Shown: positions 1 to 64,000 of the stretch, piece by piece | How positions within the stretch are numbered: the stretch's first letter is position 1 | Layout of the letters: each line of letters opens with the position of its first letter | Assembly (NCBI RefSeq): GCF_010015445.1 | Contig: NC_053120.1 | Coordinates: 2,472,412 to 2,536,411 of the forward strand | Reading direction: 5' to 3' | Length of the DNA: 64,000 nucleotides | Origin: Perca fluviatilis | Taxonomy: Eukaryota > Chordata > Actinopteri > Perciformes > Percidae | The notes under the pieces: model-generated | Told to the model about the DNA's origin: nothing | The model's input: the letters and a program-made list of their open reading frames with translations, nothing else | Databases searched by the model: none | Position numbers and translations under genes: made by a program

Positions 1-214
1 AAACCTGTGCAAGCCTAATGAATTCTGCCCTTTCTGGATCGGCCTGTTCAGAGACTCTGACTGGAGTTGGTCAGATGGGGAGCAGTTTCTCTTTTCAGAT
101 CCTGGGATAAAGGTGAAGATGAACACCCTGAGAAGAAATGTGCTATGACTAAGTCAAATGGAAATTGGAGCTCCAATGACTGTAAGAAAACCAAACCCTT
201 CTTCTGCTACAATG
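1..214 (+). pseudogene. CTLD exon, type B, partial and frameshifted
   Basis: This is the 3' part of a C-type lectin-like domain exon cut by the window edge. It reads FWIGLFRDSDWSWSDG, then needs two single-base corrections (an extra G near 78 and an extra T near 95) compared with the intact minus-strand copies at 39415 and 41780. It then resumes as KKCAMTKSNGNWSSNDC and ends FFCYNG at a GTGAGT donor (215). WIGL and the paired cysteines are CTLD hallmarks; no EPN or QPD sugar-binding motif is present in this domain type. With the exon at 566 it forms the tail of a plus-strand lectin gene. The frameshifts make it a pseudo-exon unless they are assembly errors. Confidence 0.75.
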
Positions 215-565
215 GTGAGTTTATCAGAAGGTCTATCTAACGGTACTGAACATCTACATCTGTTTAATGATTCACTTTATTTATTAGTTTATTATAAGAA
301 TTATGGTATGAGGTTCATCATTGTTGAATATCTTGATAATGATATAACTCGCGATAAATAATCAGATAAACTGTTCTCATTTCTGCTAAAAAACAACAAA
401 CTGCTTGTTAGATATAAAACAAATGTTACAGCTGTTATTTAAACTGTCCTGTGTTTGTCTCCACGGGCGGAGCATTTGGGTCTCTGCTCAAGAATGCCTC
501 CACCACTAATTGGCTCCGCCCCTGACTGACTTTTCCCCTGACTGACTCTCCTTCTCCCCTGACAG
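215..565 (+). other. intron between lectin exons B and C
   Basis: This segment runs from a GTGAGT donor to the ACAG acceptor at 562-565. It is homologous to the minus-strand introns 20760-21300 and 38728-39414. No gene or element is seen inside. Confidence 0.65.
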
Positions 566-926
566 ATTCAGTGATCCTGATCAACCAGAGCATGATCTGG
601 GAGGACGCGTTATACTACTGCAGACATCACCATGGCGACCTTGTCTCCATCACCAACCTGGACGATCAGCTGGTCCAGGAGAGAGCCAAGATGGCCTCCA
701 CTCCCTACGCTGTGGCTGGGACTGGCGCTACACCTGCACTCTGGACTTCTGGTTCTGGGTCAGTGACGGACGGTCCACATACTACCAACTGGGGCCCGGC
801 CAGCCTGGGGACGACTGCAACATGTCTGGAGCCATGGCCCGAAATGGAACTTAGGTCAAACTGATCGACGATGACAAACAGCTTAATTTCATCTGCTCCA
901 AGAACAAACCAGCAGAATGTAACTAA
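566..926 (+). pseudogene. CTLD exon, type C (terminal), broken
   Basis: This is the terminal CTLD exon of a plus-strand lectin gene. It starts after ACAG in phase 1 (DSVILINQ) and ends at the stop 924-926 after NKPAECN. Relative to the intact copies at 20401-20759 and 38366-38727 it has an extra base near 710, at the position of the conserved YVWLGL, which throws the rest out of frame. It also has a TGG to TAG change in the conserved GTWVKL segment. The length (361 nt) does not fit the phase. Both lesions together argue for a genuine pseudogene rather than one sequencing slip. Confidence 0.8.
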
Positions 927-2059
927 ATACATTTACTCAAGTACTGTACTTCAGTAATAATGTTTTTGTGATGAGGTACTTTACTTACTTATATTTCAAC
1001 TAAATTAAATTTTAACAGTGTGGGATTAATACTTTGACTTAAGTTAAAGATGCGTGGAAAAAAATCATGATATTTCAGGAAAAAAGTCATAATATTTCAG
1101 GAAAAAAATCATGATATTTCAGGAAAAAAAGTCATAATATTTCATGAAAAAAGTCATAATATTTCAGGAAAAAAAATCATAATTTTTCAGGAAAAAGTCG
1201 TAATTTTCAGGAAAAAAGTCAGAACGAAGCAATTCAGGAAAAAGTCCCGTAATTTTTTCAGGAAAAAGTCAGACTTTTCAGGAAAAAAGTCAGAATTTTT
1301 CAGGAAAAAGAATCAGAATATTTCAGGATTTTTTTATGATTTTTAGAAGAAAATCATAATATTTGAGGAAGCGAAAAAGTATGTAATATACATTTTTTTC
1401 TTGACATTTTTAACAGTGTGGGATTAATACTTTTACTTAAGTTAAGGATGTGTTTTATTCATTTACTCACTTTGTTTGCAGTGGTGTGGTGTTGACATAC
1501 TGTGTCCTCTGGGATTATTGAATGGCATTCTGGGAAATGTAGGAATTTATATCTCAAAGTAAATATTTCAAGAAAAAAAGTGGTAATATTTTAATTAAAA
1601 AAAGTCATATTTCAAGTAAAAAGTCGTAATAGTTCTGAAAAAAAAGTCTTAATATTTAAAGTAAAAAATTTTTTAATATTTCAAGTAAAAAGGTCGTAAT
1701 ATTTTTAAGAAGAAACTGGTACTATATGGTCTTTTACTTTACATTTTAACAGTGTGGGTTTTAATACTTTGGACTTAAGTTAAGGATGTGTTTTATTAAT
1801 TTACTCACTTTGTTTTGCAGTGGTGTGACGTTGACATACGTGTGTGTCCTCTGGGGATTATTGAATGGCATTCTGGGGAAATGTAGGAAACAAACCCGGC
1901 GGGGGAGAGATGTGATAGCAGATATTAAACTGAGGATGTAATCCTGTACCATGAATGATTACCATTTGTTATTTTTCTGCAAGTTGTTATTTTTTCTTCC
2001 TCTTAAAGTGTCAAGTTCTGCGTGAATATCTGAATAGTTTTCTCTGGAGTCTAAATAAA
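927..2059 (+). other. 3' UTR and flank of the plus-strand lectin remnant
   Basis: This follows the type C stop and holds A-rich degenerate tandem repeats. A sequence found after every C exon (ACATTTCCCAGAATGCC on one strand) recurs here, and an AATAAA lies at 2054-2059. The minus-strand equivalents are 19225-20400 and 36602-38365, where the AATAAA falls at the matching place. It is read as a 3' UTR of about 1.1 kb. Confidence 0.5.
1060..1385 (+). repeat. degenerate A-rich tandem repeat, unit about 22 bp
   Basis: A degenerate unit of the form ATATTTCAGGAAAAAAGTCATA repeats about 14 times with slips. A second block with the same core lies at 1555-1715. The same units occur reversed at 19620-19760, 20230-20340, 37000-37150 and 38020-38160, always downstream of a type C exon. 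Confidence 0.7.
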
Positions 2060-2274
2060 CTGTTAAACCACAGAGTGGTCTCCTCTTTTTACTAACCCAA
2101 ATCCTCTTATCACATCATGAAACTGGGTCTCTACGTTATTTCCTCCTCCTATAACTTCATCACACTTAGTAGGTGAATGTCCTGCTGTTTTTCAGACAAG
2201 TGAACTCACCACAGACAGACAGGGGAACACTGGAACGTCAGTCTCTAAACGGTGTAACCGTAGTTAGCTATAGT

Positions 2275-2363
<89 letters not shown>
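2275..2363 (+). repeat. (CA)n microsatellite
   Basis: About 44 uninterrupted CA units. The flanks (2170-2580) are a reversed copy of 18440-18800, which holds a (GT)n run at the same place, so the microsatellite predates the duplication. Confidence 0.95.
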
Positions 2364-2364
<1 letters not shown>

Positions 2365-2989
2365 GGTTGAATAACAAGTCTCCTCTGAACGGTGTGAAAT
2401 AGCTTTTGAGTTATGCTTTCCTCGCTTTATTACAGGTCCCAGGTGGATAGCCAATCAGAGAGACGGTTCGTAACCTTTGTTGATTAAAAGGCACTATACC
2501 AACAAGGTGTTCAACGCATCTCTCGGGTGCTGCCAATTAGATTAATTGACTTATTAATTGCAGGAGCCATAACGATAGGTGTAATTTATGTATAATATAA
2601 TCAGAATTGGGCTTCTTGAAATCTGATAATTTTTAATGTTTTGATGCTTTTTAGAACGTGTTGTTGTCACATTTTCAATGTTTTTGTTGCCTTTTCTGAA
2701 TTTCTGCTGCTTTTTAACCTTCAAACACTGTTCGCTGTTGCCCCTTAATTTATCATATCTCGACGGTCAAATTTGACCGGACAGTTTTAACTGCCTTTAT
2801 TTTAACATAAATACTTTGGTAAAATGACAAAAAGTATTTTAATTGTGAACTTTTATTGTAAAATAACCTTATTAGAAAAAAATAACATCTACAACATGTG
2901 TGTGGGTGTGTGTGTTTCTGTGTGTGTGCATGCATGTGTGTGCTAACATTGGTGGTTCACATACACAAGTGGGCAACATGATAACATGA

Positions 2990-3026
<37 letters not shown>

Positions 3027-3602
3027 NNNNNNNNNNNNNNNNNNNNNNNNNNNNNNNNNNNNNNNNNNNNNNNNTGCGGTGTTAGCTGCATTGCTAGCAA
3101 TCATTGGTGACCTATATTGATGTTTCTGTAGTGGTGGCGCCTCTCTAGTGGGCGTTCGAGTAGTTCTTGACGGGAGCAAAGCAGGAAGTAAGGTGAGAAG
3201 TAGAAGAGCCAAATGTACTGGTGAGGATGGGGGTACAAAACAAACAGGACTTCTAATCCCAGGAGACCGGGTCATGTCCAGCTTGAAAAGGAAAAGGAAA
3301 CAGAGAGTTTTTTTTAACTTTAAAACGGAGCTACCGTCACATGGTAACCTTCAGGAAGTGAAGTTACGTCTTCACAATGTTAACACCCACGTGTTTAAAA
3401 CCGTAACGTTACCTTCTGGTTTAGATATGAGGACGGAAAACTCTCCTGTGGGTCAGATTGGGGACAAAAGTCAGAACTACTAAGGCCAATAGAGGGCGCC
3501 ACGCCACTACAAACATAAATATAGGTCAGAATGATGCCGGAACAAACCCACTTGGGGGAGTTTTTTAGGGGAGAACAGACCTTATGAGCCACATATTCTC
3601 AC
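2364..3602. other. non-coding junction between two convergent lectin remnants
   Basis: The part up to about 2580 matches the 3' flank repeat. 2590-2900 is AT-rich with no recognised gene. GT repeats lead into the gap at 3027. 3100-3500 matches the intron between type A and type B exons (compare 21740-21830 and 40290-40390) in minus orientation. The matching type B and C exons expected further left on the minus strand are absent. Confidence 0.5.
3001..3074. other. GT repeat running into an assembly gap of 48 N
   Basis: The N run is 3027-3074 and directly follows a GT tract, so a microsatellite probably broke the assembly here. It lies between convergent lectin fragments, so their relative orientation is unproven. 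Confidence 0.95.
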
Positions 3603-3986
3603 CGGCCATAGCAGATAAATCTATAGGTTACAGAACATAAATCGTCATCCCATGTGCCAGCATTCATCCTCACACAGATCTCCTGATCGCCCCACATTAT
3701 TTGATTGTCCTTTGATACCAGTTACTCTCAACCTTGTTGAACTCTCACCCTTGCTGAGACCAGCGCAAACGATGTTTGTCGGTTTTCTTGCCAGCCTCAA
3801 TCCAGGCCCCGCCTGGATACTGAGCAGTCGTGGAGTTAAGGAGTCTCTGCCTGTCTGTCTGGTTAGACACTGTGGCCAGGTCAGTGTGGTTCTTTCTTCT
3901 GCAATGATCCTGGGCTTCATTCCAGGTCTTCTCATATCCAATGAAGTAGTACTCACACAGCAGACCCCCAATGGAGGAACAATGAC
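3603..3986 (-). pseudogene. CTLD exon, type A, of lectin L1; broken
   Basis: On the minus strand the exon begins after a TTATCAG acceptor at 3987. It joins the upstream signal exon in phase (CSSIGG), continues through KTWNEAQ and LATVSNQTD, and reaches GAWI. After that point the frame is lost: small indels and an in-frame TGA follow where intact copies read the WRWSQPG segment. The end still has a recognisable ICY-type terminus and a GTGAGA donor. Exon boundaries match intact copies at 22799, 41078 and 45117. It is a decayed first CTLD; the following B and C exons are missing on this strand. Confidence 0.75.
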
Positions 3987-4071
3987 CTGATAACAGAGAA
4001 GAAACTGAAAGAAACTTTGTTTTGTTTTTAAACCTGGACTCTATTTCCCATGTTTTTGTGTCTAAGTGACT

Positions 4072-4640
4072 GTTATTAAAGAGTAAGATACTTTTAGTTT
4101 AACATGAAATAGCCCCAAAATCACCATCACCAAAACCCACCAGACTCCATGTAAATAATCAGGACTTTTAGTGTGTATAGAGCCAGCATATCTCCACCAG
4201 ACTCCATGTAAATAATCAGGACTTTTAGCGTGTATAGAGCCAGCATATCTCCACCAGACTCCATGTAAATAATCAGGACTTTTAGCGCTGTATAGAGCCA
4301 GCATATTTCCACCAGACTCCATGTAAATAATCAGGACTTTTAGCTGTATAGAGTTAAGCATACTCCACCAGACTCCTAATACATCAGGACTTTGTATAGA
4401 GTTAGCATATTTACCAAGACTCATAAATAATCAGGACTTTTAGCGTGTATATAAATATGCTGGCTTTATACACGCTAAAAGTCCTGATTATTTACATGGA
4501 GTTTGGTGGAGATATGCTGTCTCTATACACGCTAAAAGTCCTGATTATTTACATGGAGTCTGGTGGAGTTTGGTGATGGTGATTTCGGGGCTGTTCCATG
4601 TTAAACTAAAAGGATCTTATTTTTTAACTAAAAGGTCTAT
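4072..4640. repeat. palindromic 57-bp minisatellite in L1 intron 1
   Basis: Units containing ATGTAAATAATCAGGACTTT run on one strand from about 4131 to 4440, then invert near 4445 and run the other way to about 4570. The unique flanks are inverted too (AACATGAAATAGCCCC on the left, CTGTTCCATGTTAAAC on the right), so the structure is a palindrome of about 570 bp. It lies between the L1 signal exon and its A exon. ORFs here are an artefact of a 57-bp (19-codon) period. Confidence 0.85.
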
Positions 4641-4806
4641 CTCTGTAGGGATCCATCCCATAATGTTGTCAGAGTCGGTCAGCCACTTACACACAGGAAA
4701 ATCCAGCTGGAAAACAAACTAAATTACCGTTTAAATGAACTCATATTATTAATTGAAGTGTGACTTGGAGTTGATGAGGAGTGAGCTGTCCAGATGATCC
4801 ACTTAC

Positions 4807-4847
4807 CCATCACAATGAACACAAACAGACTCCACTGCATCTTCACC
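4807..4847 (-). CDS. lectin L1 signal-peptide exon
   Basis: The minus-strand ATG is at 4840, giving MQWSLFVFIVM plus one base before a GTAAGT donor at 4806. The hydrophobic LFVFIVM stretch is the core of a secretion signal, completed by the next exon (GHCSSIGG in L1, GQCSSIGG in other copies). CTAACAG at 4848-4854 may be an acceptor for a non-coding first exon. The exon is repeated almost unchanged at 33945 and 50279. Here the downstream A exon is broken, so the product is unlikely to be functional. Confidence 0.7.
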
Positions 4848-4885
4848 CTGTTAGATTATAATAAATACACAGTTATTTTTTTACA

Positions 4886-5006
4886 GACAGAAGAATAGCC
4901 CGTCTTTATGTTTTAGGGATGCAGTGTATGACCCAATCACTCAGGATGCAAATCAAAGATTGGGTTATAACCTGTATCCCTAAACATAAAGGGCTGTTCT
5001 TCTGTC
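4886..5006. repeat. hairpin-forming inverted repeat upstream of L1
   Basis: The arms GACAGAAGAATAGCCCGTC and a near-complement ending CTGTTCTTCTGTC enclose a loop containing CAATCACTCAGG. The same structure occurs at 50343-50482, also just upstream of a signal exon. Single arms occur at 13356, 29390, 34312 and 52040. Confidence 0.7.
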
Positions 5007-5652
5007 CGTTTCTCACTCCGACGGCTTAACTCAATTCCTCGCCAACATTTTAATATGATTTTATTATTTATTTTAACACAAATTCAAAAAGTCCAACAGG
5101 AAGCATATGAATGCAAATGTGACAGTTCAAGGTGTTACACTGTTGACTTGTTTAACTTTTTTGTAACTTCAATAAATGTTAAAATGCTTGATAATCAACA
5201 AAAATATAAAAAACTGTCAAAAACTTTTAAAAAAATGTTGATAAAAGCGACAAAACAAAAAATCTACAAAAGTGTCGGAAGCTAAAAAAAATGCAAACAT
5301 TTTTTGAAAAAGTTCCAGTATTGCTTAAAGAGGTGATATTATGCTTTTTGGCTTTTTCCCTTTCCTTAACTGTGTTGTATATGTTTTTTGGGCATGTAAT
5401 AGGTTTAAAAAGTGAAAAAGCCCAAAGTCCACCCCCAAAGGTAGTTTCCATTTCCAGCAGAAAACACTGTTCACAAACTGCTCCCAACAGCTCTATTGTA
5501 GTGAAGCCTTTCTTCCGCTACGCGCTGACGTGCCAGCTCGTAAACAGAAGTTATAAAGCTCCCGCCTAGCTGCTAAGCTCCCTCCCCCAACCGCCACCAC
5601 CAATTCAAGTTTGTTAGACCCAGAGCGGCTGGAGAGTTGAGAGTCTCCGGTC

Positions 5653-8600
5653 ATGTCCAGGAGACGCTGTATTCGTCAGTGCACGGGGAAATTTCCTCTT
5701 TTTCGTCTTCCAAAAGACGCAGTGAATTTAACAGTCAGTGGTTAAAATTTGTTTTTGCACTATTCCCCAGGACTACAACCCCAACCTTATGTTGTGTTCT
5801 GTTCATTTTACGGAGGACTGCTTCCTGAACCTGCAACAGTTCAATTCAGGATTTTCAAAACCGTTTCATTCTGAAAGACTCTGTCTGGTCATCATGGAGA
5901 TTCAGAACCACAACCTTTAAGTACGCTTAGCTATAATTTATAAACCTTTTACGAAGTGTTGAAGTGGGCAGTTGAAGTGGGCAGGTTAGGCTAAACTACA
6001 GCTAAAGCTGTAGCTAATGTTATATCCGGTGTGAAATTGTTTAGCTCATTTTTAACAGATTCTTTTTTAAATATGGTGATGGGTTGTGTATTTAAAGATG
6101 TGAAATATTGCTGTTGTGTGGATGTGCATTTATTAGTAACTTATACCAGCTGCTGTTACGGTGGCAGTGAAATGTAGCCTCGTACAAAGTTAGCAGAAGC
6201 TAACTTTCTAGCTAGCGCGCTAACGTTTTGTGTTCAAAACCGTTTTGTTCAAAGCTTTTGAACACAATTACGTAACACTGCATTAAAATCGACTATCGCC
6301 TTTCAGTCAAAATATGTAGAACAGTGTACAAGTGTTCATGTGAAGGTATGTTTAGAACGTTAATGCTACTTTACAGGTTGATTGGTAAGGGCCCGAAACC
6401 ACTGTATGCCCCAGCTAATTTGGTAGTGTTGGCTAATGTTCTGTAAAGTGGTAAACGACACGTGTGTTTAAGTTGCTTTTGTTACGCGGGAGACCGTTGT
6501 CCATAACCAACAGTATATTTGCTCCCTACTTACACAACCGGGCTTTGACTAGGAAAAGGATGTCATGTGGTGTGTTAATTTGTTTATATGCTACTTGTGC
6601 TGTCTCCTGATTTCACAAGGGGATAAGAACGTTAGCGTTGTAGATACTGACTCTTTTCATCTGATTACTGTCTTATTACAGAGTACATCACAGCAGCACC
6701 TCGAAACCCCACACCTTTCCACTACATTCCATGACATAGGATGCCAGACCGAACCACCACAAAATATGTCAGTGGGCATACAGTCCAGTGCTCCAAAATG
6801 AGAACAGTCGGGCAACAGCTATCCATGGTACGCTTGAGGGCTTCCATGAGAAGCAAAGGTAAATAACAAAAGCATCACATGTTTTTGCATTTTTAGTTCA
6901 CATGCAGTACCTGTAAATGCCTTACTCTGCTGAAAACCCAATATATAATAAACATGAGAATTTCATTTCGTCGTATTGTAAAGAAAAATATTATTTAAGT
7001 TTTTCTTTCTTTTTCTGTGTTAGTGTTTACACTGAGACCACTTCAAGCTCCCCCAGAATTCACCCCGATGTCTTCAACACCAATAAGACCCCAAGATTAC
7101 AGACCTCGCAAGAGACCTCGTCTTGAGTTGGAGGAGGAGGAGGAGGAGGAGGAAGAGGGAGACACCTCAACAGAGTTGCAAGCTGAGCCACAAGACTCAA
7201 CATATATCCCTGGTGACTCTGTTCTAACGGACGAATCTGCCATGTCGTAAGTTCGATATTTGTATTACATTTCAATATGACTTATCAGCAGAAATGTTAA
7301 ACTTGGTAGGAAAGCTAAATCAAGAATGTATTCTTTCTGTTTTTTAAGGTCTGAGCCAGTGTCTACTTATAAGGATGATAAGTACATTGTTTTTGAAAGT
7401 TGCCTAAGGGAGCTTTTTCAAAGCTGTCCTGTATGCAAGAGGCAGTGTGACGTTCAGCCGGCAAAAAATGGGAACGATGTGTCATTCACACAGCTCTGCC
7501 CACACTGCAACTATTCAAGACAGTGGCAGAGTCAGCCTGTTGTAGGAAGTAACCCCGTCGGCAACCTACACCTGTCAGCGGAAAAGGTATTGCTATAACT
7601 ATTTAATATGAAATGGCAATCACTGTACTGTTTTCACAAACGTACCAATTTTACATGTTTTCACAGATATGCAAGGCCATGAATCTTCAGATTTTCCAGT
7701 ATGGCACCTTCAGGAGGCATGCTAGGAGTTTTCTGGAGCCAGCCATAATCCACAAATGGAAGACGGATCAGCAACATCTTTTTCAAAAAGTTACAGCATG
7801 GAAGGAAAGATTGAGTCAGTGGAGATATGCAAACTGACTCCCCAGGTAAGACAAAAGTCCCAAAAGTCTGTTCTTAAAAGCATGGTACTTAAACATTCGA
7901 TTTGAGTTGCAAAGCCTTGACATGGTCTTTGTTATATAATCTTCAGGGCACTCAGCAAAGTATGGGAGCTACACACTGATGCACCTAGACAGAAACCCTA
8001 TCTACACCTTCAGCTTGTTCAGGTGGGTCCCATATTTTTATTTTTTTGCCTTGCGCATGATGAAAGATGATTCTGTATAGCTTTCAATGTCTCACATTTA
8101 TATCTATGCATTTTTGTCCCACCACCAGAGCAATGAAGTAGGTGGTAGTTACCACATGGAGAAGGAGGGCCTTAAACGCTGCCTGGATCTACTGGATTCA
8201 AACGGTTTGGTGATGGACTACATTGTCACCGACCGTCATCCACAGATCCAGAAGTATCTGAGGGAGCGCAGCATCACCCACTTCTATGATGTGTGGCACT
8301 TTGAGAAAGGTATGTCTTCATCCTTGTTTATGTCAGTGTGGCTCATTGACATATTTGTGTTTAGTTATTCGTCAAAGAATGTCCTGAATATAAATTTATT
8401 GCATATGTACTTTCTGCAAGGTTTGTCAAAGAAACTTGACAAAGTTGCGAAAACAAGGACTGCGGGGGGGTTGAAGAAGTGGCCGCGTAGCATCAAAAGC
8501 CATGTCTACTGGAGTGCAACATTGTCAACATCAGGGCCAGAGAAGGTAGCCAAGTGGATGTCGATTGTCAACCACATCCAGAACGTGCACTTGCATGAAA

Positions 8601-9421
8601 ACCCGGAGTGCCAACATCCTGATCGAGTGTCAAGGGATCCAAGTAAATGGTTTCAACCAGGTATGTAAACAAAATGTGAGTAAAAGAATTAAATTTAAAA
8701 TGCAAAACCTTTTTTGCTTATAATATTAATAACAAAAAACAACTTCACCTCAAATGCCCTTTATAATGAAATATTATTGCTGTATTTACTGTGTTAATGG
8801 GCCGCAATTTTAATATAATAGAAATTTTTAATTTTATTTAAGGGTCAATGGCGCTCTACAAAGTGGAAAAAATCCTGGTCAATAAGAGGGTTGTCAAAGA
8901 TGTGGAGAAGCTGAGCCACCACTACCAAACATCATCCCTGGAGGCTTTCCACAGTTTGATACTTCGCTTCACACCCAAGAATGTGGTTTTCCCTTTCATG
9001 GGCATGCTTTGCAGGTAATACAATGAATACATTCAGTAACCTTATACACCACAGCTACTGCCTAATGGCTTATATATATATATAAAATATCAAAATTGTT
9101 GTGTCACTTCAGTTTGCAATTGTATTTTTGTAGGTTGTACCTTGCAGCCATGCACTACAATGAAAATGCAGACTGCGAGCAAGCCACAACATCTGCAGGA
9201 CAACCAGTATTCAAGGTTGTGTTTCCCAAGTCCAGGAAAGGGGAGGTACTGACGGCGGCCCAAAAACAGACCCTACATACAGTAAGTTTTAAACTACTTT
9301 TATCTATATAACAAATAATGTAACATCAATAGTGACACATTGAATATTTACAAGTAGTGTTAACTTTAGAAAAACATCTTTTGTAATTACAAATAGTGAC
9401 ACTTGTGTATATGTGTGTATA

Positions 9422-9452
<31 letters not shown>

Positions 9453-9920
9453 ATTGTAAACGTAACAAATAAATAGTTAAGGCTAAAAAACAAATATGTA
9501 GAAATAAGGTGGCGTCTGAGAAGAACGCTCTTCTTAAGCACTTAAGTGATTATTTATATGCATTAATTCACAGAATATGTGGAAGAACTTATGAGGCTGG
9601 TTTTCGAGGAGGTGTTTGAGGACCCAACTCCATTTGTTGAGGTGCGGAAACTGATCCCCATCCCCAAGGATCTGGCATCGGAACATGAGAGACCCTCAAA
9701 GGAGGAAGTGGTTGCCCGCCATCTGTCCCGCTTTGCTCAAGGGACAGTCGGAACCGTACATACTAGGCACCCGGATCAAGAAACTGCACATTATCCGGTC
9801 ACAACGCACGCACGGGATTACCACCCTAACAGTCCTTCCCAAGTAGCCCCAGCACCAGTTGACCAAAGCCAAGATAGGCAAGGTGCCTGTAGCGCCTGTA
9901 TGGACAGGATTGGACAATAG
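5653..9920 (+). pseudogene. THAP-domain transposase of the Kolobok-like element, frameshifted
   Basis: Eleven exons with plausible splice sites: from 5653, 6682-6858, 7024-7246, 7349-7586, 7667-7845, 7947-8022, 8129-8309, 8421-8660, 8843-9013, 9134-9281 and 9576 onward. The first encodes a C2CH THAP-like finger (FRLPKD, QWLKF, LCSVHFTEDCF) but changes frame twice. Exon 3 holds an acidic E-rich run. Exon 4 has CPVCKRQC and [10 protein letters not shown] pairs. Later exons carry GDMQTDSPGHSAKYGSYT and YIVTDRHPQIQK, candidates for two catalytic aspartates, then HFYDVWHFEKG. The last exon has DPTPFVEVRKL and RPSKEEVVARHLSRFAQG. AATAAA is at 10018. After RFAQG the frame is antisense to the minus gene and probably not real. 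At least one further frame change is needed in exon 2. Confidence 0.75.
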
Positions 9921-10879
9921 TGAACATCACTCTTATTTATAGTGTATATCTGTATTTTTTTCCTATTATGTATATTAAGATTGTTCTATTTATATAAGCG
10001 TTTCAACATTTGATGAAAATAAAGACATTGTAATTGTGATTTCTTCATTAGGTCTTTGGTTTATTGGTAAAATAATTTTATGGGACAGTTAATTACATGT
10101 TTTAAAAACTTACTCTTTTTCTGTTCGACACCTCAAAGGTCCATAGTCTGCTCTGTATATAGTGTAGATGTTCCGCAGGGTGTAGTGGTTCAAACAGGTT
10201 GGCTCTAGGTCTGGATGGTAAACCATGCAGGTAGGTGGGACAGGAACCTGTTGCATTTGTGTAACAACCTAATAATAAAAATAAGTAACTCATTTAGAAT
10301 AAATATTAACTGAGGAGGCAACATTACTGCAAAATGGAGATACTGATTGATGAAGCTACATTTATTTGTTAACCTTGTATGTATAAAAAATGTAGTCAAA
10401 GATCATAGAAATGATTGGCCCCTATAATATAATTGATTACAAATAATTACATCCAGGAGGTGATGTGAAATGATACATTTTTACACAACGGTAAAAGTAA
10501 ACATGACAACACATTTTGTAGTATTTTACAACAGAGGAAGGTTAGTCAACATCATATCCACTTTGCATGACTGTTGTATAGGTTCTAATATAATTACCAT
10601 TTGTATTTCTTGGCAACAGATGTTTTCAACTTCAGTGGACATTGTCAAGCAATTTCCACAAGTACACCTAAATATAAAATAAAAAACGTTAGACACCCTC
10701 CAGACAGTCAATGGACATAAAGTTGTTGCTGTGATAGAAAGGGTGCAGAATTCAAACTGAAATACTTAATTAACTTACCACTCTGAAACATCTTGCTCCA
10801 GTCTAGGTTGTGAAGCTAGTTCGGCTTCTGTTTCGGGATCAGACTCTGGTTGGAACATGTATGGCTGAGCTGAAGCCAT
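9700..10879 (-). pseudogene. P2X7 ballast-domain-like protein gene in the transposon
   Basis: Four minus-strand exons: 10779-10879 (starts MASAQPYMFQPESD at 10879 and ends in a GTAAGT donor), 10598-10667 (CTCGNCLTMSTE, then CCQEI), 10114-10268 (PPTCMVYHPDLEPTCLNHY, YTIYRADYG) and about 9700-9895 (RYRHLAY, VNWCWGYLGRTVRVVIP). The ordered CGNC, CCQEI, late Cys and WCWGYLG segments match my recollection of the Zn-binding cytoplasmic domain of the P2X7 receptor and of stand-alone fish proteins sharing it. No transmembrane or receptor part is present. The last exon needs more than one frame change, so this copy is probably dead. Its role in the element is unknown. Confidence 0.65.
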
Positions 10880-11220
10880 GGTTACCGGTAGATAGATGCT
10901 AGATCGGATCCGTTTGTTTCGGATCACACTATCATGCTATCAGGGGCCCTACTCTGCATCTAAGTGGCTAGTTGTCCTTACCTAGGTACTCGCGCGATGT
11001 GTGACTCCAAACAAAGATGGGATAGCGGTAAGATGCTTCACTCTGTAGCTAAAACAGAAAGCTCAACAGTCTCTGTTGAAATAGAGTAAAACAGGAGCTG
11101 CAGCAATGTGCAGTACAACAAAAATATGATGTTTTTTGAAAATAAAACCATGTAAACCTGTTCTGGTACAACCTCTAAATACAATTATGAACCTGAAAAT
11201 GAGCATAATATCACCTCTTT

Positions 11221-12052
11221 AGTGGATAAAATTACTTAGGCCATGACCTGAGAAGAAACACTTCCAGAAGTTTATCTGGGTTAACACTGCGTTAGCGTAT
11301 AATCGTGAGGATAAGCGACGGGACCGTATCGCTATCTTAAATGATCTCTAACCGAGTGTACACTAGTACATATATGTTATGCTCTCAAAACGATGGATTG
11401 AAAGTTAGGTACACCAGAAGTTTATGTAAATAACACTTGCCTGCTGGCTTCTGCTCTCTGCTGTTGTTGCTGCTGCTGTGAGACGAGTGCTTAGGGACAT
11501 CTACAAATTACAACACCGAAAAGAGATGCAACAAAAATATTTTTTAATTTAACTTATTTTTTAAAGTAAGTGCTGTAGTATAACTAGCAGGAGACAAATA
11601 ATAATTGAGGTAAGTTTGGAGACATTATCTTATTTAATCATTAAATTAATACATATTTTTGTTGTATCTCTTTTCGGTGTAGTAATTTGTAGATGTCCCT
11701 AAGCACTCGTCTAACTGCAGGTAGCAGCAGCAACAGAGAGCAGAAGAGAGCAGGCAAGTGTTCATAAACTTCTGGTGTACTTACAAACTTTCCAATCCAT
11801 AGTTTTATGAGTACATAACCTATTTGTACTAGTGTAGACCTTTGGTATCATTTCGGGCATTATTAGTGGGGTCATTTAAGAGATACAAACGTGGGTCCAT
11901 TAGCCCCGCGCTAAGCTACTCAGCGGCTAACGCTACTCTACGCTAACTCGCCCAGTGTTAGACCCAGGTGAAAAAAGCTTCTGGGGGGGTGTTTGGCTCG
12001 AGGTCATGGTGCAAAGGACCCTAGGGTGAATTACTCCGAACCATCACTTTAA
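11221..12052. mobile_element. long-palindrome MITE with TTAA flank
   Basis: Almost the whole 0.8 kb is one inverted repeat. The arm ATCTACAAATTACAACACCG near 11500 has its complement near 11680, and outer parts (CCATGACCT, TTAACACTG/CAGTGTTA) pair as well. The right end AATTACTCCGAACCATCACT is followed by TTAA (12049-12052). The left end abuts the right TTAG of the Kolobok-like element. No coding capacity is seen. Confidence 0.7.
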
Positions 12053-12663
12053 GCCGGGAGGACAACACAAGCATTAAAATGTGAAATCAAACAGCCGAGT
12101 TTATAACTTATCGAAAAAGTTTCTATATCAGAAATTTGGGTTTCTTTTAACCAAATTGTCAAAAAATAATGTGGATGGTTCTATATATGACGCTCTTCAC
12201 AAGTTACATAAAAGATCAGCTGAGTACTTTCATTGAATTTGGGTGTTTTATTAAATTTTATAGCATTTGGAGAGAAAAAATTATAAATAAATAACTTTAA
12301 AAAGAGTGACAAAAATTTCGGAAAAAACAACAAAACTTAAAAAAAGCCAGGAAAAAATGCCAAAAAATCGGTAAGAAGTGACAAAAAAAAGTATAAGAAA
12401 ATTTGCTGAAAAGCAACAGAAGTGTCGAAAAAGACGACCAAGACGTGAGTTAAATAGTAAATTTTGACCCAGAAAAATAAAAAGTAGCACTGTTGATGAG
12501 GACGACAACACAAACATTAAAATGTGAAATCAAACAGCCGAGTTTATTTATTTATTTATTTGATAGGGACAATGCTCATTGATCAACAGACAAATTACTT
12601 GCTGTAAACAAGCCAGAGTTAGCTACAAATGCTAGTTTCCAACTTATATAGTTTATAACTTAC

Positions 12664-12734
12664 ATCTTGTTAATGTCCACAGCTTCACTCTGCTCTGATG
12701 GTTCTCCCTTTCTGTGCTCTCAACACTTTATTAA
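12664..12734 (-). promoter_or_regulatory. candidate lectin promoter and 5' UTR exon, copy 1
   Basis: On minus, TTAATAAAG (12726-12734) is followed about 30 bp later by GAGAACCATCAGAGCAGAG, GTGGACATTAACAAGAT and a GTAAGT donor at 12663. Five copies of this block are conserved in the window, each upstream of signal-exon flanks, which suggests a transcribed non-coding first exon. Confidence 0.4.
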
Positions 12735-13078
12735 TCCTCTTCATACACTCTGGCGTCACTTTGAATATTAAAATATCAATATGTCAGATCTGTATCATGG
12801 CCTGGAAACCTCCCCCTGTTACCTTCATCTAAACATGTTTCTGTTATTATTTATTTAGTAACATAGAGCGGGAGAAAGCATGGACAAAAATTTATCCATA
12901 ACAAGATTAAGGAAGTCTCTTTCAAGGTTTTATTACACAAACTTGTGTTACAAAGATATAGGGCCCTATCTTGCACCCAGCACAATTGACTTGAGCAAGG
13001 CCCTTAAAGGTAACTTTCAGGATTATTTTACATGATTACTTACTGACTTTTGGAAACATGTTGCATTTATTAAAGTTA

Positions 13079-13198
<120 letters not shown>

Positions 13199-13647
13199 CA
13201 CACACACAGAGACAAACACACAAGTCAACAGTGTAACACCTTAAAATGTGACATTAGCATTCATATGTTTCCTGTTGGGGATTTTTTGAATTTGAGTTAA
13301 AGGAAATAATATGAAAATTATATGAATATGTTGGTGGAGTGAGGGGGAAACAGACAGAAGAACAGTCTGTCTTTATGTTTAGGGATACAGTGTATCACCC
13401 AGTCCCTCAGGATGCAAATCAGAGATTTAACTATTCATCACATTCAGCTGCATCAAAGGGAAACATTTGGGGTTTTTTTTTCAACCAGGACTCTATGTTC
13501 CCATGTGTTGGTGTCTCAGTGACTGATGGGAACAACTATCTTAAAAAATGGTCCAAAGAAAGAACCAAGCTGTAATGTAACCCTACAGGACAGATGTTCA
13601 GCAGCAGTTAGAGTCCACTAAAAGTTCTGTTGTTGCTGATTGATACA

Positions 13648-13739
<92 letters not shown>

Positions 13740-13798
13740 CACCCACACAGACACACACAAACACAGACACACAGACACACACAAACACAGATACACAT

Positions 13799-13850
<52 letters not shown>
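13648..13850 (+). repeat. compound CA microsatellite
   Basis: CA runs separated by CACAGACACA-type variants. The paralogous tract is 52338-52482. Confidence 0.95.
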
Positions 13851-13853
<3 letters not shown>

Positions 13854-14994
13854 ACTGTTAATACTCCACCAGTACTGTATACGCGCCACTCACCAACTTA
13901 TTACCACTGTACTGTTACTCTTATTTTTGGAATTCATGGTCAATAAACCTCTTTTAAAGGAAATTATACCACATTTTTGAGTCAAAAAAGCAGAAATTAT
14001 GAATTATTTTGACTAATATTAGAGTAATGTATGTTGATGGATAATCACAGTCTGGTGTAAGTCAAAGTTTAGTCCGAATACTGTTTTAGAAACCGTTTAC
14101 ATTGTTTTCAAATGCTATAAAATCTAAGGAAACACACAAAATGTGATGAAAGTATAGTGATCATTAATTGTACTTGTGAAGACCGTTGGAGGGAACCATC
14201 CATGTTAATTTTGGGTCATTTGTTTAAAAAGAAACCCATATTTCTGATATAGACATTTTGATAACGTGTCAAACTTGACCCGAAGACAACAGCAGTGTTA
14301 AGTATTGAGATATAAACAAAAAGAGTTTGAAGAAGACTTGTAAACCATATCATTATATAAATCAGATTTTACATGCAGTATTACGTTGAATAAAATCCCT
14401 CTTCTGCAAATCCACACAGACATTAAAATGTGAAATCAAACAGCCGAGTTAATAACTTATATAGTTTCTAACTTACATCTTTACAAACATTTAACCCTCC
14501 TGTGGAATTTGACCCATTTTCAAAGTGTCCATATCAGAAATTTGGGTTTCTTTCAACCAAATTGCCAAAAATGAACATAGATGGTTCCATTTAACGCTCT
14601 TCTGAAGTAAAATGAAGGATCAGTTCACTACTTTCATTGAATTTGGGGTATTTTATTCAATATTATAGCATATTTCTGCTTTTTAAACTAAAAAAATTAG
14701 GTTTATTGACTCTGATTTCCAAGAATAAGTGTAAAGGTCATGGTATAAGTTGTTAGTAGTGCCAATCAGTCAAACAAAGCGACAAAAAAGCAACAAAAAT
14801 ATCAAAAAAGCATAAAAAACGTTGAAAATAAATTCAATAAAAAGTGCTAACATCTCTTTATCCGTGAGGACAACACAGAAATTAAGATGTGAAATCAAAC
14901 AGCCGAGTTAATAACTTACATAACTTATATAGTTTATAACTTATATAACTTATATAGTTTATAACTTATATAACTTATATAGTTTATAACTTAC

Positions 14995-15078
14995 ATCTTG
15001 TGAATGTCCACAGCTTCTCTCTGCTCTGATGGTTCTCCCTCTCTGTGCTGACGGAGACTGCTGTCTACACTTTATTAA
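14995..15078 (-). promoter_or_regulatory. candidate lectin promoter and 5' UTR exon, copy 2
   Basis: The same block as at 12664, with TTAATAAAG at 15070-15078 and the GTAAGT donor at 14994. Short tandem TTATATAACTTATATAGTTTA units lie just inside the intron (14907-14990), as at 53520-53600. Confidence 0.4.
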
Positions 15079-15866
15079 TCCTCTTCATACTCTCTGGCTG
15101 TCATTTGAATATTAAAATATCAACGTGTCAGATCTGTATCGTCAGGCCCGGATTGGCTAATCGGGAGCATCGGGAGAATCCCGAAACATCCCTCTGTTAC
15201 CTTCATCTAAACATGTCTTTGGTATTCCTTTGAGTTTGACACACGTGATTTACATGAACATCCTGAAACTGCACATCAAAAACAAAGCCTGCTCTTATCC
15301 TTGACTTCTGAGGGAGATATGTTCAGTCTAATTTGTTAGTGCTGGTCTGCAGTGAACCCAAAGAGAGCTGATGTGGCCTATTTGCATCCCGGTTTTGATC
15401 CCCTAACGCTGATAGAAAGGCCTGGATTAACCCTCAGCTTGTCTTACCATCCACCATGCAGGCTTTGGTTTGGTTTTTCTGGGTAAATATTTCTAATTAA
15501 AACTTTTTTTTGGTGACGTTTTTGTCGCTTTTTGAAAAAAATAATTTGTCACTTTTTCCAATGTTTTTGTCACTTTTTCTTCCAATTGTTTTGTCACAAA
15601 TTTCCGATGTTATTGTCGATTGTTTTTGACACCTTTTTTTTTTTATTTCAACATTTTCTGTCTGCAGTGAACCCAAAGAGAATTGATGTCTTACCATCCA
15701 CCATGCAAGTGTTGGTTTGCTTTTTCTGGGTGAACATTTCTAATTAAAACTTTTTTTGGTGACGTTTTTGTCACTTTAAAAAAAAAAAACATTTCTCACT
15801 TTTTTCCGATGTTTTTGTCACTTTTTTTGGACTTTTTTTTCCAATTTTTTCCGATGTTCTTTGATC

Positions 15867-17062
15867 ATCATAGCCAGGGGTGCACATAACTTTTTCAGTG
15901 AGTTACTCAGGTGAGTACCAGCAGATGGTGTCTGGTACTCACCCCACATGTAGCATGGTCTTAATTAGTGCAGTCTTCCTCACTGTCCTCCTCAGTGCCG
16001 GCCCCACTGTCCTCTACTTCAGCTTCCTGCATGGTAGATGATGAAGATGCTGCAGATGCACCTCTCTGTCCTTGATTGAGCCCCCGATTAGCTGTCTCCA
16101 TCCACAGGTCAACAGCAGGCTTTGGGTCAAATGTCTCTGTGGTCTGCTTTGACAGGTGAAGGTGCATCAGGGCTGAGAGACGAGCACGTGACAGACGAGA
16201 TCTGTACTTGGTTTTTATGATGTTGAGATGTGAGAATCCCCTCTCACAAACTGCACTGCTTAAAGGCAGTGTAAGAGACGGCTTAACCACCGTGTTGATG
16301 TTGGAGTAAGCATCTGGGTTACTTGTATTTACTATTTGGACCAAGTCATACACAGAAGAGGCTTCCAGGCATTTTCCTGCCTGCTTTAAGCGCATCCATT
16401 TTGTCTCAGTGGTGTTTTTGTCAAGTTGCAAGGTGTCCTCATATTTCTTGAGAATGCTGCAAACTGTTCTGTTTCCAAAACTGTGGAGGTCTTGCATTTC
16501 CAGAGGCCATGTTGAAGGATCAAATACTAAAAAATGATCACATGACTTGAGGGAGTCATATCTGATTTCAAACTCTTCAATTAACTCCCTGAGTAAGTGT
16601 GTCTTGTCTCTGTCAGCATCAGCATTAGAAACAGTGTGTGCCCTGTGGCTTTCACCATCAAGCAGAAGTGTGAACTGTCCAATGGCCACCATGAGTTCAT
16701 CCTTACATTCTCCAGTGGTCAGCTTTTCCTTCTGAAACCTAATGGATGTGGTCTTCAAAATGTTGCCAATGTCAAGCATGTCTGACAGAAAGCACTGAAA
16801 ACGCTCTGTGCAGATATGCTGCGAGTCACTGTCATCACTCGTAGCCAGTTGCATTTTAATGGCTGGCAATAGTCTTGATATTTTTAACAGTGTTTCATGC
16901 CTCCATGCAGACCATCTGATATCATGAAACTCACCCAGTTTCACAAAGGAGATCCCATTTTCTTCACACAGCTTCTTCCGTGCAGCAATTTTTTTTGCTC
17001 CACCTTTCTGTAAATAAAACTGCAGCAGCTTGACCACAGAGCAATTAAATATCTCACAGTAA
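15867..17062 (-). mobile_element. hAT element, 3' half (copy 1)
   Basis: The end CAGGGGTGCACATAAC begins at 15875, preceded by ATCATAGC (15867-15874). The copy at 54546 has the same end and the same 8-bp flank, so both derive from one insertion that was later duplicated. The right half is missing: the sequence changes near 17063 into another repeat. Confidence 0.8.
15961..17062 (-). CDS. hAT transposase, C-terminal part
   Basis: A continuous minus-strand reading frame of about 365 codons ends at 15961. It has the RWSAWRHETL segment common to the hAT catalytic core and, near the C-terminus, LPLSSAVCERGFSHLNIIK followed by RLSRARLSALMHLHL, the hAT dimerisation region. The tail is acidic (AEVEDSGAGTEEDSEED). 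The usual N-terminal zinc finger and first catalytic segment are missing; the frame simply runs into foreign sequence at the right, so the first methionine is probably not a natural start. ZNF862-like host genes share this fold, but the nearby terminal repeat points to a transposon. Confidence 0.8.
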
Positions 17063-17498
17063 CGGTACGTATACACCGCCGCCGACTTGAGCTTCTAAAG
17101 ATACCAGAAGTCATTGATTTTCAATGGAAGCTTCTCTCAGCTGCAAGGAGCGTCAAATCTGTTGGCGTCGCGTTTTGGGCATTTTGAGCGTCCAGAGCGT
17201 CAATCAGAAAGTTGAACTTTGGTCAACTTTATGGTAACGAGCTATGACGGCGTTCAGCGGCAAACGGCAGCAAGCAGCTGCAAGCAGCGGCAAGCAGCGG
17301 CGAACGTCAGCAACCAATCGGAATATAGACAACCTTCCCGCTGGCTGATCCCAGAGAAACATACGATGTAAACTTTCATTCCTACCAGAACATTAGTTCA
17401 GAGAAAATGGAGGAAAAGCTCCTAATCGCTGTTGCTGGGTTCCCCTATCAGTTATGATATGACGTTGTTTGCGTATAGGGACCAGTTAACGTTACATG
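17063..17498 (+). mobile_element. Harbinger-like fragment with a MADF-type start
   Basis: The left end reads GGTACGTATACACCGCCGCC. At 17407 an ATG opens MEEKLLIAVAGFP and, after one frame change, YDMTLFAYRDQLT, which resembles the MADF/Myb-like DNA-binding partner of PIF/Harbinger elements. The frame then enters a minisatellite. No right terminus was found, so the family is tentative. Confidence 0.4.
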
Positions 17499-17637
17499 CC
17501 GTCACATGGTCTCTAAACAGTCACATGGTCTCTAAACAGTCACATGGTCTCTAAGCGGTCACATGGTCTCTAAACGGTCACATGGTCTCTAAACGGTCAC
17601 ATGGTCTCTAAACAGTCACATGGTCTCTAAACAGTCC
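17499..17637 (+). repeat. 19-bp minisatellite, about 7 copies
   Basis: The unit GTCACATGGTCTCTAAACA repeats about seven times with A/G variation at one position. It sits at the end of the MADF-like reading frame. Confidence 0.9.
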
Positions 17638-17941
17638 TCTCACGGTGAAGTCCTGCACGGATCAACAGCTGCTGGCTGCTCGCTCTGCCTGCATTCTGCT
17701 GCGGTTCAGCGGCTAACGAGCAAGCTAACTGCTAACAGACACCGCTGCGACCAACAAACAATACAAATTCTGTCCTTATATATGTAATTTATAAAAGGTT
17801 TCTAGTGTCAGTGTACTGGCCGTGCAGTCAGTGGCTGCTTGTGCTTTGTCTTCAATCGTGTGTTGAACATGTTCGAAGAACGCTGCCACGTCAGAGCGGC
17901 CAAAGCGTCACACAGCTTCCCTGTACTTTCTGACAAGAAAG
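17638..17941. other. unassigned sequence between repeats
   Basis: This includes a GC-rich stretch and a segment continuing from the Harbinger-like fragment or the following Tc1 fragment. No gene is supported. Confidence 0.3.
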
Positions 17942-18117
17942 AATCTAAAATATAAGACATGTTTTCAGTTATTTCACACTTTGTTGTTAAGTACATAATT
18001 CCATATGTGTTCATTCATAGTTTTGATGCCTTCAGTGAGAATCTACAATGTAAATAGTCATGAAAATAAAGAAACACATTGAATGAGAAGGTTTGTCCAA
18101 ACTTTTGGCCTGTACTG
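17942..18117 (-). mobile_element. Tc1/mariner end fragment
   Basis: On minus this reads TACAGTACAGGCCAAAAGTT and continues through CATTCAATGTGTTTCTTT and GACTATTTACATTGTAG. This is the familiar end of a teleost Tc1-type element. It runs inward for about 175 bp and stops; no transposase is present. Confidence 0.75.
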
Positions 18118-18196
<79 letters not shown>

Positions 18197-18235
18197 ATAT
18201 ATATATATATATATGTGTATACATATATAGATAAG
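18118..18235. repeat. (AT)n microsatellite
   Basis: A long AT run with a short GT interruption, starting at the TA next to the Tc1 end. Confidence 0.9.
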
Positions 18236-18651
18236 ACATAAGACAGTGTTTGAAGGTTAAAAAAGCGGCAAAAATGTCAGAAAAGGCAACAAAAACATTG
18301 AAAATGAGACAAAAACATTCCAAAAAAGCATCAAAAACATTAAAAAGTAACAAAGGCTTCGGAAAAAAGCCCAATTCTGAATATTGGGGGGTTAACCCCC
18401 CAACCCCTATAAATTAAACCGATGCGTTATGGCACCTCCAATTAATAAGTAAATTAATCTAATTGGCAGTTTCTTACGCAAACCGGGGGAGCGTTGAACA
18501 CCTTGTTGTGTGTGCAGTGCCTTTTTATTACCATAAGGTTACAGACACGTCTCTGCTGATTGGCTATCACCTGGGACACAGCCAATAAAATGAGAGAAAG
18601 CAATAACTCAAAGCTGTTTCACACCGTTCAGAGGAGACTTGTTATTCAACC

Positions 18652-18702
<51 letters not shown>

Positions 18703-19224
18703 ACCATAGCAACACGGTTACACCGTTTAGAGACTGACGTGCTCCAGTGTTTCCCTGTCTGTCTGTGATGAGTTCACTTGTCTGTAAAAACAGCAGGACA
18801 TTTGCCTACTATGTGTTAAAGTTATAGTTGAACAGGTGAAGATCTCGTTGTCTGTAGCTGCCTGTAGGAGCCACATACTGTATGTTGTTTATGGTCTCAT
18901 TTATATTATTTATTGATTATTATATTGTAGGTGGTGGACGTTTTCATCGCGGTTTGAGAGGAAGTGATAACATATGTGTTTACTTCACCTGTTCACCTGT
19001 TCACCTGTTGGGTTTTTGGGGCTTTGACAGAGAGGGGGTGAGCCTGGGAGAAAACCCTTTCTGTTGCCGCACTAACACACTTACCAACTTACTTACAGTT
19101 ACCGCGAAACTCTACTTGATCCTGGCTGTTGTGGGAGGAGGAAATAACGTAGAGACCCAGTTTCATGATGTGATAAGAGGATTTTGGGTTAGTGAAAAAA
19201 GAGGACCACTCTGTGGTTCAACAG
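18236..19224. other. 3' flank of lectin L2
   Basis: 18440-18800 is a reversed copy of 2170-2580, with a (GT)n run at 18652-18701. 18560 contains GATTGGCTATCACC, the uninterrupted version of the site hit by the hAT MITE at 42732. A 133-codon frame at 18882 has no recognisable domain and is not called. Confidence 0.45.
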
Positions 19225-20400
19225 TTTATTTAGACTCAGAGAAAACTATTCTTTGGTTACATAAAACTCAAGAAACAATGTGATCATCAGAAAAAGATTT
19301 TACAAAATATAACCATCAGATATTCACCAGAACTTGACACTTTAAGAGAAAGAAAAAATAACAACTTCAGAAAATAACAAATGGTAATCATTCATGTTCC
19401 AGGATTACATCCTCAGTTTAATATCTGCTGTCACATCTCTCCCCCAGAGGTTTGTTTCCTACATTTCCCAGAATGCCATTCAACAATCCCAGAGGACACA
19501 CAGTATGTCAACGTCACACCACTGCAAACAAAGTGAGTAAATGAATAAAACACATCCTTAACTTAAGTCAAAGTATTAATCCCACACTGTTAAAATGTAA
19601 AGTAAAACATCTATATTACAACTTTCTTCCTGAAATATTAAGATTTTTTTCTTGAAATATTACGATTTTTTTCCAAATATTACGTCTTTTTTACTTGAAA
19701 TATTACTTTTTTCTTAATATATTACGACAATTTTCTTGAAATGTTACGACTTTATTCCCGAAATATTATCTTTGAGATCTATAAGTAATGTACCTCATCT
19801 CAACAACATTATTACTGAAGTACAGTACTTGAGTAAATGTACTTAGTTACATTCTGCTGTTTTTACTTGGAACAGATGAAATTAAGCTGGTTGTCCACTT
19901 TTTTTTCTAAATATTAAAACTTTTTTTACTTGATGCAACGTAATTTCGTTCCACACTGAATGTTTTTTGGAATGACAATAAAATAATCTTGAAAATTTTT
20001 TCCCCGAAATATTACGACTTTTTTTTCTTGAAATATTTACTTTGAGATTTAAGTTCCTACATTTCCCAGAATGCCATTCAATAATCCCAGAGGACACACA
20101 GTATGTCAACGTCACACCACTGCAAACAAAGTGAGTAAATTAATAAAACACATCCTTAACTTAAAGTATTAATCCCACACTGTTAAAATGTTAATTTAAA
20201 GAATAATAAAAAGTAAAAGATTTATATTACAACTTTTTTCCTCAATATTATGATTTCCTTTTTAAAATATCACTTTTTTACTTGAAATATTACGATTGAT
20301 TTCCCAAAATATTATGATTTTTTACTTGAAATATTAACTTTGAGTAAAGTACCTCATCAACTTTTTTACTGAAGTAAAGTACTTGAGTAAATGTACTTAG
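19225..20400 (-). other. lectin L2 3' UTR
   Basis: AATAAA on minus is at 19225-19230, in the position matching 2054 and 36602. Two copies of the block with CATTTCCCAGAATGCCATTC (about 19460 and 20050) and A/T-rich tandem blocks fill it. Confidence 0.5.
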
Positions 20401-20759
20401 TTACATTTTTGGTGGTTTGTTCTTGGAACAGATGAAGTTAAGCTGGTTGTCATCGTCGATCAGTTTGACCCAAGTTCCCTCTCGGTCCATGGCTCCAGAC
20501 ATGTTGCAGTCGTCCCCAGGCTCGCCGGGCCCCCAGTTCTTGTAGTGGACCGTCTCGTCACTGACCCAGAACCAGAAGTCCAGAGTGCAGGTGTAGCGCA
20601 GTCCCAGCCACACGTAGGGAGTGGAGGCCATCTTGGCTCTCTCCTGGACCCAGCGCTGCTCGTCCAGGTTGGTGATGGAGACAAGGTCGCGATAATGATC
20701 TCTGCAGTAGTATAACGCGTCCTCCCAGATCATGCTCTGGTTGATCAGGATCACTGAAT
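20401..20759 (-). CDS. lectin L2 CTLD exon, type C (terminal)
   Basis: An intact terminal exon of 119 codons plus stop. It starts DSVILINQSMIWEDALYYC and includes DLVSITNLDEQRW, YVWLGLRYTC, FWFWVSDETVHYKNW, GPGEPGDDCNMSG, GTWVKL and NFICSK, and ends NKPPKM. The conserved cysteines and WLGL support a CTLD fold. EPG replaces the mannose-type EPN triplet and no WND follows, so classical calcium-dependent sugar binding is doubtful. The acceptor is CAG at 20760-20762. Confidence 0.85.
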
Positions 20760-23700
20760 CTGTCAGGGGAGAAGGGGAGTCAATCAGAGACAGAGTCAAT
20801 CAGGGGCGGAGTCAATTAGTGTCAGAGTCAATTAGCGGCAGAGACCCAAATGCTCTGCCCGTGGAGACAAACACAGGACAGTTTAAATAACAGCTGTAAC
20901 ATTTAATTATATATTTTGTGAAAACATTCGGGCTGCAGTTGAAAGTAAAATCTCAGCAGAAAACTGCGCTTTAAAATGTATCTGTCATTCTATTTTTAGT
21001 GCTGCTTTTTATATTCAATTCAACATCCAATTTGTTCAACAAAAGAAAGTAGGAAATTATTTCCTTTCATTTGTTTTAAATCTAACAGGCAGTTTGTTGT
21101 ATTTTAGTAGAGCTGAGAACACTTTATCTGTTTATTTATCGCGAGTTATATCATTATCAGAATATTCAACAACGATTATTCAACAACAATGAAGCTCATA
21201 CTGTACGACCATAATTCTTATAATAAACTAATAAATAAAGTGAATCATTAAACAGATGTAGATGTACAGTACCGTTAGATAGACCTTCTGATAAACTCAC
21301 CGTTGTAGCAGAAGAAGGTTTTTTTTTCATCACAGTCATCAGAGCTCCAATTTCCATTTATCGTAGTCATAGCACATGTCTTCTCAGGGTATTGTTTATG
21401 TCAGAGTCTCTGAACAGGCCGATCCAGAAAGGTTCTGCTTCTTTCCGGCGCTGTGTCTTGAAGTCTTCTAGCTGTTTGACTCCACTGATCAGGTCAGCGT
21501 GAGTTTTTCTGCAGTAGCTCTGAGCCTTTGTCCAGGTCATCTTAGAGGAACTGACAGAAAATGTCTTCTGTTTGTCTGGAACACACAGACAAACGTTTTG
21601 GTTTTTATTTAGTTTAGGTTAATTTAAAATCCTACATTATTCTTATTTCCAAACAATAATGTGATATCAATTCAGAGACTTTCTCCTCTGAAAAACACCC
21701 CCATAAGTGGTTTGTTCCAGCCTCATTCTGACCTATATTCATGTTTCTAGTGGCAGCGCCCTCTAGTGACCGTAGTAGTTCTGATTGGAGCAAAGCAGGA
21801 AGTAAGGTGAGGAAGTAGAAGAGCCTCAAATGCAAAATTACGAATCCCACTATGGCCACACGAAGACCCATTGCCGTGGCCACAGTGGTTGATTAGTTGG
21901 GGTTAGGCATTGACCTCGAGTTGTTGAGGTTAGGATAGCTGATTGGTCAGGGGATAGGATCTGAACAACTATGGTTACGTTACCTTGCGTAAGCATAGAT
22001 GCCTGGCCAATAAATGCTATTGAAGGGCAGGTCTTTGTGTGGCCATAGTGGGATTCCTAACCCTAACCCGTCCTGGTAGCGATCTTACGAATCCTACTAT
22101 GGCCACGCCAAGACCCGCCCTTCAATGGCTACTATTGGCCAGGCATCCATGCTTACGCAAGGTAACGTAACCTGATTAGTTCAGGGCCTATCCACCCATC
22201 CTCTGACCAATCGGCTATCCTAACCTTAACCACTCATGGTTAAATGCCTAACCCCAACCAATCAAGCTGCTATTGAAGGGCGGGTCTAGTAGGATTCGTA
22301 AGTTTGCGTCCTGGTAAGGATGCAAGTTGGGGGGGGTGATGAGTCAAACAAACACAGGACTTTCACCCAGTTTAAAAAGAAAAAAGGAAACACAGAGTTT
22401 TTTTTACTTTAGGGAACAAAAGGCACTACGTCATGTTCTGCGTCACATGGTAACCTTCAGGAAGTGATGTCATGTCTGATGTGAACCCAAACCTCCATCT
22501 TTTTATTAACTTAACTCAGTAGTTTTGGTGTCTAAATCCTAACCAAACTGGGACCGTTTCACAACGTTAACCACGTGTTTAAAACTGCCACCATTACCTT
22601 CTCTGGTTTAGATATGAGGATGGAAAACTCTCCTGTGGGTCAGATTAGAGAGGGGGGGGGACAAATGTCAGAACTACTATGACCACTAGAGGGCCGCCAC
22701 TACAAACATAAATATATATGTCAGAGTGATGGTGGAACAAAACACTTCTGGGGGAGTTTTTTAGGGGAGAACAGACTATATGCGCCACATGTTCTCACCA
22801 TCATAGCAGATACATTTATGCTTTTCAGTACAAGAGGCGTCATCCCATGTGTCATCCTTCATCCACACACAGTTCTCCTGATTGTTGAAATTATTCGGCT
22901 GTCCTGGAAACCATTTACTCTTGTTGTACTCCACCCCTGGCCGAGACCAGCGCCAGTCTCGCTGCAGCCCAATCCAGGCTCCGGCTGGATACTGTGCAGT
23001 CGTGGAGTTAAGGAGTCTCTTCATGTCTGTCTGGTTAGACACTGTGGCCAGGTCAGTGTGGTACTTTCTGCAATACTCTTGGGCTTCATTCCAGGTCTTA
23101 TTCTCTCCAATGAAGTGGTAGTCATACAGCTGACCCCCAATGGAGGAACACTGACCTGATAACAGAGAAAAAACTGCAGCGATGGAGCTGATAGCTAGAC
23201 AAGCATCTCTTCATTAAAGGTGCTGTAGGTAGGATTGTGAAGATCCAGGACTTAGCCAAAAAATGTTAACATCAACAACTTCTCAGTCCCTCCCCCCTCT
23301 TTCTGCTAAAACCCAAACGGTTTCCTAAGCCCTTCATCCCACGAGGGAGAATTAATGCGTGTGCATGAGCAGTGATTGACATGCAGTAAGACATCCCCCA
23401 CCCCTTGGCCCTGATTGGTGCATCTGAACAGGGAGCGGTGGATTTTTGCAAATCTCACTACAGGTAGGTGGTGCCATTTAAGATTTTTTCTTAAATTACC
23501 CGCTTCATGTTTTTTCTACTGGAACATAGGGTCAGTTTCAGCAAATATGACAGAAAGGTAGTTTTATAAGGCTTACCTACTGCAACTTTAAAAGGTAACT
23601 TTGTTTTGTTTTAAAACCTGGACTCTTTTTTTCCCATGTTTTTGTGTCTAAGTGACAGATGTCGGTGATTGTGAATGTGTGATTGTGTAAAGGTGTTCAC

Positions 23701-26700
23701 GAGATAGATACCAACCTTTCGTGAACTTGTGAATTTCGCCAGCCGTCTTCTCTCCTTGATGGAGACAGACGCTCTGTGCACGGTGGGCTCGATGGTGTTT
23801 TAAGCCCCCAACGTCGCCTTACCGGCAGCTAACCCTCACCGTGACCAAAGCCGGTCCACGGAAAGCCGTTCCACTCCCTATTCAGTCCCATTGTACCGTA
23901 TTTGTTTGCAGTTCCACCAGAGTTCCACTGGGGGTGATGTCCAGTGCAAACTGTATGGGAGTCTATGGAGCTAGATGCTAAATGAATGGGAGTCTATGGA
24001 GCTAGACGGCTAAATGAATGGGACTCTATGGAGCTAGACGGCTAAATGAATGGGACTCTATGGAGCTAGACGGCTAAATGAATGGGAGTCTATGGAGCTA
24101 GACGGCTAAATGAATGGGACTCTATGGAGCTAGATGCTAAATGAATGGGAGTCTATGGAGCTAGATGGCTAAATGAATGGGAGTCTATGGAGCTAACGGC
24201 TAAATGAATGGGACTCTATGGAGCTAGAGGTTAAATGAATGGGAGTCTATGGAGCTAGATGCTAAAAGAATGGACTATGAGTAGATGGCTAATGAATGGG
24301 TATGGAGCTAGATGCTAAAATGGGACTCTATGGACTAGATGGCTAAATGAATGGGAGTCTAGGAGTAGATGCTAAAGAATGACTCTATGGATAGATGGCT
24401 ATGAATGGGAGTCTATGGAGTAGATGCTAAATGAATGGGAGTCTATGGAGTAGAGGTAAATGAATGGGAGTCTAGGAGCTAGACGGCTAAATGAATGGAC
24501 TCTATGGAGCTAGGTAATGAATGGGAGTCTATGGAGCTAGATGCTAAATAATGGACTCTATGGAGTAGATGGCTAAATGAATGGGAGTCTATGGAGCTAG
24601 ACGGCTAAATGAATGGGACTCTATGGAGCTAGATGGCTAAATGAATGGGAGTCTATGGAGCTAGATGCTAAATGAATGGGACTCTATGGAGCTAGATGGC
24701 TAAATGAATGGGAGTCTATGGAGCTAGAGTGCTAAATGTGTCTCTTTCGCCCGATTGTCGTTGAGAAACCTCAGATTTTATCGTAGTTTTTGCAAGTTCA
24801 ACATGGGTTATAGGTCGAAATTTGAATGAATGAGTACTTATGTCCTTTTGATTTCTTACAGGGTGAGTCGTTGTTGCCTATAAGATGCTAGCATTCTGCT
24901 AATGAAAGCTGATTGGTCAGTGAAGGACTGATTACGATCGGTGATCCAGATTGACGGCATCCGAAGCAGAGCCAGAATATCAGAGTGAATATTTTTGTGT
25001 GGTCTTTAAAACATCAGCAAACCAATTTCTAGCATGTGTAATAGACCTTTTTCATGGCAGACATGTTGACATGTCATAGTAGGAAAAGCACAGGTGTATT
25101 CAAAACCCTTAATGATGGCTGCATTCCACTTAGGAGAGACCCTGGTATTAAACCATTACTGATGGCTGCATTCCACTTAGGAGAGACCCTGGTATTAAAC
25201 CATTACTGATGGCTGCATTCCACTTAGGAGAGGTCCTGGTATTGTGCATGCTGACTCACTGAAATATCTTACTGGGACACTTGATGGAACTGAGCCATCG
25301 TTAAGGTTATCAATCTCAGCTGTGCTTTTCCTGCTATGACCAGTCAACATGTCTGCTGTGAAAAAGGTCCATGACAGGGAGAGTCTAACCTATCAGCTGT
25401 GTTGTATTAACAGAGAGAGCCTAACCTATCAGCTGTGTTGTATTAACAGAGAGAGACTAACCTATCAGCTGTGTTGTATTAACAGGGAGAGACTAACCTA
25501 TCAGCTGTGTTGTATTAACAGAGAGAGACTAACCTATCAGCTGTGTTGTATTAACAGGGAGAGACTAACCTATCAGCTGTGTTGTATTAACAGAGACTAA
25601 CCTATCAGCTGTGTTGTATTAACAGAGACTAACCTATCAGCTGTGTTGTATTAACAGAGACTAACCTATCAGCTGTGTTGTATTAACAGAGAGAGTCTAA
25701 CCTATCAGCTGTGTTGTATTAACAGAGAGAGACTAACCTATCAGCTGTGTTGTATTAACAGAGAGAGACTAACCTATCAGCTGTGTTGTATTAACAGAGA
25801 GACTAACCTATCAGCTGTGTTGTATTAACAGAGACTAACCTATCAGCTGTGTTGTATTAACAGGGAGAGTCTAACCTATCAGCTGTGTTGTATTAACAGA
25901 GACTAACCTATCAGCTGTGTTGTATTAACAGAGACTAACCTATCAGCTGTGTTGTATTAACAGAGACTAACCTATCAGCTGTGTTGTATTAACAGAGTCT
26001 AACCTATCAGCTGTGTTGTATTAACAGAGAGAGACTAACCTATCAGCTGTGTTGTATTAACAGGAGAGACTAACCTATCAGCTGTGTTGTATTAACAGAG
26101 AGATCTAACCTATCAGCTGTGTTGTATTAACAGAGTCTAACCTATCAGCTGTGTTGTATTAACAGAGAGTCTAACCTATCAGCTGTGTTGTATTAACAGA
26201 GAGACTAACCTATCAGCTGTGTTGTATTAACAGAGAGAGACTAACCTATCAGCTGTGTTGTATTAACAGAGAGACTAACCTATCAGCTGTGTTGTATTAA
26301 CAGAGAGACTAACCTATCAGCTGTGTTGTATTAACAGAGAGAGACTAACCTATCAGCTGTGTTGTATTAACAGAGAGAGACTAACCTATCAGCTGTGTTG
26401 TATTAACAGAGAGAGTCTAACCTATCAGCTGTGTTGTATTAACAGAGAGAGTCTAACCTATCAGCTGTGTTGTATTAACAGGGAGACTAACCTATCAGCT
26501 GTGTTGTATTAACAGGGAGAGTCTAACCTATCAGCTGTGTTGTATTAACAGGGAGAGACTAACCTATCAGCTGTGTTGTATTAACAGAGACTAACCTATC
26601 AGCTGTGTTGTATTAACAGAGACTAACCTATCAGCTGTGTTGTATTAACAGGGACTAACCTATCAGCTGTGTTGTATTAACAGAGTCTAACCTATCAGCT

Positions 26701-29066
26701 GTGTTGTATTAACAGGGAGAGTCTAACCTATCAGCTGTGTTGTATTAACAGGGAGAGTCTAACCTATCAGCTGTGTTGTATTAACAGAGAGAGACTAACC
26801 TATCAGCTGTGTTGTATTAACAGAGAGAGACTAACCTATCAGCTGTGTTGTATTAACAGAGAGAGACTAACCTATCAGCTGTGTTGTATTAACAGAGAGA
26901 GACTAACCTATCAGCTGTGTTGTATTAACAGAGAGACTAACCTATCAGCTGTGTTGTATTAACAGAGTCTAACCTATCAGCTGTGTTGTATTAACAGAGA
27001 GAGACTAACCTATCAGCTGTGTTGTATTAACAGAGAGAGACTAACCTATCAGCTGTGTTGTATTAACAGGGAGAGACTAACCTATCAGCTGTGTTGTATT
27101 AACAGGGAGAGTCTAACCTATCAGCTGTGTTGTATTAACAGGAAGAGACTAACCTATCAGCTGTGTTGTATTAACAGAGACTAACCTATCAGCTGTGTTG
27201 TATTAACAGAGACTAACCTATCAGCTGTGTTGTATTAACAGGAGAGTCTAACCTATCAGCTGTGTTGTATTAACAGGGAGAGACTAACCTATCAGCTGTG
27301 TTGTATTAACAGAGACTAACCTATCAGCTGTGTTGTATTAACAGAGAGACTAACCTGTCAGCTGTGTTGTATTAACAGAGACTAACCTATCAGCTGTGTT
27401 GTATTAACAGGGAGAGTCTAACCTATCAGCTGTGTTGTATTAACAGGGAGAGTCTAACCTATCAGCTGTGTTGTATTAACAGAGAGAGTCTAACCTATCA
27501 GCTGTGTTGTATTAACAGAGACTAACCTATCAGCTGTGTTGTATTAACAGAGAGACTAACCTATCAGCTGTGTTGTATTAACAGAGTCTAACCTATCAGC
27601 TGTGTTGTATTAACAGAGTCTAACCTATCAGCTGTGTTGTATTAACAGAGAGAGACTAACCTATCAGCTGTGTTGTATTAACAGAGAGACTAACCTATCA
27701 GCTGTGTTGTATTAACAGAGACTAACCTATCAGCTGTGTTGTATTAACAGAGACTAACCTATCAGCTGTGTTGTATTAACAGAGAGACTAACCTATCAGC
27801 TGTGTTGTATTAACAGAGAGACTAACCTATCAGCTGTGTTGTATTAACAGAGAGACTAACCTATCAGCTGTGTTGTATTAACAGAGACTAACCTATCAGC
27901 TGTGTTGTATTAACAGAGAGACTAACCTATCAGCTGTGTTGTATTAACAGGAGAGACTAACCTATCAGCTGTGTTGTATTAACGAGAGAGTCTAACCTAT
28001 CAGCTGTGTTGTATTAACAGAGAGAGTCTAACCTATCAGCTGTGTTGTATTAACAGAGAGAGACTAACCTATCAGCTGTGTTGTATTAACAAAGAGACTA
28101 ACCTATCAGCTGTGTTGTATTAACAGAGACTAACCTATCAGCTGTATTGTATTAACAGAGACTAACCTATCAGCTGTGTTGTATTAACAGGGAGAGTCTA
28201 ACCTATCAGCTGTGTTGTATTAACAGGGAGAGTCTAACCTATCAGCTGTGTTGTATTAACAGAGACTAACCTATCAGCTGTGTTGTATTAACAGAGTCTA
28301 ACCTATCAGCTGTGTTGTATTAACGGGAGAGTCTAACCTATCAGCTGTGTTGTATTAACAGGGAGAGTCTAACCTATCAGCTGTGTTGTATTAACAGGGA
28401 GAGTCTAACCTATCAGCTGTGTTGTATTAACAGGAGAGACTAACCTACACTGTGTTGTATTAACAGGAGAGACTAACCTATCAGCTGTGTTGTATTAACA
28501 GAGACTAACCTATCAGCTGTGTTGTATTAACAGAGACTAACCTATCAGCTGTGTTGTATTAACAGAGACTAACCTATCAGCTGTGTTGTATTAACAGAGA
28601 CTAACCTATCAGCTGTGTTGTTGATGCCTCGAGAGAACAAAGGAAGTGACTCAGAGCTTGCTGTAAAGCAGTATCTCTGGCCGTATATGTGTATGACATC
28701 ATTGACATTTTAAAAGGCTTTTTAGAACAAAAAAGCGACTTTAAAAAAATGTAACACCCAGCAGTGTGTATTTTCTTAGCCTCCCCTTTCGAATGCAACA
28801 TTCAAATTACTAGACAAAAAATTATACCCTGAGAAAAGTGGATTTTGAGGAGTATAGCTCCATAGACCTCCATTCATTCTGCACTGGCCTGTGAGCGCCC
28901 CCTATATGGATCTCTGGTGGAACTGCAACCAGTTCAGAAGCCGGAAGTAACGAGGGAGTGGAACTTCTTGATATATTAGAAATTCTTTGCCGTGACCTTA
29001 AACATAAACATTGCCGCGCTGCCTGGAAGGCAACGTTGGGGGCTTAAAAACACTGCACGGTGGGAG

Positions 29067-29159
<93 letters not shown>

Positions 29160-29252
29160 TGAGATACAAGTGACAGAGAGACGGAGGAGAGCAGGGAAAT
29201 GAAATGCGTGTTTTAAATAGCGCCACACAGTAGTCAATGTGTGGGAAACACT

Positions 29253-29293
<41 letters not shown>

Positions 29294-32200
29294 TCAACCG
29301 TGTAACACCTGTGGGGATTTTTTGAATTTGAGTTAAAGGAAATAATATTAAAATGATATGAATATGTTGGCGGAGTGAGGGGGGAAACAGACAGAAGAAC
29401 AATCTTTATGTTTACGGATACAGTGTATAACCCAGTCCCTCAGGATGCAAATCAAAGATTTAAGCTGACAGACTCAGTTTATTTTTCTAGATGTCTAACA
29501 ACATTATGGAAAAGGTCCCTACAAGGATAGACCTTTTAGTTAAAGAGTAAGATCCTTTTAGTTTAACATGAAACAGCCCCGAAATCACCATCACCAAACT
29601 CCACCAGACTTAATTTGTTAACATGGTAGCATATGCTATAATGCTAATACATGCTAACTAAAATATTTTGATGCCAATTTATATTTAAAAAAGATCCTTT
29701 TTGACACACACTGAGCTTCTCTCTCCTCTCTCTTTCCATATCCATGTCCCAGAAATGCTAGTTACTAACCTAGCTCCGGGGAGCTTATTCCCCGGAGTCC
29801 GCCCAGCATGTTTCCTTGGATCATGATGGCACCTACATCATGGTGGCAGCTGTCGCCATGGTCCTGCTCTACGCCCTGCTGTGTCCTATTACACCCTGCT
29901 ACGCTCTGCAATGCCCGGCTTCGACTTGCTATGTCCGGCCACCTTCCTGCCATGCCCTGTAACGCCCTGCTGTGCTCTACGACACCATGAACTATTCCAA
30001 CTACTACTTCTAGTCATTATCTTTATTCTGACTATTATTACCACTGTTCATCACACCCCAACCAGCACCGTCAGACACCGCATACCAAGAGCCTGGGTCT
30101 GTCCCAGGTTTCTTCTTAAAAGGGAGTTTTTCCTCGCTACTGTCGCACTGAATGCTTGCTCTTGGGGGAATTACTGGAATTGTTGAGGCTTTGTAAATTA
30201 TAGAGTGTGGTCTAGACCTACTCTATCTGTAAAGCGTCCTGAGATAATTCCTGTTATGATTTGACACTATAAATAAAATTGAATTGTATTGAATTGAAAA
30301 ATGATCTGTCCCATGTGTTGTTTGAATGAGATAGAAAATGAGTTCCATTTTGTTTTCCGCTGTCCTTTTTATTGTGAACAGCGTGATTTTTTGTTTCGTC
30401 GGATGAAAGCAGAGATTGATTTGGTAAATATGGATGATGCTTAAAGACTGAGATGGCTGTTCACATGTGAAACATAAAGTTTCAGTTATCTTAAAGGTTA
30501 AAGGGTCACTTTATTATCCCCGAGGGGCAATTTGCATTACAGCCAGCAGTAACAAATAACAAATACCAAACAGCAACAAAGAAACACAACAACAGTATAA
30601 CATAATTAAAATTTGGATTCACAGGATACTGTTAACAATGGGGATAACAGCAGGGATGAATGATCTTTTAAATCTCTTCGTCCTGCATCGCGGCAGACTA
30701 TATCTACGCCCGGAGGGTAGCAACATAAATCCACCCCACAAGGGATGACTCGAATCAGCCAGGATGGCTCTCGCCTTTTTCAAAGATCTGGCCTTATATA
30801 GGTCATGAAGGCCATCTAACGGTGTACCCGCAATTTTGCTGCACACCTTCACGATACCTTGCATTCTATTTTTTTCTTTAATAGAAAGTGACCCGTGCCA
30901 GCAAATAAAAGTAAAAGTAAGAACCGATTCAATAAAACAAGAGTAAAACATTTTCATAAAAACAGTGTCGACATTGAAACTGCGAAGCTCACGAAGAAAA
31001 TACATGCGCTGATGTGCTTTTTTACACACAGCATCAACATGGGACTCAAAGCACAGTTTACTGTCGATCACAGTCCCAAGATATTTGTACTGCTGCACTA
31101 GTTCAACTGGTTGATTGTCCATTACAACCGGGGAAATGACAGCGGGATTTCTTCTGAAGTCAATGCACATCTCTTTCGTTTTTGCCACATTAATGTTTAA
31201 AAAGGAGGATTTACACCAATCAATAAAATCATTGACTACCGGACCATGTTCAGAGTCGTCACTGCTGAGGAGAGACACAATGACAGAATCATCCGCAAAT
31301 TTAATGATGTGGCGCCGTTCCTGATGGCTTTGGCATTCATTTGTATATAAAACAAGAGAAACAATCTTAAGAAAGCCTGGGAGGAAAAAAGCTATTTACC
31401 AAGCTGATGTGTAGATGAGGATTTGTTGTTTGTATAAACTGTGTGTTTGTGTGTGTGTGTGACTTAGACTTAGAAAACTTTAATATCCCTGAAAGGCAAC
31501 TTGTGTGGCATAATGACACATAATCCACAACAAAAACATTAAACCAGACATCTACAGCACTATTTATCAAACACATAACATACACACATCAATAAATAGA
31601 ATACAGTAAAAGGAGTATATTGCACAATGTCATAAATAAATAAAACTACTGCACATTACTTCACATATATTCCTTTAGTTATACCATTCCCTACATCTTA
31701 TTTAATTGGGTTATTGCCATAGCAATGAATTAGTTTTTTGCTCGGTTGGTTCGGACATTAGGATATCTATGACTACGTTTACAAGCAGCCAATAACCCGT
31801 TCAAAACCGGAATATTAGTAATAACGAGGTTGCGCACAGCCATGTAAACACCGGCAAAAACACAAATATGCTCATATTCCTGTTTTTAAAAACCCGAAAA
31901 TGATCCCTGGGTTAGCCCTTTTCTAACCTGAAATTTTGGTCATGTAAACGCGTATCGGTAGCCTGACAAGCCAGACCCACATCAAGATGTAGGGTCTGGG
32001 AACTCTCCATTGACAGGGCTCAATCCGAAAGGCGGGATAAACGGTTGTCTTTCAAACTCCCTCTGCACGTAATAGGATAGCGCTTCAACCAATCAGAGCA
32101 ACAAAGAAGGTAGCGGAGCTAGTTGATAGATTAAACTTTTGCCGTATCCGGTCGGCAAAACTGCGAAAACATCTTCCTTTTTTAAGAATGACTTCAGTGC

Positions 32201-33985
32201 CGTTCCTTGTTCTTCTCTCAAAGAAAAGCTGAACTCCAAGTCTTCCAGAGTCGTAGCCAAAGCCGATTCGAAAGACCGCTGTTCGCCAGCAGGAGCAGCC
32301 ATGTTCGTTGTTTTCAAGTAGCAGGAAGAGAAGGAACCGTCGCAACTCTGCCGTCATTACGTTAAGTCCCGCCCACCGACTCTATACATGATGTGATTGG
32401 CCTGACCAAAATTTGGTTTTTGCAGCTCAAAAGTCAACGGAGAGTGCCTAGACCCCCTCTGCCTGCCAAATAAATTTGCTGCCACTAGGGGGAGTCTAGA
32501 TTTCTAGGCTAGCGTATCGGCATATCCCCATCAAAAGGAACATTGATTTGTGTTCTGCGCATGTTCTATTCGCAAGGAGTCTCGGTCTTTTGAGTAGAGG
32601 AACTTCTTGTATGCGCCAGAAAACCTGCGCGCAGTATACCGGAAGTAAACAAGAAGTAGAGGTAAACATGGCGAGACACAGCACAGCACCACACTTTTGG
32701 AGCGAGGAGGAAACCAGTTTCTTTATTAGTGTGGTGAAAACCATGAATATAATGTCTTTTGTTGACGGCAGAAAGTACCGAGATAGTGAGATTTATAAGA
32801 AGGTGTCCGAAAAGTTAGGCGAAGCAGGGTTTGTCCGTACGTCCAGACGCTAACCATGCGTCGGGATATTGCCAATTGATTACAAATTCCATGTATACAG
32901 GAGTAACTCTCTCTGCTCTCGCATGTAAACGGGTTATTCCGAATGTTTCAGAAACCCGAATAGTGACCTTAACCCGACCATAACCCGAACATTGACAGCT
33001 TGTAAACGTAGTCTATATCTACGACCGGAAGGGAGCGGCTTGAACTCCACTGAAAGTGGATGGGTTGTATCCATACAGACCTTGCCTGCCTTCTGTGCCA
33101 ATCTGGTCAGATATAGTTGGTACAGGTCTACCTGTTGCTTACCAATGATTTTTCCAAAGGTTTTAACAATCTTCCCCAATTTTTTCCTATGGGTGATTTT
33201 TGAATGTCCATACCAACATATAATACAGCAGGAGAGAATACTTGATAAAGGACTTGTAATATAGAGTCAAAATGTTGTTAGGATAATTTATGGTCAATGA
33301 TAAGACCATAAATTAGATAAGATATTTGTACTCCGTCACCATCTCTATCTCCTCTCCTCTTATCAGAGTCCTCGGAGTGTGTGAGGGAGCCCCACATATA
33401 AAATCAAAGACCAACTCTTTGTATTCAAATGCAACTGGGAGGCTTCACACCAGTCAGCAAATTCATGCAACACTGGACTATGTTCAGTTTCATCTCGCTC
33501 CAGTAAACTAATCACAGCAGTATCATCTGCAAATTTAATTATATGACGTCCAGGGTAACTACTGCGACAACAGTCATTGTACAGTATACGGTATATATAG
33601 TAGTGGTGACAAGACACTACCTTATGGTGTCCCTATTGAAGTGAAGCGGACCCTAGATAATGTGACCCCACTCTTACTCTTTGTGGCTGCCCACTCAGGA
33701 AGTCCAAGATCCATTTGTGTGTGTGTGTGTGTGTTTATGTATATATTTGTATTCATGTATTTCTCCGAATGATTTGCATTATGCGACCGGAAGACGTTTG
33801 CTAAATAAGTTTATGGTGTCTTGTAATCCCATATGGGATGGGCAAAATGTTTGGCATGACACAGAAATAAAATGTAACTAACTAACTTAACTGAAGTGTG
33901 ACTTGGAGTTGATGAGGAGTGAGCTGTCCAGATGATCCACTTACCCATCACAATGAACACTAACAGACTCCACTGCATCTTCACC
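20401..33985 (-). CDS. secreted three-CTLD lectin gene L2 (gene span)
   Basis: The exon set on minus is signal 33945-33985, A 22799-23155, B 21301-21575 and C 20401-20759. All junctions are phase 1. The product would enter the secretory pathway and, having no transmembrane segment before the stop, be released. Domain B has lost its core and frame. Because every exon is symmetric, signal-A-C alone (34+357+359 coding nt) stays open for 249 residues. Intron 1 is about 10.8 kb and full of minisatellites and transposons, so the link from 33945 to 23155 is inferred from order and phase only. Confidence 0.5.
20760..21300 (-). other. lectin L2 intron B-C
   Basis: A plain intron homologous to 215-565 and 38728-39414. 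No element was found in it. Confidence 0.6.
21301..21575 (-). pseudogene. lectin L2 CTLD exon, type B, internally deleted
   Basis: It begins near KTFSVSSSKMTWT, continues ISGVKQLEDFKTQ and PFWIGLFRDSD, then lacks roughly 50 bases present in intact copies, the ones encoding the WSWSDGSSFSFRSW core. The exon is 275 nt, against 333-345 in intact copies, and not a multiple of three. The GTGAG donor is kept. The loss removes the hydrophobic core strand of the domain and shifts the frame. Confidence 0.8.
21840..22300. mobile_element. two inverted MITE copies, ACGAATCCTACTATGG family
   Basis: Copy one spans about 21840-22056 and copy two about 22086-22300. Each has ends of the form ACGAATCC(C/T)ACTATGGCCAC and internal GGTAACGTAACC-like segments, and the two copies are inverted relative to each other. 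A single copy sits at 40397-40600 in the equivalent A-B intron of L3, so the first insertion predates the duplication. Confidence 0.7.
22799..23155 (-). CDS. lectin L2 CTLD exon, type A
   Basis: An intact 357-nt phase 1-1 exon. It reads QCSSIGGQLYDYHFIGENK, then KTWNEAQEYC, DLATVSNQTDM, YPAGAWIGLQRDWRW, GQPNNFNNQENCVW, DDTWDDASC and ends CICYDG. WIGL and the cysteines define a CTLD. At the sugar-selectivity position it has QPN, between mannose-type EPN and galactose-type QPD, and WDD at the usual WND position. The donor is GTGAGA. Confidence 0.85.
23214..23591. mobile_element. TTAA-flanked MITE
   Basis: TTAA at 23214-23217 and 23588-23591 flanks an element with ends AGGTGCTGTAGGTAGG and a near-complement GCTTACCTACTGCAACTT. 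The empty site TTCATTAAAAGG is present at the same place in L3 (45544 and 41486), so the insertion is specific to L2. Confidence 0.8.
23955..24740 (+). repeat. 32-bp minisatellite, about 25 copies
   Basis: The unit GCTAAATGAATGGGAGTC plus TATGGAGCTAGACG repeats about 25 times. Copies at 24260-24520 carry many single-base losses while the outer copies are clean. The unit resembles the arm of the surrounding inverted repeat, from which it probably grew. Confidence 0.9.
24741..25043. other. unique spacer inside the composite block
   Basis: No reading frame or repeat is recognised here. Confidence 0.4.
25044..25369. mobile_element. small MITE with 50-bp inverted ends and internal triplication
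   Basis: The ends GACCTTTTTCATGGCAGAC and GTCTGCTGTGAAAAAGGTC continue inward for about 50 bp. Inside, a 47-bp unit with GATGGCTGCATTCCACTTAG repeats three times. The giant minisatellite begins within about 6 bp of its right end. Confidence 0.7.
25375..28621. repeat. 3.2-kb minisatellite, unit 32-36 bp, about 100 copies
   Basis: A nearly invariant 29-bp core (CTAACCTATCAGCTG followed by TGTTGTATTAACAG) is separated by a variable GA-rich linker such as AGAGAGT, GGAGAGT, AGAGA or AGA. Core changes are rare (for example CTGTCAG at 27356 and TGTATTG at 28144), while the linker varies all along. Open frames come from 36-bp copies and are not genes. It lies in L2 intron 1. Confidence 0.97.
28622..29068. 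other. right arm and spacer of the composite block
   Basis: This includes the right inverted arm (28840-29053). No gene is seen. Confidence 0.45.
29069..29158 (+). repeat. (GT)n microsatellite
   Basis: About 44 GT units. A shorter (CA)n run follows at 29253-29289. Confidence 0.95.
29290..29619. other. fragment of the duplicated lectin 5' flank
   Basis: It matches 13290-13430 and 34200-34360 (GTTAAAGGAAATAATAT, then CAGTGTATAACCCAGTCCC) and then the flank of the 57-bp arrays (AACATGAAACAGCCCCG, 29569). Confidence 0.6.
29620..30299 (+). mobile_element. non-LTR or SINE 3' region with ATTGA tail
   Basis: It contains GGGAGTTTTTCCTCGCTACT, TCTAGACCTACTCTATCTGT and ends AATAAAATTGAATTGTATTG, a 3' tail common in fish non-LTR elements and SINEs. 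The family is not assigned. No intact ORF is present. Confidence 0.5.
30300..30443 (+). pseudogene. non-LTR retrotransposon C-terminal Cys/His fragment
   Basis: A 47-codon frame reads CPMCCLNEIENEFHFVFRCP then FYCEQRDFLFRRM. The C..C, EIE.E.HF, CP pattern is the zinc-knuckle-like segment after the reverse transcriptase in many LINE ORF2 proteins. Nothing upstream in frame supports a longer protein. Confidence 0.5.
30485..31360 (-). pseudogene. non-LTR reverse transcriptase fragment, copy 1
   Basis: The minus reading frame runs from about 31355 (LYTNECQSH) through IIKFADDSVIVSLL, where FADD is the catalytic box, then INVAKTKEMCIDFRR, YKYLGTVIDS and LLPSGRRYSLPRCRTKRFK, with the stop at 30619. 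The 3' UTR to about 30485 has TTTATTATCCCCGAGGGGC. The 5' two thirds of the element are absent, as expected for 5' truncation. The clade is probably Rex/CR1-like. Confidence 0.75.
31361..31469. other. short spacer with GT repeat
   Basis: A small GT run at 31440-31461; no gene. Confidence 0.5.
31959..32511 (-). mobile_element. TAGCC element with helicase piece and 9-bp target duplication
   Basis: The ends are TAGCCTGACAAGCC and a terminus whose complement is TAGCCTAGAAATC. GCGTATCGG occurs exactly at 31950-31958 and 32512-32520, a perfect 9-bp duplication. The element at 39861-40239 has TAGCCTGG ends and also a 9-bp duplication. It interrupts the GACTACG element, so it is younger. Confidence 0.8.
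32093..32317 (-). pseudogene. RecQ-like helicase N-terminal fragment inside the TAGCC element
   Basis: A 74-codon frame has FSLREEQGTALKSFLKKEDV followed by FAVLPTGYGKSLIYQLAPL. This is motif 0/I (Walker A, PTGYGKS) of a superfamily 2 RecQ-type helicase, and the later helicase motifs are absent. The frame lies wholly within the 553-bp element, so it is either captured host sequence or the leftover of an autonomous helicase-coding element. It is not a working helicase. Confidence 0.65.
32669..32853 (+). pseudogene. Myb/SANT-like DNA-binding fragment
   Basis: ATG at 32669 gives MARHSTAPHFWSEEETSFFI, then KYRDSEIYKKVSEKLGEAGF and a stop at 32851-32853. HFWSEEET and the spaced hydrophobics match the Myb/SANT-like domain found in PIF/Harbinger accessory proteins and MSANTD host genes. 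It lacks the third helix and anything beyond. It is probably the remains of a DNA-binding gene of the GACTACG element. Confidence 0.6.
33945..33985 (-). CDS. lectin L2 signal-peptide exon
   Basis: ATG at 33978 reads MQWSLLVFIVM plus one base, then a GTAAGT donor at 33944. It differs from the L1 and L3 copies by one base, which changes Phe to Leu. It is the only signal exon between L3 and the A exon at 23155, hence its assignment to L2. Confidence 0.65.
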
Positions 33986-34737
33986 CTGTTAGATGATAAT
34001 AAACACAGTTATTTTTGGTATGAAATCAGGAATATTTTACACCATTACTCACTGACTTTTGGAAAAGATGTTGAATTCATTGAAGTTACAACACACACAG
34101 ACACAGAGACACACACACAGAGACACACATAAACAGAGACACACAGAAACACACACAATTCAACAGTGTAACACCTTGAACTCTGACAATAGCATTCATA
34201 CGTTTCCTGTGGGGATTTTTTAAATTTGTGTTAAAGGAAATAATATGAAAATGATATGAATATGTTGGCGGAGTGAGTTTAGCCATCAGAAGAGAGGAGG
34301 GGGGGAACAAACAGAAGAACAGTCTGTCTTTATGTTTAGGGATACAGTGTATCACCCAGTCCCTCAGGATGCAAATCAGAGATTTAACTATTCATCACAT
34401 TCAGCTGCATCGTCGTTTTTTTCAACCTGGACTCTATGCCGCTGACAGACTCAGATTATTTTATAATTATATTATATTATATTATATTTATAATTATTAT
34501 TAAATAATCAGGACTTTTAGCGTGTATAGAGCCAGCATATCTCCACCAGACTCCATGTAAATAATCAGGACTTTAATAATCGTAAAACTCACTTCATTCA
34601 AAGTGGACAGAAACTAAATAAAACTATCAAAAGCCGTCTTGGTTCATCTTTCCACTGTTTCAACAATCACCACTCTGGTTTGGTTGAAATAAACCCTTAA
34701 TTCACCCATTTACATGTGGAGATATGAGAGACATACA

Positions 34738-34852
<115 letters not shown>

Positions 34853-35240
34853 ACACACAGACACCCACTTTAGAAACCATTTACATTTTTTCAAATGCTA
34901 TAAAATTGAAGAAAACATTCAAAATGTTTTGAAAGTATAGGGATCATTAATTGTAATTGTGAAGAGCGCTGTAGGGAACCATCCATGTAATTTTTGGGTC
35001 ATTTGGTTAAAAAGAAACCCATGATATAGACATTTTTATGTCAACAAGAGGGTTATATATTGAGAAATAAACAAAAAGAGTTTGAAGGAAAACTGGAAAA
35101 ATTATCATTATATAAATCAGATTTTACATGCAGTATTACGTTGAATACAATCCCTCTTCTGCAAATCCACACAGACATTAAAATTTGAAATCAAACAGCC
35201 GAGTTTATAACTTATATAACTTATATAGTTTATAACTTAC

Positions 35241-35311
35241 ATCTTGTGAATGTCCACAGCTTCTCTCTGCTCTGATGGTTCTCCCTTTCTGTGCTCTCAA
35301 CACTTTATTAA
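35241..35311 (-). promoter_or_regulatory. candidate lectin promoter and 5' UTR exon, copy 3
   Basis: TTAATAAAG at 35303-35311, GAGAACCATCAGAGCAGAG, and a GTAAGT donor at 35240 on minus. It lies 1.3 kb upstream of the L2 signal exon, the right place and orientation to be its first exon. Confidence 0.45.
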
Positions 35312-35460
35312 TCCTCTTCATACACTCTGGCTGTCATTTGAATATTAAAATATCAACGTGTCAGATCTGTATCATGGCCTGGAAACTTACCCCTGTTACC
35401 TTCATCTAAACATGTTTTTGGTATTCCTTATTTAGCGCCACACTGAAGATAAGAGGATCA

Positions 35461-36601
35461 CATTAAAGCCTAAATCCCACCAAAATGAATTGTTAGAAAA
35501 ATTGTGATTGACATCATTCTATTTTTTAATATTAAAACTGCATGCATAAGAATGCCATATTATAATGATTACATTCCCAAGAGATTACATGGGAGCCACT
35601 AATCTGTCCTTGTCTAGAGCAGGGAAAGGTCCGAATATAAGGAAGATGACATTGAATCTTTATTATGACTATAGACTTTGTATCACATTCCACGTTGTAT
35701 TACAAAAGCTGTTGTAGAGATCGTTTTGATAGTCATTATCTGTACTTTGTAGTAAGTGCTGTAACTGGCTCCTCGTCTTCGCAAGTAAAAATTAACATTG
35801 AGAGACTCTTCAGTGTTTCTGTCTATTCTTTGATAATGTAATTATCTTAACAAATTGGTCCTTCGAGCCGGATCCCAAACATCCTTCCCTACCTTCCAGG
35901 CTTTGGGTCCTGAAACACCGTGCACGGGGGAGTCATTTGGTATCATAACAGCAACCTAGGGTCTTTTTATGAATGAACCAGAGTCAAAGTTTAATTTAAA
36001 AGTATAATTAGGATGGAAACGCCACTGCTAAGATTGACCGTATTTTCGTTTTTTGGTCAAAATGGCCTTTTGAATGGGAGTGCTAGGGGCACTTCTATGA
36101 TCGCATCAAAATCACTATTTTTAAACCACTAAGAAGGCTCGACACAAAATTAAACTTTCCTTGAAGTTTCACCAGAGCTCTACACATAAACTCCAGCATT
36201 GAGAACATTGTGTGTGTACACATAGTTTACTAAAAGGAAAGGTTTTAACAACTCACTGTAGCAGTTGTTGTTTACGCTATCCGCCATCTTGTTAGTCAAA
36301 AAGTATCGATCTGTGAATGTGAATGAATGGACTCCATAGGAGGAAATGTCATTCTGATATGAGGCTCCTTTTACAACTACAATGTCAATATCGACAAAAC
36401 AACAAATTATCTGTACATTTATATGGAACTAAGCTCTAGGAGCTTTCCATCTTTACTCTCCTCCCTGTTTCGTTGCATTCAGAGATTGACTCTCTCGCTG
36501 TTCTGTGAGGAGGAAATAACGTAGAGACCCAGTTTCATGATATGATAACATGATTTTGGGTTAAAAGAAACACTTAGAGAAAAAAGAGGACCACTCTGTG
36601 G
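35461..36601. other. unassigned repeat-like DNA, possible LTR remnant
   Basis: Around 35858, TTAACA is followed by TTGGTCCTTCGAGCCGGAT, which looks like an LTR end followed by a tRNA primer-binding site. No paired LTR or retroviral-type gene is seen. 36000-36480 has no recognisable frame. Confidence 0.3.
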
Positions 36602-38365
36602 TTTATTTAGACTCAGAGAAAATTCTTTGGTTACATAAAACTCAAGAAACAATGTGATCATCAGAAACAGATTTTACAAAATATAACCATCAGATATTCA
36701 CCAGAACTTGACACTTTAAGAGGAAGAAAAAATAACAACAACTTTAGAAAATAACAAATGGTAATCATTCATGTTCCAGGATTACATCCTCAGTTTAATA
36801 TCTGCTGTCAGATCTCTCCCCGAGGTTTGTTTCCTACATTTCCCAGAATGCCATTCAATAATCCCAGAGGACACACAGTATGTCAACGTCACACCACTGC
36901 AAACAAAGTGAGTAATAAATATAAAACACATCCTTAACTTAAGTCAAAGTATTAATCCCACACTGTTAAAATGTAAAGTAAAAGATCTATATTACAACTT
37001 TCTTCCTGAAATATTATGATTTTCTTCTTAAATTATCTTTTTTACTTGAAATATTATGACTTTTTCCACCAAAATATTACGACTTTTTTACAAGAAATAT
37101 TAAAGAAAAATTCCCCCAAATATTAAAAATTTTTTACTTGAAATATTTACTTTGATATATAAGTTCCTACATTTCCCATAATGCCATTCAATAATCCCAG
37201 AGGACACACAGTATAGACCTCAACAGTCCCTCCCACAGCCGGTTCCAGAAGTAAGAAAACAATACAATTTCTCCATTTAAAATTGGAGTATAAGCCATAA
37301 AATCGTAACCGTTGACTTGAAACCAGCTAGGACATGATTACGCGATTGTATATGCTCATATAGACGCCAAAATTTCATGGGCCACCAATGGTTGTTTTGA
37401 GATAATTTTCTTATATTCGCAAAGTCTTGGATAAGTACTTCATTACCCACAATCCTGAACAATCCCGCAGTGATGCCTCTGATTGGTGGAACTCATGTCA
37501 TGTGACTGTTTGGTTAAACCATAAACCCCGCGAAAGTCCGTGAGAGTCTTTGCTGCTGTCCTGTGTAGGCTACTGTAACGTTACTGTCTACTGTACGATC
37601 TTTGTTTTGCATTTCTGCACGGTAGACTTTTGACTGCAATCATGACCTCCTTGGCTGCCATGACGGCTTTTTTCAAAATAAAATATGTACACGGACTTGT
37701 ACATTTTACTTTTTGGGATTTTCTGATAGTTTTTTCACTCAAAATGATATGTTGTATGCTTATGGGTCACAGCATAGCTGGTTAGCCTAAGGTATGGTCT
37801 AAAACTCTTTATATACAGATTTTTCCACACGTCAATGGGAGAAATAAATGGGAAACTTACTTCCGGAACCCAAGGTCTCTCGGAGGAGGGGCGGGACTGT
37901 TGAGGACTATGTCAACGTCACACCACTGCAAACAAAGTGAGTAAATTAATAAAACACATCCTTAACTAAAAGTAAAAGTATTAATCCCACACTATTAAAA
38001 TGTAAATTAAAAGATCTATATTACTACTTTCTTCCTGAAATATTATGACTTTTTTTATTGAAATATTATAACTTTTGTACTTAAAATATTACAGCTTTTT
38101 TCCCAAAATATTACGACTTTTTTTCATAAATATTCAAAAAAAGAATTTTCTGAAATATTTACTTTGAGATATAAATTCCTACATTTCCCAGAATGCCATT
38201 CAATAATCCCAGAGGACACACAGTATGTCAACGTCACACCACTGCAAACAAAGTGAGTAAATTAATAAAACACAACTTTTTCCCAAAATATTAACTTTGA
38301 GATCTAAGTAAAGTACCTCATCTCAACAGCATTATTACTGAAGTACAGTACTTGAGTAAATGTAC
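36602..38365 (-). other. lectin L3 3' UTR, with a MITE insertion
   Basis: The minus AATAAA is at 36602-36607. The region repeats the CATTTCCCAGAATGCCATTC block three times (about 36837, 37168 and 38184) and is interrupted by the element at 37215-37908. Confidence 0.5.
37215..37908. mobile_element. 694-bp MITE with AT target duplication
   Basis: The ends AGACCTCAACAGTCCC and GGGACTGTTGAGGACT are near-perfect complements, flanked by AT (37213-37214 and 37909-37910). The uninterrupted site CACAGTATGTCAACGTC is present at 38219, 36886 and 20098. A 2-bp AT duplication fits IS4EU/ISL2EU-type elements, but this is inference. Confidence 0.8.
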
Positions 38366-38727
38366 TTAGTTACATTCTGGTGGTTTGTTCTTGGAACAGA
38401 TGAAATTAAGCTTGTTGTCATCATCGATCAGTTTGACCCAAGTTCCATTTCGGTCCATGGCTCCAGACATGTTACAGTCGTCCCCAGACTGGGGGAGGGC
38501 CCAGTTCTTGTAGTGGACCGTCTCGTCACTGACCCAGAACCAGAAGTCCAGAGTGCAGGTGTAGCGCAGTCCCAGCCACACGTAGGGAGTGGAGGCCATC
38601 TTGGCTCTATCCTGGACCCAGCGCTGCTCGTCCAGGTTGGTGATTGAGACAAGGTCGCCATGGTGATGTCTGCAGTAGTATAACGCGTCCTCCCAGATCA
38701 TGATCTCCTTGATCAGGATCACTGAAT
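38366..38727 (-). CDS. lectin L3 CTLD exon, type C (terminal)
   Basis: An intact terminal exon. It reads DSVILIKEIMIWEDALYYC, HHHGDLVSITNLDEQRW, YVWLGLRYTC, FWFWVSDETVHYKNW, SGDDCNMSG, NGTWVKL, NFICSK and NKPPECN before the stop. The region equivalent to the EPN loop is ALPQSGDDC, so the canonical calcium/sugar triplet is missing here too. Its plus-strand relative at 566 is broken. Confidence 0.85.
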
Positions 38728-41700
38728 CTGTCAGGGGAGGAGAGTCAACCAGGGACAGAGCCAATCAGGGGCTGAGCCAATTAGTGTCCGAGTCAATTAG
38801 TGGCGGAGACCCAAATGTTTAGAGAAACTATTAAATCTTTATAAATCCACCTTCCCAACAAGTTAGCATGTGGAACTAAAGTGATTCCTTAGATCATCTG
38901 TTTTTAATGATTCTACTATCTTCTTCTTCTTCTTTCTAACTTTAAAATGGAGCTCGCTACAGCCTTTTAAAAGACAATAAAGTTGGCCTAAAAGATTCTG
39001 CAGTTGAAAGTAAAATCAGCAGAAAACTGTTCATTAAAATGTAATCGTTTTGTTTTTAGTGTTTTATATTCAATTCAACATCCAATTTGTTCAACAAAAG
39101 AAAGTAGGAAATGATTTCCTTTCATTTGTTTTAATTCTAACAAGCAGTTTGTTGTATTTTAGCAGAACTGAAAACACTATCTGCTCAAGACCACCTTGGC
39201 AGTGCCCAGGAGGTGAACTTGCACCTCTCCAGCTACCAGTCCACCACCATACTTTGGTCCATAGGGGGACTTGAACCAGCAACCCTGCAGTTCCCAACAC
39301 AACTCTCTTCTGACTGAGATACTGCCACCCGTTATATTAAACTAATAAATAAAGTAAATCCTTAAACAGATGTAGATGTACAGTACCGTTAGATAGACCT
39401 TCTGATAAACTCACCATTGTAGCAGAAGAAGGGTTTGGTTTTATTACAGTCATCGGAGCTCCAATTTCCATTTGACGTAGTCATAGCACATGTCTTGTTA
39501 GAATCTGGATCTTGTTTATCATCATCCCAGGATCTGAAAGGGAAACTGCTCCCATCTGACCAACTCCAGTCAGAGATTCTGAACAGGCCGATCCAGAAAG
39601 CTTCATTTTGGCGCTGTGTCTTGAAGTCTTCTAGCTGTTTGACTCCACTGATCAGATCAGTGTATTTTTCTTTGCAGAACCTCTGAGCATCTGTCCAGTT
39701 CATCTTCTGGTGACTGATATAAAATGTTTTGCCAGATTTCTTGTTTTCTGTGGAACACACAGACAAACTTATTTGTTTTTATTTAGTCTCATAAAATCCT
39801 ACATTATTCTTATTTCAATACAATAATGTTCAGAGTCTGTCCTACCCTGAGAAACTCCCCTAGCCTGGGTAAACCCTGACGGACTTCCGGCAAATTTGAG
39901 ATTTGCTCTGCAAGTCAGTCTGGTGAAGAGCCCATTCAAACCCATTTCCAATGTCCACAAAATTGAGGCATCAATCACAACCGTTGAGGCGGGCTTTAAG
40001 CGACGACGATAGCGTAGTGACGGCGTTTTGTTTACATTCAACATGACGGCTACCGAAGCCCAGCGTCACCCTGATCGTTGGTCTGATTGGTTGAAGGACT
40101 ATCCAATGCGCCCTGAGGCATTTGAGTGGCGTCTGTTGGTCCGTTGTGTTCATTTCCCCTTTGGAAATGAACTGTCTATGAACCTTTCCCAGACCCACTC
40201 TCAGTTACAGCTGAGAAGGGTCTGGTGTCAACCAGGCTAAAACTCCCCCAGAAGTGGTTTGTTCCAGCATCATTTTGACCTATATTCAGGTTTCTAGTGG
40301 CGGCGCCCTCTAGTGGCCGTAGTAGTTCTAACGGGAGCAAAGCAGGAAGTGAGGTGAGGAAGTATAAAAAGCACCAAATGTCCTGGTAGCAAAATTACGA
40401 ATCCTACTATGGTCCCGCCCTACGAAGCAGCTTGATTGGTTGGGGTTAGGCATTGACCTTGAGTGGTTAAGGTTAGGATAAGTGATGGGTCAGGGGATAG
40501 GACCTGAACTAATGGGATTACGTTACCTTGCGTGACCATGGACGTCTGGCCAACAGTAGGGATTGAAGTATTGGTCTTGGCGTGGCCATAGTAGGATTCG
40601 AAAATTCACTACGAGGACATTTGGCGCTATTATACTTCCTCAACTTACTTCCTGCTTTGCTCCCGTCAGAACTACTGGATGGGTCAAACTAACACAGGAC
40701 TTTGACCCAGGAGACCGGTGGTTCATGTCCCGTTGGAAAAGAAAAGGAAACGGAGAGTTTGTTTTAACTTTAGGGAACAAACGGAGCTACGTCACGTTCT
40801 GGGTCAGGTGGTCACCTTCAGGAAGTGAATCACGTCTTCACAACGCTTACGATGGGTTTAAAACTGTGACTGTTACCTTCTCTGGTTTAGATATGAGGAC
40901 GAAAAATTCTCCTGTGGGTCAGATTAGAGAGGGGGAGGGACAAAAGTCAGAACTACTACGACCACTAGAGGGCGCCGCCTCTACAAACATAAATGTAGGT
41001 CAAAATGATGCTGGAACAAACCACTTCTGGGGGAGTTTTTTAGGGGAAAACAGACTCTATGCGCCACATATTCTCACCGTCATAGCAGATAAATTCATAG
41101 CTGCTGGAACAAGAGACGTCATCCCATGTGTCATCCTTCATCCACACACAGTTCTCATGATTGTGTTGATTATCCGGCTGTCCTGGAGACCATTTACTCT
41201 TGTTGAACTCCACCCCTGGCAGAGACCAGCGCCAGTCTTGCTGCAGCCCAATCCAGGCTCCGGCTGGATACTGTGGATGGTTGTGGAGTCTCTCCATGTC
41301 TGCCTGGTTAGACACTGTGGCCAGGTCAGTGTAGTTCTTTCTGCAATACTCCTGGGCTGCTTTCCAGGTTTTCTGATCTCCAATGAAGTGGTAGTCATAC
41401 AGGTGACCCGCAATGGAGGAACGCTGACCTGATAACAGAGAAGAAACTGCAGCGATGGAGCTGATAGATAGATAAGTATCTGTTCATTAAAAGGTATCTG
41501 TCGTTCTATTTTTGTGCTGCCTTTTATGTTCAATTGAACATCCAATTTGTTCAACAAAAGGAAGTTGGAAATGATTTCTTTTGTTGTCTTCAGTTTGTTG
41601 TATTTTAGCAGAACTGAGAACAATTTATCTGTTTACTTATCGCGAGTTATATCATTATCAAGATATTCAACAACGATTAACCTCATACCGTAATTCTTAT

Positions 41701-44700
41701 AATAAACTAATAAATAAAGTAAATCCTTAAACAGATGTAGATGTACAGTACCGTTAGATAGACCTTCTGCTAAACTCACCATTGTAGCAGAAGAAGGGTT
41801 TGGTTTTATCACAGTCATCGGTGCTCCATTTTCCATTTGACTTAGTCATAGCACATGTCTTCTTAGGATCTTGATTTTGTTTATCATCATCCCAGGATCT
41901 GAAAGAGAAACTGCTCCCATCTGACCAACTCCAGTCAGAGTCTCTGAACAGGCCGATCCAGAAAGGTTTCTGGTTTTCATCATTCTGGCGCTGTGTCTTG
42001 AAGTCTTCTAGCTGGTTGACTCCACTGATCAGGTCAGTGTAATTTTCTTTGCAGAAGCTCTGAGCATCTTGCCAGGTCTTCTCAGAGTCACTGATATAAA
42101 ATGTTTTCCCGGATTTCTTCTGTACTGTGGAACACACAGACAAACTTTTTTGTTTTTATTTAGTCTCATAAAATCCTACATTATTCTTATTTCTAAACAA
42201 TAATGTGATATCAATTCAGACACTGTCCTCCCCTGAAAAACTCCCCCAGAAGTGGTTTGTTCCATACGGTGGCCAACACGGGCAAACCCACTGCAACTTA
42301 ATGAAACACACGCAAATAGACAAAACACAAGCAAATTAAGAAAAAATCTTCATTAATTTGACAACACATGCGCAGCATTTAGCAAACGCGCTGCAAATAC
42401 ACACAACACAACCAAATACACACAACACAACCAAATACACACAATACAACCAAATACACACAATACAACCAAATACACACAACACAGCCAAATACACACA
42501 ACACAACCAAATACACAAACGCGCTGCAAAAACAGAAACAATGCTAAAAAAAAGCACACAAACGCCTAAAACAAATGCAACAAAACCAGCTGCATCCAGA
42601 TTACAAAACAGAAGTTCTCCAGGCCTCTAGGGGGAGCGCTAAGTGGAACAGCTTGATTTATGATCCCACAGGGAGAGAGCGCTCTGTCTTTTACTACCAC
42701 GAGTTTACAGACACGTCTCTGCTGATTGGGTTAGAGCTGAAGATCTTTGCCCGAACCTGTCGGGTCCCGTCGGGTTCGGTCTTAATTTCTATTATTTTAC
42801 ACGGGCTCGGGCCGGGCTTGGGCTTGCACTTCGGGTTGCATGGTAAATGAGCGGTCAGCTGATGCGTTTCGATTAGCATGAAAATGGATCCTGAGGAGGT
42901 GAAACGGAGGCTGGTCTCTGCAGGACTTAATTAATTTCTTTGTTCCAACTTCCAAGTGGCCGATAGCCTCCGTTAGTCATGAATAAATGATGTTAAAACA
43001 TGTATAAATGACTCATTTTTTACAAAAGACAAAAGGAGCTGTGTGCGTGCGGCGCGGTCTCTTTTTTCTTTCCCTCCCTCTTCTGCCGAGTGGTGCGTGT
43101 GTTCGCGCTATTCTCCGACACTCTAATGACTGCTGATAGACGGCCTTCTGTACAGTCGGGCTGCAAACGGGTTCAGGCTTTTAAAAAGCTGTCAATCAAA
43201 ATGTACTTGTCGGGCTCGGGCCAAACTCTGTCGGGCTCGGGCCTTTTCGGGCCGTACTTTTAAGGCCCGATTACAGCTCTAGATTGGGTATCACCTTGGA
43301 CCTGAGCAGATAAACTAGAGACACGCCCACCAAACGAGAGAAAACATATCAAACACAGACTTAAAGGTCCCATGGCATGAAGATTTCACTTTATGAGGTT
43401 TTTTAACATTAATATGAGTTCCCCCAGCCTGCCTATGGTCCCCCAGTGGCTAGAAATGGTGATAGGTGTAAACCGAGCCCTGGGTATCCTGCTCTGCCTT
43501 TGAGAAAATGAAAGCTCAGATGGGCCAATCAGGAATATTCTCCTATGAGGTCATAAGGAGCAAGATTACCTCCCCCTTCTGCTTTGCCCGCCTATGAAAA
43601 TGAGAGACATCATGGCTTGTAAACACAGCCACCCTCCACCTTGCCCCCCCCTCTCTCCTCCTCAATAGCATTTAAAGCTACAGACACAGAAATGACACAT
43701 CCTAAGGAAAGCTCATTTTGGGACTGCCTCTAGTTGCTGTAATTCTGCACCAAGGCTGAATTTCGGGAAAGAGACTTCAGATACAGTATTAGGGGACCAC
43801 TAAGGCCTATATAAAAGAGACTTCAGATACAGTATTAGGGGACCACTAAGGCCTATATAAAAGAGACTTCAGATACAGTATTAGGGGACCACTAAGGTCT
43901 ATATAAAAGAGACTTCAGATACAGTATTAGGGGACCACTAAGGTCTATATAAAAGAGACTTCAGATACAGTATTAGGGGACCACTAAGGTCTATATAAAA
44001 GAGACTTCAGATACAGTATTAGGGGACCACTAAGGTCTATATAAAAGACACTTCAGATACAGTATTAAGGGACCACTAAGGCCTATATAAAAGAGACTTC
44101 AGATACAGTATTAGGGGACCACTAAGGTCTATATAAAAGCATCCAAAAAGCAGCATGTTATAGGATCTTTAATATTTACAGTGTGGGTACGTGACCTGTT
44201 ATGCTAAGGCTAAGAAAACAACAACACACACAAGCCTGTGCATGAAATAGACAACTTGGAATTACAACTCGGTGGAAATCGCTATGTTTGTGACTGCTGT
44301 GTTTTGATAATCACTGAAACCTGGCTTCACCTGGGGATACCCAATGCTAGCATGCAGCTAGCAGGTCGCACTCTGCTCCGCTGGGACAGGAGGGGGGGCT
44401 CTGTATGTACTGGTGTGATTATGGAACAATTATAGATAAACACTGTTCCCTTGTCCTCTAGTACATGTCTGTAAGATTCCGGACGTTTTTCTCCCGAGAG
44501 AGCTAACAGTAGTGATCGTCACTGCTGTGTGTGTTCCACCAAACATGGCGCTCTCTCTCCTGCTGAACACCATGCAAACAGCAGCGGGCCCACCCCGCAG
44601 TGTTCAGATAATCGCAGGAGACTTTAATGAGGCCAACTTGAAGCACAGACATTTTAATTGCATTTGGTGTCTGTTAAGAGGCACAAAGGCACAACTTCAG

Positions 44701-47700
44701 AACATGCCCCCACAACTGGCCATTAGCTGCAGCTACTCCAGTTTGCTGTTAGTTTTCTTTTTTTTCCTATCGACAGTACTCGGATATATATAGCGATCAA
44801 GATTCAGGTAAAAATTGGTCGGAATTCTCCTTTAACTCAGTAGTTTTGGTGTCTAAAGCTAACCAAACTGGGACCGCTTCATAACATTAACCACGTGTTT
44901 AAAACCGCGACCGTTACCTTCTCTGGTTTAGATATGAGGACGGAAAACTCTACTGTGGGTCAGATTGGGGGACAAAAGTCAGAACTACTACGGCCACTAG
45001 AGGGCGCTGCCACTACAAACAATATTTAGGATTATAGGTCAGAATGATGCTGGAACAAACCACTTCTGGGGGAGTTTTTTAGGGGAAAACAGACTATATG
45101 TCCCACATATTCTCACCGTCATAGCAGATAAAGTTATATTTTGTAGTACAAGAGTTGTCATCCCATGTGTCATTCTTCATCCTCACACAGTTCTCACGAT
45201 TGCCTAAATTATTCGGCTGTCGTGGGGACCATTTACTCTCGTTGAACTCCACCCCTGGCTGAGACCAGCGCCACACGGTGTTTGTTGTGTTTTCTTGCAG
45301 CCCAATCCAGGCTCCGGCTCGATACTGTTCAGTTGTGGAGTTAAGGAGTCTCTGCATGTCTGTCTGGTTAGAAACTGTGGCCAGGTCAGTGTAGTGCTTT
45401 ATGCAATACTCCTGGGCTCCATTCCAGGTCATATTCTTTTTAATGAAGTAGTAGTCACAAAGCTGACTCCCAATGGAGGAACACTGACCTGAAAACAGAG
45501 AAGAAACTGCAGTGATGGAGCTGATAGCTAGACAAGCATCTCTTCATTAAAAGGTTACTTTTGCCAACTTATGTTGTTAAAAACATTGCGTTCGCTAAAC
45601 CCACCAGACTCCATGTAAATAATAAGAAAAACCTACTTCATTCAAAGAGGACAGAAACAAAATAAAACTATCAAAAGCCGTCTTGGTTCATCTTTCCACT
45701 GTTCCAACAGTCAGCACTCTTGTTTGGTTGAAATAAACCCTTAATTCACCCATTTACATGTGGAGATATGCTGGCTCTATACAAGCTAAAAGTCCTGATT
45801 ATTTACATGGAGCCTGGTGGAGATATGCTGGCTCTATACACGTTAAAAGTCCTGATTATTTACATGGAGTCTGGTGGAGATATGCTGGCTCTGTACACGC
45901 TAAAAGTCCTGATTATTTACATGGAGTCTGGTGGAGATATGCTGGCTCTATACACACTAAAAGTCCTGATTATTTACATGGAGTCTGGTGGAGATATGCT
46001 GGCTCTTTACACGCTAAAAGTCCCGATTATTTACATGGAGTCTGGTGGAAATATGCTGGCTCTATACACGCTAAAAGTCCCGATTATTTACATGGAGTCT
46101 GGTGGAAATATGCTGTGCGCTACGCGCTAAAAGTTCCGATTATTTACATGGAGTCTGGTGGAAATATGCTGGCTCTATATACGCGCAAAAGTCCTGATTA
46201 TTTACATGGAGTCTGGTGGAAATATGTTTGCTGGCTCTATACACGCTAAAAAGTCCTGATTATTTACATGGAGTCTGGTGGAGATATGCTGGCTCTATAC
46301 ACGCTAAAAGTCCTGATTATTTACATGGAGTCTGGTGGAGAATATGCTGGCTCTTTACACGCTAAAAAGTCCTGATTATTTACATGGAGTCTGGTGGAAA
46401 TATGCTGGCTGCCCTACACGCTAAACGTCCTGATTATTTACATGGAGTCTGGTGGAGATATGCTGGCTCTATACACGCTAAAAGTCCCGGATTATTGTAC
46501 AATGGAGTCTGGTGGAGATATGCTGGCTCTTTACACGCTAAAAGTCCTGATTATTTACATGGAGTCTGGTGGAAATATGCTGGCTCTATACACGCTAAAA
46601 GTCCTGATTATTTACATGGAGTCTGGTGGAGATATGCTGGCTCTATACACGCTAAAAGTCCTGATTATTTACATGGAGTCTGGTGGAGTTTGGTGATGGT
46701 GATTTTGGGGCTGTTTCATTTTAAACTAAAAGGATCCTACTCTTTAACTAAAAGGTCTATCTCTTTTGATTTCTGAAGGAACATACTACTGGACTGCTAG
46801 ATTTTAAGCTAAGTACTTACTTTATTTGGGTTTTTGCTGCTTCTTCTACTTTTCTACTTTCTACTGCTGCTGTGTGTTTTCTGCTGGACTGGTTGTGTTA
46901 GGCCAAATTTATTGGTTCTTGTTAAAGTGAAACTAGTTAGTGTGAATTTTGGGAGTGGAGGTTAACGACTCTGTGGAACTGCCAGTCTGCCAATCGCAAG
47001 ACTGAGTTCATCTCTGGCTTTGCCAGCCTGCAATCCCTTGACTTCCTTGCTCTCACTGAAACCTGGATTACACCAACCAACACATCCACCCCTGCTCTCT
47101 CTTCTGTCTACTCTTTCACCCACACACCCAGACCCACTGGGAGAGGTGGGGGGACAGGCCTACTCATTAACCCCAAGTGGAGATTTTCTCTCTACCCACT
47201 GCCACAGTTCACTCCACTCTCTTTTGAACTTCATTCTGTCACCATAACTCATCCGGTACAACTAGTCATCAATGTTATCTATCACCCACCAGGTCCTCTG
47301 GGGGAGTTTTTGGAGGAGCTGGATGTCCTTCTTTCAAACATCCCTGAAACTGGTCCTCCACTGTTACTTCTGGGCGACTTCAACATTCAGACAGATAAGT
47401 CAGCTGCCTTTCTTCACCTTCTCTCTTCTTTTGCCCTTTTACTCTCTCCTTCACCACCCACTCACAAAGCTGGCAACCACCTAGATCTCATATTCACCAG
47501 AAACTGCTCTACATCCAACCTCACTGTTACCCCACTCCATACCTCAGACCACTTCATCATCTCTTACTCTCTCCCTCTCTCCCACTCTCCCGAGCTCACA
47601 ACCATATCTCAAGAGACACCATACGTGTCCCTCTTCTCTGGCGGCATGTACTCTATCTACCCTCCGTCCATCAGACTCTTTCTTACTCATGCCTCTTAAC

Positions 47701-50319
47701 GCTGCCACAGACACTCTCCTCTCTACTCTATCCTCCTCTCTTGACTCTCTCTGCCCTCTTACGTCACAACAGGCTCGCAAGTCCTCCCCAGTGCCGTGGT
47801 TATCTGACTCAGTGCGTGCTGAAAGATCAACCATACGGGCAGCGGAAAGGAAATCTAAACACCCAGATGATCTGCTTACCTATCAGTCTCTTCTTTCCTC
47901 CTTCACTGCCTCTATTTCTGCGGCAAAAAGCTCTTTTTATCAATCCAAAATGTAATCCTCTGTCTAAAACCCCCCAAAACTTTTTTCCATCTTCTCTAAC
48001 CTCCTACATTCCTCCAGTCCACCTCCTCCCTCCTCCCTCCTACCAACCCACTTTGTAAACTACTTTGTAAAAAAGATAGATGACATACGCTCTTCCTTCT
48101 CCACCACACCTCCTAAAATCACCTTACCATCCATCACATCCAGTACTCTTTCACCCCTCTATCTCGAAATCAAATTCTTACTTTGATTACCTCTGCCCGC
48201 CCAACCACCTGCCCCCTGGATCTTATCCCTTCTCACCTCCTCCAGTCCATTGCTCCTGACCTGCTTCCTTTCCTAGCTCATCTCATTCCCCAATGCCCTC
48301 AAGGAGGCAAGAGTGACCCCACTACTCAAAAAACCAACACTCGACTCCTCTGATGTAAATAACTATAGACCTGTCTCCCTTCTTCCATTTCTATCTAAAA
48401 CTCTTGAGCGTGCCATTCATAATCAACTCTCTACCTATCTCCACCAGAACAACCTTCTTGATCCCCACCAGTCTGGCTTCAAGGCTGGTCACTTAACAGA
48501 AACTGCCCTCCCTGCTGTCACTGAGCAGCTTCACATCGCTAGAACAACCTCTCTCTCTTCCATCATCATCCTTCTGGACCTTTTTGCTGCCTTTGACACA
48601 GTGAACCACCAGATACTCATTTCGACACTCCAGAATCTGGGTGTCTCAGGCTCTGCGCTCTCATTGCTCACATCTTACCTGGCAGACCGAACCTACCGGG
48701 TAACTTGGAGAGGATCTAGCTCAGAGCCTTGCCCACTCAAAACTGGGGTTCCCCAGGGATCAGTTCTGGGTCCCCTCTTCTTTTTCTCTGTACACCAACT
48801 CTCTCGGGCCTGTCATTCAGTCGCACGGCTTTTCTTATCACTGCTACGCGGATGACACCCAACTAATTCTCTCCTTTCCTGAGTCTGAAACTCAAGTAGC
48901 AGCACGTATCTCGGCCTGTCTGACTGACATCTCTTCTTGCATGTCCGCACATCATCTGAAACTCAATCTTGACAAGACTGAGCTCCTTTTCCTTCTAGGG
49001 AAAGTCTCTCCTACCCAAGACCTGACTATAACAATTGACAACTCTGTGGTAGTCCTCGCCCAGACTGCTAGAAACCTGGGTGTGACACTTGATGACCAAC
49101 TCTCCTTCACTGCCAACATTGCTGCAACCACGCGATCATGTAGATACATGCTGCATAACATCAGAAGGATACTTCCCCTTCTAACACAGGAGGTGGCTCA
49201 GGTTCTGGTTCAGGCTCTAGTCATCTCACGTCTAGACTACTGCAACTCCCTCCTGATTGGCCTACCTGCATGTGCCATCCGACCCCTGCAGCTCATTCAG
49301 AACGCAGCAGCTCGACTTGTCTTCAACCTCCCCAAGTGCTCTCACACTACACCACTCCTCCGCTCTCTTCACTGGCTACCAATTGCTGCCCGCATCCGCT
49401 TCAAGACACTAGTACTTACATACAGTACACTAGTACTCTCATACACTACACTAGTACTCTCATACAGTACACTAGTACTTACATACAGGGCCACGAACGG
49501 ATCAGCCCCAGCTTACATCCAGGACATGGTCAAACCATATACCCCAACCCGCTCACTCCGCTCTGCATCAGCCAAACTGCTTGCTGCCCCCTCACAGCGA
49601 GGGAGAACTAATCACTCAACCAAATCCAGACTGTTCACTGTCCTGGCTCCTAAATGGTGGAACGAGCTCCCCATCGACATCAGGATGGCTGAAAGCCTAC
49701 ACATCTTCCGCCGAAGGCTAAAAACACATCTCTTCCGACTACACCTCGGATAAAATATAAAAAAAAAAAAAAAAACTGCACTTTTATACGTTTCTTTGTA
49801 GCTTTGCTTATTTAAAGCTAATGTACTTGCACTTACTACTTGTTGTCTAGAGTTTGGACCTTCTCAGTTGAATGCACTTAATTGTAAGTCCTGATTATTT
49901 ATATGGAGCCTGGTGGAGATATGCTGGCTCTGTACACGCTAAAAGTCCTGATTATTTACATGGATTCTGGTGGAAATATGCTGGCTCTATACACGCTAAA
50001 AGTCCTGATCATTTACATGGAGTCTGGTGGGTTTGGTGATGGTGATTTTGGGGCTGTTCCATGTTAAACTAAAAGGATCTTACTCTTTAACCAAAAGGTC
50101 TATCTCTGTAGGGATCCATCCCATAATGTTGTCAGACACTTAGAATAATAATCTGAGTCTGTCAGCCACTTACACACAGGAAAATCCAGCTTGAAAACAA
50201 ACTAAATTACCATTTAAATGAACTCATATTATTAATTGAAATGTGACTTGGAGTGAGCTGTCCAGATGATCCACTTACCCATCACAATGAACACAAACAG
50301 ACTCCACTGCATCTTCACC
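38366..50319 (-). CDS. secreted five-CTLD lectin gene L3 (gene span)
   Basis: Exons in order on minus: signal 50279-50319 (coding from 50312), A 45117-45488, B 41780-42124, A' 41078-41428, B' 39415-39747 and C 38366-38727. The coding lengths 34, 372, 345, 351, 333 and 362 add to 1797 nt, exactly 599 codons with stop, and all junctions are phase 1. No stop or frameshift was found. The protein would be 598 residues: signal peptide, five tandem CTLDs, no membrane anchor. The architecture recalls the extracellular part of mannose-receptor/PLA2R-type proteins without their CysR or fibronectin domains. No signal exon lies in the 351-bp B to A' intron, which favours one gene over two. Confidence 0.65.
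39182..39331 (-). mobile_element. tRNA-derived SINE in L3 intron B'-C
   Basis: On minus it begins near TGGCAGTATCTCAGTCAG (A-box-like) and has GGTTGCTGGTTCAAGTCCCC (B-box GGTTCAAGTCC) 30-40 bp later. It interrupts sequence that is continuous in introns 215-565 and 20760-21300. It cannot be a working tRNA: no cloverleaf or anticodon stem is evident. Confidence 0.65.
39415..39747 (-). CDS. lectin L3 CTLD exon B' (fourth domain)
   Basis: An intact 333-nt phase 1-1 exon: KKSGKTFYISHQKMNWTDAQ, RFCKEKYTDLISGVKQLEDF, AFWIGLFRISDWSWSDGSSF, FRSWDDDKQ, KTCAMTTSNGNWSSDDC and FFCYNG. The domain is short, without an EPN/QPD loop. SWDDDKQ takes the place of the long loop. Confidence 0.85.
39861..40239. 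mobile_element. TAGCC MITE with 9-bp target duplication
   Basis: The ends are TAGCCTGGGTAAACC and the complement of TAGCCTGGTTGACACC. AAACTCCCC occurs at 39852-39860 and again at 40240-40248. It shares end and duplication length with 31959-32511. The inner sequence has an open stretch (MTATEAQRHPDRWSDWLKDY) with no recognised domain. Confidence 0.85.
40397..40600. mobile_element. ACGAATCCTACTATGG MITE
   Basis: A single copy in the A'-B' intron, with ends ACGAATCCTACTATGG and CCATAGTAGGATTCG. It is in the same position as the pair in L2. Confidence 0.7.
41078..41428 (-). CDS. lectin L3 CTLD exon A' (third domain)
   Basis: An intact 351-nt phase 1-1 exon: QRSSIAGHLYDYHFIGDQK, CRKNYTDLATVSNQADM, YPAGAWIGLQQDWRW, LPGVEFNKSKWSPGQPDNQ, ENCVWMKDDTWDDVSC and FICYDG. 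This is the only domain in the window with a true QPD triplet, the galactose-type selectivity motif. WDD at the WND position still offers acidic ligands, so calcium and galactose-type binding is plausible. Confidence 0.87.
41780..42124 (-). CDS. lectin L3 CTLD exon B (second domain)
   Basis: An intact 345-nt phase 1-1 exon: KKSGKTFYISDSEKTWQDAQ, SFCKENYTDLISGVNQLEDF, PFWIGLFRDSDWSWSDGSSF, SFRSWDDDKQNQDPKKTCAM and KWSTDDCDKTKPFFCYNG. It is nearly identical to B', so the A-B module was duplicated as a unit. Confidence 0.87.
42396..42520 (+). repeat. 19-bp minisatellite CAAATACACACAACACAAC
   Basis: About six copies with small changes. Flanking sequence (42270-42620) is a low-complexity CAAA-rich insert in the L3 A-B intron. 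Confidence 0.85.
42724..43289. mobile_element. hAT-type MITE, 550 bp, perfect 8-bp duplication
   Basis: GATTGGGT occurs at 42724-42731 and 43282-43289. The ends are TAGAGCTGAAGATC and its partial complement ending in CAGCTCTA. Inside are repeated CGGGCTCGGGCC motifs. The empty site is visible at 18558 (GATTGGCTATCACC). Confidence 0.85.
43361..44172. mobile_element. TTAA MITE with internal 46-bp array
   Basis: TTAA flanks (43361-43364 and 44169-44172) enclose ends AGGTCCCATGGCATG and CATGTTATAGGATCT. Exactly eight 46-bp units (GAGACTTCAGATACAGTATT and so on) occupy 43771-44138. It is a common teleost non-autonomous element type. Confidence 0.85.
44213..44793 (+). pseudogene. non-LTR retrotransposon endonuclease fragment
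   Basis: The frames read LQLGGNRYVCDCCVLIITET then TWLHLGIPNASMQLAGRTLL, and after frame changes VVIVTAVCVPPNMALSLLL and VQIIAGDFNEANLKH. TETWL and AGDFN are boxes of the APE-type endonuclease of LINEs. The reverse transcriptase is absent. It lies in the L3 A-B intron. Confidence 0.65.
44794..45116 (-). other. L3 intron sequence after exon A
   Basis: It matches the sequence 3' of the other A exons (22500-22798 and 40800-41077). No element is seen. Confidence 0.55.
45117..45488 (-). CDS. lectin L3 CTLD exon A (first domain)
   Basis: An intact 372-nt phase 1-1 exon: CSSIGSQLCDYYFIKKNMTW, AQEYCIKHYTDLATVSNQTD, RAGAWIGLQENTTNTVWRW, WSPRQPNNLGNRENCVRM, NDTWDDNSC and FICYDG. It has QPN in place of QPD/EPN and WDD in place of WND. 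NTT and NDT are potential N-glycosylation sites. The domain is longer than A' by the NTTNTV insertion. Confidence 0.87.
45754..46695 (+). repeat. 57-bp minisatellite, about 16 copies, in L3 intron 1
   Basis: The unit contains GATATGCTGGCTCTATACAC and TGATTATTTACATGGAGTCT. Copies differ by a few bases (GATATG/AATATG, CTATAC/CTTTAC). A flank GTTTGGTGATGGTGATTTTG follows, as at 4571 and 50031. 57 is divisible by 3, so long frames appear in several phases; none is a gene. Confidence 0.95.
46987..47699 (+). pseudogene. L2-type LINE endonuclease domain
   Basis: The frame reads ISGFASLQSLDFLALTETWI, GRGGGTGLLINPKW, then after a frame change INVIYHPPGPLGEFLEELD, LLLLGDFNIQTD, NHLDLIFTRNCSTSN and LHTSDHFIISYSL. 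TETWI, GDFN, LDLIF and SDH are the ordered catalytic boxes of the APE-like endonuclease. One frame change is required near 47290 and the end is again out of frame. Confidence 0.75.
48313..49753 (+). pseudogene. L2-type LINE reverse transcriptase
   Basis: It includes NNYRPVSLLPFLSKTLERAI, DPHQSGFKAGHLTETAL, IIILLDLFAAFDTVNHQIL, KTGVPQGSVLGPLFF and, after a frame change near 48790, FSYHCYADDTQLILSF; then HHLKLNLDKTELLFL and LDYCNSLLIGLP. FAAFD and YADD are the catalytic boxes. It ends FRRRLKTHLFRLHLG. In the C-terminal part TLVLTYS is repeated four times by a 21-bp tandem repeat (about 49406-49490) that keeps the frame. Another frame piece (47689-47955) is the linker before the transcriptase. 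Confidence 0.82.
49887..50035 (+). repeat. 57-bp minisatellite, resumed after the LINE
   Basis: About 2.6 units of the same array, followed by the standard flank GTTTGGTGATGGTG. Confidence 0.9.
50279..50319 (-). CDS. lectin L3 signal-peptide exon
   Basis: ATG at 50312 gives MQWSLFVFIVM and one base before GTAAGT at 50278. It joins in phase to exon A (giving MGQCSSIG). The chosen start is the only ATG in the exon and is preceded by a possible CTAACAG acceptor. Confidence 0.75.
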
Positions 50320-50342
50320 CTGTTAGATGATAATAAACACAG

Positions 50343-50482
50343 TTATTTTTGGCAGACAGAAGAACAGCCCGTCTTTATGTTTTAGGGATGCAGTGTATGA
50401 CCCAATCACTCAGGTTGCAAATCAAAGATTGGGTTATATACTGTATCCCTAAACATAAAAGGCTGTTCTTCTGTCCGTTTCG
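50343..50482. repeat. hairpin-forming inverted repeat upstream of L3
   Basis: The arms GACAGAAGAACAGCCCGTC and GGCTGTTCTTCTGTC enclose about 100 bp in which CCAATCACTCAGG and AAAGATTGGG also pair. It is the same structure as at 4886-5006. Confidence 0.7.
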
Positions 50483-51448
50483 CCCCCCCTCCCGACGGCT
50501 TATCTCACTCCGCCAACATTTGAATATAATTTTCATATTATTTATTTTAACACAAATTCAAAAAGTCCAACAGGAAGCACATGAATGCAAATGTCACAGT
50601 TCAAGGTGTTACACTGTTGACTTGTTTAACTTTTTTGTAACTTCAATAAATGTTAAAATGCAGATAAGCAACAAAAATATAAAAAAAAAACTGTCAAAAA
50701 CTTTAAAAAAAACGTTGATAAAAGCGACAAAACTAAAAAAAAATCTACAAAAAGTGTCGGAAGCTAAAAAAAAAAATGCAGAATTTTTTTGAAAAACGTG
50801 CCAGTATTGCTTTAGCCGGGGGGACAACACAAGCATTAAAATGTGAAATCAAACAGCCGAGTTTATAACTTATCAAAAAAGTTTCTACATCAGAAATTTT
50901 CTTTTAACCAAATTGTCAAAAAATAATGTGGATGGTTCTATATATGACGCTCTTCACAAGTTACATAAAAGATCAGCTGAGTACTTTCATTGAATTTGGG
51001 TGTTTTATTCAATTTTATAGCATTTGGAAAGAAAAAATGATAAATAAATAACTTTAAAAAGAGTGACAAAAATGTCGGAAAAAACAACAAAACATAAAAA
51101 AAGAAAGCGCAGGAAAAATGTGCCAAAAACATCGGTAAGAAGTGACAAAAAAAACGTATAAAAAACTTTGGTGAAAAGCAACAGAAGTGTCCAAAAAGAC
51201 GACCAAGACGTGAGTTAAATAGTACATTTTGACCCAGAAAAATAAAAAGTAGCACTGTTGATGAGGACGACAACAGAAACGTTAAAATGTGAAATCAAAC
51301 AGCCGAGTTTATAACTTATATTTCATTTATTTTTATTTATTTATTTGATAGGGACAATGCTCATTGATCAACAGACAAATTACTTGCTGTAAACAAGCCA
51401 GAGTTAGCTACAAATGCTAGTTTCCAACTTATATAGTTTATGACTTAC

Positions 51449-51520
51449 ATCTTGTGAATGTCCAACAGCTTCACTCTGCTCTGATGGTTCTCCCTTTCTG
51501 TGCTCTCAACACTTTATTAA
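51449..51520 (-). promoter_or_regulatory. candidate lectin promoter and 5' UTR exon, copy 4
   Basis: TTAATAAAG at 51512-51520 and a GTAAGT donor at 51448, 1.1 kb upstream of the L3 signal exon. Confidence 0.45.
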
Positions 51521-52336
51521 TCCTCTTCATACACTCTGGTGTCACTTTGAATATTAAAATATCAAAATGTCAGATCTGTATCATGGCCTGGTAACTTCCC
51601 CCTGTTACCTTCATGTAAACATGTTTTTGGTATTCCTTATTTAGTAACATAGAGCGGGAGAAAGCATGGACAAACTTTATCCATAACAAGATTAAGGACG
51701 TCTCTTTCAAGGTTTTATTACACAAACTTGTGTTACAAAGATATAGGGCCCTATATTGCACCCAGCACAATTGACTTGAGCAAGGCCCTTAAAGGTAACT
51801 TTCAGGATTATTTTTCATGATTACTTACTGACTTTTGGAAAAGATGTTGCATTTATTAAAGTTACAACACACACACACACACAGACACACACACACAGAG
51901 ACAAACACACAAGTCAACAGTGTAACACCTTAAAATGTGACATTAGCATTCATATGTTTCCTGTTGGGGATTTTTTGAATTTGAGTTAAAGGAAATAATA
52001 TGAAAATTATATGAATATCTTGGTGGAGTGAGGGGGAAACAGACAGAAGAACAGTCTGTCTTTATGTTTAGGGATACAGTGTATCACCCAGTCCCTCAGG
52101 ATGCAAATCAAAGATTTAACTATTCATCACATTCAGCTGCATCGTAAAGGGAAACGTTTGGGGTTTTTTTTCAACCAGGACTCTATGTTCCCATGTGTTT
52201 GTGTCTCAGTGACTGATGGGAACAACTATCTTTAAAAATGGTCCAAAGAAAGAACCAAGCTGTAATGTAACCCTACAGGACAGATGTTCAGCAGCAGTTA
52301 GAGTCCACTAAAAGGTCTGTTTTAGCTGATTGACAC

Positions 52337-52367
<31 letters not shown>

Positions 52368-52432
52368 CAGACACACACAAACACACACACACAAACAGAC
52401 ACACATGCACACACAGACACACAGACACACAT

Positions 52433-52483
<51 letters not shown>

Positions 52484-53602
52484 TAAAACTGTTAATACTC
52501 CACCAGTACTGTATACGCGCCACTCACCAACTTATTACCACTGTACTGTTACTCTTGTTTTTGGAATTCATGGTCAATAAACCTCTTTTAAAGGAAATTA
52601 TACCACATTATTTAGTCAAAAAAGCAGAAATTATGAATTATTTTGACTAATATTAGAGTAATGTATGTTGATGGATAATCATAGACTGGTGTATCAAAGT
52701 TTAGTCCGAATACTGTTTAGAAACCATTTACATTGTTTTCAAATTCTTTAAAATTTAAGAAAACACACAAAATGTGATGAAAGTATAGTGATCATTAATT
52801 GTACTTGTGAAGACCGTTGGAGGGAACCATCCTTTTTGATAACGTGTCAATTTTGACCCAAAGGCAACAGGAGTGTTAAATATTGAGATATAAACATAAA
52901 GAGTTTGAAGGAGAACTGGAAACCTTATCAGTATATAAATCAGATTTTACATGCCGTATTACGTTGAATACAATCCCTCCTATGCAAATCCACAAAGACA
53001 TTAAAATGTGAAATCAAACAGGCGAGTTTCTAACTTACATCTTTACAAACATTTAACCCTCCTGTGGAATTTGACCCATTTTCAAAAAGTGTCTATATCA
53101 GAAATGTGGGTTTTCTTTCAACCAAATTGCCAAAAATGAACATGGAGGGTTCCATTTAACTCTCTTCTGAAGTAAAATGAAGGATCAGTTCACTAATTTC
53201 ATTGAATTTTGGGTATTTTATTCAATTTTATAGCATATTTCTGCTTTTTAAACAAAAGAAATTAGGTTTATTGACCCTGATTTCCCAGAATAAGTGTAAA
53301 ACTCATTGTATAAGTTGTTAGTAGTGCCATTCAGTCAAACCAAGCGACAAAAAAGCAACACAAATATCAAAAAAGCATAAAAAACGTTGAAAATAAATTC
53401 AATAAAAAGTGCAGGAAGTTGGAAAAAAATGCAAAAGAAATGTTGAAAAAAGTGCTAACATTTCTTTATCCGTGAGGACAACACAGACATTAAAATGTGA
53501 AATCAAACAGCCGAGTTAATAACTTATATAACTTATATAGTTTATAACTTATATAACTTATATAGTTTATAACTTATATAACTTATATAGTTTATAACTT
53601 AC

Positions 53603-53673
53603 ATCTTGTGAATGTCCACAGCTTCTCTCTGCTCTGATGGTTCTCCCTTTCTGTGCTCACAACACTTTATTAA
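53603..53673 (-). promoter_or_regulatory. candidate lectin promoter and 5' UTR exon, copy 5
   Basis: TTAATAAAG at 53665-53673 and a GTAAGT donor at 53602, preceded by the TTATATAACTTATATAG short tandem repeat as in copy 2. Confidence 0.4.
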
Positions 53674-56053
53674 TCCTCTTCATACACTCTGGCTGTCATT
53701 TGAATATTAAAATATCAACGTGTCAGATCTGTAGCATCAGGCCCTGATTGGCTAATCCGGAGCACCGGGAGAATCCCCAAAACTTCCCCCTGTTACCTTC
53801 ATCTAAACATGTCTTTGGTATTCCTTTGAGTTTGACACACGTGATTTACATGAACATCCAGAAACTGCACGGCAAAAACAAAGACTGCTCTTATACTTGA
53901 CTTCTGAGGAAGATATGTGCAGTCTAATTTGTTAGCGCCGGTCTGCAGTGAACCCAAAGAGAGCTGATGTGGCCCATTTGCATCCCTGTGGACCTCAGAC
54001 CAGGTTTTGATCCCCTAACGCTGATAGAAAGGCCTGGATTAACCCTCGGCTTGTCTTACCATCCACCATGCAGGCTTTGGTTTGGTTTTTCTGGGTGAAT
54101 ATTTCTAATTAAAACTTTTTTTTGTGACGTTTTTGTCACTTTATGAAAAAAATAATTTCTCACTTTTTTCCAATGTTTTTGTCACTTTTTCTACCAATTT
54201 TTTTATCACAAATTTCCGATGTTATTGTCGATTGTTTTTGGCACCTTTTTTTTTGTTTTTTCCAACACTTTCTGTCTGCAGTGAACCCAAACAGAACTGA
54301 TGTCTTACCATCCACCATGCAAGCGTTGGTTTGGTTTTTCTGGGTGAACATTTCTAATTAAAACTTTTTTTGGTGAAGTTTTTGTCACTTTTTGAAAAAA
54401 ATAATTTCTCACTTTTTTCCGATGTTTTTGTCACTTTTTTGGATTTTTTTTCAAATTTATTTTGTCACAAATTTCTGATGTTATTGTCGATTTTTTTCCA
54501 ACATTTTCTGTCACTTTTTTTCCAATGTTCTTTGATCATCATAGCCAGGGGTGCACATAACTGTGCACCATAGCAGATGGTGTCTGGTACTCACCCCATA
54601 TGTAGCGTTGTGATGTGCTGCAACAGCAGCAATCGGCACAATGACTTGTTTCTCATACTTATTAATATTATTCCGTCCGTTTTTTGTCCCGCTAAGGCTC
54701 ACAAAGTGTTGCCAACACGCGCACAGAAATGACATCATCACGTGTGTAACGCTCAGGAATGGTGTGCTATGACTTTTCTAAGAGATTTGCCACACGGTTT
54801 TCACGAAATCGACAAAAAACGGTGCAAAATTGTCCCATAATCTTGAATGGGAAATCGTTGGGAAATCGCTTAACATCGCTCAAAACAAGCCCCCTTTGGG
54901 ACCATGCTGTATCGCCATACTTTAATGGAGAAAAAAGATTAAAAGTTTCTACCGAAGACAAGACTTTGGCCTTTATTGGGCTGAATGTGCATTCACATAT
55001 CAAGCACGGTTTCTACGAAATCACAGTTTACGTATCGTCCTCATTTCAGACCGTTTCAGATTTTCCAATGTGTGTGTATGTGGCCGGAATGTTGAGAGTT
55101 AGAGTGGGAGTCAGAGTGGGCAGCTGCAGTACGATTCTCGGAAATTTTTCCAAACAAATTGCTCTCTACCCTACAGTTTTCACTCTTCATACATAATAGT
55201 TGGTCAAAATGTAGGAAATATTGTGGCGGTCGCAGACACGTGAGTATGGAATCCACTGGACGTAAACTTTTTGCTCTAGACACACCAACTGCCAATAGAA
55301 ACAATGGCGTTACAGTACGATTTGCTGAAATTTCTTCCAAACAAATTGCTCTCTCCCATATAATTTTCACTCTACATTCATCATAGTTGGTCAAAATCTA
55401 GGAAATCTTGTCCCTGTCGCAGGCATGTGACTATGAAATCCACCGGACCTAAACTTTTTGTTATTTTGAAACCAACTGCCGATAGAAACTGTAACAAAAA
55501 TGAAGCTGCAGTACTTCTTCAGACTGGTTGAGATTTTTCAATGTGTGTGTATGGGGCACAGAATGTTGAAAGCTAGAAGGTGAAACTGCATTATGATTCT
55601 CTGAAAGTTTTCCAAACAAATTACTCTTGCTCCTACAGTTTTCACTCTTCATACATCATTGTTGGTCAAAATGTAGGAAATTTTGTGACGGTCGCAGACA
55701 TGTAACTACAGAATCCAACGGATGTAAAGCCATTTTGCCTCTTCCTCCCTGTATGACTTTCACCCCCCAGTTCCATCTTAACTTGCATGGGAAAACTAGA
55801 GATAGTTTTAGGGTGACCTTGTAGCCCCTATCTGTTCAGACAAACAGTGCTCACATTATGTTCCAGACTGGATGTCTCAGCAGTTAAGCAGAAACTGAGA
55901 TAAACTGTCTTTCAATAATATGAGAATAAAAGTAGAAATAAAACATAAAAATATAAGGAACTAGAAAATTCCGGAAGAAATTTTGACAGTGTGCCTACTA
56001 CTTTGTGCACATCCGAATAACACTAGCTAAGTAGATACATAGGTCACACTGTC

Positions 56054-56089
<36 letters not shown>

Positions 56090-56112
56090 CGAATACGAGT
56101 CTGATGGATTTA

Positions 56113-56340
56113 CGATGCTTAAAGTACTGATTATTTACATGGAGTCTGGTGGGTTTAGGATGCTTAAATAACTGATTATTAACATGGAGTCTGGTGGATT
56201 CAGGATGCTTAAAGTACTCATTATTTACATGGAGTCTGGTGGGTTTAGGATGCTTAAAGTACTGACTATTTACATGTAGTCTGGTGGGTTCAGGATGCTT
56301 GAAGTTCTGATTATTTACATGGAGTCTGGTGGGTTTAGCG
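56113..56340 (+). repeat. 45-bp minisatellite sharing the 57-bp core
   Basis: Five units with GATGCTTAAAGTACTGATTA and TTTACATGGAGTCTGGTGGG. The 25-bp stretch TGATTATTTACATGGAGTCT-GGTGG is the same as in the lectin-intron array, but the rest of the unit differs. Confidence 0.9.
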
Positions 56341-56972
56341 ACACAAGCCTCAGCAATTCAATATATATATAATTTGCTTACATTTTAAATACATACAGTG
56401 TTGTTTTAATGGTGAGGTGTTAATTGTCTTAACCTTTTAGAGATATACCTTTTTAAAACCTATTTAAGACCTTTCTGTTTACCAGAAACAGCTATGAAGT
56501 AGCTAGCGCTAAACCCACCAGACTCCATTTAAAAAACAGTACTTTTAGCTAGTATAGAGACAACATATTTTCACATATAAATCAGTAAACTATGTGTTTA
56601 TTTCAACCAACACTAGAGTTGTGATGGTGGGAAAAGTGTAGAGGAGACCAAAAACGGCTTTTCCTAGTTTTATTTTGTTTCTGTCGACTTTTAATGTAGT
56701 GTGGTTTACGATGCTTAAAGTACTGATTATTTACATGGAGTCTGGTGGGTTTAGCGACACAAGCCTCAGCAATTCAATATATATATATATAATTTGCTTA
56801 CATTTTAAATACATACAGTGTTGTTTTAATGGTGAAGTGTTAATTGTCTTAACCTTTTAGAGCTCTACCTTTTTAAAACCTATTTAAGACCTTTCTGTCT
56901 ACCAGCAAAAGCTATGAAGTAGCTAGCGCTAAACACACCAGACTCCATTTAAAAAATAGTACTTTTAGCTAG
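56333..56972 (+). repeat. 220-bp direct duplication
   Basis: 56333-56556 and 56746-56972 are near-identical, from GTTTAGCGACACAAGCCTC to TACTTTTAGCTAG, separated by about 190 bp. Each ends in a reversed CACCAGACTCCATTTAAAAA motif. Confidence 0.85.
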
Positions 56973-57088
56973 AGAAGACCAACAACGACTTTTCATAGCT
57001 TTATTTGTTGTCTGTCAACTTTTAATGTAGTGTGTTTTACGATGCTTAAATGACTGTTTATTTACATGGAGTCTTGTGGGTTTAGCGA

Positions 57089-57128
57089 CGATGTGTGTGT
57101 ATGTGTGTATGTGTGTGTGTATGTATGT

Positions 57129-57173
<45 letters not shown>

Positions 57174-57212
57174 TGAGTGTGTGTGTGTGTGTGTGTGTAT
57201 GTGAGAGAGCAT

Positions 57213-57252
<40 letters not shown>

Positions 57253-57296
57253 ATGTGTGGTTGTGTGTGTGTGTGTGTGTGTGAGTGTGTGTGTTA
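57089..57296 (+). repeat. (GT)n compound microsatellite
   Basis: GT runs with GTAT and GAGA interruptions. Confidence 0.95.
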
Positions 57297-57317
57297 AAGT
57301 ACTACACTACCCATAAT

Positions 57318-57455
57318 CCCTCTCTCTCCTTCTCTCTCTCCCTCTCTCTCTCCCTCCCTCCCTTCCTCCCTCCCTCCCTCCCTCCCTCCCTCCTTTCCTT
57401 CCTTCCTTCCTTGCTTCCTTCCTTCCTTCCCTTCCTTCCTTCCTTCCTTCCTTCC
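57318..57455 (+). repeat. polypyrimidine CT/CCTT tract
   Basis: Runs of CTCTCT, CTCC and CTTC form about 135 bp of almost pure pyrimidine on plus. The minus-strand frame of basic/glycine repeats across it is not a gene. Confidence 0.95.
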
Positions 57456-58317
57456 AGAAGTCTTCATGATCGGATGTGTGTGTGTCAGAACTTGTTGCTA
57501 TGGTGATTTCGACAGTGTGGGAGTATGGAGGGGGAGACAGTGTCTTCCATGGGTCACACATATCCATGTAATGATAATTAATCCTCTTAAGTATGTTATG
57601 TAATTCAAAAACCATGGGTCCAAAAGGAAAAATGTTATGATCACCAGAGAGATAAAAGTCTGGCGAACCCATTGATGTGGTTTTTATGTTTGTGGTATGA
57701 AATATATGGGACACAGAGCAGGTAACAAACAGGGAACCATCTGCATCCTTAAGATACTTTTTTTCAGTTTCTATCGGCAGTTGGTAATTTGTTTGGAAAA
57801 CTTTCAGAGAATCATAATGCAGCTTCACCTTCTAGCTTTCAACATTCTGTGCCCCATACACACACATTGGAAAATCTCAACCGGTCTGAAGAAGTACTGC
57901 AGCTTCATTTTTGTTACAGTTTCTATCGGCAGTTGGTTTCAAAATAACAAAAAGTTTAGGTCCGGTGGATTTCATAGTCACATGCCTGCGACCGGGAAAA
58001 GATTTCCTACATTTTGACCAACTATGATGAATGTAGAGTGAAAATTGTACGGGAGAGAGTCTATGGGACAATTTTGCGCTGTTTTTTGTCAATTTCGTGA
58101 AAACCGTGTGGCAAATCTCTTAGAAAGGTCATAGCACACCCTTCCTGAGAGTTACACACGTGATGATGTCATGTGTGTGCATGTGTTGGCAACGCTTTGT
58201 GAGCCTTAGCGGGACAAAAAACGGACGGAATAATATTAATAAGTATGAGAAGCAATAGTCATTGTGCCGATTGCTGCTATTGCAGCACATAGGCACACTG
58301 AATAATATAATAATATA

Positions 58318-58324
58318 ATATATA

Positions 58325-58372
<48 letters not shown>
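58318..58372 (+). repeat. (AAT)n microsatellite
   Basis: About 15 AAT units beside the fold-back element's right end. Confidence 0.95.
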
Positions 58373-58373
<1 letters not shown>

Positions 58374-58739
58374 TAGACAGCAGGAGCACTTAAAGAAAGA
58401 CATTTCAGATAATATCAGATATTAAGATAGTTTTCTTATTGGATACCAAATTAAGAGATTCAAAGTACTTGTTGCTTTTCAATGTTAACGTTGCATAATG
58501 ACGTCACTTCATAACGTTGCCATGGCAATAGGGGAAAATGGCTGCTCTTATGTGAAGTAAACGCAACATTTTTTCAACTTTCTGCTAAGATATATTATGC
58601 GACTTTTTTGCAACGAAAATGCGGGGATTATGAATTCATGCATGCACCGCATATTTTCATATTTTGCGCGGAAATCAGCAATTTATGCGGGTAAAGTGCG
58701 GCGTATTTGAAAAAATGCGTCGCATGAATATGCATACTT

Positions 58740-59260
58740 TAGCTGATTATGCAATTGGATAATCGCGTTTTTCTGGAGGGACTGAGTAAAGGAACATCCT
58801 CCGAATAGGAAGACATGGGACGTGCGTGTTTAACTTTATGGAAGGCGAGGAGAAGAATATTAAACGGAGCTCGCCGCTGTTCTTCATTCGGCTCGTCTCG
58901 CCATCTGGCAAGTGGGCGACTGGACATTTCTTCTCGGCTAGCTTGTTGATTAGCAATGGCTTGCCCCACATTCGTATGCTCCTTGTTGCTCTTTTCATGT
59001 TTGTCAAATAAAGGCTGGTTGAAATTCTTTGAGCCTTTTATAAAACGCACCTGTTTTCTCTGCTAGATGTGGATTTGAGCAGCAAATCTTGCACCGCATT
59101 TCAGTAGCGCTCATCGTTAGCTTCGAGCCACTGCACATCTTGGAGCCACTTTTCCGAAAAAAAGTCTTTTCTCCGGCTCTGGCTCCAGGTGGCGTTTCTT
59201 TGTAGGTGGTGAAACGCCAAAAGAAGCTGCTTAATGTCTTTTGCTTTTTGGACATCTCTG
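58740..59260 (-). pseudogene. hAT transposase, N-terminal part, frameshifted
   Basis: On minus from about 59255: MSKKQKTLSSFFW, then after frame changes FFSEKWLQDVQWLEANDERY, MRCKICCSNPHLAEKTGAFY, KGSKNFNQPLFDKHEKS and AFHKVKHARPMSSYSEDVPL. The KWL..WLE and C..C with later H..S/H spacing is the BED/TTF-type zinc finger of hAT proteins, and AFHKVKHARP is the start of the catalytic half. At least two frame changes are needed, and the frame stops near 58740 where the next insertion begins. The other half of this element type survives at 15961-17062. Confidence 0.65.
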
Positions 59261-60088
59261 ACAGTAGTTGACGAGCAACATGTCATGTGTAAGGTTAGAT
59301 GAGAATATCGGGCAAGTACGCAAAGGCGCGTAGTAACAATAGACAGTATATAATGGACCAAGAGATCCCGTGTCTCTGGACGGAGACCAGCGAAGGATAT
59401 TATAAGCACTTTTCCGGTGATCTCTTGCTTTACTGAGCAGCCTCCAACTGAGAGACAAAGTAGATGTGACGTGAGCAACCTGTCTGAAAGTTGGAAGTCT
59501 TCTGGTAGCTGTGCCAAGAGAAATCTCAATCATTCCCAATCTTACAGAGACGGAGAGCGTAGGTATATGTAAGGAGATAACATAGGCACAGGCTAATTAC
59601 TGATCACTAACATGCTAGTTAACATTAGTAATTAAACCTAAACAGCTAATGGAAGTCGAAACTGCCTGTGAGCTTCTCCTGTACTATACGGTAATTCCTC
59701 TACTGTGTGACAGTAAGTCTCGTGGTTATGACCCAATCGTTAGCCTATTGTTCTAAAAGCTTCTGCTACGGAGCCATAACATGAGGTACAAGGTAATGGA
59801 GCCTTTTATACATTGTCGTGTTTCTTTAGAAATAAACAACGGACAAATAGAGTCTTTAAACTCTTCAGATGTAAAGTTATTCGCTGTCAAGTGACGTCAA
59901 AATGAATGGGAGTCAATGGGATGCTAACAAGAGGTGATGGCTTGTTAGCATCAAAATGGCGCCACAGGAGGTTCCAGTTCTGAAGCAAAGCTTCAGAAGC
60001 GAAGCTTACCCCCCTTGGTTGTAACTCAAGTGGCATTCCTGATTTTTGTCGCGCATTCGTACCTGCGTACCAGTTATGTGCACCCCTC
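59261..60088. other. hAT 5' non-coding end
   Basis: No supported gene. A frame at 59101-59529 (minus) shows no recognisable domain. 59890-59930 is AATGAATGGGAGTCAATGGG, similar to the 32-bp minisatellite unit. Confidence 0.4.
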
Positions 60089-60096
60089 ATCATAGC

Positions 60097-60384
60097 TATA
60101 AAATTTAATAAAACACCCAAATTCAATGAAAGTAGTGAACTGATCATTTATTTAACTTGTAAAGAGTAATGGTTGTATTCAACCATCCACCTTATTTATT
60201 TTGACAATTTCATTGAAAGAAATGTTAATTACTGATATCGAAACTTTTTGAAAACAGGTCAGATGTGACCTGAGGACATCAGGAGGGCTTTTATTTTGAA
60301 AAAGTCAAATATCTTTAGCTGTGTTGGAAGCTGTTCCCTCATTCCTCCCTCACCATTCCCTATATAGTGTTTATTAAATAGTGT
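60097..60384. other. host flank to the right of the hAT copy
   Basis: 60100-60200 is a reversed copy of the sequence at 12130-12260 and 50930-51020, a piece of the lectin 5' flank repeat. No gene. Confidence 0.5.
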
Positions 60385-60769
60385 GTGCGTGTGTTTGTGT
60401 GGGTAGGTGTGTGTGTGTGTGTTTGTAGGTGTGTGTGTGTGTGTAGGTGTGTGTAGGTGAGTGTGTGTTTGTAGTTGTGTGTTTGAAGGTGTGTGTGTGT
60501 GTGTAGGTGTGTTTCTGTGTGTGTTTCTGTGTGGGCGTTTCTGTGTGTGTCTGTTTGTGTGTGTGTGTGTTTCTGTTTGTGTGTGTGTGTTTCTGTGTGT
60601 GTGTTTCTGTGTGTTTCTGTGTGTGTCTGTTTGTAGGTGTGTGTGTCTGTTTGTGTGTGTTTCTGTGTTTCTGTGTGTGTGTGTTTGTGTGTGTGTTTCT
60701 GTGTGTGTGTGTCTGTTTGTAGGTTTGTGTGTGTGTGTTTCTGTGTTTGTGTGTCTGTTTGTAGGTGTG

Positions 60770-60800
<31 letters not shown>

Positions 60801-60840
60801 CTGTTTGTAGGTGTGTGTGTATGTGTGTGTTTGTGTTATT
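60385..60840 (+). repeat. GT-rich low-complexity tract 1
   Basis: GT repeats interrupted by GTAG, TTTCTG and CTGTTT motifs over about 455 bp. Long Cys/Val or His/Thr frames on either strand are artefacts. Confidence 0.95.
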
Positions 60841-61327
60841 CAAACCCACGTCCAACAGGTGAATATTTGATATGTAAAAGATTAACAGAAGATTTCTGTG
60901 TTCTAATAAAAACGACCAGTGGGACTTGAAAGGTTATTTGGGCTTTTATTCAAACTCAAAACATGCTTTAGGAAACCCAGCAGGGTCAAGTGTTAAATCC
61001 CAAACCTGGTTTTAATGCATGAACAGCCCCCCCTGGATGTAGAAACATGGTCCTTCTGTCTCTGACCCCCCCGAACACACATGGAGGAGTGGTGGGACAA
61101 CTACAGAGAATATGCTTTGTCTTTTATATTCGACTTCTTCTCCACCTATCACTACTTACACGGCAACACAGTTAAGCAGATATTAACACGTTTATAAAGA
61201 CTTGACTCGAAGGTACCAGAAGGGCTCGAAGGACTCGAAGGACCAGAAGGACCAGAAGCCTGACCTTTGCTGAATCAAATCTTTTTAGTTTCTTGACAGC
61301 AAACAGTGCCTGAATCTAGTAGCAAAC

Positions 61328-62050
61328 AACAGGTGTGTGTGTTGGTAGTTTGTGTGTGTAGGTGTGTGTGTTTATGTGTGGTGTGTGTGTAGGTGTGTGT
61401 CTGTGTGTGTGTGTGTGTGTTTCTGTGTATGTCTGTGTGTGTGTGTGTGTGTGTGTATGTCTGTGTGTGTGTGTGTGTGTATGTCTCTGTGTGTGTCTGT
61501 GTGTATGTCTGTCTGTGTCTGTGTATTTCTGTCTGTGTGTGTGTGTCTTTGTGTGTGTATATCTGTCTGTGTGTGTATGTGTGTGTGTGTGTGTGTGTCT
61601 GTGTATGTCTGTCTGTGTGTGTGTGTGTCTTTGTCTGTGTATGTCTGTCTGTGTGTGTATGTGTGAGTGTGTGTGTGTCTGTATGTCGGTGTATGTCTGT
61701 CTGTGTGTGTGTATGTCTGTCTGTGTGTGTGTGTGTGTATGTCTGTGTGTGTGTCTGTGTATGTCTGTCTGTGTGTGTGTGTGTCTGTCTGTGTGTGTGT
61801 ATGTCTGTGTGTGTGTCTGTGTATGTCTGTCTGTGTGTGTGTGTGTGTGTGTCTGTCTGTGTGTGTGTGTGTCTGTGTGTGTCTGTATGTCTGTGTATGT
61901 CTGTCTGTGTGTGTCTGTGTATGTGTCTGTGTGTATGTCTGTCTGTGTCTGTGTATTTCTGTCTGTGTGTGTTTATGTGTGTGTGTGTGTGTGTGTGTGT
62001 GTCTGTGTGTGTGTGCGCCTGTCTGTGTGTGTATGTCTGTGTGTGTGTAC
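61328..62050 (+). repeat. GT-rich tract 2, with GTATGTCTGTCTGT higher-order units
   Basis: About 720 bp of GT with regular GTATGTCTGTCTGTGT insertions every 40-60 bp, giving a higher-order pattern rather than a plain dinucleotide run. Confidence 0.95.
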
Positions 62051-62364
62051 AGTGAATATATCGGCATGCTGTCAGGGAGCAACACAGAGATTATTTTGCC
62101 CTACCAGGAAGCGTTGAAGATTTCGTATATCTGCATGTTATTTACAACACTGATGAAGACACAGGAGAGAGTGACGTTACCCAGAATCAGCTGATAGTTT
62201 GTGACATGTTGTGCAGCGGTGATGACAGAGTCCAGTAGGTGTCGGGTGAGAGGTTGTGATAAATTATATCCTCAAATTAATAATTTAAAAGCTCTGAATA
62301 CTTGTTTAACTCCCACAAGTAGAGTTGGGCGACAAGAGGAAATCTACCATATGGAATTATATGT

Positions 62365-62823
62365 GTGTAGGTGTGTGTGTGTTTGTAGGTGTGTCTGTGT
62401 GTGTGTGTGTGTAGCTGTGTGCGTGTGTATGTTTGAAGATGTGTGTGTGTGTGTATATATGTGTAGGTGTGTGTGTGTGTGTGTGTGTGTAGCTGTGTGT
62501 TTACATTTGAAGATGTGTTTTTGTAGAGGTGTGTGTGTGTGTATGTGTAGGTGTGTGTGTTTGTAGGTGTGTGTGTTTGTGCGTGTGTAGCTGTTTGTAG
62601 CTGTTTGCGTGAGTGTGTGTGTGTAACTGTGTGTGTGTAGCTGTTTGTAGCTGTGTGTGTGAGTGTGTGTGTGTATGTTTGTAGTTGTGTGTGTAGGGGT
62701 GTGTGTGTGTGTTTGTATGTGTGTCTGTGTTTGAAGGTGTGTGCGTGTAGCTGTGTGTGTGTTTGTTTGTAGATGTGTGTGTGTACCTGTTTGTAGCTGT
62801 GTGTGTGTGTGTATGTTTGTAGT

Positions 62824-62856
<33 letters not shown>

Positions 62857-62948
62857 TTGTAGTTGTGTGTGTTTGTAGATGTGTGTGTGTCTGTGTTTGA
62901 AGGTGTGTGTGTAGATGTGTGTGTGTGTATGTGTATGTGTGTGTAAAT
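62365..62948 (+). repeat. GT-rich tract 3, with GTAGCTGT and GTTTGTAG units
   Basis: GT repeats with irregular TTTGTAGCTGTGTG and TTTGAAGGTG insertions over about 580 bp. Confidence 0.95.
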
Positions 62949-63625
62949 GTAACCCCGACTCTACTGGGCTCTGTTTGTAACAGGAAAGGCTAACAGTGTA
63001 ATGCGAGTTGAGTGTTGAGGCCAAGGCCCAATGCGTTGATGTACTGTATGTAAAACATATTTTACATGTCAGTGTATTTGCGTACTTTGTGAGAGTTTGC
63101 AACAGTCCCCCCCACAGTTTTGTACCTTTTCAGGTAAAAGTTCCAGCTGAGTAATCCTTCAAAAGTTTGCATAATATTGTTCTTTTATCGATTCTGTCCA
63201 GGAGACCGATGGTGATTCATGTGCTGAAATCAAGTTCATTGTCTTTTGCTTGCTTTATGTTTTCACTACATTTCTACCAGCCAATGATTATTCTACAAAT
63301 ACAAAAGAAAAGTACAAAAAGATGCTCTTCCGTTTCATGTGAGATTTTCTCCGAAATGCATCTCTGAAAAGTTATTGACGGTCTGTTCACGTCAGACCTG
63401 TCTCAATGCATACATCCAACTCTTTTATGAATGGTAGATGGAAGCTATGATCAGTTGTTCAGAGAGAAAAACTTGAATGCAAATGTCTGAATTGGGTAAA
63501 GTAAAGGGTCAATATCCGAGGTATAGGGGCCAGCACACTCGCGAGTCTGTCCACCTGAGTACTGAGTCTCATTCAGGAACACAGTAAAGTCGTCCAGTAA
63601 TCCTCTCTACTTTTTAAGACTCACT

Positions 63626-64000
63626 TCACTTTTCCCCTGACTTTTCATTGATTGGGGCTGCTTGGCTCTGTGTGTCTTGCGTGCAGCAGGAAATGGGGCT
63701 TGGGGTGTAATTAAATGGGGTGATTCGGGCGGCCTTGCTGGGGGATCCTTGGCGGAAATGGACAGCTCCGCCCACATGGCTGTCGGACGTTCCTGTGGAG
63801 ACGTTGCTGTGGCCCCTCAGGGAAACGTCTGAATCTCCGTCCTGGATGTTACTCCCAGAGGGGACACTAATCTTTCTGAGTAGCGCCAATCGGGCCACTT
63901 CGTCTGAGATCACTCGAGCCGTTTCCACTGCCGGAGAGGTGCTCGAGTTGGTCTTGTTGTTGGAAAATTCTTCTGTCTGGACGGTCGCATCGCTTGTCTT
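63626..64000 (-). CDS. C-terminal coding segment, APC/APC2-like, partial
   Basis: A minus-strand frame is open from the window edge to the stop at 63626, about 124 codons, without interruption. It is rich in Ser, Thr and Asn. Near the end it reads GSPSKAARITPFNYTPSPIS and finishes PINEKSGEK. The A-R-I/V-T/A-P-F-N-Y-x-P-S-P stretch is, from memory, characteristic of the extreme C-terminus of APC and APC2, the Wnt-pathway scaffold and microtubule-binding proteins. The remaining text is too divergent to confirm. No Met start is needed because this is the 3' end of a larger exon outside the window. Confidence 0.5.
   Translation of the reverse strand, partial: KTSDATVQTEEFSNNKTNSSTSPAVETARVISDEVARLALLRKISVPSGSNIQDGDSDVSLRGHSNVSTGTSDSHVGGAVHFRQGSPSKAARITPFNYTPSPISCCTQDTQSQAAPINEKSGEK

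What the first reader, a model, noticed from the sequence alone, without database searches (positions are those of the whole stretch)
5325..11222. Kolobok-like transposon carrying a THAP transposase and a convergent P2X7-ballast-like gene
Seen: TTAA-flanked inverted repeats, an eleven-exon THAP/transposase-like gene on plus, and four minus-strand exons with CTCGNC, CCQEI, YRADYG and WCWGYLG in ballast-domain order. The receptor's ballast domain has no obvious origin within the P2X family, so a mobile element carrying this domain as its own gene would suggest how the domain spread and perhaps how P2X7 gained it. That is inference; I do not know whether this pairing has been described.
Basis: partly seen in the sequence, partly recalled or inferred. 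Interest (0 to 1): 0.75.

Follow-up and report, generated by a model that had tools for sequence, protein, structure and literature searches.

The report
Dead fish Kolobok transposon with KolX
This is a worn-out copy of a known type of fish jumping gene that carries, besides its transposase, a small gene related to the tail of the P2X7 receptor; the link between the two was published in 2022, so the find is mostly a good example, with an unusual tail-to-tail gene overlap as its newest detail.

Summary
A 5.9-kb element (5325-11222) has perfect 20-bp inverted ends and TTAA/TTAG flanks. Its plus strand carries a THAP/DDE transposase gene, 93% identical over 76% of the query to a Perca fluviatilis protein. 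Its minus strand carries a four-exon gene whose spliced, X-joined product matches Pfam P2RX7_C (32.1 bits, cut-off 23.5). A profile of fish relatives matches mammal P2X7 ballast domains (hhalign 98.8%).

Kojima and Bao (2022, PMC9587614) described this protein as KolX of the Kol0 Kolobok lineage and concluded that P2X7 arose by fusion with it. Both genes of this copy are broken by frame changes and stops.

My searches did not show one thing in print. In 37 of 120 fish transposase relatives, the C-terminal residues fit KolX exon 4 on the opposite strand (score >30; 0 of 360 shuffles; 0 of 120 with a reversed profile). The two genes thus overlap tail to tail, from loaches and carps to perches. 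Other copies' DNA could not be seen, because the genome search did not complete and the viral and prokaryote collections gave nothing. Verdict: a new member of a known kind.

The parts
5325..5328 (.). left flank TTAA (target-site duplication)
   Evidence: sequence
5326..5345 (+). left terminal inverted repeat (20 nt perfect; the match extends into the TTAA)
5653..5900 (+). THAP-domain exon of the transposase gene, read in more than one frame (broken); 3' border approximate
   Evidence: Pfam THAP 22.3 bits on the X-joined read, under the 23.9 cut-off
6700..6859 (+). transposase exon 2 (GCQTEPP..., MRTVGQQLS...), frame change inside; borders approximate
7068..7246 (+). transposase exon 3 (MSSTPIRP...RKRPRLELEEEEE...), 5' border not fixed
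7350..7586 (+). transposase exon 4 (SEPVSTYKD...CPVC...CPHC...LSAEK)
7664..7847 (+). transposase exon with first catalytic D (TDSPG, 7830-7847); frame change and in-frame stop before it
7946..8021 (+). transposase exon GHSAKYGSYTLM..., frame change near its end
8129..8310 (+). transposase exon with second catalytic D (TDRH, 8225-8242) and DVWH signature (8285-8302)
8420..8662 (+). transposase exon GLSKKLDKV...WFQPG
8842..9015 (+). transposase exon with catalytic E (SSLEAFH, 8932-8952)
9132..9281 (+). transposase exon RLYLAAMHYNENAD...
9576..9788 (+). last transposase exon, matched to relatives as far as PDQETA; its 3' end lies opposite KolX exon 4
10779..10879 (-). KolX exon 1 (MASAQPYMFQPESDPE...VSEW)
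10598..10667 (-). KolX exon 2 (CTCGNC...ICCQEIQM)
10114..10268 (-). KolX exon 3 (...TCMVYHP...YRADYGPLRCRTEKE)
9741..9895 (-). KolX exon 4 (RYRHLAY...WCWGYLGRTVRVVIP...FLDPGA*YVRF), read in two frames with a stop (broken); lower limit estimated from where relatives end
11202..11221 (-). right terminal inverted repeat
11219..11222 (.). right flank TTAG (TTAA with one difference)
   Evidence: sequence

Best explanation
The locus is a decayed, full-length copy of a two-gene Kolobok DNA transposon of the Kol0 (KolX-bearing) kind in a teleost, most likely a percid. In intact relatives the THAP domain of the transposase would bind the ends, the RNase-H-like DDE core would cut the element out and join it to TTAA, and KolX, a small protein with the P2X7 ballast sequence and its cysteine pattern, would be expressed from the other end as an accessory factor. 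Shown here: the ends, the flanks, both genes, the catalytic motifs, the P2RX7_C match, and a tail-to-tail overlap of the two genes that recurs across fish. Inferred: the cut-and-paste activity (from the family) and any accessory role of KolX. This copy has perfect ends but broken genes, so it could move only if an intact relative supplied the enzyme.
For: 20-nt perfect inverted ends with TTAA/TTAG flanks. Best transposase relative is Perca fluviatilis LOC120565424, 93% over 76% of the query. D, D, DxxH and E motifs are in order. X-joined KolX read matches P2RX7_C at 1.3e-7, 32.1 bits. 33 fish proteins match the KolX read; 31 of 33 carry PF20478 and none the receptor domain PF00864. A profile of 28 rows (27 relatives plus the window read) matches PDB P2X7 residues 468-594 at 3.1e-8. 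Profile-profile comparison of 24 KolX relatives, window copy left out, with 16 mammal P2X7 proteins gives probability 98.8%, E 1.4e-16, over the ballast only. Six cysteine columns are kept in 25 to 27 of 27 aligned relatives and in the window copy. Antisense overlap in 37 of 120 transposases at score >30, against 0 of 360 shuffles and 0 of 120 reversed-profile scans. A KolX and a transposase of Gymnodraco acuticeps are both listed with a longest contig of 9,691,680 bases.
Against: No second DNA copy of the element was seen. The window copy's KolX alone does not match P2X7 in PDB, and single exons gave no P2RX7_C match. The Mutator-like transposase model PF20700 stayed below its cut-off in the window (16.1 bits on one exon stretch, cut-off 26.5), and the X-joined core did not match it at all; relative P0092 does at 41.3 bits, P0036 does not. 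The seventh KolX cysteine column, that of P2X7 C572, is kept in 25 of 27 relatives but not in the window copy. The AlphaFold model of KolX was poor (mean pLDDT 53.4), so the ballast fold rests on sequence. 73 of 120 transposases scored 20 or less in the antisense test.
Confidence: 0.93

Rival explanations
1. The minus-strand gene is a host gene (a nanor-like ballast protein) that lies by chance between the ends, or was picked up by this copy alone.
For: Free-standing ballast proteins (nanor) are described as genes of fish by Rump 2020 (PMC7016195, passages seen).
Against: KolX coding information sits opposite the 3' end of the transposase gene in 37 of 120 fish relatives at score >30. Kojima and Bao describe KolX as the second protein of the Kol0 lineage.
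Confidence: 0.03
2. KolX works as a guanine-nucleotide-binding partner of the transposase, doing in trans what the GTP-binding insertion of the P-element transposase does in cis.
For: P-element transposase, also with a THAP domain, uses bound GTP for cleavage and joining (PMC7776569, passages). The P2X7 ballast holds GTP/GDP and zinc sites (PMC9859053, abstract and passages). Of the five rat GDP-contact residues named by Rump, the R546 column is R in 23 of 27 and the R578 column R in 21 of 27 KolX relatives.
Against: The R574 column is V in 26 of 27 KolX relatives and the K583 column is D in 16 and E in 4 of 27; the H547 column is H in 11 and Y in 10 of 27. No call showed binding data for any KolX. 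The P-element paper calls that transposase unique among its kin in using GTP.
Confidence: 0.12
3. KolX is not a transposition factor but a host-facing regulator (for example transcription or membrane signalling) that helps the element persist.
For: Its domain could be reused in a receptor (P2X7) and in nanor, a midblastula gene (Kojima and Bao 2022, Rump 2020; passages).
Against: Nothing tested here; co-inheritance with the transposase fits an accessory role at least as well.
Confidence: 0.3
4. The inverted ends belong to a composite or unrelated element and the genes are two separate insertions.
For: The right flank is TTAG, not TTAA.
Against: Genes fill the space between perfect ends symmetrically: start codons at 5653 and 10879, each about 0.3 kb from its end. 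The same gene pair recurs in other fish.
Confidence: 0.02

Closest known systems
Kolobok, Kol0 lineage (Kolobok-1_XT type) with KolX, Kojima and Bao 2022, PMC9587614
   Same: TTAA target, two proteins (DDD/E transposase plus KolX), KolX similar to the P2X7 C-terminal ballast
   Different: The main text holds neither 'THAP' nor 'overlap', 'antisense' or 'convergent'; this percid-like family is not named in the parts I read, and the supplements were not read
KolobokP (same paper)
   Same: accessory protein on the complementary strand, downstream of the transposase (passage)
   Different: the accessory is a His-Me finger nuclease and the ends are long direct repeats; here KolX and short inverted ends
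Xenopus Kolobok transposases (XKol-Tpases), PMC6004289
   Same: THAP domain on a Kolobok transposase (passages)
   Different: frog; 'KolX', 'second gene', 'two genes' and 'ORF2' do not occur in its main text
P2X7 receptor ballast domain (PDB 6u9v, Pfam PF20478 P2RX7_C)
   Same: CxCxxC, CC, IPSC and GQYxGF stretches align over 121 columns
   Different: in P2X7 it is the tail of an ion channel; here it is a free protein with its own start and four exons
nanor / nanor-b of zebrafish (Rump 2020, PMC7016195)
   Same: free-standing ballast protein
   Different: treated there as a host gene; Kojima and Bao propose that nanor is a domesticated KolX
P-element / THAP9 transposases
   Same: THAP domain at the N-terminus, RNase-H core
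   Different: 8-bp duplications and an internal GTP-binding domain (PMC7776569, passages); here TTAA and a separate KolX gene

Membership tests
Kolobok superfamily | TTAA target-site duplication | tested here: met
   TTAA left, TTAG right: met with one mismatch
Kolobok superfamily | ends 5'-RR ... YY-3' (unlike piggyBac; stated in PMC9587614) | tested here: met
   AG...CT just inside the flanks
Kolobok superfamily | DDD/E transposase with C/DxxH between second D and E | tested here: met
   TDSPG, TDRH, DVWH, SLEAF in order at 7830-8952; all four by strict patterns in 47 of 120 relatives, each alone in 77 to 106 of 120. That these are the catalytic residues is inferred from position and from recalled family motifs
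Kolobok superfamily | match to a transposase HMM (not a defining feature in itself; no Kolobok-specific model was at hand) | tested here: inconclusive
   window: PF20700 16.1 bits against a cut-off of 26.5, no match for the X-joined core; relative P0092 passes PF20700 at 41.3 bits, P0036 does not match
Kolobok superfamily | placement of the transposase in a Kolobok tree | not tested
   no Kolobok reference alignment on hand
Kol0 lineage | second protein KolX similar to the P2X7 C-terminal ballast | tested here: met
   Pfam PF20478 32.1 bits, PDB profile match, hhalign 98.8%
Kol0 lineage | other copies with the same ends hold both genes | not testable with these tools
   genome search did not complete; indirect support from the antisense test
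P2X7 ballast (P2RX7_C) | zinc-coordinating cysteines (seven, PMC9587614 passage; which ones they are is recalled) | tested here: met
   columns C40, C42, C45, C56, C57, C76 kept in 25 to 27 of 27 relatives and in the window copy; C572 column 25 of 27, lost in the broken window copy
P2X7 ballast (P2RX7_C) | GDP-contact residues | tested here: inconclusive
   R546 and R578 columns mostly kept, H547 mixed, R574 and K583 columns not kept
P2X7 ballast (P2RX7_C) | three-dimensional ballast fold | tested here: inconclusive
   model too weak, mean pLDDT 53.4; no fold search made
active transposon | intact open frames for both genes | tested here: not met
   frame changes in at least four transposase exons and in KolX exon 4, and an in-frame stop in each gene
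THAP domain | Pfam PF05485 at cut-off | tested here: inconclusive
   window copy 22.3 bits, cut-off 23.9; relatives P0036 and P0092 41.0 and 41.8 bits

The most novel reading that the evidence does not exclude
Transposase and KolX of this lineage are locked together by a conserved tail-to-tail overlap of their coding sequences (often about 27 codons), which would help explain why the pair stayed linked; and KolX, the ancestor of the P2X7 ballast, was a guanine-nucleotide and zinc cofactor of a THAP transposase, so that the nucleotide site in P2X7 is a relic of transposition.
Probability: 0.08. Interest if true: 0.75.

Novelty: new member of a known kind. Interest (0 to 1): 0.27.

Why it matters
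It is an independent, worked example of the element type that Kojima and Bao propose as donor of the P2X7 ballast. It also suggests that many short 'P2X purinoceptor 7-like' proteins annotated in fish genomes (24 of the 33 hits bear such a name, none with the receptor domain) are transposon genes and not receptors. The tail-to-tail overlap gives a cheap way to recognise the pair from protein databases alone, and a reason to test what KolX does in transposition.

Tried and rejected
Single exons against Pfam gave no P2RX7_C match; only the spliced read did. The window copy's KolX alone against PDB gave no P2X7 match. Scans of viral contigs with the KolX alignment and with P0034, and of genome contigs with the KolX alignment, confirmed no relative, as expected for viral and prokaryote collections. 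The AlphaFold model from 24 KolX relatives was too weak (mean pLDDT 53.4), so I made no fold search. Rfam gave no match at gathering thresholds in the window. A tree of KolX against P2X7 was not built: the P2X7 search was seeded with rat, and the named hits among the 120 listed are mammals, so a tree could not be rooted or show where the fusion happened. In the antisense test, five KolX rows with unaligned C-terminal ends and the window row were dropped before the profile was made (22 of 28 rows used). Only the 120 listed of 347 transposase hits were examined. Of the 33 KolX hits, 27 were used in the residue counts. A paper search aimed at the overlap listed 10 of 10,852 papers with at least two of its terms, none of the ten holding 'Kolobok', so it settles little; the main text of PMC9587614 holds none of 'overlap', 'antisense', 'convergent'.
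Full report
What is there. The stretch 5325-11222 is a complete transposon by its outline. Its ends are a perfect 20-nt inverted repeat beside TTAA on the left and TTAG on the right. No other match to the 16-nt end sequence, with up to 3 mismatches, lies in the window. In 200 mononucleotide shuffles no 16-nt inverted repeat with arms over 1 kb apart appeared.

Plus strand. tblastn of fish relatives places exons from 5653 to 9788. The best relative is a 552-residue Perca fluviatilis protein, 93% identical over 76% of the query, so the window is probably from a percid; I did not identify the species. The motifs TDSPG, TDRH, DVWH and SLEAF are in order. The N-terminal exon is a decayed THAP domain: 22.3 bits on an X-joined read against a cut-off of 23.9, and 41.0 and 41.8 bits in relatives P0036 and P0092. 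The Mutator-like transposase model PF20700 does not reach its cut-off in the window (16.1 of 26.5 bits; none for the X-joined core), nor does it match P0036, while P0092 passes (41.3 bits). Frame changes are seen in the THAP exon, in exon 2, and in the exons at 7664-7847 and 7946-8021, with one in-frame stop just before the TDSPG motif. After 9788 the match to the relative P0034 breaks off, and the end of P0034 is read here in another frame. Read by eye, this copy and P0034 both lack a stretch after LSA that P0036, P0037, P0038 and P0056 all have (ATYFTG...), so the two may descend from one defective lineage.

Minus strand. Four exons with GT/AG borders give a start MASAQPYMFQPESDPE, then WCTCGNC, CCQEI, CM, YRADYG and, in exon 4 after a change of frame, WCWGYLGRTVRVVIP; the end (FLDPGA*YVRF) lies in the first frame again and holds a stop. 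The spliced read matches P2RX7_C. 33 fish proteins match it: 23 of 33 are 158 to 181 residues long, 24 of 33 are named P2X purinoceptor 7 or 7-like, 31 of 33 carry PF20478, and none carries the receptor domain PF00864. A profile of 28 rows, window read included, matches P2X7 residues 468-594 in PDB at 3.1e-8. A profile of 24 relatives without the window read matches 16 mammal P2X7 proteins with hhalign probability 98.8%, over the ballast only. Six cysteine columns (C40, C42, C45, C56, C57, C76) are kept in 25 to 27 of 27 aligned relatives and in the window copy.

Does the pair recur? The genome search did not complete (nine tries). I therefore asked the proteins. If KolX exon 4 lies opposite the 3' end of the transposase gene, the transposase's last residues must be compatible with KolX read on the other strand. 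Each of 120 transposase relatives (of 347 found) was scored against a profile of KolX exon 4 made without the window copy. In whole proteins 46 of 120 exceeded the highest of 240 shuffles, all 46 within their last 63 residues. In the C-terminal 80 residues, 37 of 120 scored above 30, against 0 of 360 shuffles and 0 of 120 scans with a reversed profile. At a cut of 25 the numbers are 43 of 120, 1 of 360 and 0 of 120. Of those 43, 33 share one register, and in 18 of these 33 exactly 27 transposase residues lie opposite KolX. 73 of 120 scored 20 or less. I saw the ends of 40 of the 74 with 23 or less, and many of these stop about where the overlap would begin; whether KolX lies beyond their stop is not known. 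Named genera among the hits include Garra, Danio, Carassius, Misgurnus, Triplophysa, Mugilogobius and Perca (names). Some hits in other registers may be gene models that run into the opposite gene by mistake; they still show that KolX-like DNA is there. In the window itself transposase homology runs to 9788 and KolX homology on the other strand covers 9894 to about 9741, so the overlap is directly visible.

How it probably works. As in other Kolobok elements, a THAP-guided DDE transposase would cut and paste at TTAA (family knowledge; PMC9587614 for TTAA and termini; PMC6004289 for THAP). KolX is most simply an accessory protein; that is inference. A bolder reading is that it supplies a guanine nucleotide, as the internal GTP domain does in P-element transposase (PMC7776569), because the P2X7 ballast binds GTP/GDP (PMC9859053). 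Against this, two of the five rat contact columns are not kept in KolX and a third is mixed. I give that reading 0.12 as a mechanism.

What is known. Kojima and Bao 2022 report that KolX of the Kol0 lineage resembles residues 476-595 of human P2X7, conclude that P2X7 is a fusion of a P2X4-like gene with KolX, and propose that nanor is a domesticated KolX (passages). [quoted passage not shown] 'transpos' occurs 0 times in its main text. KolX occurs in one paper of the library. My paper searches and a term search of the main text of PMC9587614 showed nothing on a tail-to-tail overlap. Supplements and Repbase entries, where gene coordinates would stand, were not read, so the overlap may be known to the curators.

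Verdict. Observation confirmed; interpretation supported but already published; new member of a known kind, with a recurring antisense overlap as a small addition.

Noticed in passing
window 11356-11839: Large foldback: nested inverted arms (80 nt at 93%, 40 nt at 88%, 35 nt at 83%, 21 nt at 95%) around an 88-nt centre, directly beside the Kolobok element; looks like a foldback MITE.
   Followed up: no
window 20401-20799 (-), 41040-41483 (-), 41754-42155 (-): C-type lectin domain exons (Pfam Lectin_C, 51.8, 64.4 and 60 bits); reading frames at 22776-23210, 38366-38764 and 45094-45543 look alike by eye, which suggests a tandem lectin gene cluster.
   Followed up: partly
window 15961-17094 (-): 377-residue open frame with a hAT dimerisation region (22.2 bits, cut-off 21.4).
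   Followed up: partly
window 46941-47699 (+), 48277-48855 (+), 30619-31395 (-): LINE-like frames: endonuclease (55 bits) and reverse transcriptase (88 bits) on plus; on minus a reverse-transcriptase match below cut-off (26.9 of 29.6 bits) with ALKBH8_N (33.2 bits).
   Followed up: partly
window 25374-28621: A 36-bp tandem repeat with about 95 copies, 93% matches.
   Followed up: no
window 4137-4568, 45760-46688, 49886-50030: What looks like the same 57-bp repeat unit (CTCCATGTAAATAATCAGGACTTTTAGCGTGTATAGAG...) in separate arrays, in both orientations.
   Followed up: no
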